From Bryoerythrophyllum caledonicum (Eukaryota; Streptophyta; Bryopsida; Pottiales; Pottiaceae), in assembly GCA_963971425.1 (NCBI GenBank), contig OZ020524.1, forward strand, positions 6,248,417-6,312,416: DNA of 64,000 bases. The letters run 5' to 3'. Made by a program: the position numbers and the translations under genes. The notes beneath the pieces were generated by a model that was not told the DNA's origin, did no database searches, and was given only the letters and a program-made list of their open reading frames with translations. Shown piece by piece: positions 1 to 64,000 of the stretch. The stretch's first letter is position 1; every line of letters starts with the position of its first letter.

Positions 1-299
1 AATAAATTGTGTAGGAGGTTTTCCAAAAACCACATTCTTCTGTGTGTTTATAAAGCATTTTAAGGAAGTTCAATGCCTAACTCCGTAGGTAGATTGCTAC
101 GACATATTTACTCGGACATCTAGAATCATAACAATGTAAAGCAATGAAGTATATGCAATCATTAATACAAACATGCATACATTAAATTGTAGAGGCATTC
201 AAATATGAATAGCAAAAATGCTTATAGGAAGATTTTGTTGTATTCATTGATATTGTATAATGTATTTGGTATACCATTTCGTGTACTCTATAGAGTAAT
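1..299. other. AT-rich sequence without a recognised gene
   Basis: No convincing reading frame or repeat. The last ~50 bases may be a very diverged continuation of the LINE fragment that follows, because 'aaaatatcct' before 'agagcata' also occurs at the equivalent place in the copy at 60-64 kb. Confidence 0.4.
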
Positions 300-1790
300 T
301 CCCACACACTAAAATATCCTTAGAGCATAACTTATGCCCATACACAAAACATGACAAATCATCACAACAGAGTACAACAACTAACCCGCACCCATATTCA
401 CTGACTGTATCAATGCACTTTATCTACTAAACATCCAAATAACAAACCCTATCCTCTACAATAGCCATCTCGACCAAACCATTTTAATGTCGTTGATCCA
501 CATGTTACAAAACTAAACACATATAACAATCCTTCACAAAGTTCTGCTCAAGCAAATATCGATGGAAACGAACTTGCATCTATAGAACTTGGGAAAGAGG
601 TCCTCAAAAAAACGCATGAAAATGCCAAAGACTTGTACGAACATCCACATGCTACCCCATACCACTTCCAAAAAGAATATTGGCCTCCTAAAGAGGATAC
701 CCCCATTAAGGTTCCGGTTTTATTCTTGAACAAATATCTCAAGACACAAGACCTCTATAACAACCTTGACACAATCAAATAAAACTTCCCTAATATAGAA
801 TAATGGGTTCGCAACAACAAAATAGACTATGAACTCTCTACGAATTCTTCGAAAAATTCCATCATCCCAAACTCACAAATAACATGCGTCATCAATTTCC
901 GTAATAGTCGATATTTGGGAAACGCCCGAAAACAACTCTTATTTGGAATAGAAAAATTCCCATATGTAACATGCCCCATATGCACTTTCTCAGACGCCGA
1001 TAAATCACTCCATGTTCTACCAAAAATGCCAAAACCATCACATACACTCCTTAATTGTCACAAGACATAACAAAGCAGTACAAGAAATTCGAAAACTATT
1101 TACCTCCCATAACAAATCACGATGATTTATCCTCATGAATGCCGGCACCTTTAATAACAAGTTACAACCCACAAGGAAATACGGTCCCCCCTTGGCTACT
1201 CCCGAGTCCCATATACATGCGCAACATAGCGCTGTCTTTGTAACGCTAGACTCAAAGCCGACATACTTTGCATTCGGGGCCTACCATACAATGACCCACC
1301 ATCGACCACATTAACCAAGAGTATACCGTTCAATTTATCGAATTCACATATTGTAATGATAGATTCTCCCCGGAAACAATTGAAAACAAAATAAATGAAT
1401 ACCAACCCAGCAACCCCTTATTAATGACATCGTTGCCCTCGGATGGAAAATGGACCCGCTTATTGTAATCACTGCCGATGCTCGTCCCACCACCTTTATC
1501 CCATCTATAAATATCCTTTTGAGATACCTTTAAAATCTCCATCGCAACAATTTCACACACTTTCAATATTATTAGCACTGTTGCCATTCAACATGCCATG
1601 TCCATTCTACTACACCAACGGAAAATGGAAAAGAAACCAAGCCCTCCTTGACAGGGTGTCTGGTGGGCATGGTCTTACTGATGGAACGAACAGATTCTTT
1701 ATTCATGCCAGCCCCTTTGCGGAGCGGCATTTCTCTTCTTGCTTTAACTTCTAGGTCAGAAATAGTCAAGGAACTTTAGAGGTACAGGTT
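300..1790 (+). pseudogene. LINE 3' fragment (copy 1): RNase H remnant, zinc motif and C-terminal tail
   Basis: This is the decayed 3' end of the LINE family that is nearly complete, on the other strand, at 37.9-51.2 kb. It starts in the RNase H region near 310 (the 'agagcata' preceding the MMAL/MMAV motif in other copies). It continues with IDGNELA, NARKQLLFG, CPIC (about 970-985) and the terminal VQFIEFTYCNDRFSPETI block (about 1327-1380). Downstream, about 1430-1530 matches the post-stop tail of the main copy (ALGWKMDPLIVITA), so the ancestral ORF2 probably extended past that stop. Many stops and frameshifts make it non-coding. The 3' end is TCT/CTT-rich near 1735. No endonuclease or RT is present, as expected for a 5'-truncated insertion. 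Confidence 0.8.
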
Positions 1791-2216
1791 GAAAAAAAAA
1801 ATTATTTAACATGTAATGATATGAAATACTCTTTAACTTTTATGAGGTGAATGAAAAGTTGGAATGTATAAAAATTTCTCATTCCACACATCCACTTATA
1901 CTAAAAAATTATCAATAAAACTCATTTGGAAACATGTAGCATGCATTGTACATTCATCATCCACATTGACATGGCCGCAACGTAGAAATATTTAATAAAC
2001 ATCAATTAGAAGATCTTAAAAAATGACCTTCTAAATGTACAAAATAGTCAACATTGTTCTCACATGAAGACATTATCCACATGGATTACATTACACAAAG
2101 ACCATGTATGATTAATCGGAATCTGAGTCAGTATCACGTCTTTGACTTGGCCCAGCGCCACTTGAGTACGGCCCGCTTGAATAAACATCATACAAGTTAT
2201 TGTATTGCCTGTTCAT

Positions 2217-3344
2217 TTAGCGAGATTCATCTTCGAGCCTGCGGATGTACTCGTTCTGGCTTTGTATTGTGGCTTCATACATTTGTCTTTCAAACTCGGC
2301 ATCTTCGTTCTGACAAGGTGGAAACGTTGATGGAGGTGTGTTGTCTCTTCTATCTAATCTCCGGCCATATCTATCGTAAGGATGGCCATAAACGTCGTAA
2401 TAGACGTGTCCAGGGTTTGGAGTGTCGTGTTCTTCCTCTTTTTTGGGGGAATTACGACCACACTCGTACGTATCCCTTGGATGCGTTCGCGTATAGCTCT
2501 GAGGGGTGTTGGTCCCTGTACCACATTGGCCGCCATCCAAAGAACGGCCATATGCATGGTAAGAACCGCCATATCCGTCGTGATAGACGGGTGCAGAGTG
2601 TGGGGTGGTATGTTCTTCCTCTTCTCCGAGGGAATTACGACGAGACTCGTACGTATCCCTTGGATGCGTTGGCGTATAGCTCTGAGGGGTGTTGGTCCCT
2701 GTACCACATTGGCCGCCTTCGTAGTAATGGCTGCCACTCCCCCCACCAAATGTTACAGGCGTGGAACCCATATCATTGCCACGGTTGTAGTCGTTGTAGT
2801 TATGTACCCCGTACTCTTCTGGAGGTGTCTACTGTTGTTGGTGGGCATCGGGATCGTCCCCGGATCTTCGGTTTGACCAACGTGGCCAACAATCACTCGG
2901 TTGATTCCAGGTGGTTGGTATAAAATGGGCAGTTCGATCCATCAGGCTGACATTGCGGCCCGCCACGGTGCGCCAGTCCACATCCTTGTGTAGGACGATT
3001 TCCGCCCAAACCATCGCCATGTTCGAATACAACATGATCTCCGGCCTCGAGTTACGCACACCCACTGCAGCAGTGACCTCATGATATCGATGGCGGAAAT
3101 GGTCGCTCAGACAATTGCTCGCTAGACCTTCGCGCCGCGGCCCTGATATCCTCGCTTGTGCCCTCGGCCACAACTTCATGAGGTGCTTCATCTTCACGTA
3201 CCTCTTGCACATGGTCCAAGTCCACAACCTCTCTTCCTCGTCCTGCCATCCGAACTCCGCAACAACATCTGGATCGTCCGTTGCGTCCCAATCCATCTCG
3301 GGCGCTTTGCCCTTTGGAGCAACGGGCCGGTTGGACCTTGGCAT
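2217..3344 (-). pseudogene. Unrecognised protein with a two-copy 61-residue repeat, broken by one in-frame TAG
   Basis: One reading frame of 375 residues runs from an ATG at 3344 to a stop at 2217, interrupted only by a TAG at 2826-2828 after residue 171 (context DAHQQQ-stop-TPPEEYG). The N-terminal part (1-171) is rich in Trp, Arg and charged residues (EFGWQDEEERLWTWTM, DHFRHRYHEV) and could be a small DNA-binding fold, but I do not recognise it. The C-terminal part contains two tandem 61-residue repeats, each starting GGQCGTGTNTPQSY and rich in Tyr, Gly and Asp, then a charged possibly coiled tail (EFERQMYEAT). GC content is clearly above the surroundings. It ends 43 bases from a TTAA element and lies near a GC-rich repeat island, so it may be an accessory ORF of a transposon. 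Either a single-mutation pseudogene or a readthrough product. Confidence 0.5.
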
Positions 3345-3386
3345 CTTCCCTAACTAGAACAAACAATTAAATGAATGAATGGGAAT

Positions 3387-3608
3387 TAACCCCTAAAGTT
3401 CCTTGACAATTTCCCTCAAAAACTATAAGTGATACTAACTTTCAAACCAGAAATCCAAAAAATAAAATAAAAATATGTCCACGAAGCTCTTATCAAAGGC
3501 AATGTACAATAAAAATTTCAGAGAAAATTGAGTGGTTATCGAGTTTTAGGAACCTGCCCCAAAATCAAGGAATCCACCCGAAGGAGATCCTGGTCGTTAA
3601 GGGGTTAA
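3387..3608 (+). mobile_element. TTAA family 1, 222-bp internal-deletion derivative
   Basis: Starts TTAACCCCTAAAG and ends GGGGTTAA, so it has short inverted termini with TTAA at both edges. Its right half (TACTAACTTTCAAACCA..AATCCAA, then CACGAAGCTC, then the CCNGAAGGAGAT end) matches the right end of the 943-bp element at 6146-7088, and its left end matches the left terminus. It is therefore a deletion derivative of that family. No coding capacity. Confidence 0.8.
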
Positions 3609-3639
3609 ACAAATTAAAAAATATTAAATATCCCACCAC

Positions 3640-4230
3640 TCGAGGGGGCGCAAGCGATTCGGCAGAATATGCCAAAGCGACCAGCTCGCCCACTAGAGTG
3701 TGGGAGAAAGGTCGGCCGTCCGCCTTTTATGCCGTCCGCGAGTGGCGGACGGCCTCGGCGGACGGTCAGCGAATCGTCCGAGCCGTCCGATGGCGGACGG
3801 CCTCGGGCGTATCGCCCGATCGGACGGCCACGATGCCGCCACGGACGGTCGCGGCCGTCCGATCGGTCGCGACCGTCCGATGGGTCGCGGCCGNNNNNNN
3901 NNNNNNNNNNNNNNNNNNNNNNNNNNNNNNNNNNNNNNNNNNNNNNNNNNNNNNNNNNNNNNNNNNNNNNNNNNNNNNNNNNNNNNNNNNNNNNNNNNNN
4001 NNNNNNNNNNNNNNNNNNNNNNNNNNNNNNNNNNNNNNNNNNNNNNNNNNNNNNNNNNNNNNNNNNNNNNNNNNNNNNNNNNNNNNNNNNNNNCGGGACT
4101 GCGGACGGCTATTTACCCCCGGGTAAATTGACAAAACGGGTTATGTCACCGGACGTCCTGATAGGCCGGAGGACGTCCTCCGTCCTGACGTACGGACGTC
4201 ACGGACGTCGAGCGTCCTGACAACCCTGGA
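3640..4230. repeat. GC-rich CGGACGG / GTCCG repeat island containing assembly gap 1
   Basis: Both sides of the gap are densely packed with short motifs GGACGG, CCGTCCG, CGGCCGTCCGAT and, on the right, the palindrome GGACGTCC and CGGACGTC. This is strikingly GC-rich in an AT-rich neighbourhood. Bases 3894-4093 are exactly 200 N, a placeholder gap probably caused by this repeat. The open frames across the gap are artefacts of composition and N. Arrays of short direct and inverted motifs like this are known near the ends of CACTA or Mutator-type elements, but no diagnostic terminus is visible. Confidence 0.6.
3894..4093. other. Assembly gap (200 N)
   Basis: Exactly 200 unknown bases, so the true length is probably not known. 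It sits inside the CGGACGG repeat island. Confidence 0.99.
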
Positions 4231-6145
4231 TGAGAACTATTTGTTAATTTTTTATTTAAATTTGTAAACTAACAATTGCTATTATCAATGTGAAATAACA
4301 TTTTCTTCTAATCATGTGTGAATTATGATTTAGGTGTACATTGGTTAATTCTTACAAATGACGTGAATCATTTATTATCTCTTTTGTAATGCTTGGATTA
4401 TGAATTATAAGTTGCAATACATTATTAAAAAAACATCATGTATGACTCATAAAATTAAATTATAATATACTTAACTTATACAGTTATAAAAAAATTGTAC
4501 ATATTAAACGACAAAGGTTTTTACTGAATTTGACATTGCACTTGATTTTTCAAAGTAGTGCACAAGTTGCATTTCAAATTTAAAGTTGCAATTTACAATT
4601 TACAATTTCTTACAACTTATGATACACAATACAAACATATCAAACCAATGAAATTTTATTTAAATCGTTTGTAAAGAAACTACATGTATATGATTTACTA
4701 TAGTTTTAAATTAGCAATCATAAGAAACCCAATAAGACTTAAGTCACAAGATAGAAAAGACATAAAGAATTACAGACACCATGATCCATGAATAGTTATC
4801 AAATTTACATTATATTACACTATACAATTTACAGATTATTACAATTTTATACTATTTACAAATTTTCAATACATTGCAATTGACTATCACACTAAACAAA
4901 ACATAGAAATTCAATTCACATCATATATAACTCTTTATGATTTACGAACATAAGAAAATCAAGAAAAAATGATACATATCATTTATCATAGTTTACAAAT
5001 TCTAACTAAGTGCAATAAATTCATATATTTAGTACAATTACTTATTTGATTCACATCATTTGAACTAGTTTACTAATTTACAGTTTGTTACAAAACTTTT
5101 TCAGTATACAAACCTCTCCCCCCGAGATTAATATATCTTCATTTGGCTCTTTTTTCTCGGAGGGAGAGGTTTGTATAATAGCCAAGAGTCATAATATTCA
5201 AATTTTTTGTTATTTAAGACAGTCAAAATGGCTATTAATACAACAATATTTTGGATAAATCATGAAAATTGAGTTCAATATAATCCAATTAAATTCAATA
5301 TTTTTAGTCATATTCTGAGTTCCTAAAATACATCTTCAGAATACAATTTCTTTTTTAAAAACCTATCTTATAAATGATTGTAGGACTTCTTTCTTAAAAA
5401 TAAACATCTCTCTTACAAATTTATTTTGAATACTTCGACTTTTAATATGAATTTTTTTTAGTGGATAAGTGAATTTAATGATTAAACAAATAAGTGAATT
5501 CAATGAACTAGATGAATTGCATAAGTTCAACTAAATCTAGGTTTCCTTGGAATCCTCGAGCACAAGGTTTTAGTCGAGGATTACTTTCATGATTTCTTAA
5601 ATAACACGTTTAAATGTAATAGGTAATATTCATAAAGCTAGAGGTATTTTATTATTGATAGATTGAGCAAGCATGATCATATGTAATGCTTAATTTCATT
5701 CAATAAATTTAGAAATATATGATTATTTAAAAAGTAACAAATTTTAAACTTATGAATATTTAATTAAGTAAAATCTTTTTGTTCCAGGTTAAGTTTGTTT
5801 GCGTTACATACATTAGAAGAGGTTTACATTTCCTTATTTTTTTCTATTTTAGGCTTCTTTGAGATGAATATTCTTTGTTTGAAAATTTAAATGAATGATA
5901 AGTTAAAGAATTATAAATTTAGTTCAATGACTCGGAGATAATTTTTCATTTAGTCTCTTCAAAACTGTTGTTCAACGCAAACTTGTCAAGTTTTTGTGGT
6001 GTCTGCATTGTGTGAGATTTTTTAGCATTCATCACCTATACTTTGATGACTCTCACTTACTTGAAATAAGTTTTAATGTCAACTGTCTCCTGGCTAATCT
6101 ACCTTTGTAAGAAAAATTTAGGTGTACAAAATACTTCAATATTAT
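4231..6145. other. AT-rich intergenic tract without genes
   Basis: Long AT-rich sequence with many short homopolymer and TTTACAA-like stretches. No open frame of interest on either strand. The only structured item is the hairpin at 5105-5177, listed separately. Confidence 0.6.
5105..5177. repeat. 73-bp hairpin with 22-bp arms
   Basis: Left arm 5105-5126 (TATACAAACCTCTCCCCCCG..) and right arm 5156-5177 are reverse complements at 21 of 22 positions, separated by a 29-base loop. The GC-rich core of the arms stands out from the surrounding AT-rich DNA. It is compatible with a tiny MITE or a foldback relic; no target duplication is obvious. Confidence 0.7.
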
Positions 6146-7088
6146 TTAACCCCTAGTAAAGTTCCTAGTCAATTCACACCAAAAATGCTTCTAAATTGCC
6201 GATTCTAGTGCAATGAGAAAAGAAGGAAACAAATACTTTTATTTCTAATTTAACCGTAGGATCTCAAATAGGACTTATCAGATAATCTTCTTACAAAACT
6301 TCATTGACATTGACCGCACGGATTGAAAGATTTTAGCGTTTGAAGAAGGAAAACAGTTCATTTTCTTCCCTGTGTTGAGTAGATCAGCAAACTTTGACTA
6401 CACTTGGTGTTAAATATTTGCACTATTCATGGGACTCTAAATGCATTACCATTATGATTAGCATGATTCTAGTTCCTTGTACACCAATTTTTAAAGGTAA
6501 AGAAGGGATGTAGCATATTCAAAAATATTGTGTAAAGATAGGGAGTTCAGAAAAGGTAAATTCACGTTTTATGTTTTTTTTAAATCAAATATGTTTTAGA
6601 ATATTGATCCAGATAGTCACTAAGAAGGTTTACTTCACATTTTGTAGTAGAAAAAATAAAAAGTGAAAAACTATGAAGATCTATAAGGTTTATAAATTAT
6701 GAGGAAAAGAAGAATTTTTTGGGTTCCTTGTTAAAAAATATGTGAAAATGTTTGACTTGGGTTAAAATGATTTTTTAAAGTGAAGACAAATTTTGTTTTT
6801 GGACATCTTCAAAGAGGGTAATATTATTATTATGTGTGAAAAATCTAAATGTCAATAGAAACTTCTAGGAAAATTTTGGAGCTGCCCGGAGTCTATATTT
6901 TTTACTTTGAGTGGTACTAACTTTCAAACCACAAATCCAAGAAACATAATAAAAACACCTCCACAAAGCTCTGACCAAGGAAAATCTAGTATAAAAGTTT
7001 AAAACATAAATATATATTTTTCAAACTATAGCCAATTGCCCAAACTTAAGAAATCCCCTCCAAGGAGATTTGGGCCTTTAGGGGTTAA
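6146..7088 (+). mobile_element. TTAA family 1, full-length 943-bp non-autonomous element
   Basis: Begins TTAACCCCTAGTAAAG and ends CCTTTAGGGGTTAA. Internal sequence is shared with the elements at 23297-24248 and 58066-58989 (blocks CCGTAGGATCTCAAAT, GGATTGAAAGATT, TTTGACTTGGGTTAA). There is no transposase ORF. TTAA at both boundaries and a CCC-starting terminus fit the TTAA target preference of piggyBac and Kolobok superfamilies. Repetition and terminal structure are seen; the superfamily is inferred. Confidence 0.8.
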
Positions 7089-8543
7089 GTATTGTTTTCC
7101 TACAAGAGCTAGAACAAGCTACAACGTTTAATTTCATCTAATATTTTATAAAAACATTTCAATATAGTTTTTTTTAAAATATTATGAAATATAAAATTTT
7201 AAAAGCATGTAACGATTTAACAGTAATTGGTTGTTTTTTAAATCAAGTCTATATCAATATGATATTTAGTAATATCGATATCATTTTATAGTTTTTCATC
7301 TTGGTATAGAAAAGAGTGCAATGTAAGTTTGAGTTTGTAATAACTTTTTTTGTTTTAAAAATTTGCATGTGATATTTTGTTTCTCTATAATTTCTCTTTG
7401 TCTTACGTTTTATTTTTCCATTCATTGATAATTTGATTTATCCAATTGTTTGGTGTTCTTTTATACCATTATTGTGAAGATATATTGTAGAGGCTTGGTT
7501 TAGATTCGACAACAATTTCAACCAACATTTTAAAAGATATTTAAAGTTGTATTCAAGAATTTTTTTGTTTTTAAAAAAAAATATATATAGTATTGAATTT
7601 TCCTTATTACCTAATTCAAGGCTTGACTTATTTATAAAGATTGTGAACAAAATTAAATTTTTTCCTCTTCTTCCTCAACTTTGAAGAACATATATGTGTG
7701 TGACATAAAACATTTATCATCTTACTTAAAAGTGATCAAATATTAATAAAATATTGATTTTTTATTAATGAAACGAAGAACGCTTTAATGAATATACAGT
7801 TTTTTGAAGACAAAATTAAATTTTCTTCAATTTTAATTTGAAAACAATACTAAAAAAAATTATATAGATTAAAACTTTTAATATTCTAAGATTCATTTTC
7901 TTTAAATTGATTTTGATTTTATAAGGCTTATTCTAAAAATAAATTCATTTAAAAAAAAATTATAGCGGATTTTGGTTAATTTTTATCACTTTTTTACATA
8001 TGAAACCAAATATGACTTTGAGTTTTTCATTCATTAGAAAATCCAATTAGGTCAAAACAAATCTCATTTTGTTTTATTTGGGTTGGTCGCATTCCTAAAT
8101 TGAAGTGACTCAATAACCTAAAAATGCCAGCTGAAATATTGTGACAAAAATACATTGTTTTCCCGCCCAAAAATGCTGCCATTGAAAATAGTCTTTCCTG
8201 CCTACCTCCGTTATTTGTGCACCAAAGTCTATCACGACAGTCAAGGTTTCCCCTTGAAATACTCATTTTGAACTCTTCCCTCTCTAAAGCTCTATGTGCC
8301 TCGCCTCCGCTTCCACTTTTGTGCTTCAGCTCTTGCCTCTACACAGTAAGATACTGGACTGGTTTATATTGTTCTAGGTCTTTTTTGGGGACACAAATGT
8401 CATGGATGGTTTTTTAGGGAAGAAGTGTAAGTGTGGCTGTATGTCTTGCACGCTGGTTGAATTCATTTTCACTTTTGCTTTTGCCTATGTCGCATCCGTC
8501 ATTTCAATGTTTTCTCCTCTGCTTTCTGTCTTCAAGAGTGCAG
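7089..8543. other. AT-rich intergenic tract without genes
   Basis: Homopolymer-rich AT sequence. The longest open frames are short, low-complexity and unsupported. No RNA gene seen. Confidence 0.55.
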
Positions 8544-8834
8544 GTCGACTTCGCCTAGGGCAAATTGACCCCCTCATTCGTACTTATCCGAGGGGGCCAC
8601 AAGGTGGTGGGGCCAAACATGGCCCCTATTTTGTTTTTGGATGGGGACCTATTTATAGCAAGGAAGGATCTATAGGATAAACAATGGCCGTGGGCCCCAA
8701 ATTTGTCCAAAAAAACCCATAATAGCCTCTAGACCCTCCAAAATAAGGAGGCCATAGAAACGACCCCATGCAATTAAGATGGGGCCCACCTCGGGTAAGT
8801 ACGAATGAGGGGTCAATTCGCCTTAGACAGTCGA
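8544..8834. mobile_element. MITE-like foldback element, about 290 bp
   Basis: The left arm (from GTCGACTTCGCCTAGGGC, about 8544-8592) and the right arm (about 8790-8834, ending GACAGTCGAC) are near-perfect reverse complements over about 45 bp, sharing CAATTGACCCC and CTCATTCGTACTTA. The interior (8593-8789) is moderately GC-rich with further short inverted runs (GGGGCC / GGCCCC). No coding capacity. A clear target-site duplication was not identified, so exact ends may shift by a few bases. Confidence 0.75.
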
Positions 8835-8991
8835 CTTTCCCATCGCACGTTATTTAGTGTTTATGACCATTGAGCATTACAACGGTTTTTGTTCGCACAT
8901 AAATTAAAACTCTATCTGTGACACTCCGCATAAGACGGAATCACTATAGCATTTCAGAAGCCAATTGGATATTGGACAATTGATGACACTG

Positions 8992-9846
8992 TTATCCTTG
9001 GATCGAGCATAACCTAAACTCGTATGAGGGGATCATATGAAATATTAAGAAATTGGTTCAAAAAAACTTATCGGATTTATCCTCGACTCAAGAATAGTTA
9101 TAAGGAACCATAGTGCATTCAAAATCACCAATTCCAAAGTGTAAAGTATTGTATGAGTATGACAATTGATTATGAAATAGCACTTATCCTCAAGTCGAAG
9201 ATAACGGATATCAGTTGGTGATATTTGATGAAATTTTAGTTATTAAATTGCATGAGTTCATATGTTGTATCAAAGGATGATGTCACGTCAGACTTTGCCC
9301 AATATGAGTGGTATATGCTACCAGGGTGTTATCCTCGAGTTGAGGATATTGAAAAGTATGTAATTTTATAACTAGATAACCTAATTTATGATGGTTATTT
9401 TCGAATCGAGGATAGCTGACTCCGATTTTGATGTCATTTGAGATGCATGTTGAATGTAGACTGTCAGGTATCAAATTTATGTTAGGTGGTGCAATGCCTA
9501 TGTCATTCATGCACTCATATCTTTTCAGATATCATTCGTAGGTCTATCCTCGGGTTGAGGATAACTTACAGAGGCTTCATGCAATTACTTTTTTTAAAAC
9601 AAAAAAGATTGGTTCCTTGCAATCTTATATTTAAGGAGATATTTTTACAGAACCGGGATTGATGAATAATTTTCTGAATGCTGGTCTTCGTTCGAAGTGT
9701 TGTGTATATTTGGTGTGTTTTCTTCGGGTTTGAATCATCAGTGTGTTGTTATACCTGACTTGGGTATTAATTAATGTTCCCCTAATTCAGTGTTGAAATA
9801 TTCTATATCTGCAATTATCCTCGTGTCAAGGATAAACATATCTTAT
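8992..9846 (+). repeat. Seven spaced copies of a ~20-bp palindrome, TATCCTCGAGTCGAGGATA
   Basis: The imperfect palindrome recurs at 8992-9012, 9078-9097, 9184-9205, 9329-9350, 9395-9416, 9544-9565 and 9825-9846, about 65-260 bp apart. The arms (TATCCTC / GAGGATA) are conserved while the centre and the DNA between copies vary. This is what repeated protein-binding sites look like. The array lies directly upstream of, and in line with, the DUF7869-like pseudogene at 9924, so it may be a transposase-binding subterminal region or promoter array of the same element. Confidence 0.75.
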
Positions 9847-9923
9847 TTGTTTCTATCTCCTCTCATAGTAGTCGTCCTTTACAAATATGTTGTTTAACTA
9901 GATAACTAATCCTCTGTGATATC

Positions 9924-12723
9924 TTGAAGATGGATGAATGTTCATATGATGGTGTAGTGCAAGTTCCACCTACTTTGCCTCCAGGTGTTGCTACATGTTT
10001 GGGAGTTCCTCATGCGTTGTGGTTCTCAAAGCGCGTTATCCTTAGAAACACAGCTAGGACTGATGTTGGAATTGGACTATGCCAGAGTGTTGATTCTGGA
10101 TTTTTTCCTGAAACTGGTGGTCAGCCACTTGGAGATGATCATGTTGCTATTCTAATTGCCGAATGCTTAGACGAGGATGAAATTCCATTGAATTGGATGT
10201 TTGCCCTCCAAGCATGGCTAACTTGACAGGTCTTTCTTTGTAATGTGAGTTTGTATAACCAAGAGCAAACTAGCATTTACAATGCAGCTCTTAAAGTATT
10301 TTGTCGCAGACCTAGAGTAGGTATTTGATAGTACAAAATCAATTGTTGGAGGGTAGAGGGTCCTTCCCGACCGAAGAAGGAAGTACTTTTTATTACACAA
10401 TCGAACTACTCCGTAGCCAACACCATTTGTTGTCCAAAAAATTGTATTCAACAATTTCCGTAGTTCAATTTTTGTACTTCGCTCCCAAATTTACCGTGAC
10501 ATTGGAGGTGTTTTCTTTCATAAACATGTTTAGCTTGATGTTCATAGGCAGGTCCACATGGATTCCAATGGCAACCATGTGGTGATGCTTGATGGAATTG
10601 ATGTATGCCAAGATGCATGGTATACTATCAAGGGGGTTAGCCGAGCCACATTCTACCGGTACAAACGAGAAGCAAAGGATGGGATGCGGGCGGAGGCAGA
10701 CGACAATACTGGTACAAAGAAGCCTCGAACTCATACCCCACAGGCAATTACTACTCTTTATGATATACTTGATGATGTTGTTGATCACAGTCCTAATAAG
10801 ACAACTACACTTGGCACTGGGGAGAAGGTTGTCTCCAAACACCTTCCTGCCTCTTTTCAATGGAGTGCAGTGTTGCCCAAAGTAAATGAGGTGAATGTCG
10901 AGTTTGGCCTTCAACCAATATCTTTTTCATGTCTTTGTTGAAATCGGAGCTCTGAGTTTGAACAATACTCTACAAAGAAGCTTGGCGACAACTTTGCCTG
11001 CTGCGGAAGATGCGACCAACTCAAGCAATTAAAGAAGGCTTGCACACGGAGGTCCTCTGCATACAAAATGTGGGAAGTCAAATTGCAGTTACATCAGGCC
11101 TCTCAACAGACTCATCGTATTTTATATTATAGGAACCGAAAGAACTCGGAAGAAAAACCTAATGAGGTTCTGTGCGTCATCCATGATAAAATGGATCATA
11201 GCAAAACCGCATCTCCCCATATCTCTCACAAGAATAAAGCAATGGAGTCCTTTATGAAACTATCTGTGGCCGTAACTGGAATGATTGGGCATGGACATGG
11301 AAATGTTCGTTATGCCCATTATAGTCTTGACATCTTCCCATGGACTCAAACCACACTGTTGGATCCATTGCGAAGTTACTTCGGGAGTTAGAGAGCCCAC
11401 CGGTGTATTCTTCTCGTGAATTATTTACCGGAGGAAGAGCTTCTCCTATCTCTGAGGTTGTGCTTGCGGATGCTAACGTGTGTCTTGGATCCCTTGCTGC
11501 TCCACCGGTTGAACATGTTCCTACGAAACAATTACCACCAATTCTCCAAATGCAGTTGGATAATGCCACAGGGGACAATAAAAATAAATTTATGTTTGTT
11601 TTTTTTCCTTCCTTGTTCATATGGGTATTTTCTATGAAGTGTATGTCAACTTCTTACTTATTGGTCATACTCATGAGGATATAGATGCAATGTTTGGGAG
11701 ATGGAGTTCTAAACTCAAGTCAAATAGCTATCCAACGATCTCACTCTTGATGAAATCATTCATGGATGCTGAGAATAAGCCATTTATTCCACACCTCATT
11801 GAAGCGGTGCCCGACTTCAAGGGCTTTTAAGAAGGATATTTGTGCATTGGCAAAGAGGCCTTACGGGTCACACAAAGGGCCAACAATTCAAGTTCTACAA
11901 GGGCTCAGATGGATTGCCAAAGATGCACTACAAAATTCTTTGTATAAATAGGGATTGGTTGCCCGAGGAGAATGGAGGAATTCAGCTGTGGAAAGTGACG
12001 GCGGATGGTAGGCGAATTTTGCCTTGTGGACAGCGGCTTCCTTTCATTCCGCGACATCATGAGAATTATGATGAGGTTCTGAAGGATATCTCTGGGTTTC
12101 TAAATCTTTGGGAATCTATGGCTAACGAGGATGTCTCTGGTGAATATAGGAGGAAGAGCGAGTATATTATATACTATTGGAGAGGTGTTAAGGCTGCTCT
12201 CGAGGTGCCTTTGGAAGAATCGCCACTCCTACGAGAGGGATTCTGGCCACTATTTAGATATGCTCCATCTATGGTGGATGAATATGAGATTGATGGATCA
12301 TTGATGGAGGAGTATGCAAAGGACCCTCCATTCATTGTCCCTCTCCATCGTTTCCGGTTGGTAAAGATGTGTACGAGGGCTATGTACTTGTGGTGCGTTC
12401 TGTTGATGGGGATTTCCGTCCATTTTGGATTGCCTTGGCATTGACTAATCCACATCCGGATTGTGAACATTCTCATGAGATTAAAATGCAATACTACAAA
12501 CTTGCATCCCAACATCATGTGGACTTGGAAATGTATCAAGGGTGGAATTCTAGTCATGGGAATGATTGGGTTGAAGAAACTCAATCTGAACCAAATCTGG
12601 GTATACACAGATTGTATTTTAACGGCTTGGAAGCCTAGGTTGCGTGGAAACACAAGCCCCTCTAGATTAAAAATTCCAAAATCACAAGTGGATATAATCA
12701 AGGCATCTTTAGCTCAATATTAG
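9924..12723 (+). pseudogene. DUF7869-like, transposase-related protein, frameshifted
   Basis: Fragments in changing frames make up one decayed gene of roughly 850 residues. In order: a start MKMDECSYDG (9924); a block from 10558; a Cys-rich piece CCGRCDQLKQLKKA (about 11000); VIHDKMDHSKTASPH (about 11180); QLDNATGDNKNK (about 11551); GHTHEDIDAMFGRW (about 11663); and a C-terminal part (11842-12723) including PFWIALAL. The D..DHSK, LDN..NKN and GHTHEDID motifs are those I associate with the plant family DUF7869, whose acidic residues suggest an RNase H-like (DDE-type) fold. Frameshifts are evident near 11340, in the T-run near 11598, near 11835 and near 12365. Family from memory of motifs; transposase function is inference. 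Confidence 0.7.
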
Positions 12724-14339
12724 ATTTCAATGAGGTTTGTGGTTTTTGGGAACTGGAGTTATTTTACCAATATAAAATAGGTGGGGGTGAATGTTCTTAT
12801 ATGGATTTTTGTTCTTCCGGACTCGATATCCTATTGAGTATGCAGTGAACTTGTATCTGTATGATGGAATTGTAGACTTTGAATGTGCGCATAGCATATT
12901 TGTAGATAGAATTAGATTAGTGTTTGTAGTTCCATATAGTGATGTATTGTGTTGCTTTCAATATTATACAACGGAGCCAAGAATTTTCTTGCATTATTGA
13001 TGGATAAATGGCGGTCCACGTTGTGAGTGTCATTAATTGTGCATTTATCCTTGATGCATCAATACTTTCTATTGATAGCAATTATTGAATGGATTGCTAC
13101 ACTACATGCTAATTTTTCAATGCTAGATATTTCAAAGACCTTGTTGTTTGGAAATAGTATAATCTCTTGAAATTGGTAGTTATCTCTCTTTCAAATGAAA
13201 AGATATGCATTCTAGGAGGAATTTAAATGAGTGAATATGTGTATTTTAGTCCAGTTTGGAACCCTACTAGGGGTTCTCAAATTTATTGCCGCTTATATTT
13301 TCATGGAGTAATTTTATTCTTGCAATGATATTTTTTTTGGATGTATTAGTTTTTCTTAGGTAATATGCTCCATATCTTAGTACATTTTTTATTACCTATT
13401 ACCTATACACACACAATTAAATATGATATTCAATTTCATACAAAATGAATTCAACAATCCATGATATGGCTAGAATATTTAGCATTTTCAATCAAGATTG
13501 AGTCTCAATTTAATACATAGTCTCAATTTAATGAAATAAGAAACTGACTAAAATTAGACACCATTACAAATTGAGACTATGAAATGTCTCATTTTAATGA
13601 ATATGGTGTTACTACAACATATCATTGTTCAATCTCAACAATGATTCATTCCATTTTGAATTGGTCCTGTCCATTCCTTTTACCCTTCAAGGACAAGGTG
13701 GCTATGGATAATGGGAGGATTACAAGCATGATAGCTTATGTAGAATATCATCTATTACATTTGTATATTTCTTGTCATCTATAGCCACCTTGTCCTTAAA
13801 AAGTTAATTACACATGTTTGTTGCTTTTCATCGACGGTCATTGGTTTTTTTTTCATCAATTTTGTTTTAAGAGATCAAGACTCACTTGGGTTTCTCAAAG
13901 ATATCCAAATTGAAGGCTATTCTAACATTGGTTGAACAATGCCATGGACTTTGGTGGTTGTTGAACTTGTAGTGGCTTTTAGCCGTTTCATTGAACAAAT
14001 TTATGATGGCTACTACACAACACATCCTATAGGATCGAAGTGCGTTAAGAACTTAAAATCAAGATAAAATACCAAAGATTGTTGTATAACAACCTTCATT
14101 GTAGTATGCAAATTCTTGACAATCCTTATATAGTGGTTAAACGCTTGCACATTACTTAATCCTTTGGCTAATAAGAAGTATACACATTTGATGGAGTTCA
14201 ATTATGGATATGAATAGGATAAATATAGGATGTAAGCATGATGAAAATGCAACATTGTGCTTCTTACATTGTGTACACAATATTGATGATATAGATATAG
14301 ACAATAGAAGACGAACAAATGATATACTAGATGTTCCTT
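12724..14339. other. AT-rich intergenic tract; contains a perfect 17-bp inverted repeat
   Basis: No credible gene. Bases 13689-13705 (AAGGACAAGGTGGCTAT) and 13781-13797 are perfect reverse complements across a 75-base loop. Repeated GTCTCAATTTAAT-type words occur at 13500-13600. Otherwise featureless. Confidence 0.55.
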
Positions 14340-14800
14340 CAACATTTTAGTGCCTAGGCAACCTAAATGAAATTAGTACAATAGGCTGGAAAGTGGATTT
14401 CCAAATAGGAATTACAGCTAGAGCTAGAGCTACCACATATATTTCCTCTTTGAAACCAATTGAAGACACATTCAAAATTTGAGTTGCCTCCATTTAAAGC
14501 ACTTTCAAAAACATTGACACCATTGCTATTTAGTCAGCCATGTCTATTCTCCTCTATAAGAGAAGACTAGAAAACAACCAACCCCTATCCAAGCCATATT
14601 ACTCAAGAACAAAAATAAACCCCTTCTCAAGTGGCTTGTTTGAGCTTATTATTCTATAGTGTCTACCCTCGAGAGGAATAAGTAGTTCCATACTACTAAC
14701 CATTGTCTAGTAGGCATTGCTTTAGTTGCGGAACGAACATACACTTCATTGACGCCCACCTCCTCTAGATACCGAAGCTCTTCTTCTTCATCTTGCCTAG
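14340..14800 (+). pseudogene. LINE 3' fragment (copy 3), heavily 5'-truncated
   Basis: Translation in one frame gives LNEISTIGWKVDFQIGITA near 14355-14420, matching the post-RNase H tail of the main LINE copy (LDEISTLGWKVDPLIVITA) and of copy 1. The downstream block with GGAACGAACA (about 14729) and a 3' end TCTTCTTCTTCATCTT (about 14776) also match the other copies. Only the last few hundred bases of the LINE are present, as expected from early termination of reverse transcription. Several stops; not functional. Confidence 0.75.
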
Positions 14801-15179
14801 ACAACTGGTTTCTTTTAAGTGGACAAATCTTCATTTTGCATAAAACATATGAAGAACTAGATTGTGAATTGTGACATATGAACTTGCACATACATTAGAC
14901 ATAGACTTTGTACATTTAAATGATAATTTGGAATTCTATAATTTTTCAAGAAAAAACGTGGGAGTATATTACCAAATTCATCAAATACACTCAAATGCAA
15001 ATATTGTGCTACATACTATGTATTTCTTCACAAACATGGAAAACGATTCTTCTTCAATTCTTGATAGAAAATTGTCTCTAAGAGAATATATGATGTTTTT
15101 TGGACATTGGTTTCTTTGATCCAAATTTGTATAAATATTGGAACATCTTTGTATACAGTCCAAGTAGGCTTCAGAGGAA
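14801..15179. other. Intergenic, nothing recognised
   Basis: AT-rich; short open frames on both strands overlap each other and have no recognisable motifs. Confidence 0.5.
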
Positions 15180-15624
15180 AAATTATTAGAAATCAAGTAT
15201 ATATTATGTTGTAGTAGAAAAAAGAAAATGTAAAAAATACGAAGATCTCTAAGTCTTAGAAGAAGAAGCTTTTTTTGGATTCCTTGAATTACAATGCTTG
15301 AAAAGGTATGACTTTGATTGATGTGCTAGTTTTCTTGACACAAAAGAATTTTCTTTTGACATATTGAAGAAAGGTGATACTTTGTATATGTATGAAAACT
15401 CTTAATGTAAATATGAACTTTTAGATAATTTAATGTGAATGCCCGAAGTCCCGATATTTCTATTTCCTAGGTACTAACTATCAAACCATGAATCCAAAGA
15501 AACTATTAAAAAGAATTTCGCAAAGATCTTCTTATGGACAATGTAGCATAAAATTCTCAAAAGGAAAAAAATATTTTCTCAAATATTAGGAACATGTACA
15601 ATTAATAACAACCCCACGGGGTTG
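15180..15624 (+). mobile_element. TTAA family 1, truncated right half
   Basis: Follows the right half of the 943-bp element at 6146-7088 block by block: GTAGTAGAAAAAA..AAAATGTAAAAAA, TTGACTT-like motif, the TACTAACTATCAAACCA..AATCCAA block, and a degenerate end CCCCACGGGGTTGAA. The left half is absent and the right terminus is mutated, so it is an old relic. Confidence 0.65.
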
Positions 15625-18236
15625 AATAACTCTATACTATTAAATATGTTTTAATCCAAAATATATATAGGACTTGAACAAAGGATGAAATGGGATTCCT
15701 TCAAATTCACAGGATACATGACGTAAAATATGAACCGCAGAGACGTTTTGAAATTGTCAAGGAAGCTATGAATATTAACCGATAAGATTAAAGTCCTGAG
15801 GTAGGGTTTTGCAAATCTAGGGCACAGTTCTAGAAAGGGGATTTTCAATTTGATGTCTTCAAATTATGTTTGAAGATGCGAGTAGGTATAAGGCATGTGG
15901 GAATGTAATTGTTTTTCCTAAAAGAGCTGTAGAACAGAACTTATGCCGGACTCGGTTTTTTTTTAAAGAAGGCAATTCAAAAAGGTTGAATCAAAATGTG
16001 AGATTTATTACACAACTCAATAATATATAACTATGTGAAATTCTCAAAAAATAAAACGTTTGATAGTGTTCAAAGTGCAGTCCAAGAAGAATCATGTTTG
16101 TTGGACACAATGCAAAAACATTTATAAACAGTTCCTTTGTTTCCACAAAAAAAGTGGAGATTTTGACTTTCTTACCATTTTATTTTTTATACAACAAAAA
16201 GAAATTGAAACGTTTGTTTTCACCGTTTGGATTTGCAGAAGGTAAGAAAACAAATTTGTAAAAAAATACAATGGTTTTGGTCATTTCTTGAATCACCGCA
16301 CCTTTCACAATCTTTTTGAAAATGAAGAAATCTCTAATTACTCCAAGGGGGTCTGTAAACCGTAAAATCCACTCACAAAACACCCAAGACTCACACAAGT
16401 CTCCATATGATTCTAAATTCTTCCCGGGATGGTCTAGCGTCTAGTGTTTAGGTAATTTAATATAATTATCACTTAAAATATGTCTCTTGTAACAAAACTT
16501 AAAGCTAGAATGCATTCATTTAAAGGTTTTTGGGTTAAACAATTTACACTCTTAAAGAATTGGAAATTTCAATGTTGACCCAAGATGAAGAGTGATTGCG
16601 ACAAAGAGCCTTGCTCTTTGTCTTTCTTGTGTGTGCCCAACCTCTAACTAAGCCTTGCTAGGCTTATCGAACTTGTCCATTGTTGTAGCTCATTGCTTCG
16701 TTCCTTCATTATTTGGTTGATTATTAATTCATTAATTACCTCAAGCAATTAGTGCTCCTTTCTTCAACCGCGTCCGCCCACTGCTAAACTTCAAGCTCTA
16801 AGTGGATTCTACAATCAAACACATTAACTTAAACAATTCCACTTGTTAGAAGTTTATTCAAAAATAGTTCTCCTTGACTTCTCTATACTAATCTATTCAC
16901 TTTCAATCAAATACTATTGATTATTCTTAAACTTTAAGTAATTGCATTCTTTTTAAAATAATTCTACATTTTAATGCAGTTAACTCTTAAGTTTTAAGTA
17001 ATCCACTTCATAACAAGAATTCTTAAATTCAATTTATATTCTTTTCAAAGAATCTTAAACAACAACTGTATTCAATTTTGAAGTTCACTTTATTATCTTC
17101 TAATGCAACTTATTCTATAAGTTCAACATTAAATCTTCTTAAATTGCTCAACAATTCTAGGTAACACAATTAAAAAAATTATATTTTTTTAATTGTTAAG
17201 ACTCACTTTCACACGTCACATGTGCAAAGTTTACTTAACCAATTAAAATCAATAAAATTTACACAATAATATTTATTAACTCAATAATCTTACAACCATT
17301 TGCAAGAAATTCTTTACTAGCTCCAAGCTAGGACTCATAGTTGCTACTTCAATGTGGTGAATTCAAAAATGAATTCCTACTCCACTTAAGCTAAAACTAT
17401 GAAGAGCCACAACTCTTTCTTAAAAGGTTTTTCCCTTTCCTTCCACCCTTTCAAGTTTTGCTTTAGTCCTTTCAACTAATTAAAAGGTGGGACTATTCTT
17501 TAAGTCCTTTTCCTTATTCCTTTCACACTAACTACTATTCCCTTTGAAATATTTTAATATTTTTAAATATTATTAAAAATTTACTTTAACTTTTACTATC
17601 ACTAACTACCTTTCAAATTATTTTGACTCTATTAAAGCTATAATTTTTGAGAAACGCTAATTTTGACATTTTGGCTCTATAGGGTCCCATCTAATTAATT
17701 TTAGACACTTAATCATCTTTATAGTTTTTTTTAATTGAACAATAAAAAAATAGGGGGGTTTTTGCTCGACAAATTGGTGCCTGCTTGAGGGGCCCACTCG
17801 TCTTCAATGCAAGGACTAGGTTTATTGTCCGGGTCCAAGGCCTACGAATTGTGCATAAAACCTTCCTCACCCACTGTACACAAAACGTTCTTTTATTTTT
17901 ATACACCAAACATCTACAGGTGAAAAAAATTAAGTTACCATCTTTACTTCAAATACATCTTGTACAACCCCACCTTCCACAATTTTTTTGGAAATGCTTG
18001 AGTCCTTCAATACTTGTAAGAGTTGGTTCACAAGGACTTTACACCATGTACACGGTAATGGTATAAAATTTAGATTTTATTTAATACAAAGATTTGACAC
18101 CATGTGGAGTGAACTGTAAAATTGAGCTGATCCGCTTAACGCAAGGAACAAAAATGGCTTTTCTTTGCATTAAGTGAACATTACAGTCCTCTTGCTACAA
18201 TCTCTCATATTCCTTTGACATGGTCTTGCCGTTGAT
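15625..18236. other. AT-rich intergenic tract without genes
   Basis: No open frame with recognisable motifs, no RNA gene seen. From 16.5 to 17.6 kb the sequence is rich in TTCAA/TTAAA words. A slightly GC-richer patch at 17750-17880 has no identifiable content. Confidence 0.5.
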
Positions 18237-20377
18237 TCATTGAGCAATTTGAGCCGTTGCATACTCTTTCAAATTCTTTAAGTACTTGGGAATATTTTGG
18301 ATATCAACATTGTGTCTGTTTAAGTATGCAACTTTAAGATCCACCCACCACCTTCTCCGCAAAGTCTCTACCATTGTCTCCGCATCGGTGAACGTGTACA
18401 GTGACCGCATGAATTTGGTTGATGCTGTTGTCATGCCCCAATCAAATACTTCGCTGTACACTCGCGATTCATCTTTTGGAAAATGGACAAGGATATTGTC
18501 TGGAGAGAAATCGTTGTGAAGGTTGTCGCTCTTTTGTACTCCATTCTTTATATGAAACAATGCCCGTGTAAGCTCAATATGTTTTTAACAAAAACGAACT
18601 ACACTAAAAGTTTCATTTAGTGTAGTGGACACTAAATACGAAACCATACACTAATTGTCAACTACGCAATTAGTGTAGTGACAAAATAGTACACTAAATG
18701 TGAACTACTACACTATTTGTGAACTTTTGTAAAGATTGGAATATTAACTTTTTTACTCGTGCACGTTTAGTGTATTGAAAGTAGAAGAGAATTATGTGTA
18801 CAAAAAGGTCAAGAAGAGAAAAAATAAAACTCACGAAGAAAAAATTGGAAAAAACAACAATTGGGAAAAAACAACAATTAGGGAAAAACAACAATTTGGG
18901 AAAACAACAAATAGGAAAAAACAACATTTTTGCGAAAACAACAATTAGGAAAAAACAATTAGGAAAAAACAACATTTTTGAAAAAAACAAGAACTAGGGC
19001 AAAACATCAATTCGGGGAAAAAAGGCAACTTACCTTTTGAAAAGGTAAACTTTTGTAAAAAATAAGCTTTTCCAAATGTAAAGATTTGAAAAAGTAAAGA
19101 TTTGAAAAAGTAAATGTTTGAAAAGTAAACTTTTGAAAAAATAAACATTTGAAAAAGTAAACTTTTGAAAAAGTAAACTTTTGAAAAAGTAAAGTTTGAA
19201 AAAGTAAATGTTCGGAAAAGTAAAATTTGAAAAAGTAAACTTTTTAAGAAGTAAAACTTGAAAAAGTAATCTCTTGAAAAAGTAAGCTTTTAAAAAATTT
19301 AATTTCCATAAAGTGTACTCCGATAAAGTAATTTTTGATAAAGTAAATTTTGATCGAATAATTTTTTGAAAAAGTACACTTGTTTGCAATTAGTACACTA
19401 TTTGTCAACTTGTTCGCAATTAGTGTACTAAGGTAAGTACACTATTCGTGCCATTACACTAAATGAAACTTTTAGTGTAGTTGATGGGCTCGAATAATCT
19501 CACCATCTGGATGATTTTCATATCATAGATGTATGTACACGTTCTCACCATACTGGAAGTCGCGATTGAGCATCTCTTGTATCGTCTCCCTATTCCACCA
19601 ATACGCATACTTTTCGTGTCTTGAGGCATCGATGGCTGAAAATCGTATGACGCGGGGGTGTGGAATTCTCACTGCCATTGATTCATTCAAGTATTCCATT
19701 TTTGCTATGTCCGATCTTGTTTGCGCTTGGTTGGACAATTTTGCAGCAAACCCCTAGAACGGTTCAATGCCAAGGGCTTCTCGAATCCAATTTTTTTGAA
19801 TGGTGGCATATCCACATTTCCTAGATATGTTGTCCACTGCAATCACTCTTGCTGTTGCAGGAATTGCAATCAGGTGCACCATTCAAACTTGTTCTTCCTA
19901 TTTTTCCTCCTCAAAGTTCCACCAGTCCATAGATCTACGCTTGTTTCGATTTTTAGAAAATGACTTCAATAGAGCGAGAAACAAATCCGCCTTCAGAACC
20001 ACCCCATTGAAAGCTTCGCCACCTCCTTGATGTTCTCTCCCGTATTTCGCCAGCAAGTTCTTTGAATTCCATAGTGCATCATGCACACTACTATCTAGAA
20101 ACTTCAAATACCCCCGCTTTTAAGTCTCGGCGATCCACTCCGGCACATGCAGCGCATCCATCATGTACAGTGAGATCTCAATCTTAAATTTGTCGAGGCT
20201 TTCAACACGATATCTCACCTACTTGCTCTTCAAAGCTTGTACGGTATTTTTCTCATAGAATCATATAATCAATTCCATGAGAAAATCCTTGCAGCTCTGT
20301 GATGGGATGTCCCGAATAGAGTAGAACTTTGGCGTAGCAAAGTCCGCCACCTTTTGTTTCTTCTTGTTCCTCGGCAT
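18237..20377 (-). pseudogene. Kinase-like protein relic with HNDFSPDN catalytic loop and DWG, split by an inserted element
   Basis: The reading frame starts at an ATG at 20377 (MPRNKKKQKV) and stays in one frame to 19523 with seven stop codons and no frameshift (20261-20263, 20219-20221, 20120-20122, 19898-19900, 19883-19885, 19754-19756, 19523-19525). After the inserted element at 18599-19481 it resumes at about 18585 with ELTRALFHIKNG, then LHNDFSPDNILVHFP and FDWGMT. These resemble a protein-kinase-like catalytic loop (H-x-D-x-x-x-x-N) and metal-binding DFG, here DWG. No glycine-rich loop or lysine motif was found, so it is at most a fragment or a divergent kinase-like fold. The N-terminal ~270 residues are unrecognised. 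It is non-functional. Confidence 0.5.
18599..19481. mobile_element. Terminal-inverted-repeat element with minisatellite core, nested in the kinase-like relic
   Basis: The left end CTACACTAAAAGTTTCATTT (18599) and the right end (about 19453-19481, ...AAATGAAACTTTTAGTGTAG) are reverse complements over about 27 bp. Just inside, ACACTAATTGT / ACAATTAGTGT words recur several times at both ends (18647-18725, 19385-19445), as subterminal repeats do. The core has two minisatellites: (GGAAAAAACAACAATTA)n at about 18840-18990 and a palindromic unit AAAAAGTAAACTTTTG at about 19030-19380. No transposase. The subterminal repeats suggest a hAT-like non-autonomous element, but a target duplication was not identified. 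Confidence 0.7.
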
Positions 20378-21215
20378 CTTTGTTTGGTGATGAGTTGGAG
20401 CTTCAAAGTTCAAGCTCTCCAAAGTTATTAAAAAACTTTGTAAATTTTGACAAAATCTCCCCCAAAATCAATTTCATTTTTCTTCTCCCAAACATGAGGA
20501 GCCAATGGATGGATTGCGCCAGCCACAACCACTTCACATCCACTCAAAAGTTGAGAGGAGAGAAGAAAAGTAAGGAGAGGAAGGAGGCAGACGACTCTTC
20601 ACAAGGGGCCGGTTGGCCACAAGGCCGTCTATCTCAACAGAGGGCGAAGATCGATGGGGCGAACGGCTTTCACCCGTTCTCCTAATCGGACAGCTGTGAA
20701 GCCCTCCCTTTAAACCGACGGCCGAGATTTTTCATTTTGATTAACTCTAAAATTGTTTTTACCCTAGTTCATACTATATGGCCTCGGTTATTTTTTTTTC
20801 CGCGGGATGTCATTTGGACGCTCCGGCCCTACATGGCGTCAAATTGGTAACTCGGGTTATGCTAGGAAAATACCATAGAAAAATACGTCCCTTTCATTGG
20901 ATGGATCTATAGAGTCAAATTTTTTCCAAACTACCCAAGATTTCCTCAATGTTTCTCCTACAGTGCTATGAAATAATCTTTCAGTATTTTCTTTGTTCTT
21001 CTTACACAAAGCCACCAAATATCAAAATTCTTCATTGGATACCAATATTTGAACAAGCCTTTTTTTAAAAATCCTCTTGAAGTTATTTTCCATGATAATG
21101 TCAAGTTCCCAATCTTGTTTAGCTAATACTTGACAAGCATGCAAGATGTGTTGCCCGTCAATAGGCTCTCACATAACAAGGATTAAAAAAAAATTGTTTT
21201 TTCCTCAAAAGTAAT
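20378..21215. other. Spacer between two minus-strand relics
   Basis: The part at 20550-20880 is GC-richer, with words such as GGCCGTC and CGCTCCGGCC, and could be promoter or 5' region of the kinase-like relic. No ORF with recognisable motifs. Confidence 0.45.
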
Positions 21216-22349
21216 TCATGACATCCTATTCAAACATTTTGGAAAATCGAATTTTGTCTTCTCAATATTGAAGACATAAGGTTCCGTAGAATTAAGAAGA
21301 AGATACTCCATGGGACGTAAAGTCATCATATTTACTTCTGAGATTGCAATCTCCTTCAACCGCTTAAAGGCAACCTCCGCATTTAGAATATTTAAGATCC
21401 TTTGATTAGTTAATATGTTGCAAGCTAGACAAACTTGTGCAACATTGACGCTAAAATAGTGATCTCTTTCAAATATGTACGTGCTTTCAATATCGTATGA
21501 AGAGGGTATCAACAACTTTTCCTTGTGTCCTGATAGTGGCGTAGCCAAAGTTTTTGAAACCAACACATTACTACAAGAACCACTAACATTCCGCCGTGGG
21601 TTGATTTGCGATGCCTCCAAGTCAAGCTACAATAAGCCTATGTTGGCGCTTGATGATGCCTCACCACATCTTGATTGAGAGAATCTGGACACCTATTGCT
21701 TCTTCCAAGGTGGAGGTACCGTTTTGAATACTGGTGCAATGGCATTCATTGAACTTTGTTGACGTTGATTGAATGAAAATCCTTCATTGAAAACAACATC
21801 TTCATCATCCTCCCTAGGCAAATAGTTTTTTTAGGCATTTGAGGAAGAAGAAGCTATGATGCTTCTTTCATAGTTCTTCATATACAACTTCAAAGAATGT
21901 TTTTCATCAATTGTCATTGCCTGGACTGCATCTAATATACGGGTCCTCACATCTTGCTTTGCATCGGTCATTTTGTCCCACCATTTCTTATACTTCGACA
22001 ATCCCCCAAACTTCAATTCTTCCAAAACATCGGGAAAGCGGAATATGTTTTGTCGCTTCAAAATGAAGGAAGATGCTTCTCCAACCTTTGCTCCTCGCAT
22101 GAAAACCTCACACAAGCCCTCTCCACCATCTTCTTTGATCTCAACAACCTTAAAAACCTTGCCAATTGCATGTGTTAATCCAGACCAAACACAGTTTATA
22201 GTATAGCATGCGTAATCAAAGATGTATAGCAAGAGGTGCTCATCATTGCAAGATATCCGCTATCCATATTCATTAAAAAAGTCCACTTTTAGTCGATCCT
22301 TTTAGTACTCCTAGGCCATTTCAAAATATCCAACCTCAAAAATATATAC
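21216..22349 (-). pseudogene. Unrecognised protein relic kept in one frame with several stops
   Basis: A single reading frame can be followed from about 22349 (VYIFEVGYFEMA) to a stop at 21216 with no frameshift, interrupted by stops including 22260-22262, 21831-21833, 21693-21695 and 21627-21629. Notable stretches are LLLYIFDYACYTINCVWSGL, EVFMRGAKVGEASSFIL, GLSKYKKWWDKM and NAEVAFKRLKEIAISE. I do not recognise the family. It lies 0.8 kb upstream of the kinase-like relic on the same strand and has decayed in the same style, so both could derive from one multi-domain or mobile gene. Not functional. Confidence 0.45.
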
Positions 22350-22429
22350 ATCTTTTTAAGAAAGTGCCAACAAACAAATGTAGAAAATGGAATAACGTGA
22401 ATCCACACACCCACATAATTCAAAACATT

Positions 22430-22705
22430 TGGCATGATGAGGGAGTAGGCAAGTGCCTACCTCCCTTCCATGCACACAAAACTCAGAAGAATTTAAATTA
22501 AGAAGAGTAGGCATGTGCCTACCTCCCTCCCATGGACACATACAATTCAAAATATTTCAAATGATGAGGGGGTAGGTAAGCGCCTACCTCCCTTCCATGC
22601 ACACATAATTCATAAGAATTTGAATGAAGAGGGGATAGGCATGTTCCTATTCCACTTCCATGCACACACAATTTAAAAGATTTGGAATAAAGAGGAGGAA
22701 GGCAT
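22430..22705. repeat. Tandem repeat, about four ~65-bp units with internal palindrome
   Basis: Units share GAGGGNGTAGGCAAGTGCCTAC, then CTCCCTTCCATGCACACA, then AANTCANAAGAATTT, repeating around 22437, 22502, 22567 and 22632. Each contains the small palindrome GTAGGCANNTGCCTAC. Later units are more degenerate. Confidence 0.75.
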
Positions 22706-23300
22706 GTGAGATTTTCAACACTGGCAAGTAATATTATTTCCTTTCATACTGTCAAAACAAATTTCTTGTCTTTAGTGAAAAATAGCATACTAACCCAAGT
22801 CAAAAATTTACACACATTGTCGAGCAAGGGGGAAAAAACTTTATTTTGCACTTCAAACGCTATAATCTTCAAATTCGTGCAGTGGATTGCAATGAAAAGA
22901 CTATGGTATATTCATACAGAAGTCTATTATAAGATCTTATGGCTAAAAGTGCAAAGTTTTACTCAAAAATGTGATTTTCATGCCTCTTTATGGAAGTGGC
23001 AGTTTTGGAATGGGTTTTTCCTTGGTCCTTTAGGGGGTATTGAAAATCTCACATTCAATAGAGTGTCCTAGCAAAAGTCTTTGGAGGTGCCCATCGTGCC
23101 CGCTCTCCCCGTTTGAAATTGAAAACCCTATAACTTTTTCATTAAATATCAAATTTAGAAAAAAATGTTCTTCTTTTGAGGTTTTTGTAATGCCCTTCTA
23201 CAACAAAAATTTCAAAGAGGAATTTTAGAAATTGACATCAAATGAACTTGAATGAACCTTTAAATTGCCATTTCTGGACACTTGGTCCTTTAGAGATTAA
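22706..23300. mobile_element. TTAA family 1 relics: inverted piece and right-end piece
   Basis: About 22765-22835 is the reverse complement of the middle of the neighbouring element (AGCATACTAACCCAAGTCAAA). Bases 23030-23300 match the right end of the 23297-24248 element in direct orientation (AATCTCACATTCAATAGAGTG, GCTCTCCCCGTTTGAAATT, ending GGTCCTTTAGAGATTAA). That end shares its TTAA (23297-23300) with the next element. Confidence 0.65.
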
Positions 23301-24248
23301 CCCCTAAGGTACCGTGACAGTTTCACACCAAAAACACTTCAAGATTGTTGGATTCTAGTGCAATGAATGAAAAAGGATACAAGAAATTTTATTTCTAATT
23401 TTGACCGTAGGATCTCAAATAAGAATTATTATTTAACACGCTCACAAAATTTTGTTAACTTTGACCACACGGATTGAAAGATTATAGTGTTTGAAGGCAA
23501 GCAAATGGATTATTTTCTTCCTTGCATTTAGTGGATCAACAAACTTTGACTTCACTTGGTGTCAAATTTTTGCAGTACACATGTCTAGATCCATAACCAT
23601 TGTCTTAAGCATGATGTGAGTCCTTTACACACCATTTTTTTAGAGGTAGAGGAGGGGTGTAGCATATTTAAAACAATTGTGCAAGGAATGGAGGTTTAAA
23701 ATTTGGCAATAAACATTTTAATATTTTGTGAAATTAATGTGTCTTAGATTGATAATCTGAATGGTCATTAAAAAGATTTACACTACATCTTGTTGTGAGA
23801 AAAATAAAAAGTGAAAAATATGAAGACTTCTAAGTTTATGTGGAAAAGAAGACGTTTTTGTGGCACCTTGCCCGACAATGTGTGACAATGTGTGAAAATG
23901 TTTGACTTGGGTTAATATGCTATTTTTCACTAAAGACAAGAATTGTTTTTTTTGAAAATATGAAGGGAAATAATATTACTTGCTAGCATAGAAAATCTCA
24001 CATGCAATAGTGTCCTAGCAAAAGTTTTGGAGGTGTCCGAAGTAGCCGGTCTCCCCATTTGAAATTCAAAGCCCTCTAACCTTTTCAATAATTGTCGGAT
24101 TTAGGAAAAAATTGTTCTCCCTCTGAGGTTTTAGTAATGCGCTTCTACAATAAAAAATCTCAAAGTGGAATGTTGGAAATTACCACCTCAGGAACGTGAC
24201 CAAACTTTCAAAAAGTCCATTTTTGACACTTGGTCCTTTAGGGGTTGA
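23297..24248 (+). mobile_element. TTAA family 1, full-length 952-bp element
   Basis: Begins TTAACCCCTAAGGTACCGTG and ends TTGGTCCTTTAGGGGTTGA, the last TTAA having mutated to TTGA. Internal blocks match the element at 6146-7088 throughout. No coding capacity. Confidence 0.8.
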
Positions 24249-26609
24249 AGGAGTTTTCCTGAAAGTGCTTCCCGATGAGGCAAGCCAGGAGGATTATGGT
24301 GCCAGACGGTATGAGATTTAAAAATCGGAAAGAATGAGAGCATGAGGAAATTCATATCCCTTTATTTTTGCTCCAATGAAATGCTTGGCAATCAATGCTC
24401 TTGGGCCCTACTGCATGCAAGCTAAAGCTCCCCCATAGTACCCTAAGTTCTCAAAGAGTTGACCAATAGTTCCCCACACCTTTACCAAGCCAAGTCACCA
24501 TGTGCAAGTGGTCCCAGTTACTAACATAAGACCCTAAGATTATCTGGTGTACCGTACTTTGATGACTTTCAGGAAAGCTCTAAAGGATGAAGAAGTTAAA
24601 AACCGACTCAAGTAACAAGTTCATCACGACCAAGTAGTCTTGGATTGCGTTTCTAGTTCGGAGTGCACGTTGTAGGATGGTTTGTTTTGAAGACGAGTAC
24701 TGATGGTGTAGTAGGCCATGGAAAGTTTTGGCTCAGAAATTATGTAACAATAGATATGAGATCAGAGCCGCAATCTTGACTTCAAACAGTGTCCATGGTG
24801 GACCACTCTTGGTGCCAAAATTCAAACACTGCTTAGACGTAGAAATTTCCGATTGTCCATCTCAACGATGTGGTACCCATGTGGTAGCCTATAATTGCAC
24901 TTGTACCTCCTAATCCAGATACCTTCCACTTGAATATGGAATGAAACATTATTGAAACGGTAGCAAGTGATTTGTGGGTGATAAAAGTACAAGAATGGAG
25001 CACTCCACTATCAATGACCGATATCTGCAAGGATTTACTTCAAAAGTTTAGTGGAAATCATGATACTGTAAGGTAGAGGACACTTTTCAACATGCTTGTA
25101 TTTTTAATAAAGTGGAGGAGACTATTCAACATGCTTGTATTATTGTTAATAAAGTGGAGGAGACTATTCAACATGCTTGTAATGATGATCTTCAGAAGAA
25201 AATATCCACAGTTTGTGAGGAGCTCAAATCCGTTCTTTACATTTGAATAATGACTTATCGAGAATAATACAAGCATGTTGAATAGTATCCTCTTCAATAT
25301 TAACTATATTCAGTTAGAAGTCATTCCACTTGCGGAGAGCGTGACTGTAAAGGAGGCTCTATAAAATACCAGAATGACTCATCAAAGCAAGATATTGGAC
25401 GAAAATGGGAGATGATTTAGTTCTCTAATATTTCCAGAAGAAGCATGATGAAAGGCGGACAAACCTGTCTCAGCGCCACTTCACACTATGCCCAAGTCAA
25501 GTGACCGTCCGTCAAAATGAGTGGCCAAACTATGGCAAGAGGCCAAACTTTTTTGCCAAAAAAATACATTAAATAATATAAATTGAAGGTTTGGCCGGTC
25601 GTGGTGTGAAGCCCTAAAGCCCAAGTCCAAAGTCCAAACCCCATATCATTACGCCAAAAAAAATCAGCCCAAAAAAATCAACCAATAAAAATCAGCCAAA
25701 AAAATCAGCTAAAAAATCCAGCCTCTTTCATCTAACGGTCCAGATCTTGTCAGATTTTGATTATTTTATTAAAAAATTCGACGGACTCTCGATTGTAGTT
25801 TGGGTTTGCTACAATAGAGTTATACGCAAAGTACCCCAAATCCTCAGTTTCTGACTTGTAAAATGGAAAAGCCAAGGTTGCCAAGTCCACTGGTAGGGTT
25901 TTACTGTAGACCTTGAATAGAACACTGGACAGAGTAGTTTTAAAGCCCTAGAATTCCCGAACTCCAGTTTGAGCCTGACTTTTATTGAGCGCCGAGTGTT
26001 GTCACATGGTACACACTGTTCAAGTCAATCATGTCAGCGACATTCTGCATTTGTATGCGCCAGACTTGTTCAATCAGCCATGTCAACGACTTTGCTAAAT
26101 TATGCATATCACACTGGTCTAATCAGCCAACACTGTTCAACATTGTTCTTGTTTGTTTTTGGGAGATTTATGCCATTTGTGGTAACTAACACCTCCATAA
26201 AACCCTCAAATCCTGAATTTATTTCACATGATTACTTTGCGGCTACACTCAAATACAGGTTAGATTTTCATTTCCATGAAAAAAGGAGGACAAAAGACCG
26301 GTTCCCTTTACAAACAACTCTAATGGACGACCCAAGTTTTACTCGAGAGGCCGTCACTTTGGCGCAAAAGTAGCCCAAAAGTGCTGCCATGTAGGACGAC
26401 AACCTTTGGAGTTTGGGCACAAGTATGAAGGCCCAAAGTCCGGACTTTGGCCATTCTAGCAATCTCATTGGTGGAAATCCACGGCCACTCGACTTGGACA
26501 CCAAGGGTGAAGCGGCCCCCACATTCTGTACCCTTGCAAAACAGCCGGAGCATCGAAATCTCTAGCAAATTTGCTGTGGGAAGTTTAACGCTTCTTAGCA
26601 ATTAGCTCG
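24249..26609. other. Upstream region of the receptor kinase; short tandem and inverted repeats
   Basis: The word GTGGAGGAGACTATTCAACATGCTTGT-type unit (shown here only as TTCAACATGCTTGT) recurs three times at 25087-25172 and once inverted at about 25268-25285. A short AATCAGCCAAAA repeat lies at 25660-25720. At 26020-26110, AATCAGCCATGTCAACGAC-like words repeat. The open frame at 25969-26373 is not supported. The region immediately before 26610 should hold the receptor kinase promoter and 5' UTR, but I could not place a TATA box. Confidence 0.5.
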
Positions 26610-32827
<6,218 letters not shown>

Positions 32828-33062
32828 TAGTGGTAAAACATATACTGGTGCAAAAACAAGGTGTGGGCTAGCCTTTGAAGTAGGATTGTTTTTCTTCTTT
32901 TTCCTTCCATGGTTTGGAAAACTGTTATCTTAAGTGGTGACACAACTTATTATGATGGTGCAATATAATCCTACGTCTATCCATATTTTGGATAGATTTC
33001 ACATAACCCGGTCCACTTAGACGTCTGCAAGCTTGGAGCTATGCAACTTCATGCACAGCAAG
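32828..33062. other. 3' flank of the receptor kinase
   Basis: Expected 3' UTR and downstream DNA. T-rich tracts at 32887-32915. No clear polyadenylation signal can be singled out. Confidence 0.4.
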
Positions 33063-33788
33063 TTAACCCTTCAACGTCGGGGCGGCCGAAATCTGGTCAA
33101 TGGAAGAATGTAATATGCTTCATGTGATGATAAAACATTACTTTCATCCAAGTTTTTGTGAAGGTGTTGTCAATATATGCATGTACCACATGCATTGTAG
33201 TTACCCTTCATAGAGTGTAACTTTTTCTCTAAACAAGAAAATGTTTGTGACATGGAACTCAACGTAGCGTATAGTAGAAACTTCTAGCTTTAGCTTTAAA
33301 TCTGAATTTGAGTCATTAAAATGATATTTTTTGAAACTGAGTCCAACTAATGAAATGAAGTTTATCAAATCTAGTTTTCAATCCAAACTGAAAATTTAAA
33401 AAATACATAAAATTGAGCAAGTTATTGCAATTTGAACTTTGGGCCTATTACCATGGTTGACCAATTTTCTAATTTTAGCTGAACATGGAAGTTTCATCTA
33501 TAGCACAAGTTTTAGCACAATAATGTACACCTTCAGCGAAATTATCATATTTTTAACGCAAAATTTGTATACGATATGAATATTCTTCAATTTTTCTTCA
33601 AAAATTCACAATAATTTGAATTTTCACAAAAAAATCTTGTGTCTTTTGCGACATGAACAAAATATGTGGTGTCACCTCTAAAAAATGAAATAAAAATATT
33701 TTTGCTCATATTTGATGAAGAATTAGAACACATTAGAATGAAAATTGGGATTGATGCCACGGTCATAGCTCCGTCTTTTAAGGGTTAA
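33063..33788 (+). mobile_element. TTAA family 2, copy A (726 bp)
   Basis: Begins TTAACCCTTCAACGTCGGGG and ends CTCCGTCTTTTAAGGGTTAA. The interior is AT-rich and matches copies B and C (blocks TGAGTCCAACTAATGAAATG, TTGAACTTTGGGCCTATTA, CACAAGTTTTAGCACAATAA). No ORF. TTAA is present at both edges. Confidence 0.8.
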
Positions 33789-34003
33789 CTTGAATCAACT
33801 AACTTCTCACGTTCAAGAATGTTTTGAGGAATCAATTTTATTGTGATCTTAATATAGACACGTGAAACTAAAAACACTTGCCACCATTTTGGTGATGTTT
33901 ACATCTATAATCAAGCACAAGGAAGCTAGAATTATAGGAACTTAGGAGTTAGAGGCTCGTGCATTCACAAGAGACCACTACAAGTCCCAAATCGAACTAG
34001 CCT

Positions 34004-34720
34004 TTAACCCTTAGATGTCGAAGCAGCCAGAAATTGGCTTCTTGGATGACATTATTGGATGATAATCAATGTAAACAACTATTTTTCATCCAATTTTTTT
34101 TAGGAGAGTCCCTTGTATATACAAGCATTAGATGATGATGAAATTGGCCTCATTGAGGTAATCATGTTTTATCTAAGAAAGAAAATGCTTGTGACACGGA
34201 TCTGAATATCGTGAAATTGAGAAACTTCTTGTTTTAGCTCTAGATCTAAATTCAAGCCATCAAAATGATATTTTTTGAATTTGAGTCCAACTAATGAAAT
34301 GAACCTAATGATGTCTAGTTTTCATAACATTTTTAAAATTAAAAAATACGTAAAATTGAATAAGTTATTGCAATTTAAACTTGGACCTATAATCGTGGTT
34401 CTAATTTTAGCCAAACACGGAACTTTCATTTACACCACAAGTTTTGGCACTATTGTGTACACCTTTGGTGAAATTTTCAGAAATTTTTAGCATAATTTGT
34501 ATTTAATATGAATTTTCTTCACTTTTTCTTCAGAAAATCACAATAAAATCAAATTTCCACCAAAAAATCTGTGAATTTTGTAACATAATTGAGACATATG
34601 ATCTCATCTCTGAATTTTTTTTAAACAATTCCTCTTATATTTGATGAGAAACTAGAGCATACAGTTGATTGAAAATTTAGATTGATGCCACAGTCATACG
34701 CTCCGTCGTTTAAAGGTTAA
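34004..34720 (+). mobile_element. TTAA family 2, copy B (717 bp)
   Basis: Same orientation as copy A; begins TTAACCCTTAGATGTCGAAG and ends CTCCGTCGTTTAAAGGTTAA. Its right-hand TTAA (34717-34720) is shared with copy C. Confidence 0.8.
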
Positions 34721-35476
34721 CCCTTGAAGGACGGAGCCTATGGCCGTGGAATGTATTCCAATTTCCTTCTTACAATGTGCTCTCATTTTTTACTAAATAC
34801 AAGTGGAAGAGTTTTTATTTCATTTTACAGAGATGAAATCACATGTCTTGATTATGTCACAAATTTTCAGATTTTTTGGTTTAAATTTAAAACTATTGTA
34901 ATTTTTTGAAGAAAAAGTGAAGAAAATTCATGTCAAATCCAAATTGTGTTTAAAAATTCTGAAAATTTCACCAAATGTGTACATTATTGTGCCAAAATTT
35001 GTGGTGTAGATGAAAGTTCCATGCTCAGCTAAAATTAGAGAATATATGAACCATGGTTATAGATCCAAAGTTTAAATTCAAATTATTCAATGGTTGAACC
35101 ATGGTTGCAATAACTTATTCAATTTTACAAAAAAAATAAAAATTCAAATTGTAATGGAAACTAGGCTTCATTAAGTTTGTCTCATTAGTTGGACTCAAAT
35201 TTTTAAAATATTGTTTTAGTGTCTCAAATTCAAATTTAGAGTTAGAGCTAGAAGTTTCTCAAATTCACTACATTGAGCTCCATGTCACAAACATTTTCTT
35301 CGTTAGATATAACATGATTGCCTCAATGAGGCAACTTTCATCATCATCTAATGCTTATACATTGAATGAACTCCCAAACAAAAAAATTGGATGAAAAAAT
35401 ATTGTTTTAGTCAGTCCTCATCCAAAACTGTCATTCAATAAGCCAATTTCTGGCTGCTCTATGGTTTAAGGGTTAA
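34717..35476 (-). mobile_element. TTAA family 2, copy C (760 bp), inverted
   Basis: Opposite orientation: begins TTAACCCTTGAAGGACGGAG (reverse complement of the right end of A and B) and ends GGCTGCTCTATGGTTTAAGGGTTAA-like (last bases GGTTTAAGGGTTAA). It abuts copy B tail-to-tail across a single TTAA. No ORF. Confidence 0.8.
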
Positions 35477-37869
35477 GGATGTGCAACATGTAGCATTTTT
35501 ATGCATACATCTTCGATCGGCTACATGCCGAAAAGTGCAGAGACTAAGGTTGGATGACCTATTACCACCACCAACCCCAGAATCAACAGTCTTTGTGGGC
35601 CAAAGCCACTAGCCGCCCACCCCATTTCCGAAATTTTAGGAAAGTCAGTTATGATTGGGTGTCAGTTTATAATTAGTTCAAAGCTCTCGATTTTTAGTCT
35701 CTTGCACAAGTGGTCATTAGCACAACTTACTGTGGAAGTAGAGAGTTTTGTATGTCAAGAATGGATCACGGCTTACTGTCCACTTTGGAAATTTGTAGCA
35801 ATTTCAATATGAAGAAATAAATGGTCACGACAATTGCAATGTTCATGAAATCCTATTTTGAATTCCCAAAAAAATTCTTACCACGTATGCAAACGCTATA
35901 AATAGGTCAGCAAGCTTAAGTTGGTGGTTATAGGTCATCCAACCTTATCTATAAAGCATATGCTAGTCCTTAAAGGGCTAGTATACTCCACCTTGAGCTC
36001 CATTAGTGCCCAGGTCATGTTCTAGGTCAGATTTATCCAAAACCAAGATATGTGCCGATTTATTTCTTTGAACTAACTTAGATGAAATAGAATGCCTAGT
36101 TTTAATATCATACTACTAAAATCATAATCCGCGCAGTGAACCAGGCAGCGATCAACCATGCAGTGAACCGTGCAATGAAGTATAGAAACGCTACAGTCAA
36201 CCGCGCAATTATTTGCGTGGTCAACGTGCAGTGAATCATGTTTTTTTTTTAGTAAAATAAAACTACATTGAAATGGTTGGACTATTGTGTTGCAAAGCAA
36301 GCGCCAATTGCTAATTACTGTGCGGTTTATTGCGCGGTTTTGAAATTTAGGGTCTTGAGTTTCTTGGTGTGTCAAATTTGCATTTGTGTGTTGCAATTTG
36401 TGCTCTTGATTACAAATTTGACGTTCAAAATATTTTTTGAGTTAACCACTTAAAGATTGAATTGTATATTATGAGTTGTAAACTTGGAGTACAAAAGTTG
36501 TGAAGTTGGAGTTGTGATCTTGGAGGTTGGCATACAAAGTTGGAGTTGCAAAATTGCATATTCAAGTTGTGGAGATTGAAATTACAAGTTTTGAGGTGAG
36601 ATTGCAAGTTTTGAGATTGTAATTGCAAATTGAGTTTGTGGGTGTGTGAAATTGAGATTGTAATTGCAATTGAGTTTGTGGGTGTGTGAATTTGAGATTG
36701 TAATTGCAAGTTGAGTTTGTGGGTGTGTGAAATTGAGATTGTAGTTGCAAATTGAGTTTGTGGGTGTGTGAAATTGAGATTGTAATTGCAAGTTGAGTTT
36801 GTGGGTGTGTAAAATTTGCATTTGTGTGTTGCAATTTGTGCTTATCCAAAATAAATTTGAAACTCTTGATTACAAATTTGACATTCGTAACATTTTTGAA
36901 ATTCCATGTGAAAATGCAAAAATTCTAAAACCTAATTTATTTTTTTCTATTCTATTCTATTACATTATTAAAATTCATGCATAGGTTTCAAAGACATATT
37001 TATATTTTATGTAGATTGTTGTTACCTTTCTTTTTTATATTTTGTGATATAAAAACTAGATTAAAATGGTTGAACTAATGCATTGCAAAGCAAGCGCCAA
37101 TTGCTAGTCAAACCTTAAAAAAATAAATTTAAACCATGACCTAAAATTGGGAAAAAATTGCACAACATCCAACAGATGATGGAATAGATTATAGTGTTTA
37201 AAGTCACCAAATATTGGTGTTGAAAATTGTGGACTTTGGAGGGTATACTACTTTATCCATCAATAGACTCTTGCCCAAAATTTTTACACTTTGAATAAAA
37301 GAAGCTCACATGTGCGTTAGGTTGATAGCTTTGCATTGACATATCATATGTGAAGAAAACATTTATACATGATTATTGATGGTTTTTTAACTTTTGTCTA
37401 CTCGATTGTATACAAAAATGTTACAAACTCATACAAATTAAATGGAAGTTTTGTATACAATGAGAGATATCAACAATCACAAACAATGAAGAATCTCTTT
37501 AAGGCAAAAAAATTCAATCAAAATTCAAGACCAAAATCATTTTGTATGTGTTTGAAAGACAACATAGTATTCTACATAGTATTCATTGTATTTTAGTGTA
37601 TTTTATGTATCTAATTTATTCCTAGCTTTTCCATGAGTTGATAAACTCCAAACCATGATTTGATTTTTGCAGAGTGTTCATGTAATGTGTGCGCAAATTT
37701 GAACTCCACATTCTATAGCCTATTTTTCATGGATTTCATTTAAATTGAGTTTTGACACTTCTAGAGTCCCATTTCGGGCCTCGTGAGCACTAAAGGATTA
37801 ATCCCTAAAGGCCCGCAACAGTTTAGCATCCACCTAATTGAAAACTGCCAGTTTCAATGCTTTCAACAC
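35477..37869. repeat. Intergenic repeats, including a ~41-bp tandem array at 36590-36830
   Basis: Bases 36590-36830 hold about five to six units of GAGTTTGTGGGTGTGTGAAA plus TTGAGATTGTAATTGCAA; the open frames on the other strand (HTHKLN repeats) are just this array. The sequence CATTGCAAAGCAAGCGCCAATTGCTA at about 37080 (first 20 bases quoted: CATTGCAAAGCAAGCGCCAA) duplicates 36290-36315, and both are followed by similar DNA. A family 1-like end (AAAGGATTAATCCCTAAAGG) at about 37792-37812 suggests one or two abutting TTAA elements. No genes. Confidence 0.55.
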
Positions 37870-38336
37870 AAGAAGAAGAAGAAGAACTCCGGTCTCTAAA
37901 AGAGGCCGGCGTGAATAAAGTGTTTGTTCGTTCCACTACTAAGGTGATGCCCACTGGGCAAAGGTTTAGTAGGATGGAACTACTTCCCCCTCTCGAAGGT
38001 AGACACTATAAAACAAAACATATGTAATGCCTTACGGTAGATTATTAGTATTGTTGATGGTGGATGTGGTGAATATAGTTTAAGTTAGGAGGTATGTGGG
38101 TCGGGTAGTGGTTGGTTGTTTTCTAGTCGTCTTTTATGGAGGAGGATGGACATTGCATGTTGGATAGCAATGGTGTTAAAGTTTCTAAAAGTATTTCGAA
38201 TGGAGGACTTTGAGATTTTAAATGTTTTTTCGAGTGATTCCATAGACGGAGTGTGTGTAGTAGCTCAGGCTCCGGCTGTGATAACTATTAGTGGGTCTAC
38301 TTTCCACCCTAATGTACTTATTTCATCTAGCAGGGG
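37870..38336 (-). pseudogene. LINE ORF2 C-terminal extension and 3' end
   Basis: After the stop at 38337 the same strand still encodes PLLDEISTLGWKVDPLIVIT, which is also found in copies 1 and 3, so the stop is probably secondary and the ancestral ORF2 was longer. The 3' end is a short CTT microsatellite (AGAAGAAGAAGAAGAA on the plus strand at 37871), shared in degenerate form by the other copies and likely the recognition tail for target-primed reverse transcription. Confidence 0.65.
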
Positions 38337-39543
38337 CTAATATTTGTTTATCTTGTGCCCTATTGTTTCTGGTGAGAACCTGTCGTTGCAATAAGTGAAT
38401 TCTATGAATTGAATTGTGATGTTTGGATTTGGATTTGTTGGTGGGGGGTGATTGTGTGGTACTCCACGGAGGCATAGTAAATCTGGTTTAAATCGAGCAT
38501 TGCAGTGGCATCTTTGGGTAGTACATTTACATGGTAGTAGCCATTGTGGAACAGTATTTTTTGGTGAGTTATTTTGAAAGATACCGACATTCATTAAGGT
38601 AAAACACCTAGATTTACTGGATGATATAAGTATTTTTCTGATTTCCCATACCGCTTTGTCATGTCTTTTTACAATGAGTGCGTGTATGTGTTGTTGTTGG
38701 CATTTAAGTAATACATGTAGCCAAGTATCTGGGTCGGTGGAATTACATATCGGGCATGTGATGGAGGGGAATCTTTCACGACCAAAGAAGAGCTGTTTCC
38801 GAGCATTTCCCATATATTGGCCAATTCTAAATTTTATGATACATGTTTTTTGTGAGTCTGTGATAAGGGGGTTTGTCCAAAATTCATTGGAGAGTTCATT
38901 TTCGATGTTTCTATTTCCTGTCCATTTTTCTATATTTGGAAATTTTCTAGCTAATTCCATTAAGTTGTTGTCTAAATCGTAACGTTTGAGGTATTTAGGT
39001 AAGAACCTTATAGGGCCTTTGTCTGGAATTTCTTCCATAGATGACCATTCCTTCCTTTGATAATAGTGTGGAGTGGGGTGGGCATGTTCATATGGTTCTC
39101 TCGCTTCTCTATGGGCTTTTTCTCTACCTATTTTTGCTAGTTCGTCCGCTTTTTCGTTGCCTTCAATGTTCACATGTGCTCTTACTTTGTGTATTGATAT
39201 AGGTTGGATTCGTGTTCGTAGCATTTCCACCATTGATGCTAAGATAGTTTTGTCTGGGTGGCCATTGAGCATAGTAGGATGTTGAATTTGTGTGTTTAAT
39301 AGGTATAGCACATTTATGCAGTCTGTAAATATGTGGGCAAGCTCATCTGGGTATTTATCCTTCAAGATTCGAAGTGTTTTATGTACAGCCATCATTTCAG
39401 CTCTAATGATGTTTTGGAGGCCTTGTAGTCGTTTAGCTATTTTGATGTCTTTTGGTGCGTTATATATGCCAAATCCTGCTCTTTCTCTGTGCCAGTGCCC
39501 TGGACTTACTTCAGTGGGTTCTTTAAATGATCCATCTGTGTAC
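38337..39543 (-). pseudogene. LINE ORF2: RNase H domain and zinc motif
   Basis: Open frame starting YTDGSFK just after a TAG (39544-39546). RNase H catalytic residues are visible: the D of YTDGS, the E of RAEMMAVHKTL (about 39400), the D of HIFTDCINVLY (about 39330), and the H and D of VRAHVNIEGNEKADELA (about 39190). It is followed by NARKQLFFG and a CPICNSTDPDTWLHVLLKC zinc motif (about 38705-38760). The end is FIEFTYCNDRFSPETI. RNase H would remove RNA from the cDNA hybrid. Although open for over 400 codons, it is separated from the RT by stops. Confidence 0.85.
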
Positions 39544-42500
39544 TAGCTGTATTCTGGATTGAACTTTAGAGGTAAGTTTGTGTTATAGGGTGGGAGTGGT
39601 GTTAAGGTGGTTGTGGGTGTCTGATTTATGCTAGGGAGTTTAACTTTGGACCATGTCTTGTTTCGGTTAACTTGGATGGGTGCTAGCGTTGGAGGGGCTA
39701 AATTGGCATAAACTTGTTGTATGTTTAGAGTATTGATTAGTAGTTGAAATTGTTCTATATTTGTTTGGAGGCCTATTGTATTGTTTTGGTGGTGTATGCA
39801 TAGTATTTGTAGGGTGGATTTTTCTTTCCTGGGCTTATTTAATTCTTCTGGTATGGTAGGTTCAAAGTATGTTAAGGTATCTGCAAGGAATAGGCATATG
39901 ATGTGGGAGTCTAGGTAAGGACCACTGTGAGGGTTGGAATTTTGGTACCAATTTTCATGTGGTAAGTCAAGATATGTTATGTTTCTTGGGTTATTTTTTG
40001 CTGCAAGTCTAGCCTAGTGTAATGATTGTTGGGCCTCTTCTTTATTGTGTGGGTGGGCATATCCTATGCCTTCCCATTTGTAATCAAATGCTTTGCCAAA
40101 TGAATCGAAGATTTTGTCTCTAGAGAAGGGGGAGAAATTTTTTGTTATTTTAGTGGAGCATGTGACCGGGGATGAGAAGTAAGAGTGTTGAATGTTGTGT
40201 GTTGTGGTAAAGAAGCCAAGCAGTTCCGTTGGTATGGTGTAGTGTGTTCGTTTAAGGGGGTCCGTTTTAGGTATTCTATATTTGTATCTCTAATAGAGCC
40301 AAACGACTTCAGTTTCAAATGGTTTGGTTGCCGGTTCTAAATTGTGTGGGGTATTTAGTGCTTGGTGATATTGGTTCCAGAGCCATTCGAGCCTTATGGT
40401 GGGGATAGTGATTAGGTATTTTCCATCATTTTCATAGATATGTGCTTCGTTTTGTTGAATTTGAATGGTATGTTGTTGTGTGGCAATGTCTTTTTGTGGA
40501 TTGCATTTGGTGATATATATTTTTGCCAAAGGGATTTGTGTGGGGGGGTGACCGATCTTGTATCTCTGCATTGAGCTTGTGGGTGATGTGCTTGTATGAT
40601 GTTATGATAGAATTTATTGGTTTTCTCTTGATAATATTTTTTAAGGCATGTTATGTTGTGGGATGCGGTATTAGGGTCATGCCATGGAAATACAATTTTG
40701 TGTGTGTGCCATTGACTATAAATGTTTTCTTGGATTTTCCATTGGCAAAGGTATGAAGTTTTTTCTATTTTGATGTCATTAGAGTCGTGGTATGTACGTT
40801 GTTTATGTTGTACTATAGCATACATTGGGTATGTTGTGGGGTTTTTTAGTATATATGGAGGTGGTTTTGAATATCGTGGTTGGGGTAGGTCAGGGGGATG
40901 GATAGGTGGAGTGGGAATATGGGGGATAGTATTGTTGTTGGGGCAAATATATCTTTCTTTGAGTGTACGGGGATTTGGATGTTCGTTGCAGGGGTGGGGG
41001 CATGTGTCAAGACATTCTGGGAGACAAAAGAGTTGTTTTGTTAGGTTTAGTGCACTTTTTATTAGTCTTGTGGATTTGAAGTGATATTTGTGGAATTCAT
41101 TTTCGTTCATTAAATGTGAGCCATTTGGTAGGGTGATTTGGCTAAGTGTAGTGATGTTTGCGGTGAATAGTACTTGTAGTAATTTCATCGATGTTTGCTC
41201 CCTTAGGTGTGGGAGTGTTGGGGTTTCAGTTCTCGACATGCATTCTAATGGCGCCGGTGTTGTAAGGAAGTTGTTTAAGGTACTTTTTAGATATGTATTT
41301 CCTTCCTTTTTGAGTAGGAACAGTGTTCTAGTAAGTGGAGATCTATAACAGTCTGAGCTTTTAATTCTAGATAAATATTGTGCTCCCCCATATTTGGCTA
41401 GTATGAAGTGTAGTAATCCATTGTATATTTTCCCTAATCTCCCTTTGTCATTCAACGCATTCAAGAGTTGCTCCCCAATGCATCGTAGATAGCCGTTTTT
41501 TAGTGAAAATGTTTCTAGACCAAAGTGGTTGTGTGGTAATTGTGTTATTACGTTTGAGGTGCATTTTGGGAGTCCACAAATTGATTTTTGTGCTGCTATT
41601 ATTTTTTTGTCGAGCTTTTTTATAGTAGGCATTGAATATGGTAGAGTATAGAAACTATATGAGATTCCTGGTCTAATAACTGTATCTATCATATTAATTT
41701 TTTGTCTCATACTAGCCGGACAATTAATTAGTGCTTGACATTGATTGTTGAGTTTTGTAGTTGTAACATGAGCCTGGATTTTCCATTTTAGTGAAGGTAC
41801 CATTTGGGCGCCTAAGTATACATATGCTTCATTTTGGTGTAACACAGGGATTGGTTGATTACGGTAATTGATGTTTGTGGCCTGAATTTGTGCCTTGAAA
41901 GCTGTGGGGTTCATTTTTTATTTATTAGGGGATCCGGTGACTGCGCATTTGGATACCCCAACATCCATTCCGGTCCACTTACAATATCTATCTATTTTGT
42001 TTAATTGAATTTGTAATGATTTTAGTTTACCGGAAATGGCTGCTAAATCGTCTACGTATGCAGCAAAGGTGACAGTGGTTTTTGATGTTCTAAGTGTATA
42101 TCCATTATTACCACGTTGGAGCCATCTTAATAAAGGTTCGGGAAATATTATAAAGAGATATGGGCTAAGTGTGTCTCCTTGAATTGTGCCTCTTTGTATG
42201 GGAATAGGGTGTGTTTTACCGAAATGTTCTTGAGTGAATGTGGTGGTAGAGTGTGAGTAGATATTTCCAACTAGAGTAGCTGCATCTTTTGGATAGCCAA
42301 GGTCAATCATGAGAGAAAGCAATCTTGCGTGATCTATTGAACCAAATGCATTTTTGAAGTCTACATAAAGAATATATATGTCTTGTTTGGTAAGTTTGGC
42401 GTCTTCTAGCGGAGCTGTTAGTGTTTGTATTTGTCGGGAAGTACTTCTTTCGGCTCGAAAGCCTGCTTGACTGTCATGTAATATGTTGTGTTTTTCTCCA

Positions 42501-42962
42501 TATGAGGATAAGATTGAGGTTAATGTACTGGTGTAAAGTTTATAAATGGTGTTGGCTAGGGCAATGGGTCGGTGGTTTGTTAGTATGAAGGGTTCTCCTT
42601 TTTATAGAGTAGTATGGTTAGGCTATTTTTCCATAGTTGAGGAAAATGTTTTTGTCTATAGCAGTGTTTAAAGAAAAGGTATAAGAATTTATGGAATATT
42701 TCTGGCATATTCTTTAGTATGGAGTTTGGAATACGATCTGGTCCGGGGGCTTTATTGCTACTTATTTTTTTCAAGCACATATCATATATTTCTTTTGTAA
42801 AGTATGTCTGAATTGGGATGTTAGATTCACCTCTTTTTTCTAGTACAAATCCATCCAAGTCGTGCCATGGGTATTCTCTGACATTGCAAGTACAATTTAT
42901 TAAGTGTTCAGATTGATTATAGCATGTGGGTATCGTAGGTTTGTTTATTTGTGATTGTTGTA
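39544..42962 (-). pseudogene. LINE ORF2: reverse transcriptase and connection region
   Basis: Resumes after the Tc1 insertion at QQSQINKP. RT blocks in order: NKAPGPDRIPNSILKN (about 42750), DSQAGFRAERSTSRQ (about 42465), YVDFKNAFGSIDHARL (about 42350), RGTIQGDTLSPYLF (about 42170) and the catalytic FAAYVDDLAAIS (about 42045). The YVDD box has both Asp residues. Then VYLGAQMVPSLKWKIQAH and a long connection. Lesions: frameshift near 42600 in an A-run, in-frame TAA at 41918-41920, frameshift near 40500, TAA at 40290, a TAG near 40015 where copy 4 has TGG, and a TAG at 39544-39546. Not functional. Confidence 0.85.
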
Positions 42963-43535
42963 CAATAGGGTGACATTCAAATTGGCCGTTTAGTAGTTCC
43001 AGGGATAGTGTCCTACACTGCTGCCAACTTTGACACCCTCCCCAAAGCTGAGAAATTGTTATTTTACCATGAAAATTTGGGGACAGCATCATATTTATGT
43101 TGAAAACATGCATACCAAATTTCAAGTCCAGGAGACTTATACAAAAAAACTTATGCAAGATCTACCAACATGGGATAGCTGTGAGAAAAGTATCACAGCT
43201 GCCAACTTTGACACCCTCCCAAGAATTGAGGAAATTTTTTTTGCCCATGAAATTTTTGGAGCAAGAACATTTTTATGTTGTTTGCATGTGTGGAAAATTT
43301 CAAGTCCAAAAGACCCATTCAAAAAATAATATTCCAAATCTACCAACATGTGTAGTTTTGAGAAACAAAGGGGAAAACCATTTTACTACTTCCAACTTTG
43401 ACGCCCTCCTTAGGATTGAATTTTTGTTGATACATAGTGAAATTTTTGGCACAAGATCATCTCTACGCTGGTAACATGTGAGATAAATTTCAAAGCCAAA
43501 AGATGTACACAAAAAAGTTATTCCATATCTACCAA
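42963..43535 (+). repeat. Left inverted repeat of Tc1 element A
   Basis: Contains three tandem subrepeats starting near 43024, 43201 and 43392. It matches 45167-45742 in reverse complement nearly base for base; the apparent 125-residue ORFs in both arms are mirror images of the same DNA, not genes. Confidence 0.85.
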
Positions 43536-44539
43536 CGTGTATGTCCTCCATTAGCGTCAATCACTGCTAGTAACCTAGAGGCCATAGAATGACATAGTTG
43601 AAGGAGCTTTGTACCATTGACTAACTTCCACTCTCTTTCAAGAACTACCTTCAACACATCTAAGCTTCTAGGGCATTGTTTGCCATGTTGCACAACATCT
43701 CTTCACATCCTCCAAACATTCTCGATTGGATTGAGATCGGGAGAGTTTGCAGGCCAATTGAGCTTTTTGACAAGGTGGCTTTGTCTCCATTCTTCACATA
43801 TTTTGCTACTATGGACGGGTGCCCCATCTTCCATAAGCACTCCTTATGGAATTTGACCCATGAAATGAACCAATTTGGCATCGTAAACCACTTCTATAAA
43901 ATCCTTAGCAGAACGTTGACATTTAGGCATAAAGACAAGTTCTGATTTTTGTCCTCCGGCAAATGCGCCCCAAATCATTAAAGAAGTCCTTCCACTTTTA
44001 AAAGTAGGAGCTAGACGACTTGATGAATAACGCTCGTATGCACTTCTCCAAACATGAATTTGCCGAGAATTTTTTCCAATTTCAAAAGTAGATTCATCTG
44101 TCCAAACCACACGCTCCCACTCTTTTGCACTCCATCCACGGTACTTCTGAGCAAAAGCTAATCGTTGAGACATGTGACGAGGTGTCAAAAAAGGTTTTTT
44201 GACTGCAATTCGACTAAAAATGCCATTTTTATGTAAGACCCTTTGAATAGTACGTCTACACACTTGAGTAGGACATGCATTGGTAATCTCTGAGAGTGAA
44301 GAGCAACGATGAATTTTTTAGTAATGCACAATACTACGAATATCTCTATCACTAAGTTTTTTAGCGTGACTTCCACCGCAAGGTTTGCGCTTGTAGGTTC
44401 CATCTTCTCTAAATGTTTTTACTAACCTTGTAACTGTTCTAATAGGAACTCCAATAGTAGCTGCAATTTGAACTCTTGTAAATCCTCCCTCACTCAAACC
44501 TATGATGCGAGCATGAATTTCATCTGAAATTGCCATCAT
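43529..44539 (-). pseudogene. Tc1-like DD34E transposase (element A), three nonsense codons
   Basis: One reading frame of 336 residues, the usual Tc1 length, from MMAISDEIHARIIGLSEGG at 44539 to HTRW-stop at 43529, whose stop lies inside the inverted repeat. N-terminal helix-turn-helix region: GFTRVQIAATIGVPIRTVTR. Catalytic region: VVWTDEST (first D), LMEDGAPVHSS (second D), SPDLNPIENVW (E). There are 34 residues between the second D and the E. Stops at 44318-44320, 43844-43846 and after NVWRM inactivate it, with no frameshift. It would cut and paste the element at TA sites. Confidence 0.88.
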
Positions 44540-45166
44540 AAACTTATAGAGTGCGTGATGCTAGTTACAGCAGTAGAGTAGGGGTTAGAGCAGAGCAAGG
44601 GGGAGAGAAGGGGGCCAAGGGGCTAGAGCAGGGCAAAGGGGGTTGCAGGATTGACACGTGACAATTGGCAGAGGAAGGAGAACGGGGCTGGAGCAGAGCA
44701 AGGGGGAGAGAAGGGAGCCAAGGCGCTAGAGCAGAGAGGAGAGAGAAGGGTCGCCAAAATACAAGCCCATATGCATACATGAAAAATCGTTTTGTTCTTA
44801 ATCACTCATCATGTATGCCCAATGTGAATCAACACTCATGCATCCGACAATACAACACTCTCTGTTTTGAGGATTGTCTCAACATTCAGTCTATCACAAA
44901 TCACACACACCATTCCCTTTACATAATGTTCAATAGATATTTAGAAGAAATTTTTTGTCATGTGTCTAATGCACACTTTATGGCCAAGTGGATTCTTCTG
45001 CATGGAACACCTCTTCACTTCTTCACTTAGATGTTATTGATCTTTTTGAGAAGCATTTATGTTTGGTGGCTTACTCACATGATTGAGCTCAATGAAAAAC
45101 CATGAGGTGTCAAAGATATTTTGACATTTTCAATATGACCTTCAAATTGTTTATCATAGTTACACA

Positions 45167-45742
45167 TGTTGATAGATATGGAATAACTTTTTTTATGTAT
45201 GTCTTTTGGCTTTGAAATTTATCCCACATGTTACCAGCGTAGAGATGATCTTGTGCCAAAAATTTCACTATGTATCAACAAAAACTCAATCCTAAGGAGG
45301 GCGTCAAAGTTGGAAGTAGTAAAATGGTTTTCCCCTTTGTTTCTCAAAACTACACATGTTGGTAGATTTAGAATATTATTTTTTGAATGGGTCTTTTGGA
45401 CTTGAAATTTTCCACACATGCAAACAACATAAAAATGTTCTTGCTCCAAAAATTTCATGGGCAAAAAAAATTTCCTCAATTCTTGGGAGGGTGTCAAAGT
45501 TGGCAGCTGTGATACTTTTCTCACAGCTATCCCATGTTGGTAGATCTTGCATAAGTTTTTTTGTATAAGTCTCCTGGACTTGAAATTTGGTATGCATGTT
45601 TTCAACATAAATATGATGCTGTCCCCAAATTTTCATGGTAAAATAACAATTTCTCAGCTTTGGGGAGGGTGTCAAAGTTGGCAGCAGTGTAGGACACTAT
45701 CCTTGGAACTACTAAACGGCCAATTTGAATGTCACCCTATTG
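45167..45742 (-). repeat. Right inverted repeat of Tc1 element A
   Basis: Reverse complement of 42963-43535. A few differences are visible at the inner end (for example TTGATAGATATGG here against GTTGGTAGATATGG). Confidence 0.85.
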
Positions 45743-45958
45743 TACAGTGGGGTACAGTTTGCTTACGAATTCTGGCCGCAGTGCAGGACAGTGAAAAAAC
45801 TGGGAAACTTTGGAATGCAATAACTTGCTCAAAAATTGACGGATTTTGGAATTTCAAATTGCGTTGGAATGCTAGTGAAGTCTACTTCAATATTACAAAA
45901 AGTATATACATAAAAACTTGAAAAATGAATAAGTATTTGTATTTTCCTTATACACTAT

Positions 45959-46373
45959 CTACCACCTAGTGCTTCCACCTCTAGCTGAGATCACTGCTTT
46001 AATACGATTGGGCATAGTTGAAATGAGGCATTTCAATTGCTCTAAAGGAACCTCATCCCATACTTTCTGAATGCATTCTATCAATTCTTGCTTATTTTGT
46101 GGCATGCTATGGTAACGAAGCCAATCTTTGAGTATCTTCCAAATGTTCTCAATTGGATTTAGATCAGGTGAGTTTGAAGGCCACTTCAACTTCTTCATGC
46201 CATAAGCTAGTCTCCAATTCTCTGCCAACTTACTTCGATGAATAGGAGCTCCATCTTCCATGAGAGTGAGGTCATGAGGATTATCGTGCATGAAATAAAA
46301 CCCGCTCAAAGTGCTTTCATACACATTTTTCACAAAATGTGCAGCAGTTCTTTCTCCTTGAGGCATAATGACT
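45959..46373 (-). CDS. Tc1-like DD34E transposase, C-terminal part (element B; rest in the gap)
   Basis: About 137 residues are visible: VIMPQGERTAAHFVKNVY, then LMEDGAPIHRSKL (catalytic D), KWPSNSPDLNPIENIWK (catalytic E), ending GGSTRW-stop. There are 34 residues from D to E. The first catalytic D and the helix-turn-helix region must lie in the N run. The visible part has no stop or frameshift, unlike element A, so B may be younger or intact. Confidence 0.85.
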
Positions 46374-46573
46374 NNNNNNNNNNNNNNNNNNNNNNNNNNN
46401 NNNNNNNNNNNNNNNNNNNNNNNNNNNNNNNNNNNNNNNNNNNNNNNNNNNNNNNNNNNNNNNNNNNNNNNNNNNNNNNNNNNNNNNNNNNNNNNNNNNN
46501 NNNNNNNNNNNNNNNNNNNNNNNNNNNNNNNNNNNNNNNNNNNNNNNNNNNNNNNNNNNNNNNNNNNNNNNNN
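46374..46573. other. Assembly gap (200 N) inside Tc1 element B
   Basis: Exactly 200 N, the same size as the other gap, so a placeholder. It begins in the transposase ORF and ends at the inner edge of the right inverted repeat, where a repeat-induced collapse is plausible. The long frame joining this transposase to the LINE across the gap is not a real protein. Confidence 0.97.
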
Positions 46574-46684
46574 GAAATTCCAAAATCCGTCAATTTTTGA
46601 GCAAGTTATTGCATTCCAAAGTTTCCCAGTTTTTTCACTGTCCTGCACTGCGGCCAGAATTCGTAAGCAAACTGTACCCCACTG

Positions 46685-48970
46685 TACATAGATTTCATTG
46701 GCAATTTCTTCTGGATTTGTGAGAATGTTTCCATGCTCGTCTATGATGCAGTCAAGGGCATGTGTTGTGTTGTTTTTGAAGACTTTTTTATTTATCTTTT
46801 TGGGGGTTTTATCATATAATTGTCTATATTTTGTGATGGCTTTTTTGATGCACTCTTTGTTGTATGTGGTTGTGATTTTGCGAGCAAGTTTGTTGGCTTG
46901 TTTTGCTATTTGAGCTATATCGGATATCCATGATTCTATAAGGATACCATCCACCGGTGGTTGGGGTATATTTGTATGTCTATGGGTTTGGATGCTATTG
47001 ATTATGGGGTGGTTCTGCCAGTTTGGGTTGTTTTTAACTGTGCGTATGGTTTTACGGATGAGGTGATAGGTTGATAAATGTTTTTTCCAGGGTTTAGCAA
47101 GTTTTCTTGATAAAAAACCTCCTTGTTGTGTTGTCCTTGGGGTAAGTTGTGGTAGAGGTTCTGCTTTACATGTTTGTTCTAATGTTGCAGAGATTTCTTG
47201 TGTTAGTATGTCTAGTGTATTACAAGCTTCTAGCCATTGAATGTCTGTGAGGTTTGTATTATTGTTTAGGGTGTTAGTCATTTGTTCTATTATAGATGAA
47301 TTTTTTTCAAAATAGATACTATGAAATCTTTCTATGTTTTCAGATGGGATAGGGTTTAATATTCTTGTGGTATTATTATTTGTTGTTTGAGATGTTCTAC
47401 TAATTAGTGTATTGTTGGGGATGTGTAACTCAAGTGGGTAATGGTCGGAGTTTAGGTTATTTTCCGTATTGGTTGTACATGAGTATTGTTGTCGGATGTG
47501 GGTGTTTATATAAAACCCATCTATTAAACTTGTTTCAGTGTAATTATAGCCACCTTGTCTTGAGAAATTTGTGTTTGTGTTAATGTATGTTAATTGTAGA
47601 GTTTCTATGTAAGTTCGCCATTGGAAGTCTAATTCTTGGGGGGGTGTTAAGTTATTACCAGTTCTTCGTCCTATGAAGGCGATGTCTCTGTTGAAGTCGC
47701 CTGTTAAAATATGGGTGAAGTTTGGGTGATTCTGTATTTGATTTGTGATATTGGTTTGTATTTCGTGTATAAGTTGGATATCTTCATGGTGTGAGGGCAT
47801 GTATATATGTATAAGTAGCCATGGTTGAAGTGGTTTATTTGTAATTTTTATAATTTGTAAGTAAGGTGATATGTTGGGAGGGGTAGGAATTTTTGTTATG
47901 TTACCGGGAAATGCATATGATTTGTTGATTAATGTTAATAGTCCTCCACGGGCGGGGATGTAGGGTCTTCTTTGTTGTATGCATCTTGTAAGACCAAGTG
48001 TATTGTTGAAGATTAGTTTGTATTCTGGAAAGAGTCTTTCAATGTATTTTGTAGATTTTGTGGAAGTAATTTTTGTTTCTTGTATGAAGATGATGGTTGG
48101 ATTTGTTGGGAGTTCAATTAACAGGTTTTGGATGCTAGGGAGTGTTGTGTTTAGTGATGCTACGTTCCATGTTATGAAATGCGTGTTGTGTTGGTTGTCT
48201 AACGATGGTTGTGGTGGTGGGGAGATGTGAGTGTTGTTGGGTGGGTGTGAGTATTCGGGAATGTGATTTAGGCATTTAAGTGATTCTATGATTATTTTAT
48301 CAGGGAGAAATGGAAATTCTTCTTTTAATGTGAGGGGGTCCGCTGTTGTAGTTTGTCTGTGGATACTTTTGTAGATTTTGTTGTGAATTGAATCCGTTGG
48401 ATTTGTTATGTTGTGATTATTTTTTAGAAATTGGGTATATATATGTTCGATAGTGACATGTCTTTCGGGAGGGTTGTTTAGGGTAGAAAGTTTGTGTAGT
48501 AGGGTTTTTGTCCAATCTGGGTTGTCGTTTTGGATATTTGTGGAGATTATGGAGTTGCATGTTTCTATAGACGGATGGATTGTTATTATAATGGCGTATA
48601 TAATATGAGTTGGTGGGAAATTTGAAAGACTTTGGATGTATTGGGATAATTGGGGATGTGTGTTGTTATATTCATTGTTGAGTACGTGGGTGGGGTTCAC
48701 GAGTGGGGAGTATATTTTTGCTAAATGTTGGTATTCTGGCTGAAATTTAATCGTAGATGGAATAAAATAGATAATTGCTGGTTTTTTGTGTATTGAGGGG
48801 TGGTTTTGTAATATGTTTGGCATAGGTCCAGGGTTTAATTCAATGTCACCACTGAGTAGTAGAAGAAAAGTTATGTCTATATTTTGTTTTGACGATTTTA
48901 TATTTGTGATTTTAGTTGAGATTATTTGTGTTTGCAAGGGTATGCATTTATTATACGTACGATGGTTCAT
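46685..48970 (-). pseudogene. LINE ORF2 N-terminal part: 2A-like peptide and AP endonuclease
   Basis: Start chosen at the ATG at 48970 (MNHRTYNKC), giving 49 residues up to the end of the 2A motif. Residues 41-49 are GDIELNPGP after a Leu-rich run. Residues 50-263 are Pro/Asn/Ile-rich and unrecognised. The endonuclease follows at about 264-515: HFITWNVASLN (N268), IFIQETK (E298), ILTGDFNRD (about 424), SLIDGFYI and NSDHYPL (about 508-513). These are the metal and phosphate-binding motifs of the exonuclease III-like fold that nicks target DNA. The frame is open for 762 codons to EIYV, where the Tc1 insertions begin at TA 46685-46686, so this part is intact although the gene is split. Confidence 0.85.
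48824..48850 (-). other. 2A-like ribosome-skipping motif in LINE ORF2 (GDIELNPGP)
   Basis: GDIELNPGP matches the D-(V/I)-E-x-N-P-G-P consensus at which ribosomes skip the last Gly-Pro bond, preceded by a hydrophobic LLLLS run as in other known 2A sequences. Skipping would release a ~48-residue leader from the endonuclease-RT protein. N-terminal 2A sequences are known in the L1Tc retrotransposon of trypanosomes and in several animal non-LTR elements. Activity here is untested. Confidence 0.85.
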
Positions 48971-49642
48971 GAAATTTGTGGGAGGGCTTTGGACTGTAGA
49001 GTAGTGGAGTGAATTTTGTGATGGTAAAAATGAGAAAATAGGGAGAGAACTAGGAGGTATAATGGAAAGTGAGGAGATGGAGAGTAAAGAGGTGCGGGGT
49101 AGGTTAAATAGGGTGAGGAGTGTGTGATTTGAGAATGGAAGAGTGGTGTTCCTAAGTAGAGGAGTGGGAGATTGACAAATAAAAGAGTAGTGTTCCGAGG
49201 AAAAGGAGTAAGACGTGGGAGTATAGATAGTTCTAGAAATATTAGAGTAATAACTAATGGAAAAGGTTGTGGGTCTAGCACGTAGAATTTTGAACAAGAA
49301 AAGAGTAGAAAATAAAATGTTAGTAAGGAATAGTAAATAAAGAGGTTGTGGAGTAAAATGTGAACAAATAAAAAGTAGGATATTGGGAATAAAATAGAAA
49401 AGAGAGTGGATAAGAAAAGAAAGATTAAAAAGAAAAAGATTGTAGAGTACGATAGTATAAAATAAGAGAGAGAATTCAAAGGTTAGTGGTATTTTCTTTT
49501 TAAAATTGATGTTTGTTTCTAAGGTTTTTTAGTATTTATAAATACTATATTTAAATTTTTAAATTTTTTTGTATTTTCTTAGTATTTTTAAATACTTTGT
49601 TGATTTTTTGTTTTATATTCTCCGCCGTTCCATTTGTCCAAA
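48971..49642 (-). other. Region between LINE ORF1 and ORF2
   Basis: The frame upstream of the ORF2 ATG stays open to about 49297 without an ATG, but is Ser/Thr/Pro/Leu-rich and low in complexity, so more likely leader than protein. On the plus strand 49000-49480 is purine-rich (AGTAGAGG, GAAAAGAGTAGAAAA). Bases 49500-49600 have AGTATTTATAAATACT-like palindromic words. Confidence 0.5.
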
Positions 49643-51193
49643 CTAGTTTGTTTGGTCCATGGATTCATCCGGTAGCAACTGATCCATGATAGCCATGGAG
49701 GACTTCATTTGATTCTGCAAAAGTCTTATCTCTGCGCGGAGTGCACTCGTGTTCTTGATTTGCTCCATTTGTACGGTATCCACATAGGTTTTGGCCTCCG
49801 AAACAATCACTCCTTTGAGGTTATCCATCTCTTGCCGAATTTCTCCCATAGTGGCTTTCGAGCTTTTGGCAATCGCAACATCAATTAGATTATTAATGTC
49901 TTTTTTACTAAACCCTAGCCTCGTTAGCTCCTCCGGGCTCGGTTTCAATTTTCCATCCATACTACATGGGTGTGCAATAAATTCCACATACTTGTTAAGC
50001 ATTTTCTCACATTTGTTTAGATATTTCTTGTAAACCGCAACATTTTTGCACTCCACATTGCAACTCCCCACATGTTTTTCATTCTCAAGTCTAAAATAGA
50101 TGCTAACAACATTTTCTTCCCCCATAAATCTTTTGATGGGTGCTTCTAGCTCATGGGTGGACTTGGTTTTGTTCAAGTTTTGAGCAATTAGAACCACAAC
50201 ATTTTTTTTAGCTTTCTCATCCTCCGTCATTTTTCCCTGTTTAGCAAACACTGGCATAAACACCTCACTCTCCGCATAAATCTTTTGGTTTTTTAATTTG
50301 TAAGCTTCATTCGGTGTTGGTGTTTTCACCCATGCAAAATCTGCTACTTCCTTCTTTGTCACCGTCGTTACCTCATGTTCTACTCCTCTTTTAAACCCTT
50401 CATTCACAATTTCAAAGAGGACCTCAAACCATTTCTTGTTTTTTAGGGAGGGACTGCTAATTCTTACGGATAAGAGTCCTTGGATTGCAATGGAGTCAAA
50501 GGACTTGCATACCTTACCCCTCACGAAGAGGGTTTCATCCAATTTTAGGATGAAGGGACGAGTCCCTGTGAGGAGGCTACATCCATCTATTTCAGGAGCT
50601 TTTAGATGAATTTTTACTACACCACTCCATTGATCCGACTTGTGAAGGCACATTATGGCAATTGGTTGTGCCATTCGATCCCCCAATGCTATTTCCATAT
50701 GCGCAAGTCTTTCTCTAACCAAGTCCAACACTTCATCTTTAGAGAGTACACACTCTCCAATCTCAAAAGAGATGGCTACTTGGTAATCAAGGGAAAAACC
50801 AAATTCATCCACTTCCACATCACATCGTAGTTGGGTTAGATTTAGATGGTTCCCCTCTTTCCCATCACCTCTGGAGTTGGGCCATTGCTCTTGTGTGACG
50901 TATGGGAAGGACACATTCGCATCACATGCCTCTAGCGCTTCCTTATCGTTCATTCCTTCCAACTTCATCTCATTTACACTGAGGTGTTTGACTCTAGGAC
51001 CCTCACAAAGTTGTCCCAAAGCATTCAAAGCATGAAATCCAAGCCAATATGGAGGTCTCACACGTTTGACTGAAATTACCTCGAGGGATGTGCATGCCCC
51101 TTCCTCCAAGTATAATCGTTTCGTGGGTGTCACGTCCATGTCATTCGTATCAAATTTGTTGGAGCACGAAGATGCTTCAGCTGGTGAGTACAT
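49643..51193 (-). CDS. Probable LINE ORF1 protein, 516 residues
   Basis: An open frame from an ATG at 51193 (MYSPAEASSC) to a stop at 49643, on the LINE strand and just upstream of ORF2. No domain is recognised with certainty. The middle contains CDVEVDEFGFSLDYQVAIS and SVRISSPSLKNKKWFEVLFE. The C-terminal part has KPSPEELTRLGFSKKDINNL and then a coiled-coil-like stretch (about 440-505; EIRQEMDNLKGVI, LRAEIRLLQNQMKSS). A coiled coil fits ORF1 proteins, which bind element RNA, but the assignment rests on position. The frame stays open upstream to 52588, but that part is Cys/His/Leu-rich and unlike protein. It could instead be an independent gene. Confidence 0.55.
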   Translation of the reverse strand: MYSPAEASSCSNKFDTNDMDVTPTKRLYLEEGACTSLEVISVKRVRPPYWLGFHALNALGQLCEGPRVKHLSVNEMKLEGMNDKEALEACDANVSFPYVTQEQWPNSRGDGKEGNHLNLTQLRCDVEVDEFGFSLDYQVAISFEIGECVLSKDEVLDLVRERLAHMEIALGDRMAQPIAIMCLHKSDQWSGVVKIHLKAPEIDGCSLLTGTRPFILKLDETLFVRGKVCKSFDSIAIQGLLSVRISSPSLKNKKWFEVLFEIVNEGFKRGVEHEVTTVTKKEVADFAWVKTPTPNEAYKLKNQKIYAESEVFMPVFAKQGKMTEDEKAKKNVVVLIAQNLNKTKSTHELEAPIKRFMGEENVVSIYFRLENEKHVGSCNVECKNVAVYKKYLNKCEKMLNKYVEFIAHPCSMDGKLKPSPEELTRLGFSKKDINNLIDVAIAKSSKATMGEIRQEMDNLKGVIVSEAKTYVDTVQMEQIKNTSALRAEIRLLQNQMKSSMAIMDQLLPDESMDQTN

Positions 51194-51745
51194 TCTACAA
51201 AGCATAAAGAAGAGATATAAAGTGTTGTTTTGAAGTATAGGAGCATTTCCATAAGATCCACTAATCCTTCCATTCCACAATTTAAGTTGTGGGCCGTGTA
51301 GGAGAGGAGAGTGGACTAGGAAAAGATTTTGTTGCAATATGTTCAGGTATAAGAATGTATCAAATATGATAACTCTTTCCCTGCACTTGCTGATTGAACT
51401 TAGCTGACGAAAGAAACAAATGCTATTGTAGCAATGCTCTTTCCTAATGCTAACTAAACAAATATGTATACAAGCATGGATAAAACAAATGTTATATCCT
51501 ACTACCTTATTACTATTACATATCTCACATTGCATGATATCAATACTATCAACAATTCTCCTACACATTAAGCTTGACACATACCAAATATCATTACATA
51601 GTTTGCTACTTCTAATACATACTGCAAAGAGACACTTCGTAGATACACCATAAAATTTGATGGTGTATCTTTCCAAATAGTACAATTTTATATCAAGTGC
51701 ATAAAACATACAATGATGGTTTACACAAACCTCACAATGTAAGAA
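51194..51745 (-). other. AT-rich stretch upstream of ORF1, no gene recognised
   Basis: Open on the minus strand by chance (residue content dominated by Cys, Ile, Leu and Tyr). It could be the LINE 5' UTR or an intron of a gene with exons at 51.75-52.7 kb. Confidence 0.4.
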
Positions 51746-52700
51746 CTCTCTACCATAGCAACACCAACCTTGTGGGTTTCTTGTATATGGTTTGGCCTCC
51801 TTTCTTGGCTTCTTGTAACGTTCTCTTGCCGGTACTTCCAGGGGGATCACTCTTCTTTCTGACGACGTTATTGTCTTCCAGAGGTTCTGTCTGCCTCTTG
51901 GCAGACTTTCCTGTTGTCGCCAGCATACCCTCTGTCGGTTCGATGAAAAAGAGGTCAGTTTATGGTGGGATGGTTGATTCTGGCGGTGGGGCATAGGAGG
52001 TGGGGACAATCTCATCTCCGCATAGGGACACACCAGCTCCGAGTTTCTTCTCTGGTTCGGGGGACTCTTACACATCGTTTGACAGTTCTCCAGATTCGAG
52101 TGCTCCCGGTATCTCCTTTGTTGGAGCAGCACTGAGCTGCTTGTGAGGCTGGAGTTTGCCGTGCTCACGGGCGTACAACACTTCGAGGTACGATCTTCCC
52201 GCAGGTACACATCGGGACAACAACACGCCGCTTGGAAAGTAACTCCACGATTCAGCCAGGCCGAGTCCGATACTGTGCTTTTCTTGCGGCCGCTCCGTGC
52301 GAGTCGTTGCTTGTCTTCCTTGTTCAGATGTCTCCAAGGGGTGATAACTCCTCCGAGTGGGCTGGTCCTGTAAGATACAGAGCGGTGTGGAAGTAGGAGC
52401 AATCCAGGATGTGGTGGTTGCAGGAAAGAAAAATAAATCAGCAATGGTACGGAGAGGGAAATGTTCACCGTAACTTGTGGACTCGGCCCGTGGTGTTGGG
52501 CCCGTAGACGAGCGAGCAGGTGGTGTGCATGCGCGCCGGGGAGACGCGCGGCGACGTCGAGACGGAACGGAGCCGGGGTTGTAGGCACGGCGCGACACTA
52601 GCGAAGAAAACGCCCCGCGGGAGCTTCTCGGACGGGAACGCCGCCAGCACCACGATCAGGTTGCGCTGGCTTGCCACCACCCACTGCACGTACTCCACCT
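51746..52700 (-). CDS. Candidate exons of an unrecognised gene
   Basis: GC content rises sharply and several frames look protein-like: [20 protein letters not shown] with [14 protein letters not shown] (about 52698-52590), [19 protein letters not shown] with [20 protein letters not shown] (about 52270-52070), and [18 protein letters not shown] (about 52040-51980). They lie in different frames, so introns or frameshifts separate them. I do not recognise the family and cannot set exon borders. It might be the 5' part of the LINE or a host gene. Confidence 0.3.
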
Positions 52701-52780
52701 TCCCCTGCTGGACTGCTCCACGGTTCGGAACGTCTTGTTGTGTTGCCGTTCACGTCTACGTTGGTCAGAAGTTCCGCAGT

Positions 52781-54220
52781 TTATGTGTCGGAGAGACAGA
52801 AGAGAACGCGCTTAGCAATTATGGTGCTAGCTAAAGAGGGTTTGTGGCGTCTGCAAACCTGGTATTTGTAGTAATATGGGCCATCTAGGGTTTCAAGTTT
52901 CTGTTGAGGATTTGGTGGCTGGCTGCGCGGCTGCTTAGGGTTTGATGTCGCAGATTGTTCTCCTAGCCGGACGATCTTTCCTTGATGGTTGAGACTCAAC
53001 CTTCGATTGCGCACTAAATTTGGTGGTGATGATACTGCCGTTGCTGGAGTTGTTGCAGGGTTCGGCGTCAGTTGTCGGTCATGGTACTTGAGATGGTTGG
53101 CGAGTTGTGCTTTGTCCTTGAGCTTGTATGTTTGCAGGCTCCAGTGTTTGGTGATGTCTCTCTGGAAAGGGCTTTTGTCGACATTGGTTTTCACACGCGA
53201 AATTCTTCTGCTTGGGCGAAGTGTGCTTTCTTGTGCTATTCTCGCGTCCTTGTGGTGAGGTATTGTTGCTGTTTTGGATCTGGAGCTCCTCCTCCATGAT
53301 CCGTGCTCCTCTGGTTTTTTGCTATAGACAGAGATTTGAGGTATCGACGTAGTGTCTTCTCTCAATCTTGACAGTGTTGTGTCAAAAGGTTTCTTCTGTA
53401 GTCTTTTGTGCTGTTGCGCGCTTCTGCTGGTACGCTCTTTCCTGCCTCGTGTGTCTTCACTATGGTCTGTGCAGTTTGGAGAGGATTCGTAGGGAGGATC
53501 CACATTGTAAAGGTTAGTATATGATTTCATTCTGGATCTAGAGCTCCGCCTCCATGCTCCGTCCTCATCTAATTCTTCTCTGTAAACGAAGATATGACAT
53601 AGCAACACAGTAGCTGATCTTGACCTTGTCGGTGGTGTTGTATTGTCGGCAGGTTTCTTCTGCCATTTCTGCGTGTCTTCCACTTGGTCAGTGCATTCGG
53701 TAACAGCTTCGCAGATCCGAGAGTCTACATTGTTTTGGTTAGGATCTAGGGGTAGTAAGTCTTTACGAAGCATTAGAGTGTAGCTAGATTGGACTTTTGA
53801 TCCGGCTGTTCGACCTAAGCAGTAGATACATTTTGTATTCTTCGTGTAGACTGACATTAGGACGTAGCACCAGGTAGAAGCATGGAGTGTTGTGGTGTGT
53901 GCATTTAAAATGTATTGATCTAGTACTAATGTTTCAAAGCTAATCGCTATGTTATGTATGTATGACAAACTGTGAATGAGAACTGATAGCAATGAAATGC
54001 AAGTGCAAAAGAAAGTGTAAGAAGTAGCATGAGATGGAAGGTGTTTGCTGTAGTTGTTGATGTTGAACGCCGTCTCCATTTTGTAAAGGTGAATGTCAAG
54101 TTCGGGGGTAAGGAATGGACTTGTGGGAGATCCGCAACCGCTCATCAATACCATTCTAGATCTGGACTCTATTCCACTTCGAAACTGATCTAACTGGCTT
54201 AGATCAGAATTCCAACACAA
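52781..54220 (-). CDS. Long open frame with a two-copy repeat, function unknown
   Basis: 479 codons open from MCWNSDLSQLDQFRSG. The N-terminal 150 residues look unlike protein (His/Ser/Leu-rich). The middle has two diverged repeats, centred on GAWRRSSRSR and GSWRRSSRSK, matching a ~258-bp direct repeat in the DNA (GGATCTGGAGCTCC at about 53276 and GGATCTAGAGCTCC at about 53534). The end is basic and Pro-rich. No domain recognised. A tandem-monomer 5' region of the downstream LINE is an alternative, since LINE promoters can be built of repeated monomers. Confidence 0.3.
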   Translation of the reverse strand: MCWNSDLSQLDQFRSGIESRSRMVLMSGCGSPTSPFLTPELDIHLYKMETAFNINNYSKHLPSHATSYTFFCTCISLLSVLIHSLSYIHNIAISFETLVLDQYILNAHTTTLHASTWCYVLMSVYTKNTKCIYCLGRTAGSKVQSSYTLMLRKDLLPLDPNQNNVDSRICEAVTECTDQVEDTQKWQKKPADNTTPPTRSRSATVLLCHIFVYREELDEDGAWRRSSRSRMKSYTNLYNVDPPYESSPNCTDHSEDTRGRKERTSRSAQQHKRLQKKPFDTTLSRLREDTTSIPQISVYSKKPEEHGSWRRSSRSKTATIPHHKDARIAQESTLRPSRRISRVKTNVDKSPFQRDITKHWSLQTYKLKDKAQLANHLKYHDRQLTPNPATTPATAVSSPPNLVRNRRLSLNHQGKIVRLGEQSATSNPKQPRSQPPNPQQKLETLDGPYYYKYQVCRRHKPSLASTIIAKRVLFCLSDT

Positions 54221-54489
54221 GGTCGCTCGCTTGCAGAATTCACCTATTCAAGTCTGAACCAGATTTCCACGTTTCTCCACAAGTAATATACAGATCTAGA
54301 TTATGAGCATCACCCAACACACGTACTACAATCCCCCGACCTCCGTAGACTCAGATCTGCAACAAACAAGAGCTCCCAACAAGTCCAGCCACCTCTTGTT
54401 GCTTGTGAGTGCTAGAAATGAGTCTAAGTCCTTCCTTCCCCTTCACCTGAAATTGTGGAGCTCACTCAGCCATCATAACCCTCCCGCTT

Positions 54490-54850
54490 TCAACACAGTA
54501 TGCAGATAAACTCAATTTTTACATATATAACCATAGGATCTTGTACTAGAATTGTATAAGTGTATGTAGAATTTTTTTTGTTCAAATTGACCTCACGGAT
54601 TGAAAGATATTAACCTTGAAGTGAGACATAAAATCTTCTTGAGGTCATACCAAACACCTTTAAAAAACTTTGACCACCTTCTGTGGCAACTTTTGCACTA
54701 CAAGCGGTGAATTTATAGTTTGAACTTAAAAAAAATCATGTTAGGTACATGTGCACCAATTTTTAGAAGTAGAAGAGTGGTAGAAGGTGTCCTTAAATAT
54801 CTTGCAATGCAACTATGTGCAGGTAATTAACAATACACTTTAAGTTTTAC
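54490..54850 (+). mobile_element. TTAA family 1, truncated left half
   Basis: Contains CCATAGGATCTTGTACTAGA, ACGGATTGAAAGATATTAAC, AAGTGAGACATAAAATCTTC and AGGTACATGTGCACCAATTT. It matches the left half of the element at 58990-59805 read on the other strand. The right half is missing. Confidence 0.65.
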
Positions 54851-56318
54851 ATCAATGATGCTATCTTGTGAGCCGCAAGCGGCGAGTGGCAAGTGGCAAG
54901 TGGCGAGCTAAAAAATTTCAAAAAACTGGAAAAATAATGGCAAATTTTTTTAATTTGAAATTTTAGCACAACTACAGATTTTGGAGACAAATTTTGAAAT
55001 TATACTTAATTAAGAAAATATCCTATAATTGTGGACACTTATGTTTCTTGTTTTTTTTGCCTACCTTTCTTCTTGTGCTTGGGTTATAACCATTTTTTTG
55101 TTTATACTTTTTGAATCATCTTCATTCGTAGGGGGACATATTTGGAGTCTAAGAAGAGTTTATAATTTGTTGTGCTAATACATTGCACTATATTGGTTTA
55201 GGTTGGTCAAATTCAAATTTTATCAATATTGCAATCATTTGGACACAATGGTTATCAAAGGGTATGACAAAGGTATTATGAGGGTATTACAGAGGTATCA
55301 AACGTATATCACCCTAACATTATATGGGTATGACATGGACATCACATTGGTATCACCTAGGTAAATCCCTGAAAATTTCCCAAAGAGGTAGACACTCTAT
55401 GTTTCTAATTAATTGTATAAAAAATTGACCATTGCGTATGGTAGTGCATGTGGAGTATGAAAATTTGTTGCTTATAACAATATTAGTACACATATTATGT
55501 GAATTTGTGATTTTTAATCACAATCATGAAATCTAATATTGATTCAACATGTACTCCTTGACACTATCTTGGAGCAATCTAGATTCATTCATTTCTTTGA
55601 AACTTGCAACTCCGTCACCTTTCTCACGCTTCGTCAACAGTGTTGGCAAGTACTAGAATGCGCATGACTTTGTTGAAGCTGTAGTTTGAAGCATGCATGA
55701 ATAAGTCCTCCTGGAGGTCCAACTTACAAAGGTAATGTAAGGTGTAATACACATACTTGCAATACTTCCATTTCCCCTACTTTCCCAACGCCTCCAAAGG
55801 CATCTTCTAGAAACCGTGGCACGAAGTTTCCTAAGAGGCATGATGTGATGGTGACGCAATAGGACTTGTCTTTCCCTATTAAAAAAAATACCCACCTCAA
55901 TTTTTAGGGTTCACTTCATTGGCGCAATTCTCATTAACCTTGGGCGGCTTTTGTAGGTGGTAGTCACTCGAAATTACAGGGACGACTCTTACACCAGGAT
56001 GGACATCAAAGCGGGACTTGTAGAGACCTTGAGCCTAGAGGTACTACAGGATGATCTTGTAATAATCTATCACGTAATCTTATGCCATGTCTATGCAAAA
56101 GTATTCAATGTGGGGTTTTCATTATGGGGTCTCCTTGAGTTCTTGGAGGGCACATTTTTGGCGGATAGAGAGGAGCCTCACTAGGACAACAATGTGCCCA
56201 TGTAGCCGTTTGTGTTTGCTCGTGATCATGGTCTCCATTGTCATGCGGTGTCTTTTCCACTTGATATGGTCTCTGCCTACTAGACTATTGGATTTCAAAA
56301 AAAATAAAAAATAAAAAT
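54851..56318. other. Intergenic, nothing recognised
   Basis: Contains short repeats (AAGCGGCGAGTGGCAAGTGG at about 54878; GGTATNACANGG words at 55260-55360) and small unsupported frames. No gene. Confidence 0.5.
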
Positions 56319-57505
56319 AGGGACACCTTAGACCCACGTTCTAATCCAAAGGTAGATCTCAAGGGTCACGATTTGATTTTTTAATTTTTTAAATTATTAA
56401 TATCTTCAAAAAATATAGTGACCCCTAAGACCCAACTTTGGATCCGAAGGCGGGTCTCAGGGGTCACAATTTTTATTTAAAAATTGAGGATCCTACAAAC
56501 TACTCTAGTTGAAGCCATGTTTGATGAATTTCCAAGTTCACTTCTTTGCATGCATGGAATGATTTCTTGCAATGCGCATCTTTGCTTTCATGCACGTTAG
56601 AATAGGTCATGCTAGTCATGCCCCCTTCTCTTGGTTATGATGAGCTCAAATCAATGATTCTTTTGTTGGTCATGATGCTCATGTTGAGCTCAAGTCCTTG
56701 TTTTTTAAGCTTCTTGGGCGGCTCATGTCCATTTGCTGCTGATGATGGTCTCCATTGTGGTGCTTAATTTGCCTCGTTTTGGTCTAGTCTCCACCAACTA
56801 GTGTACGGGATTTGCGGTTTTACAAAAAATATTGTGACCTCTAAGATCCCTCTTTGGATCCGAAGGTGGATCATAGGGATCACAACTTTATTTTTTATCT
56901 ATTTTTTTAATGTTTTTTAAAAAGAAAAATAGTGACCTTGAGAGACCCACCTTTGAGTCCGAAGGTGGGTCTCAAGGGTCACGATTTTTTTTATTTTAAA
57001 ATTTTAAAATTTTTTTTACAAAAAATATATATAGTGTGAGCCTAAGAGACCTACCTTCGGATTCGAAAGTGGGTCTCATGGGTCACGATTTATTTCTTAT
57101 TTCTTTTTAATATTTTATTAATTTTTAATATATATATAGTGACCCCAAGAGACTCACCTTCGGATCTGAAGGTAGGTCTCATAGGTCACAATTGTTTCTA
57201 TTTTTAATTTTAATTTTAAATAAAAAATATTGTGACAATTTTTATTTATTTGTTTGTTTTTAAAGTTAAAATATAGTGACCCCTGAGAGACCCACCTTTG
57301 GATGTGTTTTTTTAATTATTTTTTTAATGTTTAAAAAATATAGTGAGAGACCAACCGTCAGATCTAAAGGTGGGTCTCATGGGTCACGATTTTTTTTAAT
57401 TTCATATTTTTTTTGTTTTAATTTTAATTTTTGTTTAGAATTATATATATATAGTGACCCCGAGAGACCCACCTTCGGATCCAAAGGTGGGTCTCAGGGG
57501 TCATG
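56319..57505 (+). repeat. Array of about nine hairpin units separated by AT-rich spacers
   Basis: Each unit is a ~52-bp near-palindrome: GTGACCCCGAGAGACCCACC, then TTCGGATCCGAAGG, then TGGGTCTCAGGGGTCACG. Copies lie at 56319-56370, 56417-56468, 56833-56886, 56931-56983, 57033-57087, 57138-57190, 57284-57306 (half unit), 57342-57388 and 57452-57505. Spacers are poly-T/A with TATATATATAGTGA just before many units. The arms are conserved while spacers drift, so the hairpin itself seems to be what is copied or kept. Confidence 0.8.
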
Positions 57506-58065
57506 TTTGTTTTTGAAAATACAAAAAAATATTTCACTCAATGAAACAGTTGATGGTTAAATCACTCTTATATTATGTGCGGTATGGGGGGTTGGGAGTC
57601 CACTACAACCGTTTAGTTTGAATCCGTGGAATGCAAGTGTTGGAGAGGCGATGGCAGCTCTTCCAAGGGTAGCCAAACAGAGGTCCACCACATGTCCGTT
57701 TATAGACTTGGAGGCAAATGCTAATGGATCTGATAGTAGTGATCGACCTTTGGACGAGGGTGACTCCAATCGCTTCTTAGTAGAGGAATTTTAATTCCTC
57801 GACTTTTGGTTTGTTGTTTTGTCTTCTCATGAGACTTTCAGTTTGTTGACATCATCATCATAATTGTGTGAGACTTTTGCTTTATCTGTGAATGTCCCGT
57901 TTTATCTTGGTATGTCATTCCAACTGAATAACTACATGTAGATTTTAGTTTAATCCAATGATCAATTCAGACATCAATTACTAAATTTTTTTAATATACA
58001 TACACATTATCTTTTGCTAGTGAACTCTAACAATTCAAAATCATCTAGATAATTCACCCTATTTC
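57506..58065. other. Intergenic, with a short protein-like plus-strand frame
   Basis: Around 57600-57795 the plus strand reads SLNPWNASVGEAMAALPRVA and ends NRFLVEEF-stop. It looks coding and could be the last exon or decayed C-terminus of an unidentified gene, but nothing upstream connects to it. Confidence 0.3.
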
Positions 58066-58993
58066 TTAATCCCTAAATTACTTTGACAATTTTGCATCAA
58101 AATCATTTCAAATTGCTCCTCTCAGTGCAATGAGTTAGGAAGAATACAAAAAAAATTAGTTCTAGTTTGAACCATAGGATAACAATTAAAACTTATTTAA
58201 TAACATACTCACAAATTTTGATAAACCTTGACGGCACAAATTGAAAGATTATAGTGTTTGAAGTAGAGAAAAGGGTTCATTTTCTTCCCTGCATTTAGTG
58301 GGTCAACAGACTTTGACTTCACTTGGTGTCCAATTTTTGCACTACACAAGGTCTATTTTCACTACCATCATGTTAAGCATGATATCACTTCCTGTACACC
58401 AATTTTTAGAGGTAAAAAAAAGGTGTAGCATATTCAAAAAAACTGTGCAAGGAGTGGATGTTCAAAAATTGTCAATTCACGTTATACTTTTTTGTGAACT
58501 TAACATGTTTTAGAATGAGAATCCGAATGGTCAATGTGAAGATTTACACCACGTAATGCCATGGAAAAAATAAAAAGTCAAAAATATGAAAACCTTTAAG
58601 TTTTATGAGGAAAGAAAGAATATTGTTTGGTACCTTGCCCAACAATGAGCAACAATGTGTGAAAATGTTTGACTTGGGTTAGTATGCTATTTTCCACTTT
58701 AAAAAAGAGACTTTTTTGACAGTATGATAGGAAATATTATTATTTTCTAGTATTGAAAATCTCATATTCAATAGAGTGTCCTAGCAAAAGTTTTTGGAGT
58801 TGCCCGACGTGCCCGCTCTCTCCATTTGAACTTCAAAACCTTGTAATTTGATCATTAGATGTCGGATTTAGGAAAAATTGGACTCACACAAATTTTTTAG
58901 TAATGTCAATCTATAGTAAAAATTCAAAAAAAAATGTTATAAATTAAGGGGGTAGGATTGCGTGAGAGGCAATAAAGACTACCTTTCATTTAA
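58066..58993 (+). mobile_element. TTAA family 1 element, degenerate right end
   Basis: Starts TTAATCCCTAAATTACTTTG and follows the 23297-24248 element through most of its length (GGATTAAAGATT-like, TTTGACTTGGGTTAG, CTCATATTCAATAGAGTG). The last ~70 bases differ. The end is placed at the TTAA shared with the next element, which is uncertain. Confidence 0.65.
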
Positions 58994-59805
58994 CCCCTAT
59001 AGGACCAAAGTCTCCTCAGGGGACATTTTGAGTTTGGGTAAGGTACCACGTTCTCAATTCTAGGCATTATTTTCTGAGATTTTGTATTGAATGGACAACT
59101 TTTGATTAGCTTTGCGTAGACACAAATTCCGTAGAATTCCGACTAACAATTTGAAAGTTACAATTTATTTTCACTTACATATTCAAATAGTGCAGCAATA
59201 TAGTGTGACATATCACAAATATTGTCACTAAACTTTAATAACTTCTAAACTCAATAGAAAGTCGAGTTTTTGTCCATTTAAAAGAAAGAAAATGTCCTCT
59301 TGGAAAGGAAATTGAGATCTTTGCATCTACCGTACAAATTTGTGAATTTCAAATCTTTGAGAAGGATATGATATATGCAAAATATAAATTGTATTGTTGA
59401 TTCTCAGCACATAGTTGCATTGCAAGATTTTTTAGGACATCTCTTACAACTCTTCTACTTCTAAAATTTGGTGCACATGTGCCTAACATGATTCTTTTCA
59501 AGTTAACACAATAAATTCACAGCCCATAGTGCAAAAAGTTGCCATAGAAGGTGGTCGAAGTTTGTTGAAGGTGTTTAGTATGACCTCAAAAAGAGATTAT
59601 GTCTCACTTCAAAGGCTGATATCTTTCAATCCGTGCGGTTAAACTTATCAAATTTTTCACCACACACTCTCATACAACTCTAGTACAAGATCCTACGGTT
59701 AAATTTTCGTAAAAAACATTTTTTATCATTTCGTGTTGAATGCGCTAAAAATGGCAGTTTTTGAGTGATTTTGAGGGGAAAATGTCTTGGTCCTTTAGGG
59801 GTTAA
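58990..59805 (-). mobile_element. TTAA family 1 element, inverted (816 bp)
   Basis: Starts TTAACCCCTATAGGACCAAA and ends TTGGTCCTTTAGGGGTTAA. On the minus strand it runs left to right like the other members. Its left half matches 54490-54850 closely, so these two form a subfamily. No ORF. Confidence 0.75.
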
Positions 59806-60239
59806 AGAACCTCATGAGAGTAGCGTCTAAATGTTCTAGAATTTTGTAGTAAATGGATGCCAAAATTAATAATGATGTCCTCCTTACAACAATTTTTCAT
59901 TTGATTGATTATGAATATCCTTGGCAAATAAACTAATGATTTAAACACTCTCTATTGTCAATTTTTTATATACAAATGTGACCAATGACTAGGTCCAACA
60001 TGTCAAATTATCCTAATAAAAAACCGGCAGCGTTAAGTGTGAGTTTTGATTTTTTAAAGAATTGTTGACCCTAAACCATTAATAATTCAGATTTTAATAT
60101 GCCCAAGTATCTTTTCATTGTATCTTTATACATGTTTTTTTTCACATGTCAAAATAGACTAAATACAATCCACGGCCATAGGCATTGCTTTCAAAAAAAA
60201 AATTACTGTAGAATTTTTTTTTGAAAATTCAGAGCTCAA
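59806..60239. other. Intergenic, nothing recognised
   Basis: AT-rich; no frames or repeats of note. Confidence 0.5.
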
Positions 60240-63200
60240 CGCTTGCCGCTCAGAACATAGCATTCCTAAGGAGGATTTTGTGCCGTATGAAGTACGGCTA
60301 GACAACTCCAAACCATAATAGCCGCACTCAAAGATGCACGATTTACAAACCAAGACATACATATTTTATATATTGATTTCAAAAATGCATTTGGCTCTAT
60401 TGACCAAGCCAGATTATTAGCTATTATGTCTGACCTTGGATACCCCACCGACGCAGCCGCACTAGTTGGAAACATCTAATCTCACTTGTCCACCTCATAT
60501 GTTGGAGAATATTTTGGAACAACCCGTCCCATCCCCATACAATGTGGAACCATACAAGGTAATATCCTAAGCCCATATCTATTCATTATTTTCTTAGAAC
60601 TACTACTAAGTTGGATGCATAGGGGAAATAATAGCCATACCTTTGGAACATTACAAGTCACCATAAACTTGGCCACTTACGGCGATGACCTTGCCGCTAC
60701 AACTCAAAAAATACGATCAATGCAAATCCAACTTAATAAAATTGACAAATTCTGCAATTGGTTAGCTATGGATGTTGGCACCCAAAAATGTGCTTCAAGG
60801 GGATGTCCAAACAAATCTAAATGAACCCCACCACATTGAAAGCACTTGTGCAAGTTGCCAACATAAAATTCCGTTAGCAACCCATTTCTATACTACATCA
60901 AAACAAACCATACGTGTATCTAGGCACAAATCTTGTCCCCTCATTGAAATGGGAGATATAAATTTACATCACTACGACAAAACTAACCAAACAATGCAAA
61001 GAACTAATAACATGCCCAGTCACTATGAAACAAAAAATAGAAATTGTAGACAAAGTACTTAGACCCAAAGTAACATAGAGTTTCTATGCAGTCCCATATT
61101 CTATGCTTGCTATAAAAAAACTAGACAAAAAATCATAGCCACACAAAAATCCATTTGTGGCCTTCCTAAATGTATATCAAATGTCATAACCCAACTACCA
61201 CAAAACTTATTTGGATTAGAAGCATTCTCCCTTAAAAATTCTTACCTTCAATGTATAAGGGAACAACTTCAAAATGCACTCAACAACAAAGGTAGACTTG
61301 GAAAGATTTACAAAGGGCTCACCCACTCTATCCTTGTCAAATAAGGTGGTGCCAAAAACATTCCTAGAATAAACAAAGCCGATTGTATTAGATCACCAAT
61401 CACCCAAACATTTTTTCTACCAAAAAATGAAGCAAAAGTTTATCTAAAAAGCACACTCACAAACTTCCTTTAAGAATCCTAACCTTTGGAACAAATGTGG
61501 CTACAAGAAAGCCAAAATGACATAAGGATTAACCAACACCTCTTCCAAAAACTATTACAAAAACTTTGTTCAGCAGATATTACCAACATAAAACAAACTA
61601 CACTTCCAAACAGAACACACCATGAACCACAATAACTTCAAAACATTTCACGCTTCACCATCCAAATTAGTAAAAAGCACCCTTAATAATGTCCAACAAC
61701 TATTTTGCTACCCCCATGTCCTAATACATGTGCTTAACCATGCCTTACACACCTAAATCCCTAAACACTTAAAGACGCATACATTATCACCAACAACAAC
61801 ATCCAACCCAAAAAAAACCCCCTGCCAATTCACCCCCCAATCACTACATCCATTCCTTCCTCCTCCCCAATACACATCCTCAAAAATCCATCTATTTATC
61901 CCATAAATCTCAATATTGACCACAAATATAGAAAACATATTGACTCAAACAAAATTATAAAGAATGATACCAAACATTTATTCCAATGGCAACACAATAA
62001 CAATATCTACAACAAATGGCTACCCCAACGGAACTTTTTTCCATGGCATGACCAAAACACCTCTACACACAACTTTATACAATTTACACTATATCATCAA
62101 AACAACCAAAACAAACTCTACTTAGAAATCATTCAAGCACACCATCCTCAAGAGCAATTTTGTGACTCAAGATCCGTTTCCCAACCAATAACCATTCTCC
62201 TCCTCAATATACACACAACCAAATGTAACCTCAAAAAAGACATTCTCACATCAAACAACACAATTAAAATTAATGAAGACCACGCACATATATACAAAAC
62301 AATGGGAGACATCTAATCATTGTTCCCGTCACTAGACTCCAATGGCTAAGGAACCAATATCATAACAAATTACAAACCCTCCACAAACATTGAGCCAATA
62401 ATCCAACCATTCAAAACCAAAATAACTTGGCTATACCAAAGATACAAATAACTTGGTTGTATCATCCCAAAAACAAACCCCCTAAAACTCGCACATTACA
62501 CATTACCCACGCCTATTCTAGACTCGCTAATCTCATCCTTCAACATCGAACACTTGTACTTCTTGTCATCCGTCACATGCTCCATCCAACTCAATAAGTT
62601 CTATTCTCCTTTTGAAAAGGACAAATTTTTTGGCTCCCTAGGAAATGCCTTTGTCCATAAGTGGATTGGAAATGGTATTGCTCATTTCCACAATATAGAA
62701 GAAACACAACAAGCAATACAATGGGCAAGACTTGCGGCCAAAAATGATCCAAAATATACCTCCACTCTTATCATCACATTAGATAATAATTACTACCAAA
62801 ACTTTGACCCACACTGAGGCCCTTTCCGAGATTCTCGCATCATTGCCTTGTTCAAAGGAGACTCGGTACCATATGAAGAACCCACTTTACCACTGGAATT
62901 ACTAAATAAACCTAGGCTTGAGCCATCTACCATACAAATACTATGCATACACCATCAAAACAATAATATTGGCACCATGGAACAACTTGCGGCACTGACC
63001 TCTATCTCAAATAAGCTCAACATACGCTGGTTGTTACAAAAATAACCCCACCTACACCTTCCCAAACGTTGATAAATTGCAACAAAATATGGTCCCAACT
63101 TAAATATGCAAACACAACACAAACCCACCACGGTACACCACCCCCTCCCCACATATTGTAACCATATCCCCTTAAAATTTGAACCCGCATATTGTTACTA

Positions 63201-64000
63201 GACAAATGGTTCCTTCAAAAAATCAACAAAAGCAAGTCTCCAACATTGGCATAGAGAAAAAGCAGGGTATGGCATATATAACTACCAAAGGAATAAAAAT
63301 ATCCAAAAGACTACATGGACTTCAAAATATCCTCAGAGCATAAATGATGGCCCTCCATAAAACCCTCCAAATTATCACTACACAATATGCTAATCAACCG
63401 GCACACATCTTTACAGACTGTATAAATGTCTTATATCTATTAAATACACAAATAATACACCCTACCACCCATAATAGCCACCCCGACCAAATCATACAAA
63501 CATCTATGGTTCAAATGCTACAAAATTGCACACAAATTACAACCTTCCATAAAGCTAGAGCACATGTCAATATAGAAGGAAATGAACAAGCAGATAAACT
63601 AGCTAAAGAAGGATTAGACAAATCCCATAGAAATGCCAAACACCCGCATGAACATGCCCACGCAACCCCATACTACTTCCGAAGAAAAAATTGGTCTTCT
63701 ATGGAAGCCCCCCCGGATAAAGGCCCCATATGATTTTTGGATAAATATCCCAAAAACAAGATCTAGTTAACAACCTGGATTTAATCTCAGAAAGCTTCCC
63801 TAACATAGACAAATGGACCGGTAACAACAACATTGATAATGAACTCTCTACAAACTTTTGGAAAAACCCCACAATTACATATTCACAAAAAAAATGCCTG
63901 ATCAAATTTTGTGCTCGACAATATATTGGAAATGCCCATAAACAACTATTATTTGGAAATAAAACAATTTCCATCCATAACACGGACCCGGGCACATGGC
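60240..64000 (+). pseudogene. LINE copy 4: RT to RNase H and beyond, decayed, runs off the window
   Basis: Same family as the main copy. In order: YIDFKNAFGSIDQARLLAIM (about 60365), IPIQCGTIQGNILSPYLF (about 60530), LATYGDDLAA (about 60670; YGDD against YVDD in the main copy), GMDVG-like MDVGTQKC, the connection region with ICGLPKCISNVITQLPQN (about 61150), AIQWARLAAKNDP (about 62715), then RNase H: MMALHKTLQIITTQYANQ (63344), HIFTDCINVLYLLNTQ, ARAHVNIEGNEQADKLA (about 63560). Numerous stops and frameshifts. The 5' part of ORF2 (2A, endonuclease) is absent, so the copy is 5'-truncated at about 60240; the 3' end lies outside. Confidence 0.85.

Follow-up and report, generated by a model that had tools for sequence, protein, structure and literature searches.

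Does a nonapeptide resembling a 2A sequence, coded ahead of the endonuclease of a plant LINE, represent a genuine StopGo signal, and what would it detach from what? We investigated this for the peptide GDIELNPGP, which is coded on the minus strand at 48824-48850 of the window (the whole stretch of DNA that was analysed, 64,000 nt). It lies in FLLLLSGDIELNPGP, followed by MPN, ahead of the APE endonuclease, reverse transcriptase (RT) and RNase H of a LINE, and the translation of the window copy in which it is embedded reads FLLLLSGDIELNPGPMPN. The original prediction, which placed a 2A-like motif 40 residues past the first ATG and ahead of the APE, RT and RNase H domains, was confirmed: APE is in the same frame, and the Gly of the motif is residue 41 when numbered from the first in-frame ATG (48970). 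The wider motif, LLLLSGDIELNPGP (48865-48824, minus strand), reads LLLLSG-DIELNPG/P, the slash marking the predicted skip site. ATG-Pro-Asn stands immediately past this site (48815-48823, minus strand), and its Met was present in all 60 loci examined.

The core agrees with the StopGo pattern (D/G/C/N)(V/I)ExNPGP and is preceded by the hexapeptide LLLLSG. In Li et al. (2026, PMC12846837), LLLLSG names an upstream StopGo class in which p12 is Asp, a residue that the window copy shares; the Leu-rich classes favour Ser at p15. At p15 the window copy has Leu, and the 30 loci selected by motif pattern (see below) have Thr (26) or Lys (4). NPGP was found only once in the window, all six frames covered. 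Residue composition predicts 2.6e-4 occurrences of the core [DGCN][VI]ExNPGP for the six-frame translation of the window and 1.2e-5 for the ORF2 fragment; the core arose in 4 of 200,000 residue shuffles.

Structure of the LINE copy in the window

The motif belongs to copy A (37870-54485, minus strand), which has a (TTC)n tail and a target-site duplication, GTGTTGAAAGC, at 37859-37869 and 54486-54496; a relative of its target without the insertion lies at 59368-59841. The APE endonuclease, the RT and the target-site duplication, with no LTR seen, identify it as a LINE. All parts described here lie on the minus strand. ORF1 (49643-51193, 516 codons) has a period-3 coding signal that was matched by none of 400 shuffles. 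That it is a foreign or template-switched piece, as its G content unlike that of ORF2 might suggest, was ruled out, because 29 of the 60 loci have a related ORF1 C-terminus ahead of their 2A. The leader, in frame with the motif, comprises 186 open, G-poor codons with neither stop nor ATG (48971-49528), and 48 codons counted from the first in-frame ATG (48827-48970), whose context is weak. None of 2000 shuffles left the 186 codons free of stops; as coding sequence the frame is marginal, its period-3 level being reached by 35 of 400 shuffles.

Past the skip site, 46694-48826 codes for the N-terminal region of ORF2 and for APE, with the motifs ITWNVASLN (48175), QETK (48082), TGDFNRD (47704) and SDHYPL (47449). 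The APE domains PF14529 and PF03372 are in frame with the 2A-like motif, and RT (PF00078) and RNase H (PF00075) follow downstream. ORF2 is split at 42959-46691 by DNA transposon insertions, which contain Tc1-like DDE_3 and HTH_Tnp_Tc3_2 pieces, 558-nt inverted arms and a 200-N gap (46374-46573). The RT and the region behind it were found at 40415-42601 (PF00078 at 41921-42601, in-frame stop at 41918-41920), and a frame-shifted 3' part of ORF2 at 38340-40013 comprises a linker, the RNase H (YTDGSF..) and, to judge from the translation, a Cys/His finger at the C-terminus. With its transposon insertions, in-frame stop and frame changes, copy A is dead.

Three partial copies lie on the plus strand: B (60268-64000), whose likeness to A starts inside the RT; C (1-1740, ends approximate), a 3' part from RNase H to the tail; and D (14363-14795), of which there is just the 3' end. 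None of these three shows a 2A region. Between A and B we calculated pN 0.23 and pS 0.73 over 798 codons (the pieces overlap slightly), a dN/dS of about 0.10, from which it follows that the LINE family evolved under selection. The RNase H domain downstream of the RT agrees with an I/Ingi-type clade; RNase H occurs in other LINE clades too, and in a comparison of the window RT with solved structures R2 ranks above L1. Single-sequence structure predictions (mean pLDDT 32.5 for ORF1 and 34.8 for the ORF2 N-terminus) were given no evidential weight. Elsewhere in the window, two kinase exons within 30671-32400 mark the host as a plant; the best PDB matches of the first are 'Protein kinase' 3hgk/2qkw, which we take to be the plant Pto kinase, SYMRK and FERONIA.

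Copies of the motif in the genome

We searched the source genome (437,360,962 bases, 894 contigs) for the motif at three levels of stringency. The exact codon pattern gave 7 matches and its reversed pattern none; the DNA pattern GGNGAYRTNGARNNNAAYCCNGGNCC, corresponding to GD[I/V/M]ExNPGP, gave 825 + 796 = 1621 matches compared to none for the reversed pattern; with one mismatch allowed, 2372 matches compare with 1 for the control. Other copies carrying the motif, for which the original prediction had proposed a search, are thus plentiful. The 1621 matches share the StopGo core with the window copy, and a Glu-less clade described below lacks it. A chance origin of the motif was ruled out by these controls together with the expectations from composition and shuffling.

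For closer analysis we used 60 loci in two sets. The protein-selected loci (L008-L037) are the best 30 of at least 144 matches to ORF2 residues 1-265, a query that contained 48 leader residues. The pattern-selected loci (L038-L067) are the 30 that head the list of pattern matches; they all come from the initial 6.3 Mb of contig C1 and carry the core by construction. The seven exact matches (L001-L007), several of which coincide with protein-selected loci, were excluded from later counts. In the protein-selected set the strict core was present in 12 of 30 loci, while the other 18 were mostly Glu-less or substituted (NPRP, NLGP, NPEP or a stop); the motif Asn, the final Pro and the next Met were found in 30 of 30, as anchored. 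No relatives were detected in the viral contigs, which were searched with the RT, with ORF1, with the RNase H and with a degenerate pattern of the LLL..2A type, nor in two scans of a set of genome contigs.

Constraint sets in at the Leu-rich hexapeptide

Mean pairwise identity and pN/pS were calculated along an ungapped comparison of 52 non-redundant loci out of the 60. Upstream of the motif we observed an identity of 0.12 and a pN/pS of 0.99 at positions -50 to -31, 0.18 and 1.04 at -30 to -11, and 0.24 and 0.71 at -10 to -1, the upstream pN/pS being inflated by the misregister that an ungapped comparison brings. The values change to 0.69 and 0.34 at LLLLxG, 0.83 and 0.17 in the core, and 0.97 and 0.014 at MPN; pS in the core is 0.64, so synonymous change is common there. 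Farther downstream they are 0.60 and 0.36 for the next 20 residues, 0.57 and 0.38 for residues 21-40, and 0.41 and 0.55 for residues 41-80. In the protein-selected set, which was chosen without the motif pattern (27 non-redundant loci), pN/pS in the same bins is 0.94, 0.90 and 0.49 upstream, 0.29 at LLLLxG, 0.30 in the core, 0.07 at MPN, and 0.27, 0.31 and 0.43 downstream. A gapped alignment of 113 alignable pairs from 48 of the 60 loci gave a pN/pS of 0.82 for the leader compared to 0.286 downstream; indels in multiples of three made up 169 of 379 in the leader and 26 of 95 downstream. In all these comparisons the loci are not independent, because many copies are pseudogenes and related.

The expectation that the motif would be conserved above its upstream flank therefore held (core pN/pS 0.17 vs about 1.0 in the 52 loci). 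The downstream residues MPNIL..HP..HKK..YFIP.TIK are conserved about as strongly as the motif, which is thus no isolated island; judged from these substitution patterns, constraint begins at the Leu-rich hexapeptide. As far as sequence evolution can tell, the motif is selected and read in frame with the sequence upstream of it.

The leader frame is kept open while its sequence drifts

We counted stops upstream of the motif in the 43 loci of the 60 that are distinct there. The frame of the 2A is open over a median of 210 codons, compared to 4 and 10 for the two other frames; in 40 of the 43 loci no other frame is open longer, and in 32 it reaches at least 100 codons. Per 150-nt bin out to 600 nt, 9, 22, 31 and 23 stops were found in frame, compared to 117/131, 93/88, 102/91 and 89/77 in the other frames. 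This corresponds to a stop density of 0.4% vs 5.6% and 6.2% in the nearest 150 nt and of 1.0-1.4% vs 3.6-4.7% out to 600 nt, and by 1200-1500 nt upstream the density is about equal in all frames. Because the ORF2 frame is kept open while its amino acids drift, we consider the leader to be translated; very probably ribosomes read through an expendable segment that the 2A would remove from ORF2.

It follows that the leader of about 48 residues proposed originally is an accident of the decayed window copy: a short leader as a family trait was ruled out by the longer open frames of the relatives and by the variation of the ATG across loci. The positions of in-frame leader ATGs differ between loci, and 15 of the 43 have none in runs of 11 to 368 codons. 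These 15 loci, the weak context of ATG 48970 and the Met that all 60 loci have after NPGP or what remains of it would suit an ORF2 that starts at the ATG just past the motif (MPN...), with the motif as a 5'UTR that codes for a 2A by chance or is rarely translated. We consider this very unlikely, since an untranslated stretch would not be expected to keep hundreds of upstream codons open in the ORF2 frame only, nor to conserve the amino acids of the core despite synonymous change.

The leader had also been proposed to act as a signal. It could be a targeting or signal peptide that is switched by partial skipping, as described for the 2A of sea-urchin NLR proteins (PMC4981915), and its Leu-rich run adjoins the skip site. 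This run is only about 7 residues long, however, and the sequence, length and in-frame ATGs of the leader vary by locus. Its near-neutral evolution (pN/pS 0.82 to about 1) argues against a conserved signal peptide, and we regard such a role as highly improbable.

The ORF1/ORF2 junction and entry into the ORF2 frame

The window ORF1 has at least 159 matches in the genome. Its C-terminus was found upstream of the 2A in 22 of the 30 protein-selected and 7 of the 30 pattern-selected loci, in a search that reached at most about 1500-2300 nt upstream of the motif per locus. Between the ORF1 stop and the motif lies a spacer of 286-1210 nt. In 26 of the 29 loci (all but L009, L025 and L037), reading on past the end of ORF1 goes farther in the -1 frame than in the +1 frame before a stop is met. 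In 10 loci an unbroken open run leads from within ORF1 to the 2A, 8 times in -1 and twice in +1; since the stop of ORF1 bars its own frame, what these runs can tell is confined to the choice between -1 and +1. With ORF1 upstream and the leader frame running past its stop, the motif often lies downstream of the ORF1/ORF2 junction. Counted from the ORF1 stop, the motif is in the -1 frame in 15 of 29 loci, in +1 in 10 and in the frame of ORF1 in 4, including the window copy; such a mixture is consistent with leaders broken by indels.

The -1 overlap (26 of 29 loci and 8 of 10 unbroken runs, in related loci) is what a programmed -1 frameshift would produce. No conserved slippery heptamer was found at the ORF1 end of the 29 loci (AAAAAAC at -112 occurs in 3 of 29, others singly), and for this reason we do not assign the junction to programmed -1 frameshifting. 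The ORF2 frame could instead be entered only by termination-reinitiation in the spacer, with the 2A trimming a variable leader. The missing heptamer, the spacer lengths and one family without detectable ORF1 (see below) would fit such an entry, as would an ATG 9 nt past the ORF1 stop in 20 of the 22 loci of the window group, which mostly opens a very short frame. A -1 frame open through the ORF1 stop would not be needed for reinitiation downstream. We give this route a little less than an even chance; its probability overlaps with that of our main reading, because it concerns the entry step and not the 2A.

A young family without detectable ORF1

A 3087-codon open frame is common to 33 of the 144 protein matches listed. 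The copy of this family that we read (contig C1, about 3619467-3629363) keeps GGDIETNPGPMPN, and its 2A, GGDIETNPGP followed by MPN, precedes about 2350 ORF2 codons with RT and RNase H; endonuclease motifs were read from the translation. It has the shared 3' end with (TTC)n, and TCTTGGTATTTG may be its target duplication. The in-frame ATGs of this copy are found 170-262 codons ahead of GDIE. Searching 5.9 kb with the window ORF1 gave nothing better than E 3.0. From its 5' end on, the copy is identical to one on contig C12 over the 2590 bp compared. Judged from these sequences, the LINE superfamily is partly young, and a family without detectable ORF1 keeps the 2A. About 98 codons ahead of its intact 2A, the leader of the C1 copy contains another 2A-like stretch, which is broken.

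A clade without the glutamate

In 13 of the 30 protein-selected loci (the best 30 of at least 144) Asn or Lys stands in place of Glu (GDI[N/K]PNPGP); the corresponding DNA pattern occurs at 10 places in the whole genome. A tree was built from 43 of the 60 loci, 17 having been omitted because of early stops. It groups 10 of its 11 Glu-less rows in a single clade and places L012 elsewhere; the label Glu or Glu-less changes 3 times compared to a shuffled mean of 10.3. The Glu-less locus L016 has an open frame of 2705 codons, so members of a clade that lost Glu can persist with a possibly weak or dead 2A. This small clade is a natural counter-example.

The rest of the segment is kept in the Glu-less clade. 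This retention and the about equally conserved MPNIL..HP..HKK..YFIP.TIK would be expected if LLLLxGDIExNPGPMPN were a structural N-terminal segment of a fused protein in which no skipping takes place. We consider such a role unlikely: the residues that are conserved, among them the hexapeptide, match a known StopGo class (PMC12846837), and a nearly unconstrained upstream part would be odd within a fusion.

A proposed mechanism

Taken together, our findings make it likely that a plant LINE superfamily carries this motif as a true 2A under selection, which would detach ORF2 from a free leader that is entered upstream. Ribosomes would enter the ORF2 frame well upstream of the motif; in ORF1-bearing families this would happen at or near the ORF1 end, into the -1 frame, by frameshift or coupled reinitiation. 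They would then read the G-poor leader, whose sequence can drift freely; at NPG/P the Gly-Pro bond would not be made. The leader would be released, together with ORF1 if a frameshift was used, and the ORF2 protein would continue with the fixed N-terminus Pro-Met-Pro-Asn. Once the 2A detaches the endonuclease/RT from the upstream part, leader, spacer and start site could change freely; the Met past the skip site may be a second start for nearly the same protein. Two sources record 2A activity in plant cells (PMC4981915, PMC12846837); one of them reports that a sea-urchin 2A from an N-terminus was active in N. benthamiana (PMC4981915).

More tentatively, and at somewhat less than even probability, two recoding events could be combined in one mRNA: a -1 entry (or its equivalent) at the ORF1 end, and StopGo past a leader whose sequence is free, which would give ORF2 a constant N-terminus. 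If true, a major lineage of plant LINEs would be using StopGo naturally and on the scale of a genome. Clearly more than a thousand LINE copies in this plant genome, young ones among them, carry StopGo sequences. Evolution has diversified and tested these 2A sequences in large number, and one clade has lost Glu. The finding has a bearing, too, on the proportion in which LINEs make ORF1 and ORF2 protein. The genome also contains a translated segment that is kept open yet free to vary, plausibly because the 2A removes it.

Comparison with known 2A systems

A close architecture is that of L1Tc/Ingi of trypanosomes, APE-type LINEs that have RT, RNase H and, before the endonuclease, a 2A. The plant LINE is alike in all of these features and differs by its plant host, its long unconstrained leader, ORF1 in 29 of 60 loci and the -1 overlap. 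Odon et al. in 2013 reportedly described 2A sequences in the animal CR1, L2, Rex1 and Crack elements and linked them to one-ORF elements. These are likewise APE-type LINEs, and our family without detectable ORF1 would fit the reported link; unlike them, the plant LINE has an RNase H and a plant host, and its ORF1-bearing families keep both ORF1 and 2A. That 2A sequences occur in LINEs is established for trypanosome L1Tc and other elements (PMC4981915, PMC11512398, PMC5972666). No plant LINE with a 2A was found in the literature searched, which fell short of key 2A surveys, and we claim no priority.

The viral LLLLSG-like StopGo sequences of PMC12846837 share LLLLSG and D-I-E-x-N-P-G-P with the plant motif, which differs from them by lying in a retroelement and by Leu or Thr instead of Ser at p15. 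StopGo is a common tool in plants, yet almost none was found in plant viruses (PMC12846837). The 2A of sea-urchin NLR proteins (PMC4981915) is also near the N-terminus and active in plant cells; unlike the NLR, the plant LINE has no conserved signal peptide in its leader. What sets the plant superfamily apart from the known 2A LINEs is its host, a leader that is open but nearly unconstrained, the -1 overlap with ORF1, and its scale.

Base composition and local features in and near LINE copy A

In LINE copy A (window 37870-54485, minus strand) the sense strand is strongly depleted of G from just past the ORF1 stop onward (window 38340-49640, minus strand). We calculated G per 400 nt in this region, insertions excluded, and found about 5-17%, with only 4.6% G at third codon positions in the 5' part of ORF2, whereas ORF1 of the same copy (window 49643-51193) has about 24% G. 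This contrast is an abrupt compositional border inside one element. G depletion was also observed in the leaders, the open stretches in the ORF2 frame upstream of the 2A-like motif, of the 43 upstream-distinct loci from the genome.

Two DNA transposon insertions lie side by side at window 42959-46691: a Tc1-like piece containing a 200-N gap, and an element with inverted arms of 558 nt (99%) that enclose an HTH_Tnp_Tc3_2 frame. The 5' region of copy A contains a stop-free run of 488 codons (window 52784-54247, minus strand), compared to a longest run of 222 in 400 shuffles; a period-3 signal was not found in it. A tandem array of five copies of a 41-nt unit (93% matches) occupies window 36611-36816.

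Variation of the 2A-like region among copies

In L015-L025 and L027, loci chosen by ORF2 protein similarity, the 2A core reads GDI[N/K]P and the Glu is missing; L012, set apart from these, has this core too. Some GDI[N/K]P copies have long open frames despite the loss of Glu, and such copies are a natural test of the need for skipping.

In the young family, which keeps 2A, we observed a further, degenerate 2A-like stretch (KLLILIGGDINTRPNTT) within the leader (L068), about 98 codons upstream of 2A, which suggests that the 2A region was duplicated.

A PCIF1-type domain in ORF2 of the young family

The young-family ORF2 carries a PF12237 (PCIF1-type) domain between RT and RNase H (E 9.8e-12; residues 1312-1450 of protein L069:2-6208, where L069 is C1:3622901-3629400). 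PF12237/PCIF1 is the family to which the cap m6Am methyltransferase belongs. The catalytic motif of PCIF1 is NPPF. As NPPF is absent from the translation of this domain, with AHPH near the expected place, the domain is probably non-catalytic. PCIF1 chain 6irx is a weak match of the domain (E 0.047).
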